The notes beneath the pieces were generated by a model, which saw nothing but the letters and a program-made list of their open reading frames with translations, was not told the origin of the DNA and searched no databases. Positions 1-64,000 of a DNA stretch of 64,000 bases are shown in pieces. A program made the position numbers and the translations under genes. This stretch comes from Croceivirga sp. (GTDB lineage Bacteria; Bacteroidota; Bacteroidia; Flavobacteriales; Flavobacteriaceae), in assembly GCA_028284935.1 (NCBI GenBank), contig JANQQQ010000008.1:1-64000 (forward strand), in the 5' to 3' direction. The stretch's first letter is position 1. Each line of letters opens with the position of its first letter.

Positions 1-14
1 TTGCAGTCCCATTT

Positions 15-98
15 GCCGAAGTGGCGGAATTGGTAGACGCGCTGGATTCAAAATCCAGTGGTAGCAATACCGTGTGGGTTCGATTCCCACCTTCGGTA
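15..98 (+). tRNA. tRNA-Leu (anticodon CAA)
   Basis: A cloverleaf can be drawn with a 7-bp acceptor stem (15-21 with 91-97, one G-U pair), an anticodon stem around the loop 47-53 with CAA at 49-51, a class II variable arm and a T-arm near 73-90. CCA is not encoded. Its 3' part (77-99) is repeated exactly at 6652-6674, so this tRNA has probably served as an integration target. A strong intrinsic terminator follows at once. Confidence 0.95.
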
Positions 99-99
99 C
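77..99 (+). repeat. att-like direct repeat, copy 1 (tRNA-Leu 3' end)
   Basis: This 23-bp segment covers the T-arm and 3' acceptor strand of tRNA-Leu and recurs exactly at 6652-6674. A tRNA 3' end repeated some 6.6 kb downstream is the usual scar of tyrosine-recombinase integration. No integrase lies between the copies, so the element would be a remnant or was mobilised in trans. Confidence 0.75.
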
Positions 100-106
100 A
101 GGAAAG

Positions 107-132
107 GCCGAGATGCCCATCTCGGCTTTTTT
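107..132 (+). terminator. Rho-independent terminator of tRNA-Leu
   Basis: A perfect 8-bp stem (107-114 with 119-126), a 4-nt loop and a run of six T at 127-132, nine bases after the mature tRNA end. Confidence 0.9.
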
Positions 133-332
133 GTTTGCCTTCCGGAGCCAAATATAGTATAACAGGTGATTCGTTAAAGGGTATCATTCCATATCATTAT
201 ATTCTTACAGCCTAAGGAGGCATCCTCCGAATGTATTTCAATACCTCTTCTGACACTTTTTTCCGCCTGTTTATCGAATTCACTTTTCTTTTAATGTTTT
301 GGTCATTACTTTAGATAACCAAACTGATACTT

Positions 333-3300
333 ATGCGAATAAAAACTCTTGCACTGTTTTTAGTGCTTAGTTCCCCTTCCATATTTTCACAAGCTTTTAT
401 TACCACTTGGAAAACCGATAATCCAGGTTTATCCGAAGACAACCAGATTACCATTCCTATTGCCTCTGGAGCTTCTTATGATTACAATGTGGATTGGGGT
501 GATGGTACTATCGATGAAGGAGTAACCACTGCAATTGTCCATACCTATGACTTGCCTGGCACCTATGAAGTGGCAATTACAGGGACATATCCCCGTATTT
601 TCTTCGATATAGGGAGTAACAATCCAGTAGAAAACGATGCTGAAAAACTGATTTTAGTAAATCAATGGGGTGCTCAAAGATGGTCGTCCATGAGAAATGC
701 ATTCGCGGGTTGCTCAAATCTCGATGTTGTTGCGACCGATATACCAGATTTGAGCAATGTAATCAATACAGGATCTATGTTTAGATTTTGCACTTCCCTA
801 ATTGGTAATGAATCATTTGAGGATTGGGATGTAAGCAATGTTCGAAATGCATTCGTAATGTTTCAAGGAGCCACGTTATTCAATCAAGATATTGGAAACT
901 GGGATGTCGGAAATCTAGTGACCGCCGGTGCTATGTTTTCACATGCAGAATCATTTAACCAAGATATTGGTTCTTGGGATGTAAGCAATGTACAATTCAT
1001 GGGTTCAATGTTTGCATTTACTCCGTTCAACCAGGACATCAGTGATTGGGATGTTAGTAGAGTGACAAATATGTTTGCCATGTTTCAGGCAACTACTTCC
1101 TTCAATCAAGATATCAGTAATTGGGATGTAAGCAATGTAACTGATATGTTGGGAATGTTTGATGGAGCTATATCTTTTAATCAACCACTAAATTCATGGG
1201 ATGTAAGCAATGTCACCAACATGTTTGCTATGTTTGGCGGTGCCACTTCCTTCAATCAACCTCTTGATAGCTGGGACGTTTCCTCCGTGACCGATATGAT
1301 TAATTTATTTAGGGGGGCCACTTCGTTTGATCAGGATTTAGGTAATTGGAATGTTGGTCAAGTGGTATCAATGATTGATATGTTCAGGGAGACTGGATTA
1401 TCCCAAGAAAACTATGATAGTACGCTTAACGGATGGGTAAATCTCCCAATATTACAAAACAATGTTGAGTTCAATGCCGGAAGTAGCAGCTATTGTTCTG
1501 GAGAGTTCTCTAGACTACGGTTGATCAATGAGTATGGATGGACTATAACCGATGCGGGCAAAGATGATTGCCCATTTATCACTACATGGAAAACGGACAA
1601 TCCAGGTATTTCTGAGGATAATCAGATTACTATCCCAACCCATTTGGGCGAGACATATGACTATTTCGTGGATTGGGGGGATGGAACTTCCGACAGCAAT
1701 GTTTCTGGCGATATTACACATACGTATATAGCAGCCGGCACCTATCAGATTTCCATTTCCGGGCAATTTCCGGGCACTAATTTTTTTGGGGGGGCACTTG
1801 GGGACGACTCCCCTGTGGACAATCAAAAACTTATTTCAATTGATCAATGGGGAGATATTCAATGGAGCCAATTAAACTCCGCTTTTTATGCCTGCGCAAA
1901 TATGGATATGGAAGCCCAAGACATTCCAGATATGAATCAGGTTTTTAATTTGGATAGCACCTTTGCCCTATGTGAATCCCTAGTGGGTAATGAATCTATA
2001 AGTATTTGGGACACTTCAAGTGTGTTGAGCATGGCCAACACCTTTGCAGGATGCACCTTGTTTAATAGGAACATAGAAAATTGGAATGTTGAAAACGTAA
2101 CGAACATGTTCGGATTGTTTACGGATTGTGAAAATTTCAATCAGCCCCTGAACAATTGGAACGTTGGCAATGTCCAAATTATGACCCTCCTTTTTACAAA
2201 TGCAAAGTCCTTCAATCAACCTCTTGATAATTGGAATGTTAGCTTGGTAAGCGATATGTTCGCTATGTTTTTTTCCGCTAGTTCATTTAACGGTACTATT
2301 GGTTCCTGGGACGTATCCAATGTACAAAACATGGGGTCCATGTTTTCAAATGCCACAGGATTCAATCAGAATATTGGTTCTTGGAATGTTTCAAATGTGA
2401 CCGAAATGAGTCAAATGTTTGATTCTGCAACTTCGTTCAATCAAGATTTGGGCAATTGGGATATCTCCAATGTTACCAACATGCGGAATATGTTGGTAGA
2501 TGTCCCACTTTCTTTGCGCAACTATGATAAAACGCTCCTGGGTTGGTCAGATTTGCCCACATTGCAAAGTGGTGTTGAATTCGATGCCGGACTATCTAAA
2601 TTTTGTGCAGCCGAGTCTGCAAGAAGCAATATAATTTCTTCGTACGGGTGGACTATCGCCGATGGGGGAAAAGAGGAAGGAAACTGTGAAGATATCGTTC
2701 CATTCATTACAAATTGGAAAACCGATAATCCGGGAGGGTCTGAAGACAATCAGATTACGATTCCAACCGTTTTAGGGGAAACCTATGATTACACAGTGGA
2801 CTGGGGAGATGGTTCCATGGATACAAATATTACAGGTGACATTACGCACACCTATTCGACACCGGGAACCTATAAAGTAATGATTACAGGATTATTCCCT
2901 AGAATTTCGTTTTTTGGTTCTTCTTTTCAGGATGATTCTTCTTTGGACAACAAAAAATTACTTTCCGTTGAGCAATGGGGTTATAATGAATGGACCTCCA
3001 TGGAGTTTGCGTTTTTGAACTGTACGGAAATGGAAGTCAATGCTTTGGATATTCCTGATTTATTTGGTACAACAAATATGAACTCCATGTTCAATGGTTG
3101 CTATGTTTTGATAGGGCAGGCTTCATTTGCACTTTGGGAGATGGGCAACGTTGAACAAGCTAATAATATGTTTGCGGACTGTTTTGTTTTCAATCAAGAC
3201 ATCAGTGCTTGGGATGTTTCAAATACAACTGATCTATCCTTCATGTTTGCTCAAGCTCAAGATTTTAACTCCGATATAGGTGAATGGAATACATCAAATG

Positions 3301-5900
3301 TTACCAATATGCATGCCATGTTCCAAGACGCCCAATCATTCAACCAAGATATTGGTAACTGGGACGTTAGTAATGTGAATGATATGACAAATACCTTCTT
3401 TGGTGCAAATTCCTTCAATCAAGATATTGGCAGTTGGAATACTGGGAATGTAAGCACTATGAATGCTATGTTTGCCGAGGCCAAGGCATTTAATCAAAAT
3501 ATTGGAAATTGGAATGTTGGGTTGGTGACCGATATGGGTTCTATGTTCTTCAATGCCGAAAGTTTTGATCAAGATATAGGAAATTGGGATATTGGGGTCG
3601 TTTCGAATCTTTCAAGTATGTTCACCGGTGCTACCCTTTCAACAGAGAATTACGACGCACTATTATTGGGTTGGTCAAATCAAATTGTGAATAATAGCTT
3701 GGATTTTGATGCTGGGAACAGTCAATATTGTAATGCTCTTAACGAACGCAATCTTTTAACAGATTCAAGAGGATGGACTATATCTGATGGCGGGGTAGAT
3801 CCAAGGTGTTATTTCATTACTACATGGAAAACGGACAATCCTGGGGTCTCTGAAAACAATCAAATTAACATTCCCACATTTCCGGGGGAGAATTATGACT
3901 ATGTTATAGATTGGGGAGATGGCTCCTCAGATGTTAATGTTACTGGGGGTATAACACATACCTATAGCACGTCAGGGACCTACCAAGTTTCAATTTCAGG
4001 AGATTTTCCTAGAATATACTTCAATGATTTTTTTGCGGATGAATCAAGCAATGACAGTGATAAAATAATTGGGATCGAACAATGGGGCAAAATAGAATGG
4101 TCCTCCATGGAAGCTGCATTCGCTGGCTGCAAAAATTTAGATATTTCAGCTCAAGATATACCCGATTTAAGTAGCGTGCTTAACATGGGAAGAATGTTTG
4201 CAGATTGTTCCGCATTGATTTTTAATGAATCAATAGACTCATGGGACATTTCTAACGTGACAAATTTGGGGGGTATGTTTGCCTATGCTAGCAGTTTTAA
4301 TCAACCACTGGGTAATTGGAATACCGAAAATGTAATGAATCTCACAGGAATGTTCGAAGCAGCACGTTCATTTAACCAACCAATTGATAGTTGGGTGACG
4401 GATAATGTGGAAACAATGGGCGTTTTATTTAGTTTGGCAGAGTCATTTAATCAACCAATCAATAGTTGGAACACTTCTAAAATAGCCAATATGAATGGAT
4501 TGTTTCAGTCGGCCAGTTCATTTGATCAACCATTACATAATTGGGATGTTAGTAATGTGGTTGAAATGGTAAATATGTTTTCTGGTGCAACTTCATTTAA
4601 TCAAGATATTGGAAATTGGAATGTTTCCAAGGTTGCCAACATGACACAAATGTTTTTTCAAGCTTCTAATTTTAATCAAGACATAGGTGATTGGGATGTA
4701 TCATCAGTTGAAATTATGAGGTCTTTGTTTTCCCGTGCTGAGGTTTTCGATCAAGATATTGGGAATTGGGATGTTTCCAATGTAATACGGATGGATTTTA
4801 TGTTGGCCGGTGCTACTTCATTTAACCAAAACTTGGGCGGTTGGGATGTTTCCAGTGTTACTGATATGACCTCCATGTTATTGGATGTTTCTTTATCAAC
4901 TGAGAACTATGATGGATTATTGCAAGGTTGGGCCAGTTTGCCCAGTCTTCAAAATGGAGTTTCTTTTGATGCTGGCAATAGCCGGTTTTGTGAGTCCATG
5001 GACGCACGGCTGTCGATTATAAACATCTATGGTTGGTCGATACTGGATGATGGTGAGAATCCACTATGCAACCAAGATAATGATGAGGACGGCATTCTGG
5101 ACCACAAGGATGCCTGTCTGGATTCAGCTCCTGGGGCAATCGTTGATGAAAATGGCTGTGATGTTATCGCAAATGATGCTATACAGGTTTTGGTTTTGAC
5201 CCCCAGTTGTACAGATAGTTCCGATGGTTCTATAGTGGTAAGCATGAATGCCACGGGATATCTGCTTGATATTTCACTTGAAGGCGGGGGAATTACCGAT
5301 CAATTCGTCGATGTAGCCTCCGGCACTCAATTTGAAATGGATGATTTGCCAGTTGGGACTTATACGATTACCATAAGCATACCCGAAATAGTATTTGAAC
5401 GGGTCTTTGGGGTAACGGTAAATTCATTGGAATCGGTGAGTGGAAAAAGACAGGTTTTGGATACGGGGGCAAGAACCGTTTCCTACCTTGTTTCGGGCAG
5501 TAAAAATTATACGGTTTCCGTAAATGGGGAAAACCAGTATTTCCAATTTGAGGATAGCGGACCTCAAACTATTTTCATGGAAAACCTGGATGGCGCAACC
5601 GAGATTATTATTACCGGTGAAAATGACTGTCAAGGGAAGATAGAAGATAGCTTCTTTGTGGACGAATCCATTTCCATTTTCCCAACGGTGGTAACCGATA
5701 ATTTTAGCGTGATAGGTGCCTCCAGGGATATGAAGCTTGTTATCTATAGTTTAGGGGGGAGGGTCGTGCAACCTTTGCAATCCCTTGAGTTCTCGAATCG
5801 AGAAGCGGAAGTTGATATTAGTTTGTTGCCTTCAGGATTGTACTTGGTCAACCTCGTGGAAGGTAAAAATGTGAAAACCGTTAAAATCATGAAGCGATGA
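333..5900 (+). CDS. Giant BspA-like (DUF285) repeat surface protein, type IX secreted
   Basis: The 1855-residue protein has a signal peptide (residues 1-20, ending SIFSQ). It is built from four homologous modules starting near residues 22, 413, 789 and 1160. Each opens with a PKD-like segment (TTWKTDNPG, then VDWGDG, HTY, GTY) and continues into many ~25-residue DUF285/BspA repeats of the form FNQDIGNWDVSNVTDM. A calcium-binding-type DNDEDGILDHKDAC segment lies near residue 1580, and a typical type IX sorting domain runs from about 1777 to the end. It is therefore expected on the cell surface or released; BspA-type repeats are linked to adhesion. Its stop overlaps the start of the next lipoprotein gene by 4 nt. 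Both genes lie between two copies of the tRNA-Leu 3' end, suggesting horizontal acquisition. Module and secretion assignments are firm; the ligand is unknown. Confidence 0.9.
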   Translation: MRIKTLALFLVLSSPSIFSQAFITTWKTDNPGLSEDNQITIPIASGASYDYNVDWGDGTIDEGVTTAIVHTYDLPGTYEVAITGTYPRIFFDIGSNNPVENDAEKLILVNQWGAQRWSSMRNAFAGCSNLDVVATDIPDLSNVINTGSMFRFCTSLIGNESFEDWDVSNVRNAFVMFQGATLFNQDIGNWDVGNLVTAGAMFSHAESFNQDIGSWDVSNVQFMGSMFAFTPFNQDISDWDVSRVTNMFAMFQATTSFNQDISNWDVSNVTDMLGMFDGAISFNQPLNSWDVSNVTNMFAMFGGATSFNQPLDSWDVSSVTDMINLFRGATSFDQDLGNWNVGQVVSMIDMFRETGLSQENYDSTLNGWVNLPILQNNVEFNAGSSSYCSGEFSRLRLINEYGWTITDAGKDDCPFITTWKTDNPGISEDNQITIPTHLGETYDYFVDWGDGTSDSNVSGDITHTYIAAGTYQISISGQFPGTNFFGGALGDDSPVDNQKLISIDQWGDIQWSQLNSAFYACANMDMEAQDIPDMNQVFNLDSTFALCESLVGNESISIWDTSSVLSMANTFAGCTLFNRNIENWNVENVTNMFGLFTDCENFNQPLNNWNVGNVQIMTLLFTNAKSFNQPLDNWNVSLVSDMFAMFFSASSFNGTIGSWDVSNVQNMGSMFSNATGFNQNIGSWNVSNVTEMSQMFDSATSFNQDLGNWDISNVTNMRNMLVDVPLSLRNYDKTLLGWSDLPTLQSGVEFDAGLSKFCAAESARSNIISSYGWTIADGGKEEGNCEDIVPFITNWKTDNPGGSEDNQITIPTVLGETYDYTVDWGDGSMDTNITGDITHTYSTPGTYKVMITGLFPRISFFGSSFQDDSSLDNKKLLSVEQWGYNEWTSMEFAFLNCTEMEVNALDIPDLFGTTNMNSMFNGCYVLIGQASFALWEMGNVEQANNMFADCFVFNQDISAWDVSNTTDLSFMFAQAQDFNSDIGEWNTSNVTNMHAMFQDAQSFNQDIGNWDVSNVNDMTNTFFGANSFNQDIGSWNTGNVSTMNAMFAEAKAFNQNIGNWNVGLVTDMGSMFFNAESFDQDIGNWDIGVVSNLSSMFTGATLSTENYDALLLGWSNQIVNNSLDFDAGNSQYCNALNERNLLTDSRGWTISDGGVDPRCYFITTWKTDNPGVSENNQINIPTFPGENYDYVIDWGDGSSDVNVTGGITHTYSTSGTYQVSISGDFPRIYFNDFFADESSNDSDKIIGIEQWGKIEWSSMEAAFAGCKNLDISAQDIPDLSSVLNMGRMFADCSALIFNESIDSWDISNVTNLGGMFAYASSFNQPLGNWNTENVMNLTGMFEAARSFNQPIDSWVTDNVETMGVLFSLAESFNQPINSWNTSKIANMNGLFQSASSFDQPLHNWDVSNVVEMVNMFSGATSFNQDIGNWNVSKVANMTQMFFQASNFNQDIGDWDVSSVEIMRSLFSRAEVFDQDIGNWDVSNVIRMDFMLAGATSFNQNLGGWDVSSVTDMTSMLLDVSLSTENYDGLLQGWASLPSLQNGVSFDAGNSRFCESMDARLSIINIYGWSILDDGENPLCNQDNDEDGILDHKDACLDSAPGAIVDENGCDVIANDAIQVLVLTPSCTDSSDGSIVVSMNATGYLLDISLEGGGITDQFVDVASGTQFEMDDLPVGTYTITISIPEIVFERVFGVTVNSLESVSGKRQVLDTGARTVSYLVSGSKNYTVSVNGENQYFQFEDSGPQTIFMENLDGATEIIITGENDCQGKIEDSFFVDESISIFPTVVTDNFSVIGASRDMKLVIYSLGGRVVQPLQSLEFSNREAEVDISLLPSGLYLVNLVEGKNVKTVKIMKR

Positions 5901-6616
5901 AAAAGTTTTTTGGGGCAGAAGTTACATCTTTGGTTTTTTTGGTACTGATTTTACTGGTTGCCTGCAGTGATGGTGAGGGTGGGAGCGATGATGGCCCTGA
6001 ACCGCCGCCCTCCCAAAACGAAACACCTCCGGCAAAGGCCATTGGTACGCTACCGGCCAATGGGGAGCCTTGTTCCGATTATGAAGAGGTGGTTGGGGAT
6101 GACTCCAAAGTATTGGTGCTGTTCAATTGGAATGCCGCTCAATTTACAGATAGTTATGTGTTGACGATTTTGGAAGGGAATAATCAGGTTTTCAACAATT
6201 CGTTCAATAGCTTAAGTACCAGTGTGGAATTGGATAGGGGCAAGACTTATACTTGGTCAGTGACATCGGTAAATGAAGATGGGCAAACCAATGGAGATAG
6301 TTATTCCTTTACGACCCCAGGAGTTCCCATTGGGAATTTCGCCCCTTACACTGCTGAGATAACAGTTATGTTTAATGAAGTTACTTCGGAAATGACCGTT
6401 TCATGGGTTGGAAGTGATGAAGATGGAGATCCCCTAACATATGATGTCCAAGTTTTTGAAGAGGGCATATCTATTTTTGAATCACTCGATTTAACGGTTT
6501 CTGAAATTGATCCCATATCATTTATATCAAATGCCAATTACGAGGTTGAGGTGATTTCTAGGGATGACTCGGGTAATTTTTCGATATCAAAACTGGAGGT
6601 GTCTTCACCAAATTGA
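5897..6616 (+). CDS. Lipoprotein with fibronectin-III-like domains
   Basis: 239 residues with a lipoprotein signal (lipobox LLVAC, Cys23), an acidic/Pro-rich linker to about residue 45, then two beta-sandwich segments resembling fibronectin type III domains (the second has GSDEDGDPLTYDVQVF). It is probably an outer-membrane-anchored surface protein. The ATG overlaps the stop of the giant repeat protein (ATGA), so the two are translationally coupled and likely work together, for example as a surface partner or anchor. That role is inferred from coupling only. Confidence 0.8.
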   Translation: MKKFFGAEVTSLVFLVLILLVACSDGEGGSDDGPEPPPSQNETPPAKAIGTLPANGEPCSDYEEVVGDDSKVLVLFNWNAAQFTDSYVLTILEGNNQVFNNSFNSLSTSVELDRGKTYTWSVTSVNEDGQTNGDSYSFTTPGVPIGNFAPYTAEITVMFNEVTSEMTVSWVGSDEDGDPLTYDVQVFEEGISIFESLDLTVSEIDPISFISNANYEVEVISRDDSGNFSISKLEVSSPN

Positions 6617-6651
6617 AGTATATCTTTAAGTAGATGTCAATGGAGCATATA

Positions 6652-6674
6652 GGTTCGATTCCCACCTTCGGTAC
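6652..6674 (+). repeat. att-like direct repeat, copy 2
   Basis: Exact 23-bp copy of tRNA-Leu bases 77-99. The rest of the tRNA is absent, so this is not a gene. It marks the right edge of the island carrying the giant surface protein and its lipoprotein. Confidence 0.75.
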
Positions 6675-6682
6675 TTAGAAGT

Positions 6683-6716
6683 CCCTGTAAGTACTTTGCT
6701 TACAGGGATCCTAGTT
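6683..6716 (+). terminator. Terminator-like hairpin after att copy 2
   Basis: Perfect 9-bp stem (6683-6691 with 6699-6707), 7-nt loop, followed after a short spacer by five T at 6714-6718. It may be the original terminator of tRNA-Leu, displaced by the insertion, since the copy now next to the tRNA is a different hairpin. It could also terminate the two-gene island operon. Confidence 0.6.
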
Positions 6717-6911
6717 TTTGGACGTGCCCAATATGTGACTGTTTTGGTCGTTTTTCTATGCTATCTCGACCTCTTTTTCACACCTCACAGTTACGCTTTA
6801 CAGTAATCTTTAAACCCTTTGATTAACATATTATGGATGTAATTCTAGCCTAGAAAAAGGGGTGTCATCTGGAAAACCTTCCCTAAAATCATTGCATCCA
6901 AAGGAGTTTTT

Positions 6912-7064
6912 TTAATTCGGTAAAAACCTTTCCACATAGGAATCGCTCAACTGGTTTTCAGGGTTTACAATCAATTCAACCACGCCATAGAACATTTCAA
7001 CATCTATCTCCGAGCCACCCTTAAAATCTGCCAAGAATCTTGTTGGCCTGAGGTAAGGTATGGA
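6912..7064 (-). pseudogene. C-terminal remnant of a broken gene
   Basis: On the minus strand a frame of about 50 codons ends at the stop 6914-6912 and reads like a real protein tail (FLADFKGGSEIDVEMF, later ELIVNPENQL). Two stop codons in the same frame (7070-7065) cut it off upstream. A neighbouring frame over 7065-7128 also looks coding (GGNEHGNLLANAVNILG), which suggests a frameshifted gene whose front has been lost. Family not recognised. Confidence 0.45.
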
Positions 7065-7128
7065 CTATTACCAAGATATTGACAGCATTTGCCAATAGAT
7101 TTCCGTGTTCATTGCCACCGTACTTCTG

Positions 7129-8307
7129 TTATTCTTCCCAAAAATCAGGTACAGTATTCGTTCCTAGGGCGGTACAATCCCCGCAGGCCTTTAAGGTGAC
7201 GAATATTGGTAGTTCATTTTCACTTGGGCTATCATTTTCACCTACATATTCCACAATACCAGCAAATATATCATCCGTTGTGGTCGGGGAGAATATCCGA
7301 CAGTTAAACGGATAATCGGGCAATGGTTCGGTCGGAAAGAGATCCTCATAATCAAAGAACAATCTACGCTCAGAAACGGAAACTACATCAAACAATCCGA
7401 TTACTTTGCGACTTGAATTGTTGGATTCAATATTACCCTCAATCAACCCCGGTTGTACCGCTGTAAAAAGATTGTCATTTGAAGAAAAGGAATCTAATAT
7501 CCTGTAAAAGTCATATCCGCTTCTTGTATGGACAAATTGCTTGACCAGTATACCATAACGATGTGAAATGATAAAATTGTCTTTACCGATAAAACGTATC
7601 AATTGTTTTTCCTGACCTTCTTCAAGATCTAAATTATTGGTCAGAATGATGTCATTTGAGGCCACAGTTTTAAAACATATCCTTTCCTCTTGTTGCCTCA
7701 CGGCCACTTCGAATTCGTTATCGTTCAAAATGACAAATTCAAATGGACTCCAAGAAGGTGCGATGATTTTGTAGGTTTCTACATAGGTGTACCTGATGGT
7801 ATTGTTTGAAGAAAGGCTTGAGCTATTGGCAAAAATACCAACACCATCAACGCCATTATTACTGATTACCCTCTGTGCATGGAGATCCTGTATTTCTGAA
7901 ATTCCGCTCAGTACAACACTATCGGAGATAAAGATTTCACCAGATTCAGTTTGAATTGAAATCTGATATTCCAAGTCTTGTTGCGCCGAAAACTCTTCTT
8001 GAGATAGGTATATCCCGGGTGATGATTCTAAAAAGTTATGGGAATTGCCCAAATCATCCGTAACTACAACTACTGCATTTGATTCCGGGTTTATTATTTC
8101 TTCACCTAAATCAGAAGATGTGGACAATTTGATTTCCTGATTTGAAAGTTCATCGGTTATGATTGCTTCTACAATGAGGATATTATCTGAGCTTGAAGTC
8201 AAACTTATAGCTGGGATAGTATCCACCTCTTCAACACAGGACAAAACCAAAAACCCTGTAATTGCGAATAAAGTTGATTTAAGGTTTGCAATATCCCTGC
8301 TTCGCAT
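7129..8307 (-). CDS. DUF4249 family lipoprotein
   Basis: The frame is open from 8346, but the ATG at 8307 is preferred because it places a proper lipoprotein signal at the start (Arg-rich n-region, then ITGFLVLSC with a lipobox Cys). The body is a beta-rich domain (VEAIITDELSNQEIKL, later YFYEDLFP-like region). The C-terminus has the CGDCTALGTN ... FW tail typical of DUF4249 proteins, which are common Bacteroidota outer-membrane lipoproteins often found beside TonB-dependent transporters. No transporter gene is next to it here. Function unknown; an outer-membrane location is inferred from the signal. Confidence 0.8.
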   Translation of the reverse strand: MRSRDIANLKSTLFAITGFLVLSCVEEVDTIPAISLTSSSDNILIVEAIITDELSNQEIKLSTSSDLGEEIINPESNAVVVVTDDLGNSHNFLESSPGIYLSQEEFSAQQDLEYQISIQTESGEIFISDSVVLSGISEIQDLHAQRVISNNGVDGVGIFANSSSLSSNNTIRYTYVETYKIIAPSWSPFEFVILNDNEFEVAVRQQEERICFKTVASNDIILTNNLDLEEGQEKQLIRFIGKDNFIISHRYGILVKQFVHTRSGYDFYRILDSFSSNDNLFTAVQPGLIEGNIESNNSSRKVIGLFDVVSVSERRLFFDYEDLFPTEPLPDYPFNCRIFSPTTTDDIFAGIVEYVGENDSPSENELPIFVTLKACGDCTALGTNTVPDFWEE

Positions 8308-8421
8308 ATGGGCAATTTTACTTTTAAAGCTAAGCCAATTTGCCAACTATTTCAAGAAAGTCACTAAATTCAAACTCCCCCAAAAAGCATTATTGGAATC
8401 CAATAGTATCGAACCTTAGTT

Positions 8422-9285
8422 ATGAGCGAAAAAAAGAAAGCAAAAGACTACTACGGATTTAAAAAATGGGAAGTTTGGGTAATAGTAGGGCTATTGATTT
8501 GCTCAATTCTTTCTCCTTTTGTTTTTACCCAGTTTGATAGTGGCATTTCATTTATAGGAACTGGAGAAATAGGCGATACTATTGGAGGATTAACGGCACC
8601 CTTCATTAACCTTATAGCCGCTTTTCTGGTCTATAAATCTTTCACGGCACAAATACAGGCCAACCTTGACCAAAGGGACAACCATGATTCCCAAATGAAA
8701 ATTATTCGAAAGGAGCAGTCACTTAACACGTTGATTTTTCTTTTTAATGAAATAGAAGAATCCGTAATCTCTGCCGATGCCAAGTACCATGATGGAGCTA
8801 TTAATAAAATTGTGCAATTGTCAAATGAGTTTATTGGAAACTACAAACTACACAATGGCAATCAAGAACTTATTGGAAAATTAAAGAAAAAGTACAATAT
8901 TAACATGTCAACTCCAATTAGTACGTTGACTTTAAATATTATTGATTTACTTCGCTTGGTTCGACATCTGGAAACTTACGCTACAAGCTTTGGAGAAGAC
9001 CAGAATACTAGAGATTTACTTGGCTACTTCCTGACACGTATCAACAAGGTTGTCAATAAAATAAACTATTCAAAACTAAATATTCAATCTTTTCTCAAAA
9101 TAATGGAGGATGAATCCCATTTAACCCAAATCAATAGACTAAACTTAATCGATGCAAGACGAAAGCAGCATTTATTGACTTCAAAATTGATTGATCTTTT
9201 TGGTAAAACTGATTTGAAAACTGATTTGAAAATTGAGTTGAGGGGAATAAAGGAGGACATGTGGTATAAATCAAACAAAGAATAA
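8422..9285 (+). CDS. Two-TM protein with AbiC-like N-terminus
   Basis: 287 residues. A first membrane helix (about 17-36), a short loop with GEIGDTIGGLTAPF, and a second helix (about 55-75) are followed by a long, charged, helical cytoplasmic domain beginning with a coiled coil (residues 75-120). The helix, G-IGD--GG loop, helix, coiled-coil order resembles proteins annotated as putative phage abortive infection (AbiC-like) in Bacteroidota. That link rests on motif memory, not a search. No partner gene is evident; the upstream neighbour is divergent. An antiphage role is only a possibility. Confidence 0.55.
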   Translation: MSEKKKAKDYYGFKKWEVWVIVGLLICSILSPFVFTQFDSGISFIGTGEIGDTIGGLTAPFINLIAAFLVYKSFTAQIQANLDQRDNHDSQMKIIRKEQSLNTLIFLFNEIEESVISADAKYHDGAINKIVQLSNEFIGNYKLHNGNQELIGKLKKKYNINMSTPISTLTLNIIDLLRLVRHLETYATSFGEDQNTRDLLGYFLTRINKVVNKINYSKLNIQSFLKIMEDESHLTQINRLNLIDARRKQHLLTSKLIDLFGKTDLKTDLKIELRGIKEDMWYKSNKE

Positions 9286-9557
9286 TTTTAAAACATCCCC
9301 TCGCCAAAAAGAGTAAAGGTTCAGGGGTGCATAACAAAAAAAGTGAACTACCTCTTCATTAAATTCCTTATATCCTCCATCTTGAATACCGTCATCGACT
9401 TCCTGTTGTGTCTTGGAATATAATTCTTCAGCTTTGCAGTTAATCCCTCGTTGAAATGGGCAAATTTGCCATGTGACCAATGAACCGACAGTAATTTAAT
9501 TTGTAATTCACGTTAGATATATGGATGTTGTATATATGTTAATCCTAAAAATAGTTT

Positions 9558-10688
9558 ATGAAAAGACTGGTAATTCTTCTCTTGGCATGTTCAATGAGTT
9601 GCAATGATAATTCGGAAAACTCGGATATTTTAGAGGGCGACATCACCATATCTACCAAAGAAGAGCTGATCGCATTTGGCCGGAAAGGTTATACGAGGAT
9701 AACGGGTTCATTGACAATTATGGAAATGCTGGGGGAATCTGATATAATGGGTCTTGAGGAACTCAAGGATTTGAAAAGAGTGGATGGCGACCTGAGAATA
9801 TTGGAAAACCCAGTTCTTAATAACCTCAACGGTCTTCAGAACCTAACGGAAATAGGGCGGTCATTGGTTATCAGAGGCAATTATGAGTTGATAGGCCCGC
9901 TGGATGGGCTGGAATCACTGAGAATGATAGGAGAATCCATGATAATAGAAGATCAAGAGCAATTGGATTCGATAGAGGGTCTGGTATCTTTCAATTCGGT
10001 CAAAGACGTACAAATAACAAATACCGGTCTTTATTATCTAAACGGTTTGGATAGGTTGGTTTCCCTTAACAGTCTGGTGTTGGATCGGAACAATGCATTA
10101 CAGTCTCTTGAAGGGCTTGAAAACCTTGAAAGCATCGATGAATTTTTCGTTATCAAAGACAACGTTTCCGTACAGACCTTATCCGCGCTGTCCAACTTCA
10201 GGGGTTCACCGAAAATGGACCTTGAAATAAGCGGCACTCTTGTCTTATTGGATTTGTCAGGCCTCGAAGGCCTTACTTCCCTAAAACGATTGATTTTGGC
10301 GAACAATGATGACCTTGATTTGCTTACAGGACTTGATAACCTAAGGGAGGCGGAGTTTCTATCAGTGTCAAACAATAGGGGATTGAACAAAATGATTGGA
10401 CTGGAAGGTCTTGTCAAATTAGGAGTGGAAGAAACCGGTCAGACATTGGTCATCGATAATAACGAATTTTTGGAATCCATGGAAGGATTACAAAACGTTG
10501 CTGAGTTCTATGGAAACATTTTGATTACGAACAATGATTTCCTCACGGATTTTTGCGATTTAAAGAGCATTTTGGAGAATGGAGGTTCAAATGCAATCAC
10601 TATCTCGGGCAACGAACATAATCCAGATGAGGAAGCAATTTTGAGCAATAATGGTTGTCGCCAAGGGGTATTTAATGAAAGAAAATAG
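9558..10688 (+). CDS. Leucine-rich/receptor-L-domain-like lipoprotein
   Basis: 376 residues with a lipoprotein signal (LLACSMSC, Cys at 15). The body consists of ~23-25-residue repeats of the form LEGLENLESIDEFFVIKDN, alternating short beta-strands with LxGLxxL turns. This is the pattern of receptor-L-domain/leucine-rich-repeat lipoproteins frequent in Flavobacteriaceae. It is probably surface exposed and involved in binding. Transcription appears independent: 270 bp upstream and 276 bp downstream carry no gene. The upstream gap has a short minus-strand reading frame (9271-9497, no ATG) that may be debris. Confidence 0.75.
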   Translation: MKRLVILLLACSMSCNDNSENSDILEGDITISTKEELIAFGRKGYTRITGSLTIMEMLGESDIMGLEELKDLKRVDGDLRILENPVLNNLNGLQNLTEIGRSLVIRGNYELIGPLDGLESLRMIGESMIIEDQEQLDSIEGLVSFNSVKDVQITNTGLYYLNGLDRLVSLNSLVLDRNNALQSLEGLENLESIDEFFVIKDNVSVQTLSALSNFRGSPKMDLEISGTLVLLDLSGLEGLTSLKRLILANNDDLDLLTGLDNLREAEFLSVSNNRGLNKMIGLEGLVKLGVEETGQTLVIDNNEFLESMEGLQNVAEFYGNILITNNDFLTDFCDLKSILENGGSNAITISGNEHNPDEEAILSNNGCRQGVFNERK

Positions 10689-10964
10689 GAGTCTCATTCC
10701 AACTAATATGAACAGAATGGTCTCTTGCTTTTGGAATGGACATAATGTAAAGCTATCCCTCACTTGTCTTAAGGAGCTTAAAGAATCCTCAAACCAGCAT
10801 TTGGCTTTTTTATAATATTAGTGATGGAATAAATCCAAAAAAAAGGAAATATTCCATAAATTAGCTATCCTTTTTAGTGAAATCCTGTTTTGCCGAGATA
10901 GCGAAGGCAAAACAGTGGATTGAACTAACCCTGAGCGTAGCGTAAGGGTCCCAATTGGATAGTT

Positions 10965-12179
10965 GTGAACAAGACTATTTTACATTTTGATCTTGATACC
11001 TTCTTTGTCTCCGTGGAGCGAAGGATACATCCTGAATTGCAGGGTAAGCCTTTATTGGTTGGGGGTATCACCGATCGTGGTGTTGTAGCGGCCTGTAGCT
11101 ATGAGACCCGGGGCTTTGGCGTTCATTCAGGAATGCCCATGAAAATGGCCAAGGAACTTTGCCCAGAAGCTACGGTCATTAAAGGAAATGCAGGCACGTA
11201 TAGCAAGGTTTCTGATGAGGTCACTGAAATTATCAAGGAAGGCGTACCTGTCTTTGAAAAATCGAGTATTGATGAGTTTTATGCCGATCTATCGGGTATG
11301 GACAAATTTTTTGGTTCCTATAAATATGCGACCGAGCTACGCCGAAAAATAATTAAAGAGACAGCAATGCCCATTTCCTTTGGTCTCTCCATCAACAAAG
11401 TGGTATCCAAAGTAGCGACCAATGAGGCCAAACCCAATAATCAATTGAAAATAGATTTTGGTCTGGAAAAACCTTTTTTGGCCCCACTTTCCATCAAAAA
11501 GATACCCATGGTAGGGGATAAGACCTATCAGACATTGCGTAATCTGGGCATCAGACAAGTAAAGACCGTACAGGAGATGCCCATGGATGTCATGCAACGG
11601 GTGCTTGGTGCCAATGGAAGGGTCATCTGGAAACGGGCCAATGGGGTGGACAATACTCCTGTGATTCCTTTTCATGAACGCAAGTCCATTTCCAACGAAC
11701 GTACATTTGACCGGGATACCATTGATGTAGTGAAGTTAAAGGGAATCATCGTGGCCATGGCCGAGAATTTAGCGTATCAACTACGCCGTGGGGAAAAATT
11801 GACGGCCTGTATTGCCGTGAAGATCCGGTATTCGGATTTTAATACCTACTCCAAACAAAAACGAATTCCCTACACCAGTGCGGATCATATTTTGATTCCG
11901 AAGATCATGGAGCTTTTTGACTCGCTTTACAGCAAACGGATGTTGGTGCGCTTGGTGGGTATTCGATTCAGTCATCTGGTTTCGGGCAATTATCAGATCA
12001 ACCTTTTTGATGATACTGAAGAGGCATTGAATTTATACCAGGCCATGGACAAGGTAAGGACTCGATTTGGGGATCGCGCCGTGATTCGAGCCTCAGCCAT
12101 GGGTGCCAGGACCATAGGCAGAATGCACAACCCCTTTAACGGACAGCCGCCGATCGTATTGGCACATCGAAAGCAATAA
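10965..12179 (+). CDS. dinB: DNA polymerase IV (Y-family translesion polymerase)
   Basis: 404 residues. The palm carries the catalytic carboxylates (HFDLDTFFVSVE at the start, SSIDEFYADLSG near residue 100), followed by the helix-hairpin-helix thumb (IKKIPMVGDKTYQTL) and a little-finger domain. It extends primers past lesions and is error prone. The start is a GTG (10965), needed to include the first catalytic Asp; no upstream ATG fits. It stands directly before a second DnaE, an arrangement that recalls the ImuB-DnaE2 mutasome pairing; only the four-helix-bundle cassette separates them. Confidence 0.95.
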   Translation: MNKTILHFDLDTFFVSVERRIHPELQGKPLLVGGITDRGVVAACSYETRGFGVHSGMPMKMAKELCPEATVIKGNAGTYSKVSDEVTEIIKEGVPVFEKSSIDEFYADLSGMDKFFGSYKYATELRRKIIKETAMPISFGLSINKVVSKVATNEAKPNNQLKIDFGLEKPFLAPLSIKKIPMVGDKTYQTLRNLGIRQVKTVQEMPMDVMQRVLGANGRVIWKRANGVDNTPVIPFHERKSISNERTFDRDTIDVVKLKGIIVAMAENLAYQLRRGEKLTACIAVKIRYSDFNTYSKQKRIPYTSADHILIPKIMELFDSLYSKRMLVRLVGIRFSHLVSGNYQINLFDDTEEALNLYQAMDKVRTRFGDRAVIRASAMGARTIGRMHNPFNGQPPIVLAHRKQ

Positions 12180-12183
12180 GTTA

Positions 12184-12219
12184 CTTGAAATTTCAAAGAA
12201 CAAAAATCAAATTCCAGGA
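12184..12219 (+). repeat. Left flank of the four-helix-bundle cassette
   Basis: An AT-rich block containing TTTCAAAGAACAAAAATC then AAATTCCA. A related block lies in inverted orientation at 12578-12613, after the cassette gene. The shared elements are TTTCAAA, GACAAA/GAACAAA and AAATTCCA. It looks like the terminal sequence of a mobile or inserted cassette. Confidence 0.5.
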
Positions 12220-12221
12220 AG

Positions 12222-12575
12222 ATGTCAAGAACGAAAATCTATAATCTTGAAGAGAGAATCTATGTGTTTGCAAGGGAGTGCAGAATTCTTGTAAAATCAC
12301 TCCCCAAAACAATTAGCAATATCGAAGATGGAAGACAACTTGTCCGTTCTTCTGGCTCAACAGGAGCAAATTATATAGAGGCCAATGAGAAATTGGGGGA
12401 TAAAGACTTTTTAATGCGAGCAAAGATTGCAAGAAAAGAAGCTAAAGAAAGTCATTACTGGTTAAAACTTTTGTCGGATATGAATCCATCTTTAAGGGAA
12501 GTTATAGACGAATTAAAAGCAGAAGCCTTAGAAATAAAAAAGATATTATCGGCAATAATAAATAAGTCTTCGTGA
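12222..12575 (+). CDS. Four-helix bundle protein (S23/IVS-encoded type)
   Basis: 117 residues. It matches the four-helix-bundle family known from 23S rRNA intervening sequences: an early LEERIYVFA segment, RSSGSTGANYIEANEK in the middle and KIARKEAKESHYWLKLL near the end. The fold is related to the Avd accessory proteins of diversity-generating retroelements, but no reverse transcriptase or template repeat is present. The gene sits alone between dinB and dnaE and is flanked by inverted AT-rich repeats, suggesting a self-contained insert. The biological role of the family is not settled. Confidence 0.9.
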   Translation: MSRTKIYNLEERIYVFARECRILVKSLPKTISNIEDGRQLVRSSGSTGANYIEANEKLGDKDFLMRAKIARKEAKESHYWLKLLSDMNPSLREVIDELKAEALEIKKILSAIINKSS

Positions 12576-12577
12576 CC

Positions 12578-12613
12578 ATTTTGGAATTTGTCATTTGAAA
12601 TTTGTGATTTCAC
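12578..12613 (-). repeat. Right flank of the four-helix-bundle cassette
   Basis: Read on the minus strand, this block has ATCACAAATTTCAAATG then ACAAATTCCA, matching the left flank at 12184-12219 with small indels. It abuts the GTG chosen as start of the next dnaE, so the cassette may have replaced the original upstream region of that gene. Confidence 0.5.
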
Positions 12614-12617
12614 TTCC

Positions 12618-15600
12618 GTGTATTTGAATTGCCACACATATTACAGCCTTCGCTTCGGAACGTTCTCTGAACAGCATCTTTTACAGTTGGCACAGCAAAA
12701 TCATATAAAACAACTGGTACTGACCGATATCAATAATACCTCTGCCTGTATGAACTTTGTACGGGAAGCTCCAAAATATGACATTAAGCCAATTTTGGGA
12801 ATTGACTTTAGAAATGGCGTAACCCCATGTTTTGTTGGGATTGCCAAAAACAATAAGGGCTATCAAGAGCTTACTACCTTCCTATCCTACCACCTCCATA
12901 ACAATTTGGAAATTCCCAACAGGGCACCAAAATTTAAAAATGCCTTTGTGGTCTATCCTTTCGAAACGGTTGTACTCAATGAACTGGATGGATTTCTTCC
13001 TCATGAATTTATTGGTGTTTCCATAAATGACCTACGACGGCTGCCTTTTTCACGCTTAAAAGCATACCGTGAACAATTGGTGGTACAACAACCGGTTACC
13101 TTTAGGAACAAGCGTGATTATAATGCGCATCGGTTGCTTCGAGCCATTGACAATAACGTCTTATTAAGTAAACTTGACGAGACGGAAGTGACCAGTGAAG
13201 GGGAAAGAATGTATCCCATCGAACATATCAACAAAGCGTTCTCCGAATACCCTCACATTTTAGAAAACACGGAGCGATTCTTGAACCAGTGTTCCATACA
13301 CTTTGACTTTTCAAAAAAACGAAAACCCCAAAACCTAAAATATTATACGGGGAGCAAAAAAGAAGATGAAACGCTTTTGGAAAAACTATGCTATGAGGGT
13401 TTGCCAAAGCGCTATATAAAAGTTTCCGAAAAAGTAAAAAAGCGATTGTCCAAGGAGCTTGACCTTATCAAAAGAATGGGCTTTGTATCCTACTTTTTAA
13501 TCAACTGGAATATTGTTTCTGAAGCAAAAAGACGAGGATTTTACTATGTGGGTCGTGGCAGTGGCGCCAATAGTATTGTAGCCTATTTATTGTACATTAC
13601 TGATGTTGACCCTATAGACCTTGATCTCTATTTTGAGCGGTTCATCAACCTATATCGAGCCAATCCACCTGATTTTGATATCGACTTTTCATGGCGAGAC
13701 CGTGAGGCCATGACCCAATACATTTTTGACCGTTTTGACCATGTGGCTTTGGTAGGCACTTATGTGACCTTTAAATATAAAGGGGTCGTTCGGGAATTGG
13801 GCAAGGTATTTGGTCTACCTAAGGATGAAATCGATTTACTTAGCAATGGTGAATACAGACGTTCGAAACTTGACCATGTCTCTGTGCTGGTCCTCAAGTA
13901 TGGCGAACTGATAAAAGGTATGCCCAATTATGTTAGTGTTCATGCTAGCGGAATTCTCATTAGCGAGAACCCCTTGCAGCACTTTTCAGCGACTTTTATG
14001 CCCCCTAAGGGTTTTTCCACCGTACATTTTGATATGGTCATTGCCGAGGATGTCGGACTTTTTAAATTCGATATCCTTGCACAGCGAGGACTTGGTAAAA
14101 TAAAGGATACCATAGCTATTGTAAAGCAGAATCAGCCTGATAGAGCAGCTTTCGATATTCATGCAGTTTCTAAATTCTACAAAGACCCCATTATCAATAA
14201 TTTGATAAAAACAGCACAGTGCATGGGTTGTTTTTATGTGGAATCACCTGCCATGCGTATGCTGTTAAAAAAATTGGAGGTGGACAATTATTTGGGTCTG
14301 GTTGCTGCCAGCTCCATCATACGTCCAGGGGTGGCCAAGAGTGGAATGATGCGAGAGTATATCCTTAGGCATCGGTATCCAGGGCGATCGGAAGAAAAGG
14401 CCCATCCCGTGATGCTGGACATTATGCCTGAAACCTATGGGGTCATGGTCTATCAAGAGGATGTGATCAAAGTGGCCCACTATTTTGCCGATCTGACCCT
14501 TGGAGAGGCTGATGTACTGCGCCGGGGCATGAGCGGTAAGTTCCGCTCACGGGAAGAGTTTGAAAAGGCAAAGGATAAATTTCGTAGTAATTGCCTAAAG
14601 AAGGGGATTCCCGAGAAAACGGTACATGAAGTCTGGGAGCAGGTAGCCAGTTTTGCGGGTTATGCCTTTGCCAAGGGGCATTCGGCTTCCTATGCCGTGG
14701 AGAGCTATCAGAGCCTTTTCCTTAGGGCCTATTTCCCGTTGGAATATATGGTGGCCGTGCTCAACAATGGTGGGGGATTTTATCGTTCTGAATTCTACAT
14801 CCATGACGCACGTATGCTGGGAGCAACCATTCATCCGCCTTGTATCAACCAGAGCCATATTGCCAATATTATTTATGGTACTCATATCTATTTGGGGATG
14901 ATGTATCTGCGAGAGCTGGAAGAACGGGTGATGCAACGTATCATCAAAGAACGTGAAGCCAACGGCAAGTTTCACTCCTTGGAAAACTTTGTCGACCGTG
15001 TAATTATCTCGATAGAGCAAATGAGTATTTTGATTCGGATAGATGCGTTTCGGTTTACGGGAATCAATAAGCATGAACTGCTTTGGAAAGCCCATCTGAT
15101 CATGGGAAAAACAAAGCGAATAGATCACCCAAAGTTGTTTCCGCCAAAGCGTGGCAAGTTCAAGATCCCAAAACTGGATACTACATCCTTGGAAACCGCT
15201 TTTGAACAATGGGAGCTTTTGGGATTTCCACTTTGCAACCCTTTTGAGTTGTTGCAAGAAGCCCCCAAGAATACAAACGGCCAACGCGATTTAGAACGCT
15301 ATCTCAATGGGCGTATTGATATTTACGGCTATCTCATTACCGTTAAAAATACCAGCACCCATAAGGGGGATAGTATGCACTTTGCCACACTATTAGATCA
15401 ATATGGGGAAGTGTTCGATACGGTACTTTTTCCACCGGTTGCCGCAAAATATCGTTTTCGTGGCAAGGGAATTTATCGTTTTTATGGTAAGGTGGTGAGT
15501 GAATTTGGTTTCCTGAGCATCGAAGTCATCAAGATGCAAAAGCAGGATTACATTGAGGACCCTAGATATGCCGACATGAAGACAGGAAACCTCAAACGCT

Positions 15601-15629
15601 TTTCTTCTTCGTGGAAAATGGAGGAATAG
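12618..15629 (+). CDS. Second DNA polymerase III alpha subunit (error-prone DnaE2-like)
   Basis: About 1003 residues. It starts with a PHP domain (NCHTYYSLRFG), then the C-family polymerase core with catalytic aspartates in PDFDIDFSW, the VGRGSGANS motif, a thumb/fingers region and a C-terminal OB-fold-like part. The GTG at 12618 is preferred over 12588, because the upstream codons lie in the flanking repeat of the inserted cassette and the PHP domain begins right after the GTG. Unlike the replicative DnaE at 24.5 kb it has no exonuclease domain. Its length and pairing with a Y-family polymerase point to a DnaE2-type mutagenic role; this is inferred from context. Confidence 0.9.
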   Translation: MYLNCHTYYSLRFGTFSEQHLLQLAQQNHIKQLVLTDINNTSACMNFVREAPKYDIKPILGIDFRNGVTPCFVGIAKNNKGYQELTTFLSYHLHNNLEIPNRAPKFKNAFVVYPFETVVLNELDGFLPHEFIGVSINDLRRLPFSRLKAYREQLVVQQPVTFRNKRDYNAHRLLRAIDNNVLLSKLDETEVTSEGERMYPIEHINKAFSEYPHILENTERFLNQCSIHFDFSKKRKPQNLKYYTGSKKEDETLLEKLCYEGLPKRYIKVSEKVKKRLSKELDLIKRMGFVSYFLINWNIVSEAKRRGFYYVGRGSGANSIVAYLLYITDVDPIDLDLYFERFINLYRANPPDFDIDFSWRDREAMTQYIFDRFDHVALVGTYVTFKYKGVVRELGKVFGLPKDEIDLLSNGEYRRSKLDHVSVLVLKYGELIKGMPNYVSVHASGILISENPLQHFSATFMPPKGFSTVHFDMVIAEDVGLFKFDILAQRGLGKIKDTIAIVKQNQPDRAAFDIHAVSKFYKDPIINNLIKTAQCMGCFYVESPAMRMLLKKLEVDNYLGLVAASSIIRPGVAKSGMMREYILRHRYPGRSEEKAHPVMLDIMPETYGVMVYQEDVIKVAHYFADLTLGEADVLRRGMSGKFRSREEFEKAKDKFRSNCLKKGIPEKTVHEVWEQVASFAGYAFAKGHSASYAVESYQSLFLRAYFPLEYMVAVLNNGGGFYRSEFYIHDARMLGATIHPPCINQSHIANIIYGTHIYLGMMYLRELEERVMQRIIKEREANGKFHSLENFVDRVIISIEQMSILIRIDAFRFTGINKHELLWKAHLIMGKTKRIDHPKLFPPKRGKFKIPKLDTTSLETAFEQWELLGFPLCNPFELLQEAPKNTNGQRDLERYLNGRIDIYGYLITVKNTSTHKGDSMHFATLLDQYGEVFDTVLFPPVAAKYRFRGKGIYRFYGKVVSEFGFLSIEVIKMQKQDYIEDPRYADMKTGNLKRFSSSWKMEE

Positions 15630-15678
15630 CCAAGCATAACCAATTGCTTCGTATCTTAGGGTACATAACCCGATGTAT

Positions 15679-16038
15679 ATGAAGATTAGGATAAAGGGCA
15701 ATTCCGTCCGATTTCGACTGACCCAAAGTGACGTAAAACAACTCTGTGAAAAGGGGAGTGTATCAGAACAAACAAATTTTGGTGACCTTGTATTTAGGTA
15801 TGCCGTGAAAATGACGGATGACACGGATACGATGTCTGCTAGTTTTGAGAATCAAAGGATTACCCTGTTTCTTCCTGAACGTTTGGGCAAGGACTGGCAA
15901 AACAATGACCAAGTAGGATTCCAACACCATCAAGACGAACTATTTCTACTATTGGAAAAGGATTTTACCTGTTTGGACAACACCATGGAAGATCAATCCG
16001 ATAATTATCCCAATCCAAAACTAATGACAAACCAGTAA
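15679..16038 (+). CDS. Conserved hypothetical protein next to FdhF-like oxidoreductase
   Basis: About 119 residues, soluble, starting MKIRIKGNSVRFRLTQSDV. A second ATG two codons upstream (15673) is also possible. It resembles a small family (annotated DUF7009, from memory) that tends to occur beside FdhF/YdeP-type oxidoreductases, and here its stop is 10 bp before such a gene. A role linked to that enzyme is likely but not demonstrated by any motif. Confidence 0.7.
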   Translation: MKIRIKGNSVRFRLTQSDVKQLCEKGSVSEQTNFGDLVFRYAVKMTDDTDTMSASFENQRITLFLPERLGKDWQNNDQVGFQHHQDELFLLLEKDFTCLDNTMEDQSDNYPNPKLMTNQ

Positions 16039-16047
16039 GGCCGATCC

Positions 16048-18351
16048 ATGTCCAAAACCACGACCATTAAGCGCAATATATCCCTGACGGGAGATATAAA
16101 ATTTACAGGGCTACAGCTCAAAGAACCCATGGACGTTTCGGCAGGATTTTTAGGGGTAAAAGAAGCCCTTAGACATGGAGCCAAGGAAATGGGAATTGTA
16201 CGGTCCATGCGCGCACTTTTGGAAATGAACCAAGAAGACGGCTTTCGTTGTCCCAGTTGTGCGTGGCCCGTACCTGAGCATCCATCAAAAATTGCTGAAT
16301 ATTGTGAGAATGGGGCCAAGGCCTTGGCGGATGAAGCAACCACGGATAAAATCGGAGCTGACTTTTTCAAAGAATATTCAGTTGAAGCGCTTTCCAAACT
16401 CAGCGATTATGAATTGAACAAGTTTGGAAGATTGACAGAACCTTTGGTGCTGCGATCTGGGAAGGTGCACTATGAACCTATTTCTTGGGAAGAAGCGTAT
16501 CAATGTATCGCTGAGGAATTGCATAAGTTGAACCATCCTGATGAGGCCATCTTTTATACTTCGGGACGTTCAAGCAATGAAGCGGCATTTTTATATGGTA
16601 TGTTCGCAAGGGCATTTGGCACCAATAATATGCCCGATTGTTCCAATATGTGCCATGAATCATCCGGTTTGGCCCTTTCCAAAACCTTGGGCATTGGCAA
16701 GGGTTCCGTAAAAGTAGACGATTTACATGGGGCCGATGTGGTCTTGGTGGTCGGTCAAAATCCGGGAACCAATCATCCACGAATGCTTTCCGCTCTGGAA
16801 AAATGTAAAAAGAATGGGGGTAAGGTCATTAGCATCAATCCGCTGGCCGAGACTGCCATGGTACGGTTCAAGAATCCACAAAAAGCAAGTGGTCTTATCG
16901 GTAGTGGTACCGCTATAGCTGATATCCATCTCCAAATCAAGATCAACGAAGACATGGCCCTAGCCAAACTAATGCTAAAAAAGTTGGCGGCATTGGATAC
17001 CAAAAATCGGGGGGTATTTGACCACGATTTTATTCAACAATACGTAGAAGGCTACGACGAACTGCTGGCTGACTTAAAGAAGTACAATGAATCAGAACTC
17101 TTGGAACAAACTGGACTTTTGGAAGAGGGAGTTAATGCCGTGGTTGACCTTCTGGCATCAAAGACCAATATCATCATTTGCTGGGCCATGGGAATCACGC
17201 AACATAAGAATGCGGTCGAAACGATTCAAGAGTATGTCAATATATTGTTGTTGAAAGGAGCTATTGGGAAGCCTTTCGCTGGAACCTGTCCCGTGAGGGG
17301 ACACAGTAACGTGCAAGGGGACCGCAGTGTTGGAATTATGCATTATGTCAACAAAACGCTCAATCAAAAAATAAAGGAACATCTTGGTTTTGAACCGCCA
17401 ATCAAAGAAGGCTATGATACGGTTGGGGCCATCAAGGCCATGCATGAGGGCAAAGGCAAGGTTTTTGTTTGCCTAGGGGGCAATTTTGTAATGGCGGCGT
17501 CGGATACGGCCTACACGGCAAAAGCCATTCAAAACTGCAAGCTCACAGTTCAAGTAAGTACCAAACTCAATCGAAGTCATTTGGTGACCGGAGATGTCGC
17601 CTTGATTTTGCCCACCTTTGGACGCTCCGAAAAGGACGTAAAAAATGGCCAATTGCAGTTCATGACCATGGAAAGTAGTACAGGTAAGGTGAGACAAAGT
17701 AAAGGGCTATTGAAACCGGTTTCCAAACACATTAAAAGTGAACCAGAGATTATTGGGATGATGGCCAATGCCTATTTCAAGGGAGACCATGCCATGTCTT
17801 GGGCAGCACTCGCCCATGATTATAAGGCCATTCGAGAGTTAATTGATAAAACCGTCAAAGGGTTTAGCGATACGAGCACACGTTCCAAGGGTCACGGGTA
17901 CTACCTGCCCAACAACGTCCGGGAAAGGGATTTTAGCAAATTGCCCAACGGAAAGGCACGCCTTACCCTAAATACGTTATCTGGGGTGCTCTTGGAAGAC
18001 GATGAACTGCTGCTGATGACCATTCGCTCCCATGATCAGTTCAACACGACCATCTATGGACTTCATGACCGCTACCGTGGTATCCATAATGAAAGACGGG
18101 TCATTTTCTTAAATGAGGAGGACATGCAACAACGGGGTATTGAAAAGCTACAAGTGTTGAATTTAGTAAGTAGTTATCAAGGGGTAGCACGTAGGGCAGA
18201 ACGTTTTTTGGCCATCCCGTACAACATTCCAAAAGGCAATTGCGCCGCATATTTTCCTGAAACCAATTTGCTGGTTCCTATTGATGAGTTTGCCGATGGT
18301 AGTCGGACCCCCATCAGTAAATCCATTAAGATCCGTCTTGAAAAGGTGTAA
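16048..18351 (+). CDS. FdhF/YdeP family molybdopterin oxidoreductase
   Basis: 767 residues, typical of the YdeP/FdhF-like molybdenum enzymes. A CPSC pair (Cys68/Cys71) in CPSCAWPVPEHPS replaces the full four-cysteine cluster motif of classical formate dehydrogenases. The molybdopterin-binding core follows (YTSGRSSNEAAF, VVLVVGQNPGTNHPRM), then the C-terminal molybdopterin-binding (MopB) domain (TIRSHDQFNTTIYGL). No Tat signal is present, so it is cytoplasmic. The substrate is uncertain; a formate-dehydrogenase-like activity is only implied by the family. It likely forms an operon with the small gene just upstream and converges on the next gene with 10 bp between stops. Confidence 0.9.
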   Translation: MSKTTTIKRNISLTGDIKFTGLQLKEPMDVSAGFLGVKEALRHGAKEMGIVRSMRALLEMNQEDGFRCPSCAWPVPEHPSKIAEYCENGAKALADEATTDKIGADFFKEYSVEALSKLSDYELNKFGRLTEPLVLRSGKVHYEPISWEEAYQCIAEELHKLNHPDEAIFYTSGRSSNEAAFLYGMFARAFGTNNMPDCSNMCHESSGLALSKTLGIGKGSVKVDDLHGADVVLVVGQNPGTNHPRMLSALEKCKKNGGKVISINPLAETAMVRFKNPQKASGLIGSGTAIADIHLQIKINEDMALAKLMLKKLAALDTKNRGVFDHDFIQQYVEGYDELLADLKKYNESELLEQTGLLEEGVNAVVDLLASKTNIIICWAMGITQHKNAVETIQEYVNILLLKGAIGKPFAGTCPVRGHSNVQGDRSVGIMHYVNKTLNQKIKEHLGFEPPIKEGYDTVGAIKAMHEGKGKVFVCLGGNFVMAASDTAYTAKAIQNCKLTVQVSTKLNRSHLVTGDVALILPTFGRSEKDVKNGQLQFMTMESSTGKVRQSKGLLKPVSKHIKSEPEIIGMMANAYFKGDHAMSWAALAHDYKAIRELIDKTVKGFSDTSTRSKGHGYYLPNNVRERDFSKLPNGKARLTLNTLSGVLLEDDELLLMTIRSHDQFNTTIYGLHDRYRGIHNERRVIFLNEEDMQQRGIEKLQVLNLVSSYQGVARRAERFLAIPYNIPKGNCAAYFPETNLLVPIDEFADGSRTPISKSIKIRLEKV

Positions 18352-18361
18352 TCGTATTTTT

Positions 18362-19636
18362 TTAACCCGCCAGGTCATTAAGGGCATCCACCAAGTAATC
18401 AATATCTTTTTTGGTGATATAGATGGCAAAAGAAAGTCTTAGGGCGTTCAACCCTTTACCAGTCATAGGTCGGCAATCAATGCCATATTCTTCCCAAAGT
18501 TTCTCTTTAACAGCAACAACATCTCGCCCATTAACCTCAATTACCTGGATGGCTCCAGAAAGTGTGTCTGGCGCAGGGGTTTTTATCGTGAATCTTGGAT
18601 CGCCTTCAAGCTTTGATCGGAAATAGGTTTTCAATTCAAAGGTCCGCTCGTGGATGCGATCTCCACCAATCGTGTTATGAAAATCTATCGATGCGCCCAA
18701 CCCAAGGACTTCTGGAAGATTGCGCGTGTTGTAATTCTCCAACCGTCGTATACTCGTATCGGTATGCCCTCGAGCAACAATTAGAGGTTTTAAATGTTTT
18801 TGACTTTCTTTTTTTGCATAAAATAGGCCTACCCCTTTCGGTGAGAACAACCATTTATGAGAACTGGCCGTATAAAAGTCACAGTTCAAATCCTTTAGGT
18901 TTATCCTGAACATACCTGCAGACTGTGCTCCATCCACAGCAACCAAAATTCCTTTTTGATGTGCCATTTTAGCTACCTCTTTCACTGGTAGGACCATGCC
19001 ATTGGTATTTACAATATGGCACATGGAAATGACTTTGGTTTTAGGGGTTATGGCCTTTTCATAGACTTCCACCAAATCTGATACGGTTTTGGGCAAAATG
19101 GGCAAAGTGGGACGCACCAACGTAATCCCCTTGGTTTCCTGCCACACCTCCCATGGAATGGTGCCACTGGCATGTTCATGGTTGGCCAGTATAACCTCAT
19201 CGCCAGGTTGCAGATCAAAGCTACGGGCAATCAAATTCATGCCCTCAGTAGTGTTATGGGTCAGCGCAATCTCTTCTGGGGTCACTGAAAATAGGGCTGC
19301 GGCCTTTTTTCGAACGACTTCTTTTTCGTCTTCCCAACCGCCCCACATATATTTTGAGGGAAAGCCGTCCAAAGTATTCCTAAAGGTATTGGTGGCTTGT
19401 TGAATATGGGCGGAAGAAGCCCCTAAGGAAGCATTGTTGAAATAGTGAAGGCCTTTGGCGAAGTGAAATTGTGCCTTTACCAGTTCCCAATAGCCTTCGG
19501 CGTTATTTTGAAGATTATCAAGTCCAGCGGCTTTCCAAGACGATAGTAAATCAGCTCCAAATAAAGGGACCGCGAACGAACTTAAGGTTCCTTGGCCCAA
19601 TTGACGTAAAAAAGTCCTCCTTGCAGGGGTTTTCAT
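18362..19636 (-). CDS. Tat-exported class V aminotransferase-fold PLP enzyme
   Basis: 424 residues. The N-terminus has a twin-arginine signal (ARRTFLRQLG followed by a hydrophobic stretch), so the enzyme is probably exported folded. The rest is a fold-type I class V aminotransferase (isopenicillin-N epimerase/cysteine desulfurase-like): HNTTEGMN phosphate-binding region, VDGAQSAG with the PLP Asp, and SSHKWLFSPKG containing the Schiff-base Lys. The physiological substrate cannot be told. The gene is followed convergently by the molybdoenzyme, and lies downstream of an acyl-CoA dehydrogenase on the same strand with a 52-bp gap. Confidence 0.88.
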   Translation of the reverse strand: MKTPARRTFLRQLGQGTLSSFAVPLFGADLLSSWKAAGLDNLQNNAEGYWELVKAQFHFAKGLHYFNNASLGASSAHIQQATNTFRNTLDGFPSKYMWGGWEDEKEVVRKKAAALFSVTPEEIALTHNTTEGMNLIARSFDLQPGDEVILANHEHASGTIPWEVWQETKGITLVRPTLPILPKTVSDLVEVYEKAITPKTKVISMCHIVNTNGMVLPVKEVAKMAHQKGILVAVDGAQSAGMFRINLKDLNCDFYTASSHKWLFSPKGVGLFYAKKESQKHLKPLIVARGHTDTSIRRLENYNTRNLPEVLGLGASIDFHNTIGGDRIHERTFELKTYFRSKLEGDPRFTIKTPAPDTLSGAIQVIEVNGRDVVAVKEKLWEEYGIDCRPMTGKGLNALRLSFAIYITKKDIDYLVDALNDLAG

Positions 19637-19688
19637 GCTCTCGTAAATCCTTTTTGGTTCCCGATAAAGTTACGAAAGCCATAGGGCA

Positions 19689-20867
19689 TTATTTAAAGGC
19701 AGGAATACCCGTAATGTCCGCTCCAGTAATGAGCAGATGAATGTCATGGGTACCTTCGTAGGTGATGACACTCTCCAAGTTCATCATATGTCGCATGATG
19801 GAATAATCTCCAGTGATGCCCATTCCTCCCAAAACCTGCCTTGCTTCGCGTGCAATTTTAATGGCCATTTCCACATTGTTTCGTTTGGCCATCGAAATTT
19901 GTGCGGTAGTGGCACGTCCTTCGTTCTTTAATTGTCCCAATCGAAAAGCCAAGAGTTGTGCCTTGGTAATTTCGGTCACCATTTCGGCCAGTTTCTTTTG
20001 TTGTAATTGAAAGGCGGCAATAGGTTTGCCAAATTGAATGCGTTCCTTGGCATATCGCAAGGCCGTATCATAACAGTCCATTGCGGCACCAATAGCACCC
20101 CAAGAGATTCCATAGCGCGCGGAATCCAAACAACCCAGTGGAGCACCAAGCCCGGATTTATTGGGGAGAAGATTCTCTTTGGGAACTTTTACATTATCAA
20201 AGATTAATTCACCAGTAGCGGAGGCCCTGAGTGACCATTTGTTGTGGGTCTCTGGAGTGGAAAAGCCTTCCATGCCCCTTTCCACAACAAGCCCATGAAT
20301 CCTTCCTTCCTCATTTTTGGCCCAAACCACCGCAACATCGGCAAACGGGGAATTGGATATCCAGAGTTTCGCACCATTCAATAGGTAGTGGTCGCCCATA
20401 TCCTTGTATTTGGTTTCCATGCCTCCCGGATTGGATCCGTGGTTGGGTTCGGTCAATCCAAAACAGCCCATCCATTCTCCCGTAGCCAATTTTGGCAGGT
20501 ATTTTTTTCGCTGCTCTTCCGTACCATAGGCGAATATGGGATACATGACCAAGGAGGACTGCACCGAGGCCGTGGAACGAACCCCACTATCACCCCGTTC
20601 AATTTCTTGCATGATCAGGCCATAGCTAATTTGGTCCAATCCGGCACCTCCATATGCTTCGGGAATGTAGGGGCCAAATGCCCCAATTTCAGCCAAACCA
20701 TTGATAATTTGATTGGGAAATTCAGCTTTTTGCGCATATTCTTCTATGATAGGGGAAATATCACGTTTTACCCATTGCCGTGCGGCATCGCGAACCAATA
20801 TGTGTTCTTCTGATAGAAGGTCGTCTAAATTGTAGTAATCCGGAGCTTCAAATAAATCTGGCTTCAT
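19689..20867 (-). CDS. gcdH: Glutaryl-CoA dehydrogenase
   Basis: 392 residues, the normal length for the family. It oxidises and decarboxylates glutaryl-CoA to crotonyl-CoA in lysine/tryptophan breakdown, with FAD. The acyl-CoA dehydrogenase fold is seen throughout, with segments characteristic of the glutaryl-CoA branch: RSTASVQSSLVM, CFGLTEPNHGSNPGGMET, KWSLRASATGE, ARYGISWG and the catalytic Glu in NLESVITYEGTHDIH. A different acyl-CoA dehydrogenase specificity is possible but less likely given these matches. It precedes the PLP enzyme on the same strand. Confidence 0.92.
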   Translation of the reverse strand: MKPDLFEAPDYYNLDDLLSEEHILVRDAARQWVKRDISPIIEEYAQKAEFPNQIINGLAEIGAFGPYIPEAYGGAGLDQISYGLIMQEIERGDSGVRSTASVQSSLVMYPIFAYGTEEQRKKYLPKLATGEWMGCFGLTEPNHGSNPGGMETKYKDMGDHYLLNGAKLWISNSPFADVAVVWAKNEEGRIHGLVVERGMEGFSTPETHNKWSLRASATGELIFDNVKVPKENLLPNKSGLGAPLGCLDSARYGISWGAIGAAMDCYDTALRYAKERIQFGKPIAAFQLQQKKLAEMVTEITKAQLLAFRLGQLKNEGRATTAQISMAKRNNVEMAIKIAREARQVLGGMGITGDYSIMRHMMNLESVITYEGTHDIHLLITGADITGIPAFK

Positions 20868-20921
20868 TCAAAATATTTTTCCAAAGGTAGGAATCAAACG
20901 TAACAATGCTTGGCCATATTG

Positions 20922-21632
20922 TTACAATTTTAGATGGAAGTCCTTGGTTAATTTGATATACTCTTGGGTGAATTGATGCCGCTCCAATTCTATAATCAGT
21001 TCCTTTTCGGAAACAGGGGTTTCTGTGTACGAAAATTGTAGGATACAGCGCTTGAAGGGAACATTGGGCTTTCCCTTTATCCGTAGAATTTCAAAGGGGA
21101 ACAAACCCATCTGGCTGGCCAACTCTAAGACCTTCCTTTCTTCGGATATTGGGATGATCAGGGAAAAAATACCGTTTTTGGCAAGTATCCGTTCCAATCC
21201 TTCAAATAACTGTTCAAAAGGCAAGGCGCTATTTTGTCGCGCATGGTCACGTGAACTATTCCCACTGGTAACACTCTCCGAAAAAAATGGCGGGTTTGAA
21301 ACGACAAGATCATAACGTTCCTCCATTTCCCCATAAAACTCTTGGAAGGAAGCATGGTAACAGAAAAGTCGGTCTGCCCATGGCGAAGCTTCAAAATTTT
21401 CCACGCACTGTTCAAAGGCACTTTCATCCAATTCGAGCGCATCGATGTATTCGGCCGAAGAACGTTGGGCCAGCATAAGGGCTATTAGTCCCGTTCCAGC
21501 TCCAATGTCCAAAATGGAATTGGGGTCGGTTTTCAGGGATGTTACTGCCCCTAAAAGCACGCCATCCGTACCCACTTTCATGGCACAGCGGTCTTGGTGG
21601 ATGGTGAATTGTTTAAACGTAAAGGGTTTCAT
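20922..21632 (-). CDS. trmN6: tRNA1(Val) (adenine37-N6)-methyltransferase
   Basis: 236 residues with the YfiC/TrmN6 pattern. The N-terminus reads FTFKQFTIHQDRCAMKVGTDG, SAM-binding motif I is ILDIGAGTGLIALML, and the N6-adenine catalytic motif is VVSNPPFF. The C-terminal half carries the QMGLFPFEILRIKGKP region of this subfamily. It modifies A37 of tRNA1(Val) in E. coli. It starts 3 bp after the sulfatase stop, so they are cotranscribed. Confidence 0.93.
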   Translation of the reverse strand: MKPFTFKQFTIHQDRCAMKVGTDGVLLGAVTSLKTDPNSILDIGAGTGLIALMLAQRSSAEYIDALELDESAFEQCVENFEASPWADRLFCYHASFQEFYGEMEERYDLVVSNPPFFSESVTSGNSSRDHARQNSALPFEQLFEGLERILAKNGIFSLIIPISEERKVLELASQMGLFPFEILRIKGKPNVPFKRCILQFSYTETPVSEKELIIELERHQFTQEYIKLTKDFHLKL

Positions 21633-21635
21633 TAC

Positions 21636-23060
21636 TTAATTGACTCTACCGGGAAGACGTGTTTCCCTACCTTCCATGCCATAAAGGGCATCTCCAAGCG
21701 TTACACGTTTTTCATCGGCCATTTTTTTAATTTTCGCTACGATATTCGGATATTGTGCTGCGACATTTGAAGTTTCACTGATGTCATTTTCCAAATCATA
21801 AAGTTCAATTTCCAACACCTCCCTGTAGGTATATGTTCCTGGCAGGCCATCTTTGCCGCTCTCTTGATTTATCATGGTTCGATACCGATGCGGAAAATAT
21901 AATTTCCATTTTCCGTATCTAACGGCGTGTAGCTCATTGACTCGGTAGTAAAAGAAATAGGCTTCTTGGGGAGCAACATGAGAGGAACCCTTTAAAAGTT
22001 TCCACGCACTTTTTCCATCAATTTGCTTAGGGGGCAGGTGGATGTCGAGGACATCTGCAATGGTGGGTAATATATCTATGGCCATTAGTGGTGTTTTGAT
22101 CACTTTTCCTGCTTTCAGACTATCCGGGTATTTAATGATAAAGGGTTCACGTTGCCCCCCTTCCCAAGCAGTACCTTTTCCTTCCCTGAGCGGCTTGGCA
22201 CTTCCCGCGTGATTGCCATAGGATAGCCAAGGGCCATTGTCCGAAGTAAAAATGACCATGGTATTATCCTCCAAACCTTGGATTTTCAATGTGTTTAAAA
22301 TTTCACCAACCGACCAATCAATTTCCATGATAACATCCCCATAAAGTCCCCTTTTTGATTTGTCCTTAAAGGTATCGGAGACGTACAGCGGAACATGGGG
22401 TTGAGGGTGCGGTACATAAAGAAAGAAGGGGGTGTCTCTGTTTTTTTTGATAAAATCAACACTTCTTTGGGTAATTTCCCGAGTTAAATTGGATTGGTCC
22501 CATAAGGTGTCAATAACCTTTTCGTTGTGGTACAGCGGTAAAGGGCCAAAGTTGAATATAGTTCCCTGTTGAGGATGTTTGGGCCACATATCGTTGGAGT
22601 ACGGAATTCCAAACCATTCATCGAAACCTTGTTCTAAGGGTAAGAATTCTGGGGCATTCCCTAAATGCCATTTCCCAAAAATTCCGGTGGCATATCCCTG
22701 TTCCTTTAGCAGTTCTGCCAATGTGGTTTCATCGGGGTGCAAGCCAATTTTTGAATTGGGCATGAAGGCATTATGAATCCCAATTCGGTTGGGATAGCAA
22801 CCCGTTAACAATGCGGCCCTTGAAGCGGAACAAACGGGTTGAGCCGCATAAAAACTACTAAGTTTCACCCCATCCGCGGCCATTTGGTCCAAATGGGGGG
22901 TAGCAATGTCCGTGGCACCAAAGATACCCACATCTGCATATCCTTGGTCATCGGTGAAAACGATGATGATATTAGGAGGCCGTTTTATAGGTGTTTCTTC
23001 GGTATGCTTCTTACAACGAATAAAAAGTGAAAGCATACCTAGGGTGATAACGATGCGCAT
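21636..23060 (-). CDS. Sulfatase (arylsulfatase family)
   Basis: 474 residues. The formylglycine motif is C-S-A-S-R in VCSASRAALLTG (Cys-type, needing a maturase), and the N-terminal metal-binding segment is IVFTDDQGYADVG. The C-terminal GKWKLYFP region is typical. The first 17 residues are hydrophobic and end in a Cys (LSLFIRC), so it may be a periplasmic or lipid-anchored enzyme, though the lipobox is poor. Such sulfatases cleave sulfate esters, often from marine polysaccharides. The specific substrate cannot be read. It lies 45 bp downstream of rimM and may share its transcript. Confidence 0.9.
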   Translation of the reverse strand: MRIVITLGMLSLFIRCKKHTEETPIKRPPNIIIVFTDDQGYADVGIFGATDIATPHLDQMAADGVKLSSFYAAQPVCSASRAALLTGCYPNRIGIHNAFMPNSKIGLHPDETTLAELLKEQGYATGIFGKWHLGNAPEFLPLEQGFDEWFGIPYSNDMWPKHPQQGTIFNFGPLPLYHNEKVIDTLWDQSNLTREITQRSVDFIKKNRDTPFFLYVPHPQPHVPLYVSDTFKDKSKRGLYGDVIMEIDWSVGEILNTLKIQGLEDNTMVIFTSDNGPWLSYGNHAGSAKPLREGKGTAWEGGQREPFIIKYPDSLKAGKVIKTPLMAIDILPTIADVLDIHLPPKQIDGKSAWKLLKGSSHVAPQEAYFFYYRVNELHAVRYGKWKLYFPHRYRTMINQESGKDGLPGTYTYREVLEIELYDLENDISETSNVAAQYPNIVAKIKKMADEKRVTLGDALYGMEGRETRLPGRVN

Positions 23061-23105
23061 TGGTAAAATATAGTTGGTATTTGTATCCGAATAAATGTAG
23101 TAATA

Positions 23106-23633
23106 CTACTGCAAATAGAGATCGACCAATCCTTCCGGTGTTGTTACATAAATCGTTTTGGATGCCCTATCCACTTTGGAGATAATATCATCCGAGATGG
23201 GAATTAGAAGTTCCTTCCCGTCCTTTTTTACCTCAAAAAGTACTTGGGAGGAGGAATCGTTTATGGATTCGATGGTACCAATGTCACCGTGCTTGGTATC
23301 CATTACGGTGAAACCGATTACTTCATGATAATAAAATTGATTTCCGGATAATTTTGGCAGTTGCGTCAAGGGTAGAAATACCTCTTTCGCCAATAGGGAA
23401 TTTGCTGAAGCTTCATCGCCAACATCCTCAAATTTTACCCGAAGTAGACTGGATTTATGCAATTGGCTTTTTTCAATGAAAAATGGAATCAATTTTTTGC
23501 CCAAATCGACAAAAACTGATTCCATTCCTTCATAAATTTCAGGCTCATCGGTATCCAATTTAATCAATACCTCACCTTTAAAACTATATTTTGATACGAT
23601 TTTACCGAGATAGAAACACTCGTCTTTGCGCAT
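23106..23633 (-). CDS. rimM: Ribosome maturation factor RimM
   Basis: 175 residues. The N-terminal RimM beta-barrel begins CFYLGKIVSKYSFKGEV. The C-terminal PRC-barrel domain contains FYYHEVIGFTVMD and ends ATPEGLVDLY-like. It helps 30S maturation and binds S19. It follows rpsP with a 9-bp gap, the conserved rpsP-rimM arrangement. Confidence 0.95.
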   Translation of the reverse strand: MRKDECFYLGKIVSKYSFKGEVLIKLDTDEPEIYEGMESVFVDLGKKLIPFFIEKSQLHKSSLLRVKFEDVGDEASANSLLAKEVFLPLTQLPKLSGNQFYYHEVIGFTVMDTKHGDIGTIESINDSSSQVLFEVKKDGKELLIPISDDIISKVDRASKTIYVTTPEGLVDLYLQ

Positions 23634-23642
23634 CTTTACAAC

Positions 23643-24320
23643 TTACTCTTTTGGAGCCTCTTCTTCTTTAGCTTCTGCTGCAGTCTCTTCAGCTGGAGCT
23701 TCTTCTGTTTCGGCTTTAGCTTCTGCAGCGGGTTCTTCCGTTACTGTTTCAGCAGGGGCCTCTGGGGCAGCTTCAGTTTTTTCTTCAACTGTTGCTTCTG
23801 TGGGCTCCGCAGCGGCCTCAACGGCCTCGCCTTCAGCTACTGTTTCTTCAGCAGCCTCTTCAACCTCAGGTTCTGGCTGTTGTGCGGCAATTCTCTTCTC
23901 ATTGGCTTCCTTCTCCGCTTCCAATGCTTTGGCCTTGGCATCCGCATCGGCTTTGCTCAATCCATCCCTCTTGGCTTGAATCTTGTTTTCTTTTTCTTCC
24001 AACCAGGCAGTAAATCGCTTTTCAGCTTCCGCCTCATCAAAAGCGCCCTTCTTTACACCATCCAAAAGGTGTTTTTTCATCAACACCCCTTTGTAGCTCA
24101 AAATGGCACGGGCAGTATCCGTTGGTTGCGCACCGTTGTGCAACCATTGTACGGAACCGTCAACATCCAAATTGATGGTTGCAGGATTGGTATTGGGATT
24201 GTACGTACCCAATTTCTCTAAAAATTTACCGTCTCTCTTTGATCGGGAATCTGCGGCCACGATCCAATAAAATGGTTTTCCTTTTTTACCGTGGCGCTGT
24301 AATCGAATTCTAACTGGCAT
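23643..24320 (-). CDS. rpsP: 30S ribosomal protein S16 with long acidic C-terminal extension
   Basis: 225 residues. Residues 1 to about 80 are S16 ([20 protein letters not shown]). A helical Lys/Glu/Ala segment follows (about 80-140), then an almost pure Ala/Glu/Pro/Val tail to the end. Bacterial S16 is usually 80-90 residues; long tails are known in Bacteroidota, although this one is extensive. The tail is low in complexity and probably disordered. First gene of an operon with rimM. Confidence 0.95.
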
Positions 24321-24405
24321 ATCACATTAATTTGTAGGGTGCCCGACCCTGATTATTAATTCATTTTTCGCGGTCAGTGCGCATCGTCGAACTGAAAAGC
24401 GGATG

Positions 24406-24436
24406 CAAAAATACACTAAATCTGTTATCCTACAAT
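24406..24436 (-). promoter_or_regulatory. Promoter of rpsP-rimM
   Basis: On the minus strand the -7 element TATTTTTG (24413-24406) fits the Bacteroidota consensus TAnnTTTG. A TTG (24435-24433) stands 19 nt upstream as a -33 element. It lies about 85 bp before the rpsP ATG. dnaE diverges from the other side of this interval. Confidence 0.6.
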
Positions 24437-24531
24437 GTTTTAGGATGCTTTTTTGTGGTTGATAACTCCTTACAACTCCATTTTAGAAAAAAAGGCTGTT
24501 TAACTACTTTTATACGTTCCAATAAACGTGT

Positions 24532-27500
24532 ATGTACCTCATTTTCGATACCGAAACCACGGGTCTTCCCAAGAACTATAATGCACCAATTTCCGATACG
24601 GACAACTGGCCCAGATGTGTTCAAATTGCTTGGCAATTGCATGATGCCATGGGGAATTTGCTGGACCACCAAGACTACCTGATACAGCCTAATGGGTTCA
24701 ACATCCCTTACGAGTCGGAACAAATTCACGGTATTTCAACGGCTTTGGCCGAACAAGATGGGGTGCCTCTTCTAGAGGTGCTTGGAAAGTTCAACGAAGC
24801 CTTGGCAAAAGCCACCTTTGTGGTGGGTCAAAATGTAGACTTTGACATTAATGTCATGGGTTGCGAATTTTTTCGAGAAAAGATTCAGAATATACTACAG
24901 GAACTTCCCGTTTTGGATACGTGTACGGAACATACGGCCGAGCTCTGCAAAATTCCTGGGGGACGGGGGGGGAAATTCAAGTTGCCTACCTTAACGGAAC
25001 TACATGAATATCTGTTCGGGGAACCCTTCGCGGAAGCACATAATGCTACGGCGGATGTTGAGGCCACAACACGATGTTTTTTGGAATTACTTCGCAAAAA
25101 ACAGTTCACTCTAGAACAATTGGATGTTCAACCCAATTACTTTGAGCAATTTTCCGAAGCCAATCCCCAAGAAATCAAATTAATTGGGTTACGGCACATC
25201 AATCTTAGGGAAGCTTCCAAAAAAATTGCCGATGCCCTTTGGCAAAAAGATACGGGTGGTGTTGACGAGGTTGATTTACAGCAAAATATTGCCGACTTGG
25301 CCGATATTGATTTTGTGCACCTACATAACCATTCGCAGTTTTCGGTACTACAATCCACCATGAGCACCAAAGACTTGGTGAAACTGGCAGCGGACCACCA
25401 AATGCCCGCTGTGGCGTTGACCGATCATGGTAATATGATGGGAGCCTTCCATTTTGTGAAGGAGGTGAAAGCCCATAACAAATCCGTTAGGGAGAAAAAC
25501 AAAGAAGCAGAGGAAAAGGGTGAAACACCCACGGGCAAAGAAATCACCCCCATCATTGGCTGTGAGTTTTTTGTCTGTGAGGACCACAGCAACAAGTCGG
25601 TCAAAGACAACGGGTACCAAATCGTGTTGTTGGCCAAAAACAAAAAGGGCTATCAAAATTTGGCCAAAATGGCTTCATTGGCCTACACCGATGGGTTTTA
25701 TTACGTTCCGCGAATCGATAAAAATATCATCGAAACCTACAAAGAAGATGTCATTGCCCTTTCGGGAAATCTATATGGCGAGGTGCCATCAAAGCTTTTA
25801 AATATTGGCGAAAAGCAGGCTGAGGAAGCCTTGCTTTGGTGGAAAGGGACATTTAATGGTGATTTCTATTTGGAAATCATGAGACATGGGCAAGAGGATG
25901 AGGACCGCGTCAATCAGGTGTTGCTGCAGTTTGCGAAAAAGTATGATGTTAAACTCATTGCGTCAAACAATACGTATTACGGAAGTAAAAAGGATGCCGA
26001 AGCACATGACATCCTGCTCTGCGTGAAAGATGGAGAATTGGTCAACACCCCGATAGGTAGGGGTAGGGGGTACCGCTATGGACTTCCCAACCAGGAATAT
26101 TATTTTAAGTCCTCCGAAGAGATGAAGGCCCTCTTTAAAGATGTGCCACAAGCGATAGTCAACCTTCAGGAGATTGTAGATAAGGTTGAGGCCTTCGATT
26201 TGGCCAGGGACGTATTGCTACCCAAGTTCGAAATTCCAGAAGAATTCCAAGTTCCGGAAGACCTGGAAGATGGGGGCAAACGAGGGGAGAATGCCTACCT
26301 ACGGCATATTACCTATGAAGGGGCAAAGGAAAGGTATGGCGAAATTACCACGGATATTGAGGAGCGCATTGATTTTGAGTTGGGCACCATTGCCAATTCA
26401 GGCTATCCAGGCTACTTTTTGATTGTGGAGGATTTTATCCGGGAAGCAAGGAATATGGGCGTTTCGGTGGGTCCCGGTCGAGGTTCTGCAGCTGGATCGG
26501 TGGTTGCCTACTGTTTGAGGATTACCAATATTGACCCCATCAAGTATGATTTGCTTTTTGAGCGCTTTTTAAATCCAGATCGGGTTTCAATGCCCGATAT
26601 CGATATTGATTTTGATGATGAAGGACGTGGTAAGGTCATGGACTATGTAATCAACAAATACGGATCTAATCAGGTGGCCCAAATTATCACCTATGGAACC
26701 ATGGCGGCCAAATCCTCGATTCGCGATACGGCAAGAGTGTTGGATTTACCCTTGAATGATGCTGACCGGATCGCCAAGTTGATTCCCACCATGGGAAAAT
26801 TGGGAAAAATATTTGGGAAGGAGGAAGCGGAGCTAAAAAAGAAGTTTCGTGCAGACGATATGCTCAAAATCAACGAGCTTCTCAACATTGCCGAGACGGA
26901 TGATTTGGAAGGGCGCACGGTGAACATGGCCAGGGTACTCGAAGGATCCGTCCGCAATACGGGCATTCATGCCTGTGGCGTAATCATTACTCCGGATGAC
27001 ATTACCAATTTTGTGCCGGTGGCCACAGCGAAGGACTCCGATCTCTATGTGACACAATTTGATAATTCCGTTGTTGAGGATGCGGGCTTATTAAAGATGG
27101 ATTTCTTAGGTCTTAAAACCCTTACCTTGATAAAGGACACGGTGAAAATTGTGAAAGCTAGAACAGGGTTGGAATTGGTACCCGATGATTTTCCGTTGGA
27201 CGATGAGAAAACGTATGAACTCTTTCAACGTGGGGAAACGGTAGGTATCTTCCAGTACGAATCCCCTGGAATGCAGAAGCACATGAAAAGTCTGAAACCT
27301 ACGGTATTTGATGATCTTATTGCTATGAATGCTTTGTATCGCCCGGGTCCCATGGAATATATTCCCAGTTTTATTGCCCGTAAACATGGTGAGGAAGAGA
27401 TTACCTATGACCTTCCCGAAATGGAGGAGTATTTAAAAGACACCTATGGCATCACGGTGTATCAAGAACAAGTGATGCGACTTTCCCAAAAACTGGCCGG

Positions 27501-28920
27501 TTTTTCAAAAGGTGATGCCGATGTGTTGCGTAAGGCCATGGGGAAAAAGATTTTTGCGTTACTGCAAAAATTAAAACCACAATTCTTGGATGGGGGCGAA
27601 AAAAATGGACACCCAAGGGAGGTGCTCGAAAAAATTTGGAAAGATTGGGAGGCTTTCGCTTCCTATGCCTTCAATAAGAGCCACTCTACCTGCTATGCCT
27701 ACATTGCGTATCAAACCGCCTACCTGAAGGCCCATTATCCTGCGGAATATATGGCCGCTGTGCTTTCGAATAATATGAATGACATCAAACAGGTGACCTT
27801 TTTTATGGAAGAGGCAAAACGCATGGGCTTGGAGGTTTTGGGACCTGATGTCAATGAATCGTATTACAAGTTTGCGGTAAATAAAGACAATGCCGTGCGT
27901 TTTGGAATGGGTGCCATTAAGGGGGTGGGCCGGTCAGCCGTGGAAGCTATTGTTGAGGATCGAAAGGAAAATGGTTCTTATCGCTCCGTTTTTGATATGG
28001 CCAAGCGCGTTGATTTGCGATCAGCTAATAAAAAGGCTTTCGAAAACTTGGCCCTAGCAGGAGGTTTTGATTCTTTTTCCAATACCCATAGGGCACAATA
28101 TTTCCACCAAGAAGGGGATGGGGGAAGTTTTTTGGAAAAGGTGATTAAGTATGGTGCTAAATATCAAGAGAACCTGAATTCTTCACAGGTAAGCCTTTTT
28201 GGGGATGCCAGTGAGGTTCAAATACCAGAGCCCATTGTGCCGCCTTGCGAGGATTGGGGTACCATGGAAAAACTTCGGCGTGAAAAGGAAGTGGTGGGAA
28301 TCTATATCTCTGGACACCCTTTGGATGATTTTAAAAAGGAAATCAAAGCGTTTTGCAATACCAGTATTTCAGTTTTCAAGGAGGAACTTGAGGGCTATGT
28401 GAACCGTGAACTCACTTTTGCCGGGGTCATTACGGATGTACAACATCGCATTTCCAAAAATGGAAAGGGCTGGGGACTCTTTACTGTTGAAGACTATACG
28501 GACACCCATGAGTTCCGAATTTTTGGGGAGGAATATTTAAAGTTCCGGCACTTTTTAATGATCAACTCCTTCATCCACATCAAAGTTTTTGTTCGTGAAG
28601 GTTGGGTCAATCGTGAAACGGGCAAGAAAGGGGAACCCAGATTGCAGTTCAATGAGTTCAAACAACTTCAGGACGTGATGGATGCCTATGCAAAAAAACT
28701 GACCATAAAACTTGATGTCTCCACCCTTCAGGAAAAGCGGATCCGGGAACTGAAAAATGCCCTGGCCTTGCATAAGGGAAAGCATCCCATAAATTTTATC
28801 ATCTACGAAATGGAAGATGAAATTAAGCTGAACCTATCCAGCAGAAAGCAAAAGGTGAATATAAGCTCCGACCTGTTAAGTGTTTTGGAAGCACAGGAAG
28901 TTCATTACAAGCTCAACTGA
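24532..28920 (+). CDS. dnaE: Replicative DNA polymerase III alpha subunit with fused proofreading exonuclease
   Basis: 1462 residues. The first ~180 residues are a DEDDh 3'-5' exonuclease (IFDTETTGLP, VGQNVDFDINVMG, HNATADVEAT), normally a separate DnaQ subunit. Then come a PHP domain (FVHLHNHSQFSVLQS), the polymerase core with PDIDIDFDDEGRG and YRPGPMEYIP, tandem helix-hairpin-helix elements, and a C-terminal OB fold (LTFAGVITDVQHRI). The exonuclease-DnaE fusion is known in Bacteroidota and marks this as the main replicative polymerase, in contrast to the exonuclease-free copy at 12.6 kb. It is probably transcribed alone, divergent from rpsP. Confidence 0.96.
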   Translation: MYLIFDTETTGLPKNYNAPISDTDNWPRCVQIAWQLHDAMGNLLDHQDYLIQPNGFNIPYESEQIHGISTALAEQDGVPLLEVLGKFNEALAKATFVVGQNVDFDINVMGCEFFREKIQNILQELPVLDTCTEHTAELCKIPGGRGGKFKLPTLTELHEYLFGEPFAEAHNATADVEATTRCFLELLRKKQFTLEQLDVQPNYFEQFSEANPQEIKLIGLRHINLREASKKIADALWQKDTGGVDEVDLQQNIADLADIDFVHLHNHSQFSVLQSTMSTKDLVKLAADHQMPAVALTDHGNMMGAFHFVKEVKAHNKSVREKNKEAEEKGETPTGKEITPIIGCEFFVCEDHSNKSVKDNGYQIVLLAKNKKGYQNLAKMASLAYTDGFYYVPRIDKNIIETYKEDVIALSGNLYGEVPSKLLNIGEKQAEEALLWWKGTFNGDFYLEIMRHGQEDEDRVNQVLLQFAKKYDVKLIASNNTYYGSKKDAEAHDILLCVKDGELVNTPIGRGRGYRYGLPNQEYYFKSSEEMKALFKDVPQAIVNLQEIVDKVEAFDLARDVLLPKFEIPEEFQVPEDLEDGGKRGENAYLRHITYEGAKERYGEITTDIEERIDFELGTIANSGYPGYFLIVEDFIREARNMGVSVGPGRGSAAGSVVAYCLRITNIDPIKYDLLFERFLNPDRVSMPDIDIDFDDEGRGKVMDYVINKYGSNQVAQIITYGTMAAKSSIRDTARVLDLPLNDADRIAKLIPTMGKLGKIFGKEEAELKKKFRADDMLKINELLNIAETDDLEGRTVNMARVLEGSVRNTGIHACGVIITPDDITNFVPVATAKDSDLYVTQFDNSVVEDAGLLKMDFLGLKTLTLIKDTVKIVKARTGLELVPDDFPLDDEKTYELFQRGETVGIFQYESPGMQKHMKSLKPTVFDDLIAMNALYRPGPMEYIPSFIARKHGEEEITYDLPEMEEYLKDTYGITVYQEQVMRLSQKLAGFSKGDADVLRKAMGKKIFALLQKLKPQFLDGGEKNGHPREVLEKIWKDWEAFASYAFNKSHSTCYAYIAYQTAYLKAHYPAEYMAAVLSNNMNDIKQVTFFMEEAKRMGLEVLGPDVNESYYKFAVNKDNAVRFGMGAIKGVGRSAVEAIVEDRKENGSYRSVFDMAKRVDLRSANKKAFENLALAGGFDSFSNTHRAQYFHQEGDGGSFLEKVIKYGAKYQENLNSSQVSLFGDASEVQIPEPIVPPCEDWGTMEKLRREKEVVGIYISGHPLDDFKKEIKAFCNTSISVFKEELEGYVNRELTFAGVITDVQHRISKNGKGWGLFTVEDYTDTHEFRIFGEEYLKFRHFLMINSFIHIKVFVREGWVNRETGKKGEPRLQFNEFKQLQDVMDAYAKKLTIKLDVSTLQEKRIRELKNALALHKGKHPINFIIYEMEDEIKLNLSSRKQKVNISSDLLSVLEAQEVHYKLN

Positions 28921-28991
28921 TATTAGTTTTTCCAATCCCTTGATAATCAAAATAGATACAATAGCAGTAAGGAATCTGGAAGTGATTTGAC

Positions 28992-28999
28992 TAACTTTG
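28992..28999 (+). promoter_or_regulatory. -7 element of trxA promoter
   Basis: TAACTTTG fits TAnnTTTG; no good -33 box is seen 19 nt upstream. Transcription would begin near 29006, which rules out the in-frame start at 28987 and supports the ATG at 29020. Confidence 0.5.
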
Positions 29000-29019
29000 C
29001 GAATTATAAATACACAGAT

Positions 29020-29337
29020 ATGGCACTAGAAATAACAGATGCAACTTTTGATGAGGTAGTTTTAAAAAGCGATAAACCGGTAATGGTGGATTTTTGGGCA
29101 GCATGGTGTGGTCCTTGTCGTATGGTGGGGCCCATCATTGAGGAAGTAAGTCAGGAATATGACGGTAAGGCTGTGGTTGGTAAGGTAGATGTGGATGCCA
29201 ATCAACAGTTTGCGGCCAAATATGGGGTTAGAAATATCCCAACGGTATTGGTATTTAAAGGCGGTGAAATTGTAAGCCGTCAGGTAGGGGTTTCTCCGAA
29301 GAAAGCCTATACCGAAGCAATAGACGCCGTTTTGTAG
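29020..29337 (+). CDS. trxA: Thioredoxin
   Basis: 105 residues with the active site WCGPC (Cys30/Cys33) in FWAAWCGPCRMVGPI and the cis-Pro segment VRNIPTV. It is a cytoplasmic dithiol reductant. The frame is open from 28987, but the ATG at 29020 gives the standard thioredoxin N-terminus (MALEITDATF) and lies downstream of the likely -7 element. A clear terminator separates it from the DUF58 gene. Confidence 0.96.
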   Translation: MALEITDATFDEVVLKSDKPVMVDFWAAWCGPCRMVGPIIEEVSQEYDGKAVVGKVDVDANQQFAAKYGVRNIPTVLVFKGGEIVSRQVGVSPKKAYTEAIDAVL

Positions 29338-29362
29338 AAAGCATCCGTTACGTTAAATTTTA

Positions 29363-29392
29363 AAAAAGGTCTGGTGCAAGCCAGACCTTTTT
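29363..29392 (+). terminator. Terminator after trxA
   Basis: A 7-bp GC-rich stem (29368-29374 with 29381-29387), a 6-nt loop, A-tract before and T-tract after (29388-29392). Confidence 0.85.
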
Positions 29393-29410
29393 GATTTATC
29401 TTCGATTGTA

Positions 29411-30340
29411 ATGGAAGTGAACTCCGAACTTAATAAAGCCCCTTTATTTCAAAACCTTGAACTTTTGGCCGGTCAGGTGGTTGAGGGTTTTATAAGCGGT
29501 ATCCATAAAAGTCCCTTCCATGGCTTTTCTGCCGAGTTCGCGGAACACAAGATTTATAATACTGGGGAGAGCACCAAACACATTGATTGGAAGCTCTTTG
29601 CACGTACCGATAAACTGTATACCAAGCGTTACGAAGAGGAGACCAATCTTCGTTGTCATATGATTTTGGACAATTCCGCCTCGATGTATTATCCCGAGGT
29701 CAACCATCTTTCTTTGGATCATTTGAACAAAATCGGTTTTGGGGCTTTGGCCATTGCAGCTTTGATGCATCTTCTCAAGAAGCAACGGGATGCGGTAGGG
29801 CTAAGTGTTTATGGGGAAACCAATAGTTTTTATGCTCCGGAAAAAAGCAGCGAGAGGCATTTTCAGATGTTGCTTTCCCAATTAAATCGTCTGGTTTTGG
29901 AAACCACTGGGGAAAAACGAACGAGAACGTATCATTTTTTGCACCATATTGCCGAAAAAATCCATCGACGAAGCCTCATTTTTGTCTTTTCAGATATGTT
30001 CCAAACCGAGGTGGAGGAGGAAAAACTTTTCGAAGCGTTGCGACATTTAAAATATAATAAACACGAAATCGTCCTTTTCCATTTATTAGATTCCGATTTG
30101 GAAACGCAGTTTAATTTTGACAATGCCCCCAAACGATTTATTGATGTGGAAACCGGTCAACATATCGACTTGCATGCTCAAAATATCCGTGAGGCGTATA
30201 GGACTGGCATTCAAGGGTATTTAAAAGCATTGAAGCTCAAATGCATGCAATACAAAATACGATACGTTGAGGTGGACATACGGTCTAATTTTTCTACGGT
30301 TTTGAATACCTTTTTGGTGGAACGGCAAAAATTTGTTTGA
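29411..30340 (+). CDS. DUF58 (vWA-like) protein
   Basis: 309 residues. It has the DUF58 core GESTKHIDWKLFARTDKLYTKRY and a MIDAS-like metal-binding motif D-x-S-x-S (Asp87, Ser89, Ser91 in LDNSASM). No membrane segment is present. DUF58 proteins often stand with MoxR ATPases as a chaperone-like pair, but no MoxR gene is in the adjacent sequence. It ends 118 bp before tRNA-Asp. Confidence 0.9.
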   Translation: MEVNSELNKAPLFQNLELLAGQVVEGFISGIHKSPFHGFSAEFAEHKIYNTGESTKHIDWKLFARTDKLYTKRYEEETNLRCHMILDNSASMYYPEVNHLSLDHLNKIGFGALAIAALMHLLKKQRDAVGLSVYGETNSFYAPEKSSERHFQMLLSQLNRLVLETTGEKRTRTYHFLHHIAEKIHRRSLIFVFSDMFQTEVEEEKLFEALRHLKYNKHEIVLFHLLDSDLETQFNFDNAPKRFIDVETGQHIDLHAQNIREAYRTGIQGYLKALKLKCMQYKIRYVEVDIRSNFSTVLNTFLVERQKFV

Positions 30341-30351
30341 TGGAAAAAAGT

Positions 30352-30383
30352 TTTGTCGAAACCGAAAGATGTGGGTATATTTG
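30352..30383 (+). promoter_or_regulatory. Promoter of tRNA-Asp
   Basis: TTTG (30352-30355), a 20-nt spacer and TATATTTG (30376-30383) match the Bacteroidota sigma-A consensus closely. The element lies 75 bp upstream of the mature tRNA. Confidence 0.7.
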
Positions 30384-30458
30384 CCCTCGCTTTGCAAAAA
30401 GTGGTTGAACAAGATTTGAATTCCGCTGTCGCGGAAGTCTTTGTAAGATAAAATCATT

Positions 30459-30535
30459 GGTCTGGTAGTTCAGTTGGTTAGAATACCTGCCTGTCACGCA
30501 GGGGGTCGCGGGTTCGAGTCCCGTCCAGACCGCCA
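30459..30535 (+). tRNA. tRNA-Asp (anticodon GTC)
   Basis: Complete cloverleaf: acceptor stem 30459-30465 with 30525-30531, anticodon GTC at 30493-30495, and encoded CCA at 30533-30535. It is the insertion target of the 25.9-kb element: its bases from 30487 on are repeated exactly at 56372-56421. Confidence 0.97.
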
Positions 30536-30536
30536 A
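30487..30536 (+). repeat. attL: 50-bp direct repeat in tRNA-Asp
   Basis: Runs from the anticodon stem to one base past the CCA and is identical to 56372-56421. Similarity continues with few mismatches for about 40 bp more, including the tRNA terminator. The tRNA at this end is intact. Confidence 0.95.
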
Positions 30537-30545
30537 TAAAATCAA

Positions 30546-30571
30546 GCCCTCACATCTGTGAGGGCTTTTTT
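30546..30571 (+). terminator. Terminator of tRNA-Asp
   Basis: Perfect 8-bp stem (30546-30553 with 30558-30565), 4-nt loop and six T. A near-identical hairpin follows attR at 56431. Confidence 0.9.
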
Positions 30572-30582
30572 ATTTTACTCAG

Positions 30583-30592
30583 TTGCACGCAA
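30583..30592 (+). promoter_or_regulatory. Candidate integrase arm-type site (left)
   Basis: TTGCACGCAA occurs here, 47 bp inside attL, and again at 56261-56270 inside attR, next to a palindrome built from the same sequence. Arm-type binding sites of tyrosine integrases are expected in such positions. Confidence 0.5.
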
Positions 30593-30634
30593 ATTATTTT
30601 TTCATGCAAACCTCAAAAATTTACCTAGCTCCCT

Positions 30635-31549
30635 TTAAACCCGCTCAATAGACACGAAATCATCATTTTCATTTTTTTCTAGAGTTTTCTCTAAAGTGAA
30701 TATGAACTTGTTGAGCTCTCTATTTAAAATCAACTTGTAATCATCGGTTTGATTTTTATAATCGTTTGGAAGTAAATTAGAAATCGCATGGTCTATTCCT
30801 GTCAATGTTGTAGGGAAATCCAATAAAATGAGTTGTCCATTCTCAATTTTGACATCCACATGCACATTTCTAACCCTTCCGGTGGAACCGAATGAAATTT
30901 TCTCAACCCCAATTTTGTTTTGGATTTTTTGGAATGCCATATTCAAATCATTGGGAAGGGTTTTCGGTACCATAATTTTAAACTTACAATTCTTATACAA
31001 TTGATTTTTGAATTCGAATCCTTTATTGGTGATAAAGTGTTCGCAAACGTACTTAACAAAGTTCTCGTAATATGCATAGGCTAATGTACTCGAAGGAAAA
31101 AAGTTCATATCTGTTTCACTGGAATTTTGAAACATCTGCTTTATCTCTTCTACTTTGTCTGCAAGGTTACTTTTGTTGAACATTGCCAACTTGATACCTC
31201 CTAAATCGCTGGGAATTTTAACCGTATCATCTACAAGAAAAGCACATTTATCCAATCCTAATCGACCGGTAAAGAGGCCCAATTCGAACAGAACATTGTC
31301 ACGGGCTTGAAGCATTTCCTTTCCCCTATAATCTACCTTGTCATCAGGGGAACCGATTAAAATCCCGTAATCAAACTTTAGCGTTGCCGTCAACAAATTC
31401 GATAAGAAATTGCGATTTAGTTTAAAAATCGATTTATTCCATAAAGCTTCATCCCAAATAATCACTTCAAAATCTTGTTGTAAAATTGCCTTTACAATCT
31501 TTGCCGTACCCAATTCCTCGCTTGAGCTTCCTATAAATATTCTTTTCAC
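30635..31549 (-). CDS. TIR-STING effector of a CBASS system
   Basis: 304 residues. Residues 1-125 are a TIR-like domain of the Cap12 type (FIGSSSEE at the start, RDNVLFELGLFTGRLG with the presumed catalytic Glu89), expected to cleave NAD+. Residues 150-304 fit a prokaryotic STING domain. SSTLAYAYYENFVKYV opens the first helix, then come GRVRNV (Arg225/Arg227) and DFPTTL (Asp244, Thr248), matching the Arg/Asp/Thr set that binds c-di-GMP in bacterial STING. The start is a GTG overlapping the CD-NTase stop (GTGA). Known TIR-STING proteins polymerise on the cyclic dinucleotide and deplete NAD+ in infected cells; that behaviour is inferred here. Lower A+T-rich codon use suits its mobile context. 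Confidence 0.85.
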   Translation of the reverse strand: MKRIFIGSSSEELGTAKIVKAILQQDFEVIIWDEALWNKSIFKLNRNFLSNLLTATLKFDYGILIGSPDDKVDYRGKEMLQARDNVLFELGLFTGRLGLDKCAFLVDDTVKIPSDLGGIKLAMFNKSNLADKVEEIKQMFQNSSETDMNFFPSSTLAYAYYENFVKYVCEHFITNKGFEFKNQLYKNCKFKIMVPKTLPNDLNMAFQKIQNKIGVEKISFGSTGRVRNVHVDVKIENGQLILLDFPTTLTGIDHAISNLLPNDYKNQTDDYKLILNRELNKFIFTLEKTLEKNENDDFVSIERV

Positions 31550-32622
31550 GATAAAAATCTTTTAACCAAACTATCCTTCAACAGGTCTTTAATAATTATA
31601 TCCAATTCGTTTAGTATCAACTTTAATTGGGTAATCTTTTCGGGCTTATCTCTGAAGATGAATTCTGAATTGTCGATAGATCGAATGTTGTCTCGATAAA
31701 CCGAATCCACGGCAATCTTCGATAGTTCTTCATATAGTACATGAACCAACTCATCATAGGACTTATCAAAGTATTTGATTTTGTCGATGTTATAACAGAC
31801 GGAGGATATATCAAAGCTGGAGAAATCTATCTGGATATCGGCATCTGCTTTGATCGTTTTTAAAAAGCGAATCATTTTCTTCAGTCGTCCGTTTACCTGG
31901 GAATCCTTAGTGTTAAGAAAATGGATTTTCAAAAATGGAAAATCCACCTTGAGACGTCGGTTCTTTTTCTTATCGTAGATTTGAATACCCTTCTGGTACT
32001 CATTGCCATCCATAACCGCAGTGACACTTTTATACCATGAAGCGGTCACCACATCCACCATCCTTTTAGGACTGGTTAGGTTCACTTCGATAGATTTTGC
32101 TTTGGCATTATTAACCTCTTTATATACCCTAGAAAGAAGTTCCTCGGCATTTTGCCTTATCTTTTTTAAGTTCTCAGTGGCGTCACCCGAATAAGGCATA
32201 GCGTTAATTACTTCATTCAATCTTGTCCTCTGGTAGTAACTTAAATCCGCTCTCAAGCTTGCATTGGTAAATGCTGACATGCTTTCGTGGGAATAAAAAC
32301 TGCCTGAAATTTGAACCAAGTCAATATCACTGTATCCTTTAATATGGGTGTTTGATGGAACAGAACCTTGATATTCATAGTCTAAATTCGGATAAGTGTT
32401 CTTTAAATGAAACTTTACCTTGTTACCTGCCTCAAAGGTGTTCTTAGTGTAAACGGGTTCGACTCCCTGCATTGCCCGCTTAATGTAAACAAGCACTTTC
32501 CTATCATAGAGAGTTCGAAGTTCCGCGCTGAACGATTTTTCTAATAGTACAGATTCATCAATTGCTCCTGGATTTGATCGTTCCTTTACCCTTTGTATGA
32601 GTTTTTCATAGTTTTTTGTCAT
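31546..32622 (-). CDS. CD-NTase (cGAS/DncV-like nucleotidyltransferase) of CBASS
   Basis: 358 residues. The polymerase-beta-type active site is seen as GS (86-87), Asp99-x-Asp101 in GYSDIDLV, and a third carboxylate Asp190 in KRMVDVVTAS. This is the arrangement of cGAS/DncV-like enzymes that make cyclic oligonucleotides. Its partner is a TIR-STING, so the product is probably c-di-GMP, as in known Bacteroidota TIR-STING systems. It starts 4 bp after the DUF2188 gene and overlaps the effector by 4 bp, so the three form one operon. No ubiquitin-like Cap2/Cap3 genes are present (type I-like CBASS). Confidence 0.88.
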   Translation of the reverse strand: MTKNYEKLIQRVKERSNPGAIDESVLLEKSFSAELRTLYDRKVLVYIKRAMQGVEPVYTKNTFEAGNKVKFHLKNTYPNLDYEYQGSVPSNTHIKGYSDIDLVQISGSFYSHESMSAFTNASLRADLSYYQRTRLNEVINAMPYSGDATENLKKIRQNAEELLSRVYKEVNNAKAKSIEVNLTSPKRMVDVVTASWYKSVTAVMDGNEYQKGIQIYDKKKNRRLKVDFPFLKIHFLNTKDSQVNGRLKKMIRFLKTIKADADIQIDFSSFDISSVCYNIDKIKYFDKSYDELVHVLYEELSKIAVDSVYRDNIRSIDNSEFIFRDKPEKITQLKLILNELDIIIKDLLKDSLVKRFLS

Positions 32623-32626
32623 AGCA

Positions 32627-32857
32627 TTATCCTTTTGATTTTCTGGGGTCTTTTGATCTCGGATACGTTCGTTCTTCCTGAAAGCCTCCTTTGTTTTTAT
32701 GTATTTTCAATGACCCTCCTCCTTGTTCGGTGATGAAGTCCCGCGCTTCTTTGATAGCTTCCGGTTTATTAGCATCAATGACTTTAGATGCTCGTTGGGC
32801 ATTTTCCTTTTTGAGTTTATAAACCCCATCTTCGTGTACTAAATGAAAATTTTTCAT
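32627..32857 (-). CDS. Small DUF2188-like protein heading the CBASS operon
   Basis: 76 residues: MKNFHLVHEDGVYKLK, a helix rich in Ala/Lys, then GGGSLKIHKNKGGFQEERTYPRSKDP. This is the pattern of DUF2188 proteins, small basic proteins of unknown role. It is the first gene after a TGCA-N7-TGCA box and is separated from the CD-NTase by 4 bp. It may be a regulator or accessory part of the CBASS. The family call is made from motif memory. Confidence 0.75.
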   Translation of the reverse strand: MKNFHLVHEDGVYKLKKENAQRASKVIDANKPEAIKEARDFITEQGGGSLKIHKNKGGFQEERTYPRSKDPRKSKG

Positions 32858-32924
32858 CTTTCATAGTATTTTATTAACGCCATCTTTTTTGGGTGCTGGC
32901 AATTGAACCCCTATTGAACCGATA

Positions 32925-32960
32925 CAAAGATGATACGAATGTGTGCAACCTATCTGCACA
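32925..32960 (-). promoter_or_regulatory. Operator/promoter of the CBASS operon (TGCA-N7-TGCA)
   Basis: The box is 32944-32958, extended to a 6-bp inverted repeat TGTGCA/TGCACA (32942-32960). On the minus strand, 11 nt after it, stands CATCTTTG (32932-32925), one base off the -7 consensus. The same layout occurs before three other gene groups of the element (39.25, 45.45 and 46.52 kb). Confidence 0.65.
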
Positions 32961-33008
32961 GATGGCATTAAAGAAATATGGTGCTAGTTTTGCTGTAAGA
33001 AATACGAC

Positions 33009-36000
33009 TTAAACAGATTGGCTTTCGTTTAAATCAGCGATAATTTTGAAGATAGTATCGGTTTGGGATTCATCAAATATACCGTCAACGCCCATAGAGT
33101 GGTAATTTCTAAACGGGGAGTCGTAGAGTTTACTTGGGTCTATTTTCCCATTTTTTGTCAGGAAGAGTTTGATAGTATCCAAAAATTGAATTTGCACCGA
33201 ATTCAGTTGGTATCTATTGATGAAATCCGCGAATGCCTTGTCAACTCTTTCAGCGGAGAGACCCATCAATGAAATTATGAACTGAACAAGGTTTAACTGT
33301 TCACCAATCTCCCTTTCAATTTCCTCTTTTTTGATGCCATCGGAAAAAAGAATGGCTTCTAAAGACAGTAGTTCGCTTTCTGTTATGGTCTTACCCTGTC
33401 GTATCCTTGATATGGTCAAGTTGTCTTTATTGGCGCGAATCAACTCCTTTAGTCGGTGTAAGTTGTTGGTAAATGGTGAATCGAAAGTAATCGGTGGCTC
33501 ATTGACATAATCATTGGTAGTAACCTGACTCTCGTCCAAACTATCCTCGAAGTCCGTAGTCACATATTTTTGATCGGTAGGATCAATGTATTTGACCAAA
33601 TCCCTGATTCCCCTTCTTATTTGTTCTAAATGCGTTATCCCATCAAATCTCCAGAAGGTTTCGTCCAAAGGCTTTTTTATGATTTCCTCCTTCTCCTTTA
33701 CTTCCGGAATGGTCATTTTCTTTAATAGTTTCTTTGAAATGATGGCAACTTTAGAAATTGGCACAGTAAAAACGGAAACAAATTCTTTTCTATCTGGCGT
33801 TTCCAAACCCTTAATCATCAGGGTAAACAAAAGTTTGTCATAGAAACGCGCCATATCAGTATTGCCTTTAGCTGGCTTTACCAATGGAGCCAAAGTTTCC
33901 TCGATTATTTTTATGTCTTTCTTGGATAAGTGGTTCCAAAGTTCACGATTTTCGCTACCATATTCCAAAACTGTTTGCATTCGCATCTTGACGTCAAATC
34001 TATCTTTATCCAGTTTTGAGATTTCCGAATGCAGCGTGTTTAATAGTTCTGTTCTGAATTGCTGTAAGTCTTCGTCTTCGACAAAAGCCTCTGTCTTTAA
34101 GTATTCTGCCAATCGCAGTTTTAAGGCATAAACGACTTCGGTCAAACTTTTTTGGGAGCTGGTTTCTATGCCTTCGGGATTTTCTCTAAAAAACTCAAAA
34201 TTGCCACATAAGTCGAATATCAAGAATCGTTCTTTGTCCTTGCCTAAACCAAATAGATCTGGTCGCAGACGTGAACCCCTACCTATCATCTGCCAAAATT
34301 TGGCATAGGATTTCACGGGTTTGTAAAATACGAGGTTAACGCAGCTCGGAGCATCGATTCCTGTGTCCATCATATCAACCGATATAGCTATTTGGGGCAA
34401 ACGGTCTTTTTCCTCATCACAAAACCGCCGAATAAATTCCTCGGCCTTGGGTTCGCCATGGGTAATAACCTTTACATAATCGTTTCCAAAAAGTTCTTTG
34501 TCCAATTCCAGAAAAGTATCTTTTAGAAACCGTGCATGCTTTTTATTCCGAGCAAAAAAAATGGTCTTTCCCAATTCATCACCACTACGTTTTTTGATTC
34601 CGTTCTTAAGAATAAATTGTAGAGTTTTTATGGTGGTGTCCTTGTTGAAAAGCCATTGATACAATTCATTGGATGAAATCCACTCGTTGCCTATCGCTTT
34701 TTCCCCATCCAATATTTCCTCTTCAAACTCTTCTTTTTCTTCATCAGAAAGTTCATCATACCGAATACCTTCCCGTAGAAATTTGGTAGGAGCCGATACT
34801 GTTCGGTAGGGCACCAGATGTTTATTGGAGACGCCTTCTTGAAAAGTATATGCATCGGTAGGGGACTTGTCCGCTAGGCCAAAAATGGCATAGGTATTTC
34901 TATCGATACTGTTCTTCGGTGTAGCCGTGAGTCCCAAAAACAAGGCGTCAAAATATTCAAAAATTGCTTGGTACTTTTTATATATCGAGCGGTGTGCCTC
35001 ATCAATGATTATCAAGTCAAAATGTCCCACCCCATAAAAACGTTGCTCACCATCTTTTGAACTATCAATCAAACCCATCATGGTTTGATACGTGGAAAAA
35101 GCAAAGCGGGCATCGGGATTGTCCTTTTCCTCCAAAAGATTCACGCTAGAATGTTCGGGAAGAAATTTCATAAAGTTGTTTTTGGCTTGACTGACCAGGC
35201 TTTTTCGGTCGGCTAAAAAAAGTATGCGTTTCACCCAATTGGCCTCCAACATCATTTTTGAAAGTGCAATGGATGTCCTGGTCTTTCCGGTTCCCGTGGC
35301 CAAAACCAATAGCGCACCACGGTTTGTTCCTATAAGTTTGCCCGTAGTCTTATCCGTTCCTGCAAAATGTTCGGCTATACTTTTAATGGATCGCAACTGG
35401 TAGAGCCTTCCCGCAATTAACTCATCTACTTCTGCGGTTCTGATATCGGCACGATGGTCACGACGATACATCAGGGTTTGTAGTTCCGCTTTGGTGTAAA
35501 AACCATTAACAGGTCTAGATCTTTTATAGAACTGGTCGTCCCAGAGGTAGGTCTCAAAACCATTGCTATAATACATCACAGGTCTTCTGCCGTACATTTT
35601 CTCCAAACTATCGGCGTACAGTTGGGCTTGGTTTTCGCCTTTGCTGACACTTTCCAACGTTTTTTTGGCTTCTACCAATGCCAAGGGCAGGCCATCATCA
35701 TCCCATAATACATAATCTACATACCCGGTTTCGGAAACATTAGTTGATTTGGGCATGTACTGGACCTTAAATTCTGTATCCTTTGCCCCGGCCAAATCCC
35801 ACCCTGCTTCACGCAATAGTACGTCGATAAAATATTTTCGGGTTTCATATTCGTTTCGAGGATGTTGCACTTCGTCCTGTGCATTGGCAAGAATTTTATT
35901 CTCCTCTATTTGCTGTTGTAAGGCTTCCAGTTGTTTTTTGAACAGCGCGTTCTTTTCCTCTAACTCCCTGTTCTTTTCAGCCGTTTCCTCCAACTTTTTT

Positions 36001-36500
36001 TGAAAGGCTTCTTTGTCGGCGTCCAATTTTTTCTGAAGCGATGCCAACTGTTTTCTGGTTAGTGCATCTTGCCCTTCTTTGGGAATTAAATCCCAGTCGA
36101 ATACACCAATATCCTGTAGAGTTTCTTTGGTGTACGATTTTGCAAACCATTTTGCGAAGTAGTACAAATACTCAATAATTGTATACGAATCAACATCGGA
36201 AACCCTTTTGTTGTGCAAGGCCAGATTGCCCGTTTTGCGGATTAAATGGATTTCGTTGTACAGCTTATGATTGAACTGCTCTTTGAAAACCTGATTGGTA
36301 ATCAGGCTATTGAGCGAAGTGTCATAAGGCAATGTCAATTCTTCATCATTGCTATACATCCAGTTAACGGCTAGTTCTAAGGCCATGCGTGAATAGGCCA
36401 AGGAGGTACGGGGGTCTGCTATGACCAACCGCTCCGCCTTGGTAGCTCTTTCAAAAAAAGAGCCCCATTCAGAAGCCAAAAACTGGAAATTTGTATTCAT
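33009..36500 (-). CDS. hsdR: Type I restriction enzyme, R subunit
   Basis: About 1163 residues from the ATG at 36500. The earlier TTG (36527) lies in a linker-like stretch and is rejected. The order is a DUF4145-like N-terminal domain, a coiled coil (about 142-206), a PD-(D/E)xK nuclease (Asp262, Glu277, Lys279 in LVEAKK), and an SF2 translocase with Walker A ATGTGKT (about 401-407), DEAH, LTATP and the motif VI region QMIGRGSRLRPD. The C-terminal EcoEI-type domain follows. All key residues are present, so it should be active. The upstream frame stays open through a KFGV repeat as far as the TAG of the AlbA_2 gene. Confidence 0.95.
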   Translation of the reverse strand: MNTNFQFLASEWGSFFERATKAERLVIADPRTSLAYSRMALELAVNWMYSNDEELTLPYDTSLNSLITNQVFKEQFNHKLYNEIHLIRKTGNLALHNKRVSDVDSYTIIEYLYYFAKWFAKSYTKETLQDIGVFDWDLIPKEGQDALTRKQLASLQKKLDADKEAFQKKLEETAEKNRELEEKNALFKKQLEALQQQIEENKILANAQDEVQHPRNEYETRKYFIDVLLREAGWDLAGAKDTEFKVQYMPKSTNVSETGYVDYVLWDDDGLPLALVEAKKTLESVSKGENQAQLYADSLEKMYGRRPVMYYSNGFETYLWDDQFYKRSRPVNGFYTKAELQTLMYRRDHRADIRTAEVDELIAGRLYQLRSIKSIAEHFAGTDKTTGKLIGTNRGALLVLATGTGKTRTSIALSKMMLEANWVKRILFLADRKSLVSQAKNNFMKFLPEHSSVNLLEEKDNPDARFAFSTYQTMMGLIDSSKDGEQRFYGVGHFDLIIIDEAHRSIYKKYQAIFEYFDALFLGLTATPKNSIDRNTYAIFGLADKSPTDAYTFQEGVSNKHLVPYRTVSAPTKFLREGIRYDELSDEEKEEFEEEILDGEKAIGNEWISSNELYQWLFNKDTTIKTLQFILKNGIKKRSGDELGKTIFFARNKKHARFLKDTFLELDKELFGNDYVKVITHGEPKAEEFIRRFCDEEKDRLPQIAISVDMMDTGIDAPSCVNLVFYKPVKSYAKFWQMIGRGSRLRPDLFGLGKDKERFLIFDLCGNFEFFRENPEGIETSSQKSLTEVVYALKLRLAEYLKTEAFVEDEDLQQFRTELLNTLHSEISKLDKDRFDVKMRMQTVLEYGSENRELWNHLSKKDIKIIEETLAPLVKPAKGNTDMARFYDKLLFTLMIKGLETPDRKEFVSVFTVPISKVAIISKKLLKKMTIPEVKEKEEIIKKPLDETFWRFDGITHLEQIRRGIRDLVKYIDPTDQKYVTTDFEDSLDESQVTTNDYVNEPPITFDSPFTNNLHRLKELIRANKDNLTISRIRQGKTITESELLSLEAILFSDGIKKEEIEREIGEQLNLVQFIISLMGLSAERVDKAFADFINRYQLNSVQIQFLDTIKLFLTKNGKIDPSKLYDSPFRNYHSMGVDGIFDESQTDTIFKIIADLNESQSV

Positions 36501-36531
36501 TCTTTTTGGTTTGTTCTCTTTAGGCAATTGA

Positions 36532-36591
36532 TTTACTCCGAACTTTACTCCGAACTTTACTCCGAACTTTACTCCGAACTTTACTCCGAAC
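36532..36591 (-). repeat. Five tandem 12-bp repeats encoding KFGV
   Basis: Five perfect copies of TTTACTCCGAAC (plus strand). On the minus strand they read (Lys-Phe-Gly-Val)5 in the frame of both hsdR and the preceding AlbA_2 gene, which is separated only by one TAG (36605-36603). Such tetrapeptide repeats are common inside AlbA_2/RecG-like proteins. Copy number could vary by slippage without a frameshift. Confidence 0.85.
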
Positions 36592-36602
36592 TTTTTGTTA
36601 TT

Positions 36603-37994
36603 CTAATCCATTACTTTCCAATGTCCAGCCTTATCCGAACCAATCCTCGCTAACCTGCCCAATTTCTGCAATTTCGCCAACTGTTTTTCTACGGCTCTAT
36701 CAGAAATACCAATAATTTCGGATAACTCCTTGGCGGTTTTGTTTTTATCTTCTTTTAAAAGAGCAAGTATTTTCTCAGACGTTTTTCCCAATACCTTCCC
36801 TGACTTTTCCTCCTTTGCATTATTTGTAAGGGGAACAATAATCTCAAACACATCACCCTCAATAAACTTTGGTTTCCCGCCAGATGCGTACAATTCGGTG
36901 AACTTATAGGTATTACGAACACCCGAACCCAATTCATCTACCCAGCCAATTTCCTTGAACAGTTTTGCAATAATTGGATTTTTGGGATAGGGCGAAAAAT
37001 TGGCAGGATCTATATTACCCTTTCCATGTGGTTTGTTCCAATTTTCTGAGCGAACTTGGTCGGCCTCAATAATGAATTTGGCAGGAAACGGATTTGTGTA
37101 TTCCCTATGCACCAAAAGGTTGCCAGCAATTTCCCGGAAGAGGTTATCGCGTACATTGATACGCTGCCCATCTATCAATTGAAATTTATCGGGCAAGTGC
37201 TTGGCTACAAATGCCATAAGACGTTCATAACTTTCCACCAAATTAGCACGTATATCATCCCGGTCATCGTAACGGTCAGTGTTCTTAATCCGTACAATGG
37301 CATCCGTTTTGTAATGGGGCACTACGTTCTGTATCAATTCATCTTTTCCAAATAGCAAAACTGAGGCGAGGGTATAACCAGATTGCCCCGTCTTCATATC
37401 TTTTTTATATAGCCCTGCCGAGCGCAACAATTCTTCGTTGGTCATGGCCAGCCAAGGATGTTTGGGCTGTTGATTGCGTGCCAGATTACGGACTTTGTCG
37501 AAAAGGGATTCCTTAAAGTCGGCTATTTCAACATATGGAAATACCTGATTCTCAGAATAGGAATTCTGCTTACGCAGATATAACTGTGACACTAGGTCAT
37601 GTTGGTTGGTAATATCAAAATCACCATCTTGATTGCGGTCATAGATCCGTCCATTTGTAGCATGCACTTGAGAACTTTCTGGTACATAAATAACAACCAC
37701 CTTTTTATCTTCAACGTCCAACACCTCTGGAGAAACGTAATAAGGGGGATTCAATTTTTGCGGGTTGTTGGCATTGGCAACGAGACCATCGATTATACCC
37801 TGAACCTTGTCTTCTTGCACACCTATTACAGTACCATCATTTTGCACGCCCAACATCAGATGGCCACCACTACGGTTTAAAAAACCACAGATAGAGTCGA
37901 AAGCATCCTTATTGAGTGCTGTACGGCTTGTTTTGAACTCAACATTGCTGTTCTCCCCTTGTTCTATAATATCTTTTAGTCTATCTATCGTCAT
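36603..37994 (-). CDS. AlbA_2 (Schlafen-like) ATP-binding transcriptional-regulator-type protein
   Basis: 463 residues. The N-terminal AlbA_2 domain (NVEFKTSRTALNKDAFDSI, GGHLMLGVQNDG) is shared with Schlafen-like proteins. A GHKL-like ATP-binding segment (REIAGNLLVHREYTNPFPA) follows, then a C-terminal winged helix (KTAKELSEIIGISDRAVEK). Often mislabelled as RecG helicase; it has no helicase motifs. It lies inside the R-M operon, between the cold-shock gene (22 bp) and hsdR. A DNA- or RNA-binding regulatory role, or an extra antiphage effector, is possible. It ends with a single TAG before an in-frame KFGV repeat that leads into hsdR. Confidence 0.85.
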   Translation of the reverse strand: MTIDRLKDIIEQGENSNVEFKTSRTALNKDAFDSICGFLNRSGGHLMLGVQNDGTVIGVQEDKVQGIIDGLVANANNPQKLNPPYYVSPEVLDVEDKKVVVIYVPESSQVHATNGRIYDRNQDGDFDITNQHDLVSQLYLRKQNSYSENQVFPYVEIADFKESLFDKVRNLARNQQPKHPWLAMTNEELLRSAGLYKKDMKTGQSGYTLASVLLFGKDELIQNVVPHYKTDAIVRIKNTDRYDDRDDIRANLVESYERLMAFVAKHLPDKFQLIDGQRINVRDNLFREIAGNLLVHREYTNPFPAKFIIEADQVRSENWNKPHGKGNIDPANFSPYPKNPIIAKLFKEIGWVDELGSGVRNTYKFTELYASGGKPKFIEGDVFEIIVPLTNNAKEEKSGKVLGKTSEKILALLKEDKNKTAKELSEIIGISDRAVEKQLAKLQKLGRLARIGSDKAGHWKVMD

Positions 37995-38016
37995 GTTAAA
38001 TTATACACAGATTGTT

Positions 38017-39207
38017 CTATGGGTTAAGCCATTCTCTGTCTGGTTTTGCAAGTAATCGGGCATTGTTATAAGCCCAATCCAAAGGCAAAATTGTATTTGC
38101 CCTATATATTTCATTTTCCCTAGCCACAACTAAAGCCAAATCAGCCTTTTCTGGTTTTTCCAAACATAATGGCAATAACAGCTGTATGCCTCCATTATAA
38201 AATTGTGGAATTGCGGTCTTATAATTTCGTTTAATCCTTTTAATGGCGCTTTCAATAGCAGAACGCAATCTTTCCATTATTTGGTCATCAGAAAGTGCCT
38301 TAAACGATTCTGGAAACCTGTCTTCCCTATCATCAACTATATGCTCAAAATCGGGAATTAAACGTCGATTTACGTCATAGATTAAGTCTGTTGGAGAAGA
38401 AAAGTAGTTTGCTAATTTGGGTCTATTGATGAAATGTGTCATAGTTCTATCACTTTCCCGGTCAAATTTTAAAAATTTCCACTTTTGTGAATCGAGGTTT
38501 AAATAAGAATAAGTGGGCGACGGAGGCCGATTAATTTCAAAATATGCAAATATCTCTTCTTGTTTAGGTGTTACCAATCCAGTGTTAAAAGCAGCATATG
38601 TTGCAACTCCATTTTGCTCTGCATATTCAATTTTATCTTCCTTTTGTAACTGAATAAAAGTTTGATGGACGTAACTGTCAAGTACAGGATAATCGCCGGT
38701 TTTTTCATCTAAATAGTCCCACTCTTCAGGTTGTGCTAAATCGCTTAGTTCAATGATGGCATCTATCCAATTTCCTAAATAGGCGAATTTGTCAAGGGCA
38801 TTGCGAGTATCAATACAAACAATATTAACTGCATTTAGCCTTTTACCATCTTTGGTCGGAGTCATCTCTACCAAATAATTCTCCCTGATTCTCTTGAAAC
38901 CAAACTGCCCTTTCACTTGAGAATGATGAAACCAATAATCTTTGCCGTCCGCTTCGATAAAACCCCAACCGTCAGTCATTTGATAACTTTTGATTTTTCC
39001 TCGAAGCCTCTCTTCTTGTCTTTTGACTTTAATGGCATTTGACCCTTTCGAGGTTTTTTTTATTTGGAATTCAACTTCTTCTCCCTCAAATAGTACCTTA
39101 AAGTTTCCGTAAACCTCGGTGAAGTGAACAAAATGCTCTTCTAGCTTGTCGTCCAAGATTTTTCCAAATCCTCTTTGGACATTAAAAAACGAGACTTTTC
39201 CTTTCAT
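38017..39207 (-). CDS. Double cold-shock-domain protein with DUF3825-like C-terminus
   Basis: 396 residues. There are two tandem cold-shock-like domains: about 1-62 (GKVSFFNVQRGFGKILDD) and 66-125 (RGKIKSYQMTDGWGFIEADGKDYWFH), both with RNP1-type aromatic residues. The C-terminal ~250 residues (AAFNTGLVTPKQEEIFAYFE, later PLDWAYNNARLLAKPDREWL) resemble DUF3825. Single-stranded nucleic acid binding is expected from the first part; the function of the second is unknown. It is preceded by its own TGCA-N7-TGCA promoter box and may head a sub-operon with the AlbA_2 gene and hsdR. Confidence 0.8.
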   Translation of the reverse strand: MKGKVSFFNVQRGFGKILDDKLEEHFVHFTEVYGNFKVLFEGEEVEFQIKKTSKGSNAIKVKRQEERLRGKIKSYQMTDGWGFIEADGKDYWFHHSQVKGQFGFKRIRENYLVEMTPTKDGKRLNAVNIVCIDTRNALDKFAYLGNWIDAIIELSDLAQPEEWDYLDEKTGDYPVLDSYVHQTFIQLQKEDKIEYAEQNGVATYAAFNTGLVTPKQEEIFAYFEINRPPSPTYSYLNLDSQKWKFLKFDRESDRTMTHFINRPKLANYFSSPTDLIYDVNRRLIPDFEHIVDDREDRFPESFKALSDDQIMERLRSAIESAIKRIKRNYKTAIPQFYNGGIQLLLPLCLEKPEKADLALVVARENEIYRANTILPLDWAYNNARLLAKPDREWLNP

Positions 39208-39234
39208 TGCTTACTGATATTTACAGTTTTTATA

Positions 39235-39268
39235 TAAAAATACTCGCAATCTATGCAATACAGCTGCA
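39235..39268 (-). promoter_or_regulatory. Operator/promoter of the cold-shock/AlbA/hsdR group (TGCA-N7-TGCA)
   Basis: Box at 39254-39268. On the minus strand TATTTTTA (39242-39235) follows after 11 nt as a -7 element, and the ATG is 27 bp beyond. The spacing matches the three other boxes of the element. Confidence 0.65.
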
Positions 39269-39280
39269 CACATAATGTAT

Positions 39281-40420
39281 TCAAACCAACTCGCCTTTAA
39301 AAGCCTTTTGTAACAGGCAGTTGAATAGATTTTCACTTTCCTTCAGTTCTTTTTTAGCCAACTCTTTTTGTTTTTCGACCAAGCTGATTTTTTTGGCGAA
39401 CTCATGTTGTAAATAAAGCGGCGGAATTGGAATCGATAATTTTGCCATTTGACCCATACTCACCCTGCTTCTAGTTTGACCATGAAAAAATTTCGTTATT
39501 AAATGAAAAAAACCACGCGAATTGATTAAAAAAAGGAGGTAATCTTGAATAGCTGTATTTGGGTCAGGTCTCAGTTGAAGACAATCTGCTTTGTTCAAAG
39601 CCTTGTTTAAATAATTGGGAAATCTACAGGCTCTTATATTTGGTGTACCCATTGTTGCAATTAGTATGTCGCCAGGCAAACAAGTATAATTTCGCAGCTT
39701 CTCGGCATGCGATTCGGAAACGTAAGACTTACTTTTGTCTACAAATTCATTAACTCCGATATTTTGAAGCCTTATTATTCTAACCCCTTTCTCGGTATAG
39801 TGTGCGCTTTTTAAATTAGAACCAAAGGGGCCGTCTTTAAATATTAAAACGGACTTTTTCAGATTTTTTAATGACCAGTTTTTTGGATTGATGACAGGAT
39901 CCCCAAACATTTCTAAAAAAATAGACTGCGACAGTAAATCGCATTCTTCCAACAGCTTTTTGGTTTTATCGCGCAAGGCGACAGTATCATCCAAAATGCG
40001 AGCAATACGCTTTTGGGTTTCAAGGGGTGGGAGGGGGATTTCAACTTTAGAAAACTTAGAAATCCAATATCTTTTATGTAGCTCTTTGTCCATCCGAACC
40101 TTCCCCATTCTATAATAAAGAAAACGCAAATCCGCTTTTTCTTCATCAGCGGTTAAAATTTTCATTGCCGAAGACTTCACTTTAAAGGGAAAGTCTACAT
40201 AATGAAAGGCGGTGGTAAAATCATCAAAAATAATTGCGGGAACATTTTCAAAAATTCCTTTGGATTCGTTTGTATGACCTAATAAAAAAGATTTTCCAGC
40301 TGTAAGCACCGGAGTTTTGAAACTATCGTCATAATCAGTAGTTTCCACAATATACTTCGTTGGCTGTTCATAATCCAACACTTCTTCCAATCGTATTTTA
40401 TCCCAATCTACCATAGTCAT
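39281..40420 (-). CDS. hsdS: Type I restriction specificity subunit
   Basis: 379 residues with two target-recognition domains, each followed by the conserved helix (VEIPLPPLETQKRIARILD near residue 135 and LSIPIPPLYLQHEFAKKI near 335). It sets the DNA site recognised by the HsdR/M/S complex. Its ATG overlaps the hsdM stop by one base (TAATG), so production is coupled. No inverted repeats or extra hsdS fragments for shuffling are visible nearby, except for the TRD inside the kinase fusion two genes upstream. Confidence 0.95.
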   Translation of the reverse strand: MTMVDWDKIRLEEVLDYEQPTKYIVETTDYDDSFKTPVLTAGKSFLLGHTNESKGIFENVPAIIFDDFTTAFHYVDFPFKVKSSAMKILTADEEKADLRFLYYRMGKVRMDKELHKRYWISKFSKVEIPLPPLETQKRIARILDDTVALRDKTKKLLEECDLLSQSIFLEMFGDPVINPKNWSLKNLKKSVLIFKDGPFGSNLKSAHYTEKGVRIIRLQNIGVNEFVDKSKSYVSESHAEKLRNYTCLPGDILIATMGTPNIRACRFPNYLNKALNKADCLQLRPDPNTAIQDYLLFLINSRGFFHLITKFFHGQTRSRVSMGQMAKLSIPIPPLYLQHEFAKKISLVEKQKELAKKELKESENLFNCLLQKAFKGELV

Positions 40421-42036
40421 TAAATTAAGCTATCCAGAAGAATATCTCTCTCCTCGCTTAATTTTTTAATTCGTTCAATTATTATTTCCGGTGCATCATA
40501 TTCAATTTCTTTATATACTATTTCCTTGTACCGGTTGATGGACAAGTCCCAATCATTTTCCTTGATTTCTTCCAACGGGACTAGAAATGACTGTGAAGTA
40601 CGGTCGCTATAATCATGGGTACATGTGTTTTCTATGAACTTGTCCCAGCCCAGATTTTTAGGAACATCGTGAATTTGTACTAAAGAGCCGTCTTTTTCAT
40701 GCATCTTTTTGAAATAGGGGCTTTTCAGGTATTTGAAATGATCCAGTATTTGAGGCAGATTGAAGTTTTCATGTGATTTAACCGCTTCTTGTATACGGGT
40801 GCCATCGCCAAAAGCGAAATCATCAAAAAGGGCTTCTTCTACCAATAAGTTGCGTTTGTCGTCCAACGATTTGCCATCTTGCAGCATGTCATAATACCAT
40901 ACATAATCCGTGCCACCAGAGCCCGTTTTAGTAAAAATCAAAATAGCGGTACTAACCCCAGAATAGGGTTTAAACACCCCGCTTGGCATGGAGATAACGG
41001 CTTCTAATTTATGATTTGCCACTATCTCCTCACGAATGCTTTTATGTGCCTTACCACTACCGAAAAGTACCCCATCGGGGACGATTACCGCAACACGCCC
41101 ACCTGTTTTTAATTGGCGTAGCATCAAGGCCAAAAACAGCAGTTCAGTTTTAGTCGTATTGGTAACGTTTTTTAATCCTGGCGAAATGCTTTCTTTGTCA
41201 ATAGTGCCTTTAAAGGGCGGATTGGCTAGTATCAATGTATAAGCATCCGAAATGGTGTTGTCTTTGGATACTGCATCGATATCGATAATGTTCGGTTCCT
41301 CTACACCGTGTAGGTATAGGTTCATTGAAGCGATACGCAGCATTGTGGCATCGAACTCCATACCGTTGAACATCTTTTTGTTGATGAAATCGGAGTGTTT
41401 GTCCAGATCGGTCACCCCATAATGCTTGTCAATATATTCTTTGGCGGCAACTAGAAATCCGGCACTTCCAGCAGCAGGATCACAAATACTGTCCTCCAAA
41501 GTTGGCTGCATCATTTCTACCATCAATTTGATGATGTGACGAGGCGTTCGAAATTGGCCAGCAGTACCGCCACCCTCGAGTTTGGAAAGCAAATATTCAT
41601 ATATATCGCCTTTGGTATCTTGGTTTTCCATTGGCAGCCGTTCGAGTTTCTCAATTACTTGATCAAGAACTGCAGGTTTTGAAATGCCAAAAGAGGCCCC
41701 TTTCATGTAAGTGCTAAAAAGACTTTTTTCCTTTCCCAATGAACGAATGAACGGGAACACTCCATCTACGGTATTGCTAAAGATTGTATGGCGCGGAGTC
41801 ACATCCATTTCCTTTAAGTTTTTCCAACGGAACTGTTGTTGGTCTTTATTAAAAATGGGTATGTACTTAAAACCACGTTTGGCCTTTAACTCATTACGAG
41901 TCTCAGTCTCGTCCAAATTTTTTATAAAAATCAAGTAGGTCAGTTGTTCGACGATTGTGATGGTATTGGTAATACCACCTGTCCAGAACGTATTCCAGAT
42001 TTGATCTATTTGTGATTTTAGTTCTCCCGTTATCAT
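40420..42036 (-). CDS. hsdM: Type I DNA methyltransferase subunit
   Basis: 538 residues. It has an HsdM N-terminal helical domain, SAM motif I CDPAAGSAGF (186-193 core) and the catalytic N6-adenine motif NPPF (272-275). All key residues are intact, in contrast to the degenerate copy within the kinase fusion. It starts 4 bp after the response-regulator gene and overlaps hsdS, so R-M modification and the two-component genes share one transcript. Confidence 0.96.
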   Translation of the reverse strand: MITGELKSQIDQIWNTFWTGGITNTITIVEQLTYLIFIKNLDETETRNELKAKRGFKYIPIFNKDQQQFRWKNLKEMDVTPRHTIFSNTVDGVFPFIRSLGKEKSLFSTYMKGASFGISKPAVLDQVIEKLERLPMENQDTKGDIYEYLLSKLEGGGTAGQFRTPRHIIKLMVEMMQPTLEDSICDPAAGSAGFLVAAKEYIDKHYGVTDLDKHSDFINKKMFNGMEFDATMLRIASMNLYLHGVEEPNIIDIDAVSKDNTISDAYTLILANPPFKGTIDKESISPGLKNVTNTTKTELLFLALMLRQLKTGGRVAVIVPDGVLFGSGKAHKSIREEIVANHKLEAVISMPSGVFKPYSGVSTAILIFTKTGSGGTDYVWYYDMLQDGKSLDDKRNLLVEEALFDDFAFGDGTRIQEAVKSHENFNLPQILDHFKYLKSPYFKKMHEKDGSLVQIHDVPKNLGWDKFIENTCTHDYSDRTSQSFLVPLEEIKENDWDLSINRYKEIVYKEIEYDAPEIIIERIKKLSEERDILLDSLI

Positions 42037-42040
42037 CTAA

Positions 42041-42934
42041 TTAGATGTAGTTTTTATAGTTTGTTTCTACGAATTCCGGAAGCCATTCTAAGACTTCCAA
42101 CAACAATAATGTATTAGAACTGAAAGGTAATTTGACAATAACCTCATCGTCCAAATGTGAAAATCTACTTGTTGATTCTTTTAGTTTTCTGAATGCTGCC
42201 TTAATGTCTGTTGGAACTCCTTTATCAAGTTTAAATTCATCTCCTTGATTCGTTCTCGTAGGCTTATCTTCCATAAATCTTGTACACAACCCTAAAATCG
42301 GTTTTCCGTGCTGATGGAAAAGTTGTTCCGGAATACAAGGAATAGGATTATTTAAACCTATATAAATCGCTTCCAGCAAATCTCTTTGTACGTTTATGTT
42401 CTTTTTACGAAAGTCGCTTGCCTCAAAAGCTTGAATGATTTGCACCAATAAATGTTCGTGCGTATTGCTGATAATACCTTTATCGAATGCTATAAATGGT
42501 TCTTCATATTTTAATCTAGCTGTTCGATAATCAGATTTAGAAACTTCTTGAGCGATGTATTTAAACATCTTGTTTCTATCCTCTTCTTTCTTTTCGTATA
42601 TCTGCACATTTCCTACAAAGGACTCAAAACGATCTATGAAACCTGTATTAACACAATATGGGATATGTCTCCCAATTTGTAATGCATAGGCATCCAAATC
42701 CTTCATTGCTCTTAACGCAAAATTATCTTTTTCTACTTCCTGGTCTGCTTCAATTTTGCCTTTCCCGTCTAGAATGACGAACTCAATACTTGGGTCATTT
42801 TTTAAAAATTCAAAGCCTGTTTCCCAATCCAATTTATATTCCAACTGAATGTTATTATGACGCGCTACTCCTGATAAGGATTCGCAATAATCTTTCTTAT
42901 CATCAACTAATAATACTCTTACAGGTTTTGACAT
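42041..42934 (-). CDS. Response regulator with novel output domain
   Basis: 297 residues. Residues 1-125 are a receiver domain: LLVDDKKDY with the acidic pair at 11-12, phospho-acceptor Asp56 in FVILDGKGK, Thr97 in VNTGF and the conserved Lys at 115/116. All residues needed for phosphorylation are present. Residues 135-297 form no DNA-binding domain that I recognise; they end in a segment VIVKLPFSSNTLLLLEVLEW. It is sandwiched between the kinase fusion (4-bp gap) and hsdM (4-bp gap). It is likely phosphorylated by that kinase and may act through protein contacts with the R-M complex or on another target. Confidence 0.85.
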   Translation of the reverse strand: MSKPVRVLLVDDKKDYCESLSGVARHNNIQLEYKLDWETGFEFLKNDPSIEFVILDGKGKIEADQEVEKDNFALRAMKDLDAYALQIGRHIPYCVNTGFIDRFESFVGNVQIYEKKEEDRNKMFKYIAQEVSKSDYRTARLKYEEPFIAFDKGIISNTHEHLLVQIIQAFEASDFRKKNINVQRDLLEAIYIGLNNPIPCIPEQLFHQHGKPILGLCTRFMEDKPTRTNQGDEFKLDKGVPTDIKAAFRKLKESTSRFSHLDDEVIVKLPFSSNTLLLLEVLEWLPEFVETNYKNYI

Positions 42935-42938
42935 TATT

Positions 42939-45380
42939 TTATTTTAATAATGTTATTAAGAATTCTACGTTATGAGGCATTATTCCAAATCCTTCATTTT
43001 TTATTAGCTCTATAGTTCCTTTATGCTTTTTTAATATTAAGCCTATCAAAAACCCGCCAAATCCACTACCTACGTCTGACTGGATTGAGCTCCCTTTTGC
43101 CAGGAAGTCCTGAATTGTGAATTCTGGCGGTAAAGGCACTCCATTGTTACGAATTGACAACTGAAACGAAATCGTATCTTTAGCTTTAATCTCTAACCAT
43201 ATTGTTGGAGTTTCATAACTATCTTTAAATCCATGTTTTATGGCATTAGTAATGAAATTGTGCAAAAGGATTCTTAATTGCTTACGGTCTGCCAGAAACT
43301 CTACTTCTTTCCCGGTTATTTTAAATTGAATACTGGGATATTCTGAAGCAATATTTTGTAAAAATTTCTTAAGCTGTATACTCTCTTTTATTGGCTCTGA
43401 AATTGAAATTATTTTGATAGCTTGTTCTAAAATATAATCCATATCGGTCACAGAACGTTCCATTCTGTCCAGTGTGTTTTTTAAGGTGTGGATTTCTATT
43501 TGCTCTGGTGTATCTGTATCAAATACCGGCACTATTGTTTCGTTACTTTCAATTGATTCTTTAGCTTCTATTTTTTTATTTAAAAAGGACTTTAATGATG
43601 TGAAATCATTGCCTAAACCCGATAAGGGTTGTTTGAGTGTGTGCTTAAGCGTTTTAATGAAATCTTTTTCTTGGTTTGTAACATTATCACCATGAACCTG
43701 TTTTTCTGATTTTCTGAATTCTTTAAAAAGAATATTTTTTTGCTCTTCTAGACCTGGAATCTGGATTTTAATTTCCATTAAATCCCTTACGCTCAATCTA
43801 GGTATAGTGGCTCCTTTGGAATAGTATTCTACTTGTTTAGTTACGTATGGTTGGGTTAATTCTCTAGCTGCATATTCATCTAAAACCTCATTATCATAAA
43901 ATTTTAACCAATACACATTTTGCCCCAATGCAAATGACATATCATTGGGCAAAACAGATGCCTTAATTTTTTTGTTAAATGCGCTCAACACCACGCCACC
44001 TCTCACTAAATGTTTGTCGATATTTTCAATTTCGTCATGGTCAATCCCGAGCATATTTTCCTTTGGTTCAAAATAAAGTCCATTTTTATCAATGTCTGCC
44101 ATTTTGATTAGTTTATATTCTCCGCCTACATATAAGCTATTTTTATTCTTGAACATTGCTCCGTACTTACGCTGTTCTATTAACTGTCCTATTTGATATA
44201 ACTTATGGTCTGGCTTAACCTGTATATCGTCAATATCAATTACATATTTCTTTGGGTTTAGATCGTAATTAAAGAGGTCTTCATATGCTATAGTCCTAGA
44301 AACATCTCGAACATATTTTTTATTATTTATCGTTCTTACTACCTCTGACATATCATCCTTTAACGTGTTTGAGGCATCTAAAAAGAAAACTTGATTATCT
44401 CTAGTGTTAAAATCGAAAATAAACATGGACACATTCATTGCCGTATTTTCAAACATGCCATTAGGAAACGTAATAACAGCTTCTAAAGCTCCAGAGTTTA
44501 TAATTTGCTCTCTAGCTTCTTTATTAAATGATGCTTGACTACTTAAAACACCTGACTGTACAATTAGTATGGCCTTGTCTAACTGGGAATGATTGTTTTG
44601 TAATTTTGATAACATAAGATCAAACTCCCCTCGTGAATTTCTGGCGGCACTTCTTCTAAATGGCGGAATGAAAATACCCGTAGTTATAGTTTGAGACATC
44701 ATGTAGGTAATATTACCTCGGTCAATTAATTTAGAAACCAACTCGTTAAGATGATTGTTATATTCAAATTCATTAAAAAGATTGGGATTATAATCACTAT
44801 TAATTGAGAACGTAGCTGCCTTGTTATCGGCCGCAATCTTTAAAAGAAAATCATTATACCCTTCAAAATAGATTTCGATAGTATTATCATTATTTTGAAA
44901 CCAGTTTAGGCCTGACAAAACTGTTATTAATTTATCACTTAATCTTAACGACCCGCTATTTGATTGTTTAAAAAACCAATCACATAACTTATGAGCCACA
45001 AGCAGTTTTTCTCGAGGATGATTATGATTGTATGTATAATCATCCTCATGTAATAATTCTTCCAGTGAACGAACAATTACATCAATTTTATTTGCTCTAC
45101 CATAAGTTCTTATCGCATTGGATTCATGTACCAACTTATTGCGATAGTGTTGAAATTTTAAGCTAACAACATCATCTTTTACCAATTTAATTTTTCCAGC
45201 CTCCTTTGTAAACAATTTTGAGTAGTTATTAGCTCTAGTAGTTACTTGAGAAGCAGATACAGGAAGCCCATCTTTACGTTTGTAAAGGTTTTGATTATTT
45301 ATAATGTCAGCTATATCTCTTGAAAAAAGAGGCTTTTCTGCGTTTTGCAGTACTTGTTCTATAGCTTCATGTAATGTCAT
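42939..45380 (-). CDS. HARE-HTH / pseudo-N6-methyltransferase / TRD / histidine kinase fusion
   Basis: 813 residues. Residues 1-70 are a HARE-type winged helix (HEAIEQVLQNAEKPLFSRDIA). Residues 100-345 are an HsdM-like methyltransferase fold with lost catalytic motifs: motif I is EGYNDFLL (about 172-180) instead of DPxxGxGxFL, and the NPPF position reads FIPPF (237-241). The later helix ALEAVITFPNGMFENTAMN is well kept. Residues 395-555 are an HsdS-type target-recognition domain ending TIPRLSVRDLMEIKIQIPGLEEQ. Residues 573-660 have a HisKA-like H-box (KHTLKQPLS, His580), and 670-813 a GHKL ATPase (N-box LHNFITNAIKHG, G-boxes RNNGVPLP and GSGFGGFLIG). No membrane segment is present. It reads as a cytoplasmic sensor kinase whose input is a type I DNA-recognition module. 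Confidence 0.85.
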   Translation of the reverse strand: MTLHEAIEQVLQNAEKPLFSRDIADIINNQNLYKRKDGLPVSASQVTTRANNYSKLFTKEAGKIKLVKDDVVSLKFQHYRNKLVHESNAIRTYGRANKIDVIVRSLEELLHEDDYTYNHNHPREKLLVAHKLCDWFFKQSNSGSLRLSDKLITVLSGLNWFQNNDNTIEIYFEGYNDFLLKIAADNKAATFSINSDYNPNLFNEFEYNNHLNELVSKLIDRGNITYMMSQTITTGIFIPPFRRSAARNSRGEFDLMLSKLQNNHSQLDKAILIVQSGVLSSQASFNKEAREQIINSGALEAVITFPNGMFENTAMNVSMFIFDFNTRDNQVFFLDASNTLKDDMSEVVRTINNKKYVRDVSRTIAYEDLFNYDLNPKKYVIDIDDIQVKPDHKLYQIGQLIEQRKYGAMFKNKNSLYVGGEYKLIKMADIDKNGLYFEPKENMLGIDHDEIENIDKHLVRGGVVLSAFNKKIKASVLPNDMSFALGQNVYWLKFYDNEVLDEYAARELTQPYVTKQVEYYSKGATIPRLSVRDLMEIKIQIPGLEEQKNILFKEFRKSEKQVHGDNVTNQEKDFIKTLKHTLKQPLSGLGNDFTSLKSFLNKKIEAKESIESNETIVPVFDTDTPEQIEIHTLKNTLDRMERSVTDMDYILEQAIKIISISEPIKESIQLKKFLQNIASEYPSIQFKITGKEVEFLADRKQLRILLHNFITNAIKHGFKDSYETPTIWLEIKAKDTISFQLSIRNNGVPLPPEFTIQDFLAKGSSIQSDVGSGFGGFLIGLILKKHKGTIELIKNEGFGIMPHNVEFLITLLK

Positions 45381-45429
45381 GCTTCTTAAATAAAAGGTCT
45401 TATGGTACTCTTTTTAATTTTTTGGATTA

Positions 45430-45463
45430 TAAATTTAAACTTAACCTTTGCAGTACACCTGCA
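45430..45463 (-). promoter_or_regulatory. Operator/promoter of the kinase-regulator-hsdMS operon (TGCA-N7-TGCA)
   Basis: Box at 45449-45463, directly after the WYL stop codon. On the minus strand TAAATTTA (45437-45430) follows after 11 nt. The start codon is 50 bp downstream. Confidence 0.65.
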
Positions 45464-46474
45464 CTAGTCAAAATTTTCTAACAACTTCTGAATCCTTTGC
45501 TTCATCTTTCTTTTAAAATCAGTTGGAGCTTTTATGGTTATTGCTTCCCCAAAGGATAATAACAATTGTTCTAGTTCATAATTGGGTATCACTTCAATTG
45601 AAAAAGAGTATCCATCTGAAGTTTCGGAAATGGTTTTTTGTGTACCATGCAAAGGCTTAGTTTTTATATAGGGTGCCAATTGTTTGGTTGCACGTAATTC
45701 TATTTTTATAGGGTTTTTATTGACCTCTTTTGAAACTCCAATGATGTCTTCAAAATATTCATCAAAGTCTAAGGCTTTATCATCAACGTAAGCCACATTC
45801 GAATTTTGTATTTCGTTAATCCGATCCAGTGCTAGGTTGGTGAGGTTGTTATAATTACCACTCTTTCCAAATAAAAACCAACGGTTATTATAGTTTTTTA
45901 GGTGGTAAGGGTGGAAGACGATTATTCGTTCGGTATCGCTCTTAAAGGACTGATATTTAATTGCAAGAGACTGTTTGTACAAGATAGCATTGAATAGAGG
46001 TGACAGGTGTTCGGTTCCTTTCAAAAACTCATTGCGGTCAAAACTGATGATATTATCCGAATGGTTGGATAACTTGAAGGTATCATCAAGTTTGGGAAGT
46101 AATTCATTTATCCATTCGAACTGAGGCATTCCTTTGAACCTCCTTAAAACCATCATTGCAGATTTCAACTGTTCTGCCTCCAAGTCATTTATCGGTTGAT
46201 TGTTAATTGAAAAGGATAGATCATCATATCGGAAATACTTTTTTCTTCCATCCTTGATTCTTTCCAATGGGATGCTCCACCCTTGAGAGGATTCCATAAA
46301 AGTAATGTCGTCGTATAACTGTCTTCTTTTGATTCCGGAAGAGTTTGGATCTAGTTCGGCAATAGCCTCATTACAACTTTCTAAAAGGTCGTCGATGTAA
46401 AATCTTCTTCCGGGATTTCGGAAACATTTATCAAGGGCCTGGTAGCGGATAAATGCATTTTTTGTTATGGCCAT
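45464..46474 (-). CDS. WYL-domain transcriptional regulator
   Basis: 336 residues from the ATG at 46474. The longer start (46531) would run through the operator box and is rejected. An N-terminal winged helix (FIRYQALDKCFRNPGRRFYIDDLLE) is followed by a WYL domain (VFHPYHLKNYNNRWFLFGKSG, then LALDRINEI) and a C-terminal WCX-like part. WYL regulators control many bacterial defence loci and sense nucleic-acid or nucleotide ligands. It is the first gene of the block and has a TGCA-N7-TGCA box in its own promoter and at three more gene groups, so it is the best candidate for the factor that binds them. Confidence 0.88.
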   Translation of the reverse strand: MAITKNAFIRYQALDKCFRNPGRRFYIDDLLESCNEAIAELDPNSSGIKRRQLYDDITFMESSQGWSIPLERIKDGRKKYFRYDDLSFSINNQPINDLEAEQLKSAMMVLRRFKGMPQFEWINELLPKLDDTFKLSNHSDNIISFDRNEFLKGTEHLSPLFNAILYKQSLAIKYQSFKSDTERIIVFHPYHLKNYNNRWFLFGKSGNYNNLTNLALDRINEIQNSNVAYVDDKALDFDEYFEDIIGVSKEVNKNPIKIELRATKQLAPYIKTKPLHGTQKTISETSDGYSFSIEVIPNYELEQLLLSFGEAITIKAPTDFKRKMKQRIQKLLENFD

Positions 46475-46497
46475 ATGGTTTGGTTGTGCAAGAAACT

Positions 46498-46531
46498 TAA
46501 ATATATAAAAACCTATGCAGAAACAGTGCAT
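46498..46531 (-). promoter_or_regulatory. Operator/promoter of the WYL gene (TGCA-N7-TGCA)
   Basis: Box at 46516-46530, extended to ATGCA/TGCAT (46515-46531). On the minus strand TATATTTA (46505-46498) follows after 10 nt, with the ATG 23 bp further on. This fits autoregulation. Confidence 0.65.
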
Positions 46532-46644
46532 AAGTTTGGTTTAATAGGAATTTAATGCAACAAATTCCTGGTCAAATCATGAGTTGTATAAAAAATCAAA
46601 AAGAACTATATTCAAATATTAAGTAATCTGCACTATTCAAAGCA

Positions 46645-46914
46645 ATGAAAGTCGTCTGTCTACAAGAAGAAGCATTCTACGCACTTTTCGAAAAGATCGT
46701 GCAACATGTCGAATCCAAAAGGAAGGACAATGTTGAAAAGTGGATAGACGGGGAAGAAGCAATGTCGATTTTGAAAATCAAGTCGACTACCACTTTGCAG
46801 AAATTAAGGGACGAGGGAAAAATCAGGTTCTCCCAGCCCCAAAAGAAGATTATCCTATATGATAGGGATTCCATTAACGAATATATTGAGAAACACGTCA
46901 AGGAAACATTTTAG
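46645..46914 (+). CDS. Excisionase-like helix-turn-helix protein
   Basis: 89 residues. The core WIDGEEAMSILKIKSTTTLQKLRDEGKIRF, with IILYDRDSINEYIEKH after it, is the MerR/excisionase-type helix-turn-helix (HTH_17) found in Bacteroidota mobile elements. It probably regulates excision or the mobilisation genes. It is divergent from the WYL gene and followed 2 bp later by a small gene of unknown function. Confidence 0.8.
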   Translation: MKVVCLQEEAFYALFEKIVQHVESKRKDNVEKWIDGEEAMSILKIKSTTTLQKLRDEGKIRFSQPQKKIILYDRDSINEYIEKHVKETF

Positions 46915-46916
46915 GT

Positions 46917-47171
46917 ATGGAAGAGGAAAACAAAATTGATGACGGGTTCAAGAAAAAATTCAATCTTGGTTATCGTATAGCCGAGGAATTGGAATTGAAA
47001 ACCTTCATATTCGAGAACGAGGAAAAATTAATGCTCGACAGTCCAATGCATCTTGGAATGAAACAGTATCTGGATGAAAACGGTCTCTTAAAGAAACAAG
47101 AACAAAGAAAATCAATAGAACGAAATACCGAGGAAAGCTCAAACGAAAGGAGAAGAGGACCAAAGCTATAA
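46917..47171 (+). CDS. Small charged protein, unknown
   Basis: 84 residues, hydrophilic, with a basic Arg-rich tail (SNERRRGPKL). No family recognised. The 2-bp gap to the excisionase-like gene indicates a shared transcript. Small genes of this sort are frequent beside the HTH gene of Bacteroidota mobilisable elements. Confidence 0.6.
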   Translation: MEEENKIDDGFKKKFNLGYRIAEELELKTFIFENEEKLMLDSPMHLGMKQYLDENGLLKKQEQRKSIERNTEESSNERRRGPKL

Positions 47172-47825
47172 TCCCTAAAGAAAAATTGCCGTTCATTCTC
47201 GCCTAAAAATCACCATTTTTCATTCGGCATAAACCTTAAACTATATACCTTCATTGCTACATATATTTATATAATCATATATAGCAATAATCAAATGCTC
47301 ATATTATCATATGGTGATATGGAAGGACTGTACTCCTAATCATATTTCATTAGGAAGACCAAAACTGAAACAGGTCCAAATTGTAAATTTCAAATATGCC
47401 CTGTCCAGAGTATGAACCTTTTTTGACACCTCAATGTAACTCCAAAACTTCACGATGATATTCATGTTCCCGGCACCTGCGGAAGTCGCAAAACCTTACG
47501 GTTTTCCGACACCCTCGGGGCCGCGCAAAAGCACAAGCGGCGTAAGCGCACTTGCCCTTTTCTCTCCCTACCACAAAAATTAGGTCGGATTCATATCCAT
47601 TCCCAAGATTTTCAATTCCCATATTGGACCACTTAAAAGTTAAGACTGTACCCATCTGGCCTGATATGAATGGATATGATTATACGGTATAAATAATTGA
47701 TTATTAATTAGTTGTATTCAAAATTCTTGTTCTATATTTATCTGCAAAGCAGATAGCAAGTTGTATTTTAAGTAACTTAAAATCGGCTACTTCTAACGAA
47801 GTGTTTTGCTTTAAAAGCAAGTCAA
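47172..47825. other. Gene-free 650 bp upstream of mob genes; candidate oriT
   Basis: No credible gene. The left part (about 47240-47340) is very A+T rich with ATATA-type alternations. The centre (47455-47570) is much richer in G+C and holds a 6-bp hairpin with 4-nt loop (47490-47505). A perfect 12-bp inverted repeat (47591-47602 with 47668-47679) encloses 65 bp. Such composition breaks and hairpins immediately before mobC are where oriT is expected. The nick site cannot be named from sequence alone. Confidence 0.5.
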
Positions 47826-48212
47826 ATGGAAAAGCAAAAAAGTGGCAGAAAACAGTTGGGAAAGAATAAGCGTTGCCACAACGTAATGCTGCGTTTCAAT
47901 GATGGGGAATATGAAAAACTGAAGTCCATCTGCGAATCCTACCATTTGAATATTTCCGAGCGCGGAACGGTAAGCCCACTTTTGAGAAGGTTGGTTCTAA
48001 GGGACGTAGTTGATGAAAAAGATGTATTGCCAAATACGTCGCACCTTGCCTACCATTTGAACAAGATCGGGAACAACATCAACCAGCTTGTCAAATTGGC
48101 GCACCATAAAAATCTGAGAAACCCGAACAGTAATTTGGAAGTGGAGATTCAACAAACAAATAAGTTGTTGGGCAAACTTATTGAGCTTGCCATCAAAGAA
48201 CAACCGCAATGA
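47826..48212 (+). CDS. MobC-like relaxosome accessory protein
   Basis: 128 residues. Basic start (EKQKSGRKQLGKNKRCHNVMLRFNDGEYEKLKSI), and the conserved C-terminal segment LAYHLNKIGNNINQLVKLAH of MobC/BmgB-type proteins. It binds oriT and helps the relaxase. The stop overlaps the relaxase start (ATGA), so the two are coupled. Confidence 0.88.
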   Translation: MEKQKSGRKQLGKNKRCHNVMLRFNDGEYEKLKSICESYHLNISERGTVSPLLRRLVLRDVVDEKDVLPNTSHLAYHLNKIGNNINQLVKLAHHKNLRNPNSNLEVEIQQTNKLLGKLIELAIKEQPQ

Positions 48213-50506
48213 TAGGCAGGATTATTTACGGTCAAACCTGCCACGGCACGTTGAAATATGTCTTCGGAAAAGAGGGCATGCGAATCCTTGGATATGGCAA
48301 TATGTTCTCACAAGAGATTTCACAAAAGTTTTTCGCGGAAGTCCTCCATTTCCAAGGACAGCGCAATGCCACCAAGAACCGCTACGCCCACATCAGTCTC
48401 AACCTGCCCCATGGCGAACATCTTGACGACAGCACATTTCGAAAACTTTCCATAGATTACATGGAACAAATGGGCTATGGGGAACAGCCCTATGTTATCG
48501 TACGGCACAACGATACCGACCACGAACATGTACATATCGTGACCACAAACGTCAAGGAAGATGGAAAGGTGGTAGACCTGTTCAACAGCCACAGAAGGAA
48601 CATGGCCACCCAAAGGCACCTTGAAAGGAAATATGGCTTATTATCATCCCCAAAGACAAAAGAGAAAAAAGAACTTCCTTTATATCGTCTGCCCGATCTT
48701 CAATTCAGTACTGACCAGACACAGGGCACCAGGTTTTATATTCAGGATGTGTTGCACAGTATCCTTCAGAAATATAAGGTTCGGAGCTTCGAAGAACTGT
48801 CAAGACTGGTAAAGCCCTATCATATTGAAATCAAACGAACCAAAAGTCCATCTGGAAGGATAGGGGTCGCATACGGATTAAACAACCAAAAGGGCTACCA
48901 GACAAGGTTCATCAACGGTTCCACAGTACACCGACAGTTAAGCGGCCCGAAACTGCAAAGGGTATTCGACATTCATTCAAAATCAAAGCAGTTGCCGATG
49001 CACCGAAAACGGCTATTAAAACAGATAGAGACCACATATAATCTTTTCAAGACCATCCGACCCCATGATTTAAAAGAAGTACTAAAGGAGCACCAGGGCA
49101 TCGAAATAAACTTGGACGGGAAGGGCGATACCATAGTGGGGTACACCATCTATGACAAATCTCGATATGTTTTTAAGGAAAAGGAACTCGGCAAGAACAT
49201 CCGCATGCTGAACTGTCTGGATATTTTCGGGAATGGTGATGAACCCACGACAATCGCCATCGACAGCAAACAGTTCAAACTGGAGGTGCAAAAATTGTTA
49301 AAAGAAGCTTTTCGAACATCCTACATAAAATCTCAAAAGCAAGAAGGACTGTATTCAGAATTCATTACCAAAATCAATTCAATGGAAGTGTCCAAACATT
49401 TATTGGAATCCGAAGGCTTTTCGTTTTTGAACCGTTACGTTTCGAAAGACCGAAAGGGACTGCTCAAAATGGCTTTTGCAGAGACCTATCAGAAGGTCAT
49501 GGACGAACTTTATCAAAAGGAATCAAAAAAAGAAGAAGAAACGTTAAAGAAAAGGTTCAGGCTTATTGGCAAGGTGTTGGAAAAGGAAGTATTCAATGTG
49601 GGCACCAAGGGAGGAAGTGTCCGGCATCTGTTCCAGTCGTTGGGGGTTCGCTACCATAAAAACGAACTGTTGTTTGCCGACTCGGACAAGCATAGCCTCA
49701 CTGCCCGTATTGGAAAGCTTGACTTTCCCGATGGCATGAAAGAATACATATCCAAGGCATTTGTCCACCAAAACCATTTGATTTTGGAAATGCTTACGGG
49801 ACAAAATCCAGAAAGCAATACAAAGCCAACGGCCTCCGTTATTTTCCTTCCGATGGTATTTCCACAGCTTTACGAGCGCATGAACCTTGCCCATAAGCAA
49901 CTGTTCGATACCATTGCCTTGCAAGCATACGTCCAATATGCTGAACAGATGCACGCCCCGTTTGAAAAATCCCCAAAGGACTATATTGCACAGTTAAATG
50001 CCAAGGGATTCTATTTTGAAAAAGTGGAAGAGGGGTTTGTTGTCAACTCAATTTATACGGATAATAATGCGAACCATTCTCTATCTAAAAGAACAGGCCG
50101 TTATCTGGATTCCATACCCGACTTGGAATCGGTACTCCGACAACAGGATGTGGTCATTAGCGCCTTGATAGAAGATGGCAGGGACAATCTCAAAAACCTA
50201 TGGGCTGGGTATTTGATTGAAAAGGGATTGTACGATAACGTTGCCTATATGGTGGCCAACGAAAACACCCAGCTAAATCTGCATAAAGAAATAGTCCAGT
50301 ACCACATGGAAAATGGCCTTCAAAAAATGATTCATGAGGTTACTACAAGAAAAACCGCCATGGAACACAATCGATTAATTCGCACCGTTGCTTCCACGTT
50401 TCAAAGCAAAGGTGAAAAGGAAGAAGAAGCATATAATGGATTTAAGTTAGAGCTGACAGAAAAGAAAAAGCGTAGACGCAAGAAAGGAAGAGGACTTTCA
50501 TTTTGA
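48209..50506 (+). CDS. Relaxase/mobilization nuclease
   Basis: 765 residues. The N-terminal relaxase domain has the histidine triad region RHNDTDHEHVHIVTTN (His100, 105, 107, 109). Upstream are the Tyr residues of the MobP/MobB-type fold (MIGRIIYGQTCHGTLKYVF). The remaining ~550 residues are helical and basic, ending in a KKKRRRKKGRG tail. It nicks oriT and leads the strand during transfer. No coupling protein or transfer genes follow, so a helper element must supply them. Confidence 0.9.
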   Translation: MIGRIIYGQTCHGTLKYVFGKEGMRILGYGNMFSQEISQKFFAEVLHFQGQRNATKNRYAHISLNLPHGEHLDDSTFRKLSIDYMEQMGYGEQPYVIVRHNDTDHEHVHIVTTNVKEDGKVVDLFNSHRRNMATQRHLERKYGLLSSPKTKEKKELPLYRLPDLQFSTDQTQGTRFYIQDVLHSILQKYKVRSFEELSRLVKPYHIEIKRTKSPSGRIGVAYGLNNQKGYQTRFINGSTVHRQLSGPKLQRVFDIHSKSKQLPMHRKRLLKQIETTYNLFKTIRPHDLKEVLKEHQGIEINLDGKGDTIVGYTIYDKSRYVFKEKELGKNIRMLNCLDIFGNGDEPTTIAIDSKQFKLEVQKLLKEAFRTSYIKSQKQEGLYSEFITKINSMEVSKHLLESEGFSFLNRYVSKDRKGLLKMAFAETYQKVMDELYQKESKKEEETLKKRFRLIGKVLEKEVFNVGTKGGSVRHLFQSLGVRYHKNELLFADSDKHSLTARIGKLDFPDGMKEYISKAFVHQNHLILEMLTGQNPESNTKPTASVIFLPMVFPQLYERMNLAHKQLFDTIALQAYVQYAEQMHAPFEKSPKDYIAQLNAKGFYFEKVEEGFVVNSIYTDNNANHSLSKRTGRYLDSIPDLESVLRQQDVVISALIEDGRDNLKNLWAGYLIEKGLYDNVAYMVANENTQLNLHKEIVQYHMENGLQKMIHEVTTRKTAMEHNRLIRTVASTFQSKGEKEEEAYNGFKLELTEKKKRRRKKGRGLSF

Positions 50507-50615
50507 ATCTGTGATTTATTTCAGTTCTGAAAAGGGTTACTCTTAAGGATTTCTTAAATTACCAAAAATTGGAGCAAATCTCTACTTATTAATTTGAGCC
50601 AACACTTTATGTAGA

Positions 50616-51284
50616 ATGGAACTTGATTTATCAATTAATTCTTATAAACATAAAAAAAATGAAGATTATCTCTTGATGGATACTGGGCTACACATTTTTA
50701 AAAATGGTCTTTATTTAATAACTGGAAACTCAGGAAGTGGGAAAACCACATTGTTGAAGATTATATTAGGTTTATTAGGAGCTAAGGATGAAGTTTCAAT
50801 CACATTTCGCGAAAATGGGAAACAATACTCGCCCTTAGAATTAAGAAAAAATGGAGATATTGGGTATCATCCAGATGACCGTTCTTTCTTACCATGGCTC
50901 AGTATTGAAGATAACATTCTTTTACCATTTAAATTAAACAACACCATTGATAACTCAAAGAAATCTAATCTAGACAAATACCTTACTGATTTAGAATTAG
51001 ATAATAGCGTTTTGACTAAAAAACCTTTTGAATTGAGTTTTGGAATGAAAGCAAGAGTGAATCTCATTAGGGCATGTATTACAAATCCAAAAATCTTGAT
51101 TATCGATGAACTTTATTCTGGATTAGACCTTCCAAATTGTTTAAGAATTAACTCATTTCTATCTCAGTTTATAGATGAAAAAATGGTTATAGCTGCTACT
51201 CATTTACATGAAAGGGCTAAATCAATTACTAAAAACAGATTTCATCTTTACAAAAAGCAATTAAAAGAAATTAAAGAATTATGA
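50616..51284 (+). CDS. ABC transporter ATPase
   Basis: 222 residues. Walker A GNSGSGKTTLL, a signature region that is degenerate (ELSFGMKAR in place of LSGGQ), Walker B ILIIDELYSGLD and H-loop AATHLHERA. It is closest in layout to the importers that go with NMT1/THI5-type binding proteins. The non-canonical signature may reduce ATPase activity. First gene of a four-gene coupled operon (4-bp overlap with the next gene). A possible weak promoter (ATTG ... TTAATTTG, 50568-50596) precedes it. A+T content is well above that of the adjoining mob genes. Confidence 0.85.
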   Translation: MELDLSINSYKHKKNEDYLLMDTGLHIFKNGLYLITGNSGSGKTTLLKIILGLLGAKDEVSITFRENGKQYSPLELRKNGDIGYHPDDRSFLPWLSIEDNILLPFKLNNTIDNSKKSNLDKYLTDLELDNSVLTKKPFELSFGMKARVNLIRACITNPKILIIDELYSGLDLPNCLRINSFLSQFIDEKMVIAATHLHERAKSITKNRFHLYKKQLKEIKEL

Positions 51285-52333
51285 AAAAAAGGACGAGTTT
51301 TTTGATGTTAGCAGTAATTGCAATTGCTGCGGCTTTTATTACCTACTCAATTGTCACAGAAAAAGATTATGAATTAGATGGAAAAACTTTCATAAAAGTT
51401 CAATTGCAATGGTTTCATGGTGCACAATTTACTGGATTGTATGTGGCAAATGAGAAAGGTTTTTTTAAAGATGAAGGGTTGATGGTTGATTTAATTCCTA
51501 TAGCAGGATTTACAACGGACCCAATTTCCGTTTTAAACAATGAAGAGGTTGATATAGCATTGGCACCAGCAGATAGAATTCTAATAAGGAAAGATAAGGA
51601 TGCTACAAACATTAAAGCCTTTGGAACAGTTTTTAATCGAAGCTTGGCTTGTTACACTATGAAAGAATCTGAATTCATGGATAGTCTAGGTCTCAAAAGC
51701 TTGGAAAATAAAAAACTGGCAGTGTTTCCCAAATTTGATACTGAAAACATACTACTTGTTCTAAAAAATAAATGGAATTTAAATATTAACAAAAACGATA
51801 TTGTTCAAGCTCCCGCAGGTTATATTCAGGAGTTTGAGAAAGGCAATTTGGATGTTATTGGCACGTATTTAATAAATGAACCGGTACAACTCCGAATGAA
51901 GGGGCGAAGCATTAAAATAATTGACCCCGTAGAATTTGGAGTACGTTTTTATTCTGACACATATATTGCTAAAACGGATGTTTGGGCAAGAAATGATAAT
52001 GAGAAAGGTATTAAATTGAAAGACTTGGAAAAATTCATCCGTGCTGCTAATAAAGGATGGCTTTATGCTAAAGAGCATCCAAAAGAAGCTATAGATATTA
52101 TGTTTAAAAATATTGATAATAAAAGCAAGTCTATTCATGGCGAATTAGAATTGGAGGCGCTTAAGGAAGCCGTAAAATATTTAGGGTCGGGTACCGATAA
52201 ATATTATGCAAATATGGAACGAGAAATTTGGGAAGAAATGGAGTCTGATTTATATGACATTGGTCGCCTAACACAAAAAGGCTTAGTTGAAGACTTATGT
52301 GATTTTGATTTGATCAAGAAGGCTTATGAATAA
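51281..52333 (+). CDS. NMT1/THI5-like membrane-anchored substrate-binding protein
   Basis: 350 residues. One N-terminal hydrophobic segment (about 6-25) has no lipobox, so it is a signal anchor or cleaved signal. It is followed by a type II periplasmic-binding fold with the NMT1/THI5 hallmark VQLQWFHGAQFTGLYVANEKG. Known relatives bind pyrimidine (thiamine precursor), riboflavin or sulfonate-type ligands; the ligand here cannot be read. It overlaps the ATPase gene by 4 bp and the permease gene by 8 bp. Confidence 0.85.
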   Translation: MKKRTSFLMLAVIAIAAAFITYSIVTEKDYELDGKTFIKVQLQWFHGAQFTGLYVANEKGFFKDEGLMVDLIPIAGFTTDPISVLNNEEVDIALAPADRILIRKDKDATNIKAFGTVFNRSLACYTMKESEFMDSLGLKSLENKKLAVFPKFDTENILLVLKNKWNLNINKNDIVQAPAGYIQEFEKGNLDVIGTYLINEPVQLRMKGRSIKIIDPVEFGVRFYSDTYIAKTDVWARNDNEKGIKLKDLEKFIRAANKGWLYAKEHPKEAIDIMFKNIDNKSKSIHGELELEALKEAVKYLGSGTDKYYANMEREIWEEMESDLYDIGRLTQKGLVEDLCDFDLIKKAYE

Positions 52334-53108
52334 TGATTTTTTCAAAAATAAAGTAAGAAGTATTATAGAACATAAAGCTTTGGGGTTTTTAATTGGTTCG
52401 CTTTTAGTTTTGATTATTTGGCATATTCTGTCGATTGTATTTCCAGGGTTATTTTCTGGAATTAAAGAAGTTGTTTTGAATATTGTTGAGGACTTCAATC
52501 ATCCTCATAGAAAAAACATCGAGGATTTGGCTAAATTTTCATTTTGGGGATTGTTAATCTCACTAATAACTTGTTTCATAACGATTATGCTGGTTGCGAT
52601 TTTCCGGCCATTTGAAATTATAATTACTCCGTCTATTGTAATTCTTAAAGCAACGCCAATCGTTGCCTTTATTCCAGTCATAAATGCGATATACTCTCCA
52701 GATGAGACAGGTGGTAAAATACTAGCCGCATTTTTAATCTCTTTTTTTCCATTAATGATAACTGGATTTGATGGATTCAAAAGGGTTCCCGATAAGTTAA
52801 AGGTACTGAGCGCTGTTTACGGAGCAAATTCTTTTAGAAGGTTCATTAGAATTGAAATCGGATTTGTTTGTGAGAGTATATTATCGGGTTTAAAAATATC
52901 TGCGCCTTTAAGCGTTGTTGGTGCCGTAGTTGGTCAATCTTTAATTGGAAATGGCATGGGTGCATGGGTTGCAACTTCAATTAATGATGGAGAGACAATA
53001 TCCAATATCGTCTCAATAGTTTTGTGTTCTGCTGTGGGAATCACATTTTATGTTATCGCATATTTGATACATATGACATATGAAGAACTCTTATGTCTTA
53101 GGAAGTAG
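52326..53108 (+). CDS. ABC transporter permease (SsuC/ThiX type)
   Basis: 260 residues with about six to seven membrane helices. The cytoplasmic EAA-type loop (KVLSAVYGANSFRRFIRIEI) contacts the ATPase, and GLKISAPLSVVGAVVGQSLIG matches the BPD_transp_1 importer domain. With the two preceding genes it completes one importer. It overlaps the methyltransferase gene by 29 bp. Confidence 0.88.
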   Translation: MNNDFFKNKVRSIIEHKALGFLIGSLLVLIIWHILSIVFPGLFSGIKEVVLNIVEDFNHPHRKNIEDLAKFSFWGLLISLITCFITIMLVAIFRPFEIIITPSIVILKATPIVAFIPVINAIYSPDETGGKILAAFLISFFPLMITGFDGFKRVPDKLKVLSAVYGANSFRRFIRIEIGFVCESILSGLKISAPLSVVGAVVGQSLIGNGMGAWVATSINDGETISNIVSIVLCSAVGITFYVIAYLIHMTYEELLCLRK

Positions 53109-54486
53109 CCGAGAAATATTATTGGCAAGAACAGTTTCAATTTTTGTTAAAATTGCATTGGTTCTTTTCGCTATTACAATTAGCGTTAGTATTGTATTGC
53201 TGGTTTTCAAACAATTCTACCTAACTATTGGCGAAAGAACAGCCCTACTTACTTTTTCGTTGGTTCCATTTATCGTTGCAGCTTATACTTTTTTTATTTA
53301 TGAAAATCTTGTGCCTGGCAAGCGATTTAATAAAATTACTTTTTTTAAAATTGTGCTATTCCTGTTGTATCTATTAGGGCCACCCGTTTTCGTTGCCTTT
53401 AGGTACAATAATATTCTAAGTAACTTTTTAGCTGTATATGCACTTTTAGGTACTTTCATCGGTATTGCTAGTCCATTCTTAAAAATAAAGCCATTCCAAA
53501 ATTTATACATTACGCAACTTGTATTGGAAGTTGTTTTTTACACCTGGTCTGCTAAATTTTTACCATTAAATGTGAAATATTTTGAAATTCAAAGTATAAG
53601 AGAAAGTCGAAAATTTCTTTATTACGGAAAAGCAGGCATTGATGTTTTTCAAAAATTTTTCTTAGATGTTGCGAAGGAATCCGAAGTGATATGTGAGAAG
53701 TTGATATCCAATAATTTTTCCACAGAAAATGAAATAAATGTCTTGGATGTAGGTGGGCACAATGGACAGTTTACTGCTAGTCTACTAGGAGGAATTGGAG
53801 CTAAGGTCAAGAAATTATATAATGTAGATCCAATTCAACACGAAAAATATGAAGATAATCTTTCACTAATTGCAAGTGAAATTACTCGAATACCGAAACG
53901 TATAGAAGAATTTGATTTGGAGGAAGATGTTGAATTCAATCTTATTATTGCCTCGCATAGTCTCTACGCTTCTGTGGACTTAAATAATTGTGATCAATTG
54001 AATTTAATCAATAGATTGATAAAATTACTTGATACAAAAGGTTTGCTCATTGTAACATTGGGGTCCAATCATAGCCCAGCATACGAATTCAAAAAAGATG
54101 TTTTAAAATTACTAATTGATGAGATCGAGGAGGAGGATGAGAATGTTAAAGACTTTGATGCTGAATCTCTCCGAAACACCTTGGATTTGAGCTCTGACAT
54201 CTATTACACAACATTAAAAATTGACAATTATTTTAATGTAACCAACATCCTATCCGATAAAGAAGAATTTAAATTGTGGCTTTCCTACTTCACCAGAACC
54301 GAGTTAATTGACAATCATTATTTGATTCAAAGAATCAAAAATTCACTTTTGTTTTACAGTATTCTTCCTACACATCTCCCCAATTGCGTTTCTCAACGCG
54401 AAGTTGACAGATATGTTACCGACAAGTTGCTTCTGCATAAGACTATGGCACTAATAATTAGTAAGGAGAAGAAAAGTATTAATTAG
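53080..54486 (+). CDS. Membrane-anchored SAM-dependent methyltransferase
   Basis: 468 residues. Residues 15-140 carry four predicted membrane helices. From about 195 a Rossmann-type class I methyltransferase follows, with motif I NVLDVGGHNGQFT, then a motif II Asp in VDPIQHE and the LIIASHSLYA and KGLLIVTLGS strands. The C-terminal ~130 residues lack a recognised fold. The start overlaps the permease by 29 bp, so translation is coupled. The gene is likely functionally tied to the importer, for example methylating an imported small molecule or a membrane-bound acceptor. That pairing is not one I know. Confidence 0.75.
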   Translation: MKNSYVLGSSREILLARTVSIFVKIALVLFAITISVSIVLLVFKQFYLTIGERTALLTFSLVPFIVAAYTFFIYENLVPGKRFNKITFFKIVLFLLYLLGPPVFVAFRYNNILSNFLAVYALLGTFIGIASPFLKIKPFQNLYITQLVLEVVFYTWSAKFLPLNVKYFEIQSIRESRKFLYYGKAGIDVFQKFFLDVAKESEVICEKLISNNFSTENEINVLDVGGHNGQFTASLLGGIGAKVKKLYNVDPIQHEKYEDNLSLIASEITRIPKRIEEFDLEEDVEFNLIIASHSLYASVDLNNCDQLNLINRLIKLLDTKGLLIVTLGSNHSPAYEFKKDVLKLLIDEIEEEDENVKDFDAESLRNTLDLSSDIYYTTLKIDNYFNVTNILSDKEEFKLWLSYFTRTELIDNHYLIQRIKNSLLFYSILPTHLPNCVSQREVDRYVTDKLLLHKTMALIISKEKKSIN

Positions 54487-54998
54487 AAAACACCTGTTCT
54501 TGGATTATTAAGAATTATTTGGAAAAGTTCTGTGAATAAATTGGTTTTATAGGAGCATATGATTGGCTTTAGTATTAATTTTGGGAGGATATTCTATCAT
54601 CTACAATTTTTGATTGACTAAGCGCTGCGAGTTCGTGTCCCGCCCAGTTCACTTCTTGTTTAAGATATATTATCATTTCATTGGATATGAAAATTTAAAA
54701 CTGGTGAAGACTAATTAAAAAGGGTTCACATTTGAAAGAGAAACATTGCCACTCATGGACTGTCCAATGAATCCGTCGATTTAAAGGACAGCATTCTTAA
54801 TTCAATTTCCTCTAAAGGCATAAGTCCCATTCTTAGTCTTTATAGCAGTATCGTTAATCACCTTTTTTATGGGACTGAAATCTTAAACTAATAAATCGGA
54901 GTTCCCACCCTGAATCTAGGGCCCTAACAGACACTTTTTTGTGGTTAGGGGGAAAGGAGACAAACGGGGATTTCGAGAATATCTACCAAGGGCAGGGG
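54487..54998. other. Gene-free stretch before the integrase
   Basis: No credible gene in 512 bp. It holds a degenerate copy of the tRNA-Asp 3' end (54624-54652) and a hairpin (54922-54950; 7-bp outer stem with CAC/GTG inside) just downstream of the integrase stop. The hairpin has no clear T-tract on the minus strand. The remainder shows nothing recognisable. Confidence 0.5.
54624..54652 (+). repeat. Degenerate tRNA-Asp 3'-end fragment
   Basis: Aligned to tRNA-Asp from 30505 on, about 22 of 27 positions agree, including the T-loop core GTTCG and GTCCCG. It lacks the remainder of a tRNA. It may be the decayed attachment site of an earlier insertion or of a component element. Confidence 0.45.
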
Positions 54999-56222
54999 CT
55001 ATCCTGAAAGTTTGCCCATAATTTCGTCCTGGTACTCGTCGATTTTAGCTTTTTTAAGTCCGGCCAAGTAAGCTTGTGTGGTGCTAATGCGCTTGTGTCC
55101 CAGCATCTGGGATATGGCCGTTAGGGGAATCCCCATATCATTGGCACTTGAAGCAAAGGAATGCCTTGCTGCATAGCTGGTGATGTTTTCCTCAATCTTA
55201 GCAAGTTCCGCCAGTTTTTTTAAATTATCGTTATACCGCTTTCTGGCCCAAACGATTTGATTATAACTTTCAATAGGATTTTCACTCTTAACCACATCTA
55301 ATAGATAATCGTTTCTTTTTTTACCCTCAGTAAAATAGTGAAGTAATGGTTTAAGTTGATCATGGATTTTTATATTGTATGGCTCATCCGTCTTTTTTCT
55401 TGAATATCTGATACGCCCGTCAACAATATTGGACAGCTTTAGATGTGCGATATCAACGTAAGACATGCCGTTGAGCAGGAAGCTCATCATAAAAATATTC
55501 CTGTCCCTAAACAGGGCGGTATCTTTTTCAAGGTCAAGCTCGGCAATCATCCGAATAGCATCGATTGGCAGTGCACGTTTTTCAGGTTTCCCGTTTCTAA
55601 TGATATAATCATCAAAGGCATATCCTTCTTTATCCGCAACTCCTGCTTTTATGGCTCTTCGATTTATAGCCCGTATGGTTCTTAGGTATACACTCAGACC
55701 ACCCAATTTATTGCCCTTGCCCAAATGATGTTTCTCAAATCGGTTAAGGAAATCTAGATTCAGTTCATCGAAAGTAAAATCTTTGCCATTCCTAAAATTT
55801 TTGACTGCTTTAAGCGCATGCTTATAAGCCCTAGCATTTCCAATACGATTTGATTTAACTAAATCCGCAATTTGCTGCTCGGCAAACTGGTAAAAGGTTA
55901 CCTTGTTGGTAGTTCTTGTAATATGGCTTCGCACCTCGGATACGCTCATATATTTAAGCCTGTCCTTATCTTCCAATTGAGTAAGGATGTCTACCATGTG
56001 CGCCATTTTCTTCTGTAAAAGATTGTTCAGTCGTGCAGGGGATTCTGTACCCTTAAATGATGGTCTTATTTTTTGCCGTTTTTCATCCCATTCAGAAACA
56101 GCTAATTTATGCCCCGTTCCGATACTTGTGGTTTTTCTATTGTGGGTCAAGCGGAAAATTAAAGGGAAGATTTTGGTATCTTTCCGTCGTGTGTCCAAAG
56201 AGAGTTTTAGATAGGTAGCCAT
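54999..56222 (-). CDS. Tyrosine recombinase (site-specific integrase)
   Basis: 407 residues from the ATG at 56222; the ORF open to 56270 would extend into the palindrome and is less likely. The N-terminal arm-binding domain of Bacteroidota integrases (LKLSLDTRRKDTKIFPLIFRL) precedes a SAM-like core-binding domain. The catalytic domain has ARHSFAS, LGHKRISTTQAYL with the nucleophilic Tyr, and a region GMSYVDIAHL where the first catalytic Arg is not obvious. Loss of that Arg is reported for the CTnDOT integrase too. It lies 150 bp from attR and points inward, as expected for integration into tRNA-Asp. Confidence 0.93.
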   Translation of the reverse strand: MATYLKLSLDTRRKDTKIFPLIFRLTHNRKTTSIGTGHKLAVSEWDEKRQKIRPSFKGTESPARLNNLLQKKMAHMVDILTQLEDKDRLKYMSVSEVRSHITRTTNKVTFYQFAEQQIADLVKSNRIGNARAYKHALKAVKNFRNGKDFTFDELNLDFLNRFEKHHLGKGNKLGGLSVYLRTIRAINRRAIKAGVADKEGYAFDDYIIRNGKPEKRALPIDAIRMIAELDLEKDTALFRDRNIFMMSFLLNGMSYVDIAHLKLSNIVDGRIRYSRKKTDEPYNIKIHDQLKPLLHYFTEGKKRNDYLLDVVKSENPIESYNQIVWARKRYNDNLKKLAELAKIEENITSYAARHSFASSANDMGIPLTAISQMLGHKRISTTQAYLAGLKKAKIDEYQDEIMGKLSG

Positions 56223-56234
56223 ACTGAATGTTAA

Positions 56235-56270
56235 AATCTGCGTGCAAATTTGCACGCAGATTGCACGCAA
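56235..56270. promoter_or_regulatory. 28-bp perfect palindrome plus half-site upstream of the integrase
   Basis: Bases 56235-56262 form a perfect palindrome whose arms are TTGCACGCAG. A third TTGCACGCAA follows at 56261-56270. The same decamer occurs at 30583-30592 by attL. It may be integrase arm sites, an operator for autoregulation, or both. Confidence 0.6.
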
Positions 56271-56371
56271 AAATTGGTTTTATACGGTCTTATTTGCACT
56301 TAAAGATACGGAAAATCACTGGAAACCCTTGTATTTATTGATGTTTAGATCCACATGAATTCAAATAAATT

Positions 56372-56421
56372 CTGCCTGTCACGCAGGGGGTCGCGGGTTC
56401 GAGTCCCGTCCAGACCGCCAA
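56372..56421 (+). repeat. attR: 50-bp direct repeat of tRNA-Asp
   Basis: Identical to 30487-30536. The 5' half of the tRNA is missing, so it is not a gene. Confidence 0.95.
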
Positions 56422-56430
56422 CAAAATCAA

Positions 56431-56457
56431 GCCCTCACAGACGTGAGGGTTTTTTTA
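56431..56457 (+). terminator. Terminator copy after attR
   Basis: An 8-bp stem (56431-56438 with 56443-56450, last pair G-U), 4-nt loop and T-tract. It is nearly the same as the terminator after tRNA-Asp at 30546, so the duplicated region reaches beyond the tRNA. Confidence 0.8.
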
Positions 56458-56583
56458 TTTCCAACCTGTACAACATCTGTACAACATTTTTTAACAAAAA
56501 TTGAAGCCATTTGAAAGCAAATGATAGTTGATAACTTTTTTCGAGTAGATTAGACTTTTAGTAAACTTCTTGGAACTATTCCT

Positions 56584-57057
56584 CTAATTCTCCCCGAATT
56601 CCCTTAAAAGTCTTTCATCAAATTCAAAAGAAGAGGTCTTCTTTATTTTGACTTTACTGAAATCAGGATGAAATGGATTGATGAGATAATTAAAATCTCC
56701 CTCTACAATAGCCGATGGAACCTTCAAACATAAGTAGTTGTTATCATGAATAAACCTGTCTCCTTCGCTTTGGGTGAACTCTATGGGAGGGTTGGACTTC
56801 CAGTCCTTCTTTTGGAGTAAAGAAACATCAAATTCCTGAATAGAATTTTCTGGGACTTCAATTTCAACAATATGGTAGTTTTTTGGAAGGATATTAAAGG
56901 CGACGTGAACGGCCAATTCCAAAATGCTTAAGGACCTGGACTCTGCTGTATAAACAATCCTAGTTCCTTTGTTGTTCCATCTTCCTCCGTACTTTTCCGC
57001 TCCAATACCGGAAAGATCGTTTTTGTATTTTTCCTTGGTGAGCCTAAAAACGATCAT
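56584..57057 (-). CDS. RES-domain toxin
   Basis: 157 residues with the R-E-S triad of the family: Arg in GGRWNNKG, Glu in LSILELAVH and Ser in VPSAIVEG. RES toxins degrade NAD+. The ATG overlaps the antitoxin stop (TAATG), the usual order with the antitoxin first. It lies outside attR, so it belongs to neighbouring chromosome or to another island. Confidence 0.92.
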   Translation of the reverse strand: MIVFRLTKEKYKNDLSGIGAEKYGGRWNNKGTRIVYTAESRSLSILELAVHVAFNILPKNYHIVEIEVPENSIQEFDVSLLQKKDWKSNPPIEFTQSEGDRFIHDNNYLCLKVPSAIVEGDFNYLINPFHPDFSKVKIKKTSSFEFDERLLREFGEN

Positions 57058-57485
57058 TAGGCTAGAATGCCATGTTCGATTTTACCCAACTCATCTTTCA
57101 CCAGATTGATTCCAATTGTGGTGTCAAATAATTTTTTTGGGACAAAGCCTCCTAAGGCAACATTTTTGGAATTTAACCAAGTGTAGAAATTTTGATTGTT
57201 TTCGAATACTGTGATACCATATTCCATCAATTGTTGAATCTCTATAACGCGTTCGGTTTGTTTTTGAGTAAGTCTTTTGTTTCCTTCTTTGTACCTATCC
57301 AATGTCCTTGTAGTGGTGTTAAGGAACTGACCCCACTCTTTGTTGTCGAAAGGGTGTTCAGCCGCTATATAGGAAAAATCATTGAAGGGTATTCCATTCC
57401 GAACCAAATTAATCAATTTAAATGCTCGTTTGTCATCATTCTGTCTCGAACTGGTGGAGGAGATAATTTTTCTTGCAGTCGACAT
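57057..57485 (-). CDS. Xre/MbcA/ParS-type antitoxin
   Basis: 142 residues. An N-terminal Xre-like part (FNDFSYIAAEHPFDNKEW, then TTRTLDRYKEG) leads into the DUF2384 domain (VIEIQQLMEYGITVFEN, ending LGGFVPKKLFDTTIG). This is the partner that neutralises RES toxins and represses the operon. Direct repeats of AAATGTCT lie just upstream. Confidence 0.92.
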   Translation of the reverse strand: MSTARKIISSTSSRQNDDKRAFKLINLVRNGIPFNDFSYIAAEHPFDNKEWGQFLNTTTRTLDRYKEGNKRLTQKQTERVIEIQQLMEYGITVFENNQNFYTWLNSKNVALGGFVPKKLFDTTIGINLVKDELGKIEHGILA

Positions 57486-57511
57486 CTCATTACTTTTTAT
57501 AAAGATACGAA

Positions 57512-57540
57512 AAATGTCTCAAATAATTAGACAAATGTCT
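57512..57540 (-). promoter_or_regulatory. Candidate operator of the RES/Xre operon
   Basis: AAATGTCT occurs at 57512-57519 and 57533-57540 (21 bp apart, two helical turns), the second within the palindrome AGAC-AAAT-GTCT. A TATCTTTA between them and the ATG may be the -7 element. Autoregulation is known in this toxin-antitoxin family. Confidence 0.45.
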
Positions 57541-57619
57541 TTTATTTTTTATAATTATCGTTTATTTGAACTTTATTATGGTTGAATTATAATTTTGGAA
57601 AGGAATAATGTTAATAGAT

Positions 57620-58219
57620 TTATTTTAATTTTCCCATTTCAGGAGAAGTCCAAACGGTCTTTGCCCTTCCTCTAACCATGGTCTCGGAGACAAATACAAC
57701 CTGGCCTTTCTTATTAACAAATTTTTCTGACCGAAGGAGCCTAAAATGACCCTTTCTAAAATGTGGCCTTTTTGAGAGTTTTGAACCTTCACTTTCTTTG
57801 ATCTTATCAGATAACTGTAATGAAAAGTTTCTTGCTGACAAACCTTCACCTCTTTCCAACAAATTCTTTGGAACTCCATCATCAACACATTCAGGGAAAC
57901 AACTCATGTAAGCTATTGTATTGATTACAAGTCTGAACATTTTTGAGTGGGTTAATGAGATTTTATCATTTTTCTTGTTAACATCAACATAAAACTTATC
58001 TGACATTCTTCCCCCATCTTCTCCAAGTGAATAATATAGTTCAAGACTACCATCTTCTTCAACACTTAATGAAAAGGCATATCCCTCAGATTCATATGGG
58101 ATGTGTAAAGCAAATTGATATACAACATGATTAATCTGTTTGTTAGAATATAAATGAAATACGCTTCGGTTTTGACCGTTTTGGTAAAGGAAGTGTTTGA
58201 TGCCATCTAAATCTGACAA
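57620..58219 (-). CDS. Uncharacterised protein with AcrVA2-like C-terminal signature
   Basis: 199 residues from a TTG. No ATG exists in the frame between the preceding in-frame stop (58294) and this codon, so the start is uncertain, or the gene has lost its front. The C-terminus, RPHFRKGHFRLL followed by a strand with VFVSETMVRGRAKTVW, resembles a tail common in plasmid and phage proteins, some of which are annotated as AcrVA2-related. That is motif memory and says little about function. It overlaps the neighbourhood of a plus-strand frame starting at 58247. Confidence 0.55.
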   Translation of the reverse strand: MSDLDGIKHFLYQNGQNRSVFHLYSNKQINHVVYQFALHIPYESEGYAFSLSVEEDGSLELYYSLGEDGGRMSDKFYVDVNKKNDKISLTHSKMFRLVINTIAYMSCFPECVDDGVPKNLLERGEGLSARNFSLQLSDKIKESEGSKLSKRPHFRKGHFRLLRSEKFVNKKGQVVFVSETMVRGRAKTVWTSPEMGKLK

Positions 58220-58246
58220 AGTTGTACTTTCGAGGAAGTCCCGTAT

Positions 58247-58507
58247 TTGGGTTTTGACAAGGAATTGAGAACCTTGGTGGATATTCCTGTTTTAGAAATT
58301 CAAAAAGAATTGGCCCAAAGCAAGCAATTTAATGCTGAGGCACTTCTAAAAGGTCATCCCGTATCTTATGATTATTTGGAACGAACCGATAGGAAGACTG
58401 GAGAAATCAGAGCATTTAGTGCGAACGTAAAAATAGATTCTGTTAGATACCGGACCAAAGGGAAACTTCTGAGTTTTGAAAACGTTTCAAACATTGAAAA
58501 AAAATGA
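58247..58507 (+). CDS. Small protein or gene fragment without ATG start
   Basis: 86 residues from a TTG; a GTG at 58277 is the other option. The frame is coding-like (ELRTLVDIPVLEIQKEL, then YDYLERTDRKTGEIRAF) but unrecognised. It diverges from the 199-residue gene; the two open frames overlap at their upstream ends. It may be a truncated gene. Confidence 0.4.
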   Translation: MGFDKELRTLVDIPVLEIQKELAQSKQFNAEALLKGHPVSYDYLERTDRKTGEIRAFSANVKIDSVRYRTKGKLLSFENVSNIEKK

Positions 58508-58690
58508 AAAGAAATAATAAATCCGTGAAGGCCGTTAAAATTTCTTAAACCAATTTTAAAAGGGAAATGCGGGCCACCCTGTATTTTCCTTTTAAATTTT
58601 ACCATACTTTAGGCCAAAAGTCCACAAGAATTTAGACCATTGAAGGCTTCGCATAGTTACAGTCAATATCAATTATTGATATTTTCACTT

Positions 58691-60436
58691 TTATGCCAAG
58701 TAGGTGTCATTAAAATATTTTTTGCAAAAGTCATGGACATTTTGATAAAATATTTTTTCGATAAGCTCCTTGTGATCAAATCCACATTTGAGGTGCTCAA
58801 ATTCCATTTCCGGAAGTTCTTTGGTGGGTCCTTCGGTAATATCCAGAATACGAAACCGCTTTCGCTCTTTGTCTGCGCGACCCCCAAAATTGTATTTGAT
58901 GGCGTCTGAACACCGGGCTTTAAATCCATTTAGGGTTGAAGAACTATTCCAATGATCGAAAGGGTCAATGATACCATCAAAATCGGTACCTAAAGCAATG
59001 GTTTTCCAAGCTTCCTTTTCATTTATTTTATCTTGATTCAACGGATTGGCATTCCACTCTTGGATATAAGACAAATTAACTTTTACCACATGAAATACAT
59101 TGGTCAAAAACATCTGTTGATGAAGTCGTTTTACCCGCTCTCGGCTACCCAATTTTCGGGACTCCTGTTTCAGTAAGTCCAGAAATTCCTCTCCGGGCAT
59201 ACGCCCGTCGTGCATGCAAATACCGATTATGCCATCAGAAACGAAGATATCTATGATATCTTCATCCGTGAGATTGATATCCCATCTACTAATGAAAGAG
59301 TCCTCATCCCTCTTTTTGTCCAGCATGATTTTGGCCGCTTTTTTGCGGGTGGTAATTCCATTGACAGCAGTATGGCTACAGATTATGGGTATGGGTTCGT
59401 CGATGGTCTTAATCAAATTGAGGTATTCATCCCTGCATTGGACAGACATGTGCTTGGTATCAATAAGGACACGGCGGCCATTGTCCTTCGATAAAAGTTT
59501 CTTGGTGATAAGATCGGCACCAAATTCAGTGAAGCCCATATTCATGGCTGCCTCTTGGTTAAAAACACTGCTAAAACCCGGAAGGACAGCATTCTTTGCA
59601 TCTTTAAAACTTTTGGCATGGCCCGAAAGGAAATTATTGAAATGATGGGAAAAGGTGATGAAAAAAGGAGGATACTCCAAATCTTTCATCTTATCCACAT
59701 TATGTTCTATGGTTTTCCTTAATCTGTTCTTTTCGGAATCTGGTAAGTCCGGGCTGTCAAAATGCAAATCCTTAAACAGAAATTCCCTTTTGAAGCATCC
59801 TAAAGCATGAGCTCCCTCAAGGGTGATTACCCCAGCGATTTCATGGTTTGCTGTTTTGGTCATTTCATCAAAGCTGTTTACAAGTTTAAGCTTGACAGGG
59901 GTGGGATACCCCGGAATGGTTCTAGACTCCTTAGTGGTGTTCTTGATCAAGTCATACTCATTTATAAAGTCTTGATAATAATCAACGAACTCGTTCTCGT
60001 AAATGTCATCTAAAAAGTGGTGTATCGCTTGCTTCGAAAAGCCCGTCAATGCCCTGATGACTTTCACATCAATATCTTTTCCCTCCTCGAAGGTTTCTTT
60101 AAAAAGACCCTGTAGAATCTCTGTCTGAAGGGAAGAGTTTTTTGGATCGTTAAAGGGGCGGTTGGGCTTCATAAAGGGTCTTTCCGGAGGATACAGCGCA
60201 AAAAAAACCAGCTTGTTGTTTCCCTTGTAACAGGATTCCAAATTGGATTGTGTGAATTTGGCCATTGGTTTCAAAAATAGATTGACAGCCCATTTCCGAA
60301 CCACTTCTTTAAACTTGTAAAACAACTTGGCCGTAGTGATGTTTTTTTTGGACATCCACATGTTCGGCAGCTGTTCCTTGTTTAAAGCTGGTTTTAAAGA
60401 TGGATGGCAATGAAGGTCCGCTATTGATTTGCTCAT
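58691..60436 (-). CDS. M19-like membrane dipeptidase/amidohydrolase
   Basis: 581 residues. Metal-binding motifs of the amidohydrolase/M19 type are seen: ADLHCHPS (His9, His11), VITLEGAHAL (Glu), IICSHTAVNG (His) and ALGTDFDGIIDP (Asp). It is longer than classical M19 enzymes (about 330-400), with additional segments after residue 15 and between 60 and 190. No signal peptide, so it is cytoplasmic. It ends an operon whose first gene encodes a CHAT protease (gaps of 10 and 5 bp). Confidence 0.75.
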   Translation of the reverse strand: MSKSIADLHCHPSLKPALNKEQLPNMWMSKKNITTAKLFYKFKEVVRKWAVNLFLKPMAKFTQSNLESCYKGNNKLVFFALYPPERPFMKPNRPFNDPKNSSLQTEILQGLFKETFEEGKDIDVKVIRALTGFSKQAIHHFLDDIYENEFVDYYQDFINEYDLIKNTTKESRTIPGYPTPVKLKLVNSFDEMTKTANHEIAGVITLEGAHALGCFKREFLFKDLHFDSPDLPDSEKNRLRKTIEHNVDKMKDLEYPPFFITFSHHFNNFLSGHAKSFKDAKNAVLPGFSSVFNQEAAMNMGFTEFGADLITKKLLSKDNGRRVLIDTKHMSVQCRDEYLNLIKTIDEPIPIICSHTAVNGITTRKKAAKIMLDKKRDEDSFISRWDINLTDEDIIDIFVSDGIIGICMHDGRMPGEEFLDLLKQESRKLGSRERVKRLHQQMFLTNVFHVVKVNLSYIQEWNANPLNQDKINEKEAWKTIALGTDFDGIIDPFDHWNSSSTLNGFKARCSDAIKYNFGGRADKERKRFRILDITEGPTKELPEMEFEHLKCGFDHKELIEKIFYQNVHDFCKKYFNDTYLA

Positions 60437-60441
60437 ATGGT

Positions 60442-61173
60442 CTAGTATCTTCTTCTTTTTTCGTTGATTTCCCTTTCAATGTCCTTTACAATATTTTCAG
60501 GCGCACCATACGGAAAGGCGTTTATGGTATGCTCTTGTATTTTTAAAACATCCTGTTTGTCATCAAACTTATCGCTGTTTTCTCTTAGGTATTTTGAAAT
60601 CTCATAGGCCTGATGATAGGTAGGATAAATGGAATCCACTTGTCGAAACGCACGTTCGGCTTTAAGGAGTTCTCCATTCTTTAAATAGGTGAATGCTTGT
60701 TTTTCCTTAGCCTTAGCTAGACTGTTCCTATTCATTATTCGTTCTTGAATCTCTGGTGACTTGGCGAACTTTTCCTTTACTGAATCAGTTGCGGTTGAGA
60801 AGGTTTCCACGGCTTTGACCACTTTGGTCATTTCTTTTGGGGTGCCATTAATTGCCAACTCTTTCAACCGAGTATCGATTAGGCGACCTATTGTTCTCGA
60901 AAGCTTGTCATTGTCCAGAACTTCGTAAAGAATGCCCCTCATAGCTATGGTCTTGTCATAAATGGTATCAGTGAAAACGTTTTCAACAATATCCTGAGCC
61001 ATTTTCAATTGCTCCCTTCGCTCCGAAGATTCAATAATTGCGTTTTGAAAGAAATAACCTAAGACAGCTAAAATAAGAGGAAATACAAAAAACTGTAACC
61101 AATAGTTTCTGTTCTTGCCCTTATCTAAAGCAACGAGTCTTTTTTGCAACTCAGTAATCTCTTGTTCTCCCAT
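60442..61173 (-). CDS. One-TM protein with TPR-like C-terminus
   Basis: 243 residues. One membrane helix (about 26-46, FFVFPLILAVLGYFF) is followed by a long helical cytoplasmic or periplasmic part. Residues 160-215 (AFTYLKNGELLKAERAFRQVDSIYPTYHQAYEI) look like a TPR hairpin pair. Family not recognised. Its position between a CHAT protease and a dipeptidase, with 10- and 5-bp gaps, suggests a shared function, perhaps as membrane tether or substrate. Confidence 0.65.
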   Translation of the reverse strand: MGEQEITELQKRLVALDKGKNRNYWLQFFVFPLILAVLGYFFQNAIIESSERREQLKMAQDIVENVFTDTIYDKTIAMRGILYEVLDNDKLSRTIGRLIDTRLKELAINGTPKEMTKVVKAVETFSTATDSVKEKFAKSPEIQERIMNRNSLAKAKEKQAFTYLKNGELLKAERAFRQVDSIYPTYHQAYEISKYLRENSDKFDDKQDVLKIQEHTINAFPYGAPENIVKDIEREINEKRRRY

Positions 61174-61183
61174 GATTCATAAT

Positions 61184-64000
61184 TTATAACAATTGTTCCA
61201 CGGCTTTTCGGATGAGTTGTAACTGTTTCCGGATACCCTTATCTTGGATGTAGTGCAATAAGAAATCGATTTGCCGGAGTTCTATGCGAATGTACCTTGG
61301 ACTGTACATCAAATTGAAAATATGCTCGTACTTGGAAATAATGTCCAAATCCAAATCGGGCTTGAAATCATTTTTCAACAACATCAGGCAATATTTGGTT
61401 TCTGTCATCCCTATTTGTACCGAGATGTCACTATCCGACAGGTCATAATCTTTTAAGGTTTGGTAAAAATTAATCAAGTAGGTAGGTACATCAACACCTT
61501 TACCAAGCAATTGAAGCTGGTTAAGACGTTCTGCCAAAGTTCCCTTTCCATTGATCTCAAGAATATATCCTATAAATATGATGTTGGTAATCGCATCCAA
61601 ATATGCTCCATCAAATTTGTTTTTAGCGGCAACAAAGGCTTGCCTGTAGCATTCAAGAGCTTGGTTCAATAATTGTAACTTATCCGCATCAGCAGCGGTT
61701 AGAGAAGCAATTTTATAGGCATTGGCAACAATGGTAAGACGTTTGGGGTTCTTGCCCACCAAAGTAAGCAGTTCGATTTCCTGCAGATAGTCCTTGGCAT
61801 TTTTGACATTGATTTCATAGGTTTTGAGAATGCAATACTTTTCAAGGGCCTCGATGGAAAAATTGCCGTTCTCAAATTTGAAGAGTTCAAGAAACTTTTC
61901 GTGTGCGATTGCCGTTTCCCCCAATTCGTCGTAAATGAGTGCTTCTTTTTCCAAAACAACAGCATCCAGAAGGTTTGCCCTATCTGCCTTTTCAAGAAAG
62001 TGCTGAAGCTTGGAAAGTGTGTTCTCAACATCACTCCGGCTGTCACGAATAGAACCCAACAGGTTGTCTAAATCAGTGTGTACCTGATGCGAGACCACAT
62101 ATTCCAAATCGTCTACCTTACCTTTTTGTCGATTGTTGAATTTAAAAAAGGGGTTTCCATAACATTGGTAAGCGCCCCAGGTATTGGTGTGTGGATGGTT
62201 TTGATAGGTGCCCAAGCGAGCCCTTTGCACCGAACTACCAAAATCATAACCTTCAAGCATTGAAGTATAAAAGGTTTCCGAAAACGTTAATGCCGCATGA
62301 TCATCCACTGCCCAACCGGTTACGATAATGGCTTTAACACCCATATCTATTAATTCGGTACCTATGTTGGCAGCAAGCTTGAATCGGTTTTGATAGTAGG
62401 TTTCCTCTTTCGAGGTAATAGTCCCAGAGTAGCAACAATTGATAAATACGAATTCTGGCACATAGCCCATTTGCTTTAGCATGGGTGGATCAATGAAAAT
62501 ACCATCCCCAATTGCAATACCTATCCTATCAGACTCAGGTTCATAAAGACCATGGCCCGCAAAATGCATGATTTTATAGGTTTGATTGTACAAATGTCGA
62601 ATAATGCTATCCGCGGTATTTTGAATCAACGACACGGTTGGAAAATGCGCTGAGGAAAGACGCTTAGCGACCCATTCCGCCTCGTTCTTTGCGGCAGGCA
62701 AAGGGGGAAGTTTTTCTTCATTGTATAGCGGATCACCTACAACCAAGACATTGTCTACCCCCAAGGGAACTGCCCTGGCATAGCTGCCGTCAGAAGTAAT
62801 CAATTGCCGAACAAACGAAGAAGTAACAGCAACAGGGGTGTCGTCGGTCGTGGTATCATGCAAAAGCTCCCAAGGGATTTCGGCTGCACTCTTATCCACC
62901 TTTAGGACCATATTGCCCTGATTCCTGAAAACATCTTTAAATTCATTTGGGATTAGCATTTCAAAAAGGGTTTTGGAGAGGTGCTTGTTCCAGTGGTGGG
63001 TCTGGGAATGTAGCTCTAACAAATGATACACTTTGAGCATTCCAATTCCTATCATTTCTTCTTCTATTCTTGCCAATCCCTTGGAAGAGTAATATTTGAA
63101 CCCAACTAGTTCCTTGGAAGCACATAGATTTAAATCTTTAAACTGGCTGGTGATATGAAGGTTGTACCACCAGTCATATTCCATACTGGCGAACAATTTT
63201 TTCTTTTTGGCCCCTGGGCGCTTTACAATACCCTTATGCAGTTGAATGCCAATTCGGTTGTCCCTTCCCCTCATTTTACTTAAGTCGTAATAGGCCTCAC
63301 TAGCCACCGATTCGTAGTAATTGATGATTTCCAATTCTCGGATAGGTCGCAGTCCATCACCCACTTTCTCCATGTAGGCATTGGCCGATGCGATTCCCAG
63401 TAGAATTCCTTTTAACGAATCTTCTACGGGCAATTTGCCATAACCGATTCCTATAAGCATGCAAGAAATACCTTCAGCATACATTTTTGCCTCTGGGAGC
63501 GTATAATTATCCCGCATAAACATGGCATATTTCAGGGTCGCTAATTTGACGGTTTTAGCCAATAAAAATGAGGTCAGTTTTTCAGGGGCCCCCAACCCAC
63601 AGATGATGGCTCCTTTTGGTTGGGTCTTTAAATTGAAAAAAATCTCACTTTCCCCTACCTTGCCCGGATAGTACCCAATGCCCAAGCGTTGTGACAAACG
63701 GCCATTCAGATAATCGTCCAATGCTTTCTCCGCACTTAGGATGAGGTCCATGAAAAAGTGCCCTACCATAACAGGAAAAGAGGCCATTTCCAAATCGGCA
63801 TTGATGACTTTGACATTGAATTCTGAAACGGGTGGTATTTCCGTTTTTTCCAGGTCAAAAATGGCATTGACCACAAGTTCAGATTGCTGCAAGGGTTCAA
63901 CATCATGGTAGATTTCGGTAATAACTTCTCCATTGCGATTCAATGGCGGATGGGTCATTAATTTCGAAGTATTCCCCTTATCCAAAATATCTGAAATGCC
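61184..64000 (-). CDS. CHAT-domain protease (5' end outside the window)
   Basis: At least 938 codons; the frame is open to the window edge. A TTG at 63985 could be the start, but no ATG precedes it, so the gene is treated as partial. The N-terminal ~370 residues show an aminopeptidase-N-domain-like stretch (KGAIICGLGAPEKLT). The CHAT caspase-like domain follows, with catalytic His in MHFAGHG (about residue 477) and Cys in FINCCYSG (about 515). The remaining ~280 residues are TPR-like helices. CHAT proteases act in several antiphage and regulated-death systems. It heads an operon with a one-TM protein and an M19-like enzyme. Confidence 0.85.
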   Translation of the reverse strand, partial: GISDILDKGNTSKLMTHPPLNRNGEVITEIYHDVEPLQQSELVVNAIFDLEKTEIPPVSEFNVKVINADLEMASFPVMVGHFFMDLILSAEKALDDYLNGRLSQRLGIGYYPGKVGESEIFFNLKTQPKGAIICGLGAPEKLTSFLLAKTVKLATLKYAMFMRDNYTLPEAKMYAEGISCMLIGIGYGKLPVEDSLKGILLGIASANAYMEKVGDGLRPIRELEIINYYESVASEAYYDLSKMRGRDNRIGIQLHKGIVKRPGAKKKKLFASMEYDWWYNLHITSQFKDLNLCASKELVGFKYYSSKGLARIEEEMIGIGMLKVYHLLELHSQTHHWNKHLSKTLFEMLIPNEFKDVFRNQGNMVLKVDKSAAEIPWELLHDTTTDDTPVAVTSSFVRQLITSDGSYARAVPLGVDNVLVVGDPLYNEEKLPPLPAAKNEAEWVAKRLSSAHFPTVSLIQNTADSIIRHLYNQTYKIMHFAGHGLYEPESDRIGIAIGDGIFIDPPMLKQMGYVPEFVFINCCYSGTITSKEETYYQNRFKLAANIGTELIDMGVKAIIVTGWAVDDHAALTFSETFYTSMLEGYDFGSSVQRARLGTYQNHPHTNTWGAYQCYGNPFFKFNNRQKGKVDDLEYVVSHQVHTDLDNLLGSIRDSRSDVENTLSKLQHFLEKADRANLLDAVVLEKEALIYDELGETAIAHEKFLELFKFENGNFSIEALEKYCILKTYEINVKNAKDYLQEIELLTLVGKNPKRLTIVANAYKIASLTAADADKLQLLNQALECYRQAFVAAKNKFDGAYLDAITNIIFIGYILEINGKGTLAERLNQLQLLGKGVDVPTYLINFYQTLKDYDLSDSDISVQIGMTETKYCLMLLKNDFKPDLDLDIISKYEHIFNLMYSPRYIRIELRQIDFLLHYIQDKGIRKQLQLIRKAVEQLL

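Follow-up and report, generated by a model that had tools for sequence, protein, structure and literature searches.

The window, by which we mean the whole 64,000-nucleotide stretch of DNA that was analysed, carries a type I restriction-modification (R-M) island with a CBASS module, and its features are collected in Table 1. At the centre of this study is a gene for a predicted sensor histidine kinase fused to R-M domains, which lies on the minus strand; a plus-strand reading of the same interval contains 68 stops.

Table 1. Genes, domains and putative operator sites of the island.
Feature	Position	Strand	Remarks
Fusion protein (sensor histidine kinase)	42939..45380	minus	813 aa; HARE-HTH + degenerate HsdM-like + single TRD + DHp + HATPase
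HARE-HTH of fusion	45204..45380	minus	aa 1-59; Pfam E 2e-5, just below cut-off
HsdM-like domain of fusion	44211..44870	minus	~aa 171-390; no SAM motif I; IPPF at motif IV
HsdS-type target-recognition domain (TRD) of fusion, single	43731..44204	minus	aa 393-550; Q516 + Q547 invariant
DHp region of fusion	43386..43718	minus	~aa 555-665; His580 (nt 43641-43643) as candidate phospho-acceptor
HATPase_c of fusion	42990..43289	minus	aa 698-797; N, G1 (NNGxP), G2 (GxGxGG) boxes
Receiver protein	42041..42934	minus	297 aa; D11/D12, D56, T97, K115; C-terminal domain R184, E188, H260
WYL/WCX regulator	45464..46474	minus	homologues favour start 46474 over 46531
HsdM	40420..42036	minus	intact motifs DPAAGSAGFL + NPPF
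HsdS	39281..40420	minus	two Methylase_S stretches
Cold-shock + DUF3825 protein	38017..39207	minus	Pfam
Schlafen AlbA_2 + C-terminal HTH protein	36603..37994	minus	Pfam
HsdR	33009..36527	minus	Pfam
CBASS oligonucleotide cyclase	31546..32622	minus	match 4e-131; no Pfam match at 0.01
CBASS TIR-STING effector	30635..31549	minus	prok_STING 2.7e-42, TIR 1e-30
Putative operator, perfect	46514..46532		~40 bp before WYL start
Putative operator, 2 mismatches	45447..45465		between WYL and fusion gene
Putative operator, perfect	39252..39270		between HsdS and DUF3825 gene
Putative operator, perfect	32942..32960		between HsdR and CBASS cyclase gene

The Pfam domains of the fusion follow the order HARE-HTH (25.3 bits, the cut-off being 25.9), N6_Mtase (aa 265-367, E 7.6e-11), Methylase_S (4.8e-9, one stretch only) and HATPase_c (4.5e-9); there was no match to Pfam HisKA. 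When a family profile of 20 members was compared with the PDB, it matched HsdM at 2e-54, HsdS at 7e-14 and a solved histidine kinase at 4e-13. The kinase match takes in the dimerisation helices and covers positions 569-815 (chains 5uht, 2c2a and 3dge, ~4e-13), these chains presumably being Thermotoga HK853. These results confirm the fusion of HARE-HTH, HsdM-like domain, HsdS-type TRD and C-terminal GHKL kinase that an earlier sequence-only reading had proposed, including the placement of the H-box at His580, within the DHp region covered by the profile match. The AF2 model of the fusion, made from a 5-row alignment, had a pLDDT of ~39-40 and was set aside apart from the HARE-HTH, whose residues 1-50 were its sole confident part (block means 81-92).

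The sequence features of a histidine kinase system are all found in the fusion and its neighbor: the DHp His and the N, G1 and G2 boxes in the former, and a receiver with an acidic pair, an acceptor Asp and a Lys in the latter. The input half departs from both type I subunits. HsdS is defined by two TRDs and two conserved regions, whereas the fusion has a single Methylase_S stretch, and the SAM motif I and catalytic NPPF that define HsdM are both lost in the fusion of the window. The broken motifs had previously been read as FIPPF for NPPF and EGYNDFLL for motif I. The first assignment holds in the 20-member alignment, where FIPPF lies opposite the NPPL/NPPF of relatives, although a 5-row alignment puts it elsewhere; the second was probably misplaced by ~25 residues, the 5-row alignment setting NLFNEFEY opposite NPFAGxASF. 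With either placement SAM motif I is lost in the window's fusion.

The adjacent gene encodes the predicted receiver partner, as had been supposed. Its product gave no usable Pfam match; a profile of the regulator matched a receiver in the PDB at 4.8e-5, and hhalign against eight receiver domains of the same genome returned a probability of 95.7% (E 9e-9). No DNA-binding domain was recognisable in the regulator and no fold in its C-terminal domain, for which the PDB profile search yielded nothing usable; in some relatives the regulator carries an OB-like or AlbA part. The AF2 model of the regulator (3-row alignment, pLDDT ~39-40) was set aside. Several candidate assignments were rejected: DUF4145/HEPN for the C-terminal domain, since hhalign against HsdR N-termini was no better than two controls; HEPN_Apea, which was too weak (0.022 and 0.11, in one member); and PDC-M02B, found at 0.012 in one of 20 members, a name absent from the open-licence PMC literature searched.

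The protein encoded at 45464..46474 matched WYL at 1.1e-12 and WCX at 3.4e-10 in Pfam, and fits the WYL + WCX domains of the BrxR/CapW type. Second defence modules are also found in the islands of relatives, with DRT2 in locus L004 and GmrSD in loci L029 and L030. MADS is an eight-gene set, mad1-mad8; cross-matches to mad2 and mad5 were seen and are attributed to HsdM/HsdS homology.

Recurrence and conservation of the kinase and its regulator

The fusion is a recurrent one: 27 complete loci were compared, and in most of them it heads a type I R-M island. This number excludes L006, where the contig stops within the gene, L007, whose gene is truncated ahead of the HATPase, and the later finds L132 and L133. 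By kinship to named relatives, 26 of the 27 fusions come from Bacteroidota; the remaining one, L043, is from a faecal phage record that has no assignment. The receiver gene lies directly downstream of the fusion in every locus, and HsdM and HsdS lie downstream in 22, other genes intervening in L031 and L097; no downstream HsdM/HsdS was present within the stretch read in L034, L035, L038, L042 and L098. With 27 loci, each having an adjoining regulator, this is more than a one-off fusion. The scan of genome contigs reaches only close relatives and the prevalence samples overlap; no relative was found in four scans of viral contigs, and only three records in the plasmid search, all Myroides, covered 80% of the fusion query.

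Kinase residues H580, N712, N745, G747, G773 and G775 are invariant in 27/27 fusions, as are receiver residues D12, D56 and K115 in 27/27 neighbouring regulators. One concern with these counts is how the members were collected. The fusions were found by profiles and queries that include the kinase part, which biases the sample somewhat towards members that keep the kinase residues; the regulators played no part in the finding, and the residues of both proteins hold in all seven loci (L094-L100) outside the building of the two profiles. The 27 members are also non-independent, the window (W), L004, L005 and L028 being 84-88% identical and L094 and L095 apparently near-identical by eye. The G1 box of most histidine kinases has an Asp; here it has an Asn in all 27 fusions, and a Glu or Asp follows His580 in only three (L009, L030, L033), so that this is an atypical kinase at the least.

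The methylase motifs follow a different course. The motif IV Asn is retained in 10 of the 27 fusions and missing from the other 17, the window's among them, whereas the neighbouring HsdM has NPP[FY] in all 22 loci possessing one and a motif I pattern in 19 of these. The kinase motifs are invariant and the methylase motifs are not; signalling is, at the level of sequence, the conserved job of the fusion family.

A putative operator of the island

We found a new putative operator, TRTGCA-N7-TGCAYA, which has three perfect places in the 4.23 Mb genome, all within the island of the window, compared to none for a reversed control. Over 28 loci there were 22 perfect occurrences against 0.25 in mononucleotide shuffles, and none when the half-sites were separated by spacers of 4-6 or 8-10. 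With up to two mismatches allowed, the window showed no enrichment of the pattern (12 against 7.9, with 9 of 100 shuffles reaching 12). In the 150 bp that precede the fusion start it was found in 15/26 loci at one mismatch or fewer, and in 18/26 at two or fewer.

In the window's island this predicted inverted-repeat operator lies before four groups of genes, CBASS included, and it mostly accompanies the WYL gene. Locus L134 has WYL and a perfect site without the fusion, and L030, L034 and L097, which have the fusion and no WYL in the stretch read, have no site at one mismatch or fewer. The WYL protein as binder of the operator is uncertain because other loci depart from this pattern: L040 has two perfect sites and the fusion without a recognisable WYL, L098 and L099 each combine one single-mismatch site with the lack of a WYL gene, and in L029 WYL is distant and there is no site at one mismatch or fewer.

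Proposed input and output of the kinase

The fused TRD was compared with the HsdS of its own locus. In 22 loci its mean rank was 11.5 of 22, identical to the chance value of 11.5 (P 0.50), and the match expected if the kinase read methylation was absent. The fused TRD is 86-89% identical to that of the window in four operons (W, L004, L005 and L028) with differing HsdS: both TRDs of the L028 HsdS differ from those of the window (11-31% per 40-residue block), and in L004 and L005 the second TRD alone differs. Across eight pairs compared, the fused TRDs are 21-49% identical. Similarity among the fused TRDs correlated with similarity among the regulators (Spearman 0.68) more than similarity among the kinases did (0.36). 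We do not build on these values, as the underlying scores come from short local alignments.

We consider it likely that the fusion and its regulator form a dedicated two-component alarm built of spare R-M parts, the input of which is half a type I enzyme (the HsdM-like domain and one TRD). The pair suggests that a phosphate relay can serve such defences as an alarm. Two copies of the fusion would pair through their DHp helices as two M and two half-S, the shape of M2S1, with the helix that follows the TRD continuing into the DHp helix. DNA or a DNA-like ligand in the groove may then alter autophosphorylation of His580, from which the phosphate would move to Asp56 of the regulator, and the regulator would act by its C-terminal output on RNA or protein partners. 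The WYL protein may repress the same gene groups at the operator. Rather than the target of the local HsdS, the ligand would be either some fixed feature of DNA or an agent directed against type I enzymes.

It is possible, though we think it rather unlikely, that the pseudo-HsdM/TRD imitates the type I enzyme as a decoy. Phage DNA-mimic anti-restriction proteins of the Ocr and ArdA kind, or loss of the R-M complex, would then bind or release it, the kinase would fire, and the regulator would give the island's backup modules (here CBASS; DRT2 in a relative) leave to act. The fused TRD is unrelated to the local HsdS, which a decoy would permit, the methylase motifs are dispensable, and backup systems do lie within the islands, as described above for CBASS, DRT2 and GmrSD. 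PARIS, Gabija and Zorya II are stated to respond to Ocr (PMC12255303). The constant TRD could equally reflect a constant DNA site, however, and the five loci without downstream HsdM/HsdS in the stretch read also speak against a decoy. The complete proposal, in which a guard kinase serves as decoy receptor for anti-restriction proteins or R-M damage while a His-Asp relay and the shared operator couple type I restriction to last-line modules (CBASS TIR-STING, DRT2 and others) in a single regulon, is likewise rather unlikely.

We regard it as improbable that the fusion itself binds TRTGCA-N7-TGCAYA as a paired half-type-I enzyme and so auto-regulates the island. The bipartite palindrome is what two identical half-S modules would be expected to bind, the site often lies near the fusion start, and L040 combines site and fusion in the manner noted; the site is constant while the fused TRDs diverge, however, and L134, L030, L034 and L097 separate the site from the fusion. 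The sequence-only reading had the kinase sense a specific DNA site, perhaps its methylation or the assembly state of the R-M complex. In the form in which the kinase would read whether its own R-M system's target is methylated, this view is encouraged by the homology to HsdM/HsdS and by the place of the fusion in the operon. That form is very improbable: the fused TRD is unmatched to its own HsdS, it was preserved where HsdS had changed in one TRD or both, and SAM motif I and the motif IV Asn are lost in the window's clade. That the fusion is a still-active modifying enzyme, whose M domain methylates and whose kinase half only regulates, is hardly credible when the motif IV Asn is missing from 17 members and the kinase residues are invariant, even though several relatives have an NPFAGxAS-type motif I and NPP[FLW].

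If the two-component alarm is correct, histidine kinases would gain a new class of input, half of a DNA-enzyme complex, and restriction-modification would have a direct line to a signalling system. The sensor kinase, the regulator, the putative repressor operator, the R-M system and CBASS sit in an apparent single regulon, which bears on the open question of how front-line restriction and abortive backup are coordinated within defence islands.

Comparison with known systems

The suggestion that no sensor kinase of this design had been described is consistent with our search of open-licence PMC text, in which no description of an HsdM-TRD-kinase fusion was recognised, but R-M-tied two-component pairs are known. 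HEF_HK/Response_reg_2, as presented in the available text of PMC8011034, is likewise a soluble GHKL kinase with a divergent receiver near R-M genes and a proposed two-component system. Its kinase, unlike the fusion, is mostly HATPase_c_3+HEF_HK+HATPase_c, paraMORC-like and mainly beside type II/C5 methylases, and that text mentions neither HsdM nor N6_Mtase. PF19191 and PF19192 had no match in the window pair (E 1) or in 20 regulators (E 0.1); a whole-genome search with PF19192 gave no match in 10 genomes, and none in the controls either, so that it carries no information. The paraMORC GHKL ATPases (partial text of PMC2292703) are also GHKL proteins within R-M operons, but are GHKL+S5, whereas here DHp+HATPase_c is joined by a receiver partner.

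CapK/CapS resembles the present system in having a GHKL kinase ahead of immune operons that controls their expression (PMC13373217, in the portion available). CapK differs in being HTH-STAS-GHKL and in acting on a Ser of a STAS-wHTH repressor, with no receiver and no HsdM/HsdS part described there; Pfam gave no STAS match in the fusion, the WYL protein or the regulator. BrxR/CapW (PMC9122601) shares a WYL protein at a defence island with inverted-repeat operators at more than one promoter. BrxR has repeats of 11 bp spaced by 5 bp, whereas those found here are 6 bp long, spaced by 7 bp, and accompany a sensor kinase. RptR is similar in that a repressor heads a type I R-M island whose HsdS and HsdR flank a second defence module, but the available account describes a small alpha-helical repressor with 6-bp palindromes and no phosphorelay (PMC12255303).

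The input half of the fusion shares sequence family and domain order with type I HsdM/HsdS; it differs in its unconserved catalytic motifs, its one TRD and the attached kinase.

Domain composition and occurrence of the fusion

The sequence-only reading had proposed that the 813-aa protein is a histidine kinase fused to type I restriction-modification (R-M) domains, and this fusion proved real, since the order of Pfam matches, a family profile and six further members agree. The 20-member profile matched EcoR124II HsdM (2e-54), HsdS chains (7e-14) and solved sensor kinases (about 4e-13), the last over both the dimerisation and the ATPase domain. When six other members were scanned singly with Pfam, each contained a methylase and/or specificity domain together with HATPase. 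The top NCBIfam matches to the C-terminal half were sensor kinases, all far under the model cut-offs.

Features of the fusion and its island (aa, residues of the fusion)
Feature	Position	Strand or place	Remark
MobC/NikA-like and MobA relaxase genes	47826-50506	just past WYL gene
Perfect operator	46514	before WYL
WYL/WCX regulator		upstream of fusion
Operator, two mismatches	45447	before fusion
Fusion gene	45380 to 42939	minus	813-aa open frame
HARE-HTH	aa 1-59		Pfam 2e-5, 25.3 bits (cut-off 25.9)
N6_Mtase	aa 265-367		Pfam 7.6e-11
Methylase_S	aa 393-550		Pfam 4.8e-9
HATPase_c	aa 698-797		Pfam 4.5e-9
Regulator	42934-42041	fusion's strand, downstream	297 aa; no usable Pfam match; divergent receiver
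HsdM, HsdS, cold-shock/DUF3825 protein, AlbA_2 protein, HsdR		fusion's strand, after regulator	in this order
Perfect operator	39252	between HsdS and DUF3825 gene	just 5' of the latter
Cold-shock/DUF3825 gene	38017-39207	between HsdS and HsdR
AlbA_2 (Schlafen) protein	36603-37994		sub-threshold HATPase_c_4 match; C-terminal HTH
Perfect operator	32942	before CBASS cyclase
CBASS	30635-32960 (operator included)	after HsdR
Oligonucleotide cyclase		beyond HsdR	match 4e-131
TIR-STING effector		beyond HsdR	with cyclase, CBASS

At E 1e-20, a profile of the target-recognition domain (TRD) plus kinase identified members in 8 genomes from a phylum sample (n = 395) and in 10 from a family sample (n = 397). 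In a class sample, which overlaps the other two, the full-length profile matched 121 of 395 genomes at 1e-40, nearly all through ordinary HsdM; by eye, the match ran through the TRD into the kinase in 11, and in a twelfth (G931) it was confined to the kinase part. Carriers include Leeuwenhoekiella marinoflava, Winogradskyella arenosi, the Myroides odoratimimus plasmid pFM-G13 and an unverified faecal phage record. L006, a 3.7 kb contig assigned to a Candidatus Dojkabacteria MAG and probably mis-binned Flavobacteriia, carries a fusion with 86% identity. A 603-aa N-6 DNA methylase on a Lactococcus plasmid (L010, 7314-9125), with a TRD-like half and no kinase, lies directly before normal HsdM and HsdS and is possibly a kinase-less cousin of the fusion's input half.

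Among 27 loci with complete fusions, the regulator directly follows the fusion in all, WYL is present in 20 (five genes off in L029, divergent in L033), and 22 have both HsdM and HsdS downstream, with intervening genes in L031 and L097. Two extra loci (L132, L133) carry the fusion, the regulator and a divergent WYL. Further defence genes sit in these islands: L004 carries DRT2, L035 an AAA_5 protein and L034 a NACHT protein, and the sensor-headed islands of L029 and L030, which have HsdM and HsdS, contain GmrSD-type (type IV) genes after HsdS, followed in L029 by HsdR. In an Aquimarina locus (L007, 10001-12079) the fusion ends before HATPase and the downstream genes differ and include no R-M genes; WYL and a perfect operator are retained. 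The MobC/NikA-like and MobA genes indicate that the window's island adjoins a mobilisable element.

Conserved residues and the input of the kinase

Residues P240, Q516, Q547, H580, N712, N745, G747, G773 and G775 were invariant in 27 of 27 fusions, as were D12, D56 and K115 in the 27 regulators, 24 of which have D and three E at position 11. All were kept in seven loci outside both earlier profiles (L094-L100). Ten of the 27 fusions retain the motif IV Asn, and the window's clade lacks motif I; of the 22 HsdM proteins at the same loci, all have NPP[FY] and 19 have a motif I pattern. With kinase and receiver residues invariant and methylase motifs variably lost, the selected, common function of the family is, judging by these patterns, phospho-signalling and not methylation. 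The kinase is atypical in having Asn in place of Asp in the G1 box (27/27) and Glu/Asp after His580 in just 3 of 27.

The regulator family profile matched receiver structures at 4.8e-5, and hhalign against eight receiver domains of the same genome gave 95.7% (9e-9). No DNA-binding domain was detected in the regulator. Its C-terminal domain, for which profile searches gave no usable match, conserves R184 (26/27), E188 (24/27) and H260 (26/27). The L040 regulator has a tail with a weak OB/cold-shock match (OB_RNB 6e-4), common by alignment to several relatives, and the L035 regulator is fused to AlbA_2 (6e-15); these relatives offer hints towards RNA. In some relatives the OB-like tail occurs in place of the cold-shock/DUF3825 gene.

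We hold with fair confidence, as the most likely reading of the sequences, that the fusion is a histidine kinase whose input module is half of a type I enzyme and that it would signal to the neighbouring regulator within a defence regulon that is probably WYL-controlled. Dimer geometry, helix coupling and ligand are parts of this model that we infer. The proposal that the kinase senses methylation of the R-M site is unlikely because the fused TRD is uncoupled from its own HsdS. The fused TRD is 88%, 86% and 89% identical to the window's in L004, L005 and L028, while both HsdS TRDs differ in L028 (12-31% and 11-29% identity, 40-residue blocks) and the second alone differs in L004 and L005 (18-22% and 16-45%). 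Ranked by the fused TRD, the own HsdS had a mean rank of 11.5, exactly chance (22 loci with HsdS; P 0.50). The leading ligands would be a fixed DNA feature or, in a guard role, anti-restriction proteins sensed by a fused decoy. Between L039 and L041 the input halves have diverged (TRD 34%, MTase 40% identity) whereas the signalling parts are similar (DHp/ATPase 72/66%, regulator 69%, WYL 78%), and therefore inputs can diversify independently.

A putative operator shared across the island

The inverted repeat TRTGCA-N7-TGCAYA lies between WYL and the fusion. We counted 22 perfect copies across 28 loci totalling 568 kb, where mononucleotide shuffles yield 0.25; the pattern with a spacer of 4-6 or 8-10 gave zero copies there. 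In the 4.23 Mb genome perfect copies occur at three places, all within the window's island; the reversed control pattern was absent from the whole genome. With two mismatches allowed the window is not enriched (12 copies against 7.9; 9 of 100 shuffles reach 12). A copy lies within 150 bp 5' of the fusion in 15 of 26 loci at up to one mismatch and in 18 of 26 at up to two (26 because L035 starts at a contig end).

WYL is favoured as binder by the lack of operators at up to one mismatch in L030, L034 and L097, where WYL is absent from the stretch read, and by L134 (WYL and a perfect operator, no fusion) and the short contig L131 (WYL, one-mismatch operator). Against it speak L040, with two perfect operators and no recognisable WYL; L098 and L099, with one single-mismatch operator each and no WYL; L029, with a distant WYL and no operator at up to one mismatch; and L135, with a near WYL relative and no operator in the 185 bp upstream covered. 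Among more distant WYL relatives (L110-L130, 21 in all), two have a one-mismatch copy and the remaining 19 have no operator. The R-M and CBASS genes of the window appear to be under one common regulator, as suggested by the perfect island operator just 5' of CBASS.

Relation to known systems

Our searches of open-licence PMC papers turned up no description of an HsdM-TRD-kinase fusion. Described systems include two-component pairs linked to R-M (HEF_HK/Response_reg_2; PMC8011034), GHKL kinases in control of immune operons (CapK/CapS; PMC13373217) and, at BREX loci, fusions of Schlafen with a kinase (PMC12839542). The portions of these three sources available to us show no HsdM/TRD input, unlike the fusion, which has one. 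The island's AlbA_2 protein resembles the proteins at BREX loci that combine Schlafen, a minimal histidine kinase and a wHTH, as far as the available part of that source describes them (PMC12839542). Two-component pairs at R-M loci are known; what would be new is the class of input, and the fusion's two-component system looks to be embedded in a new regulon.
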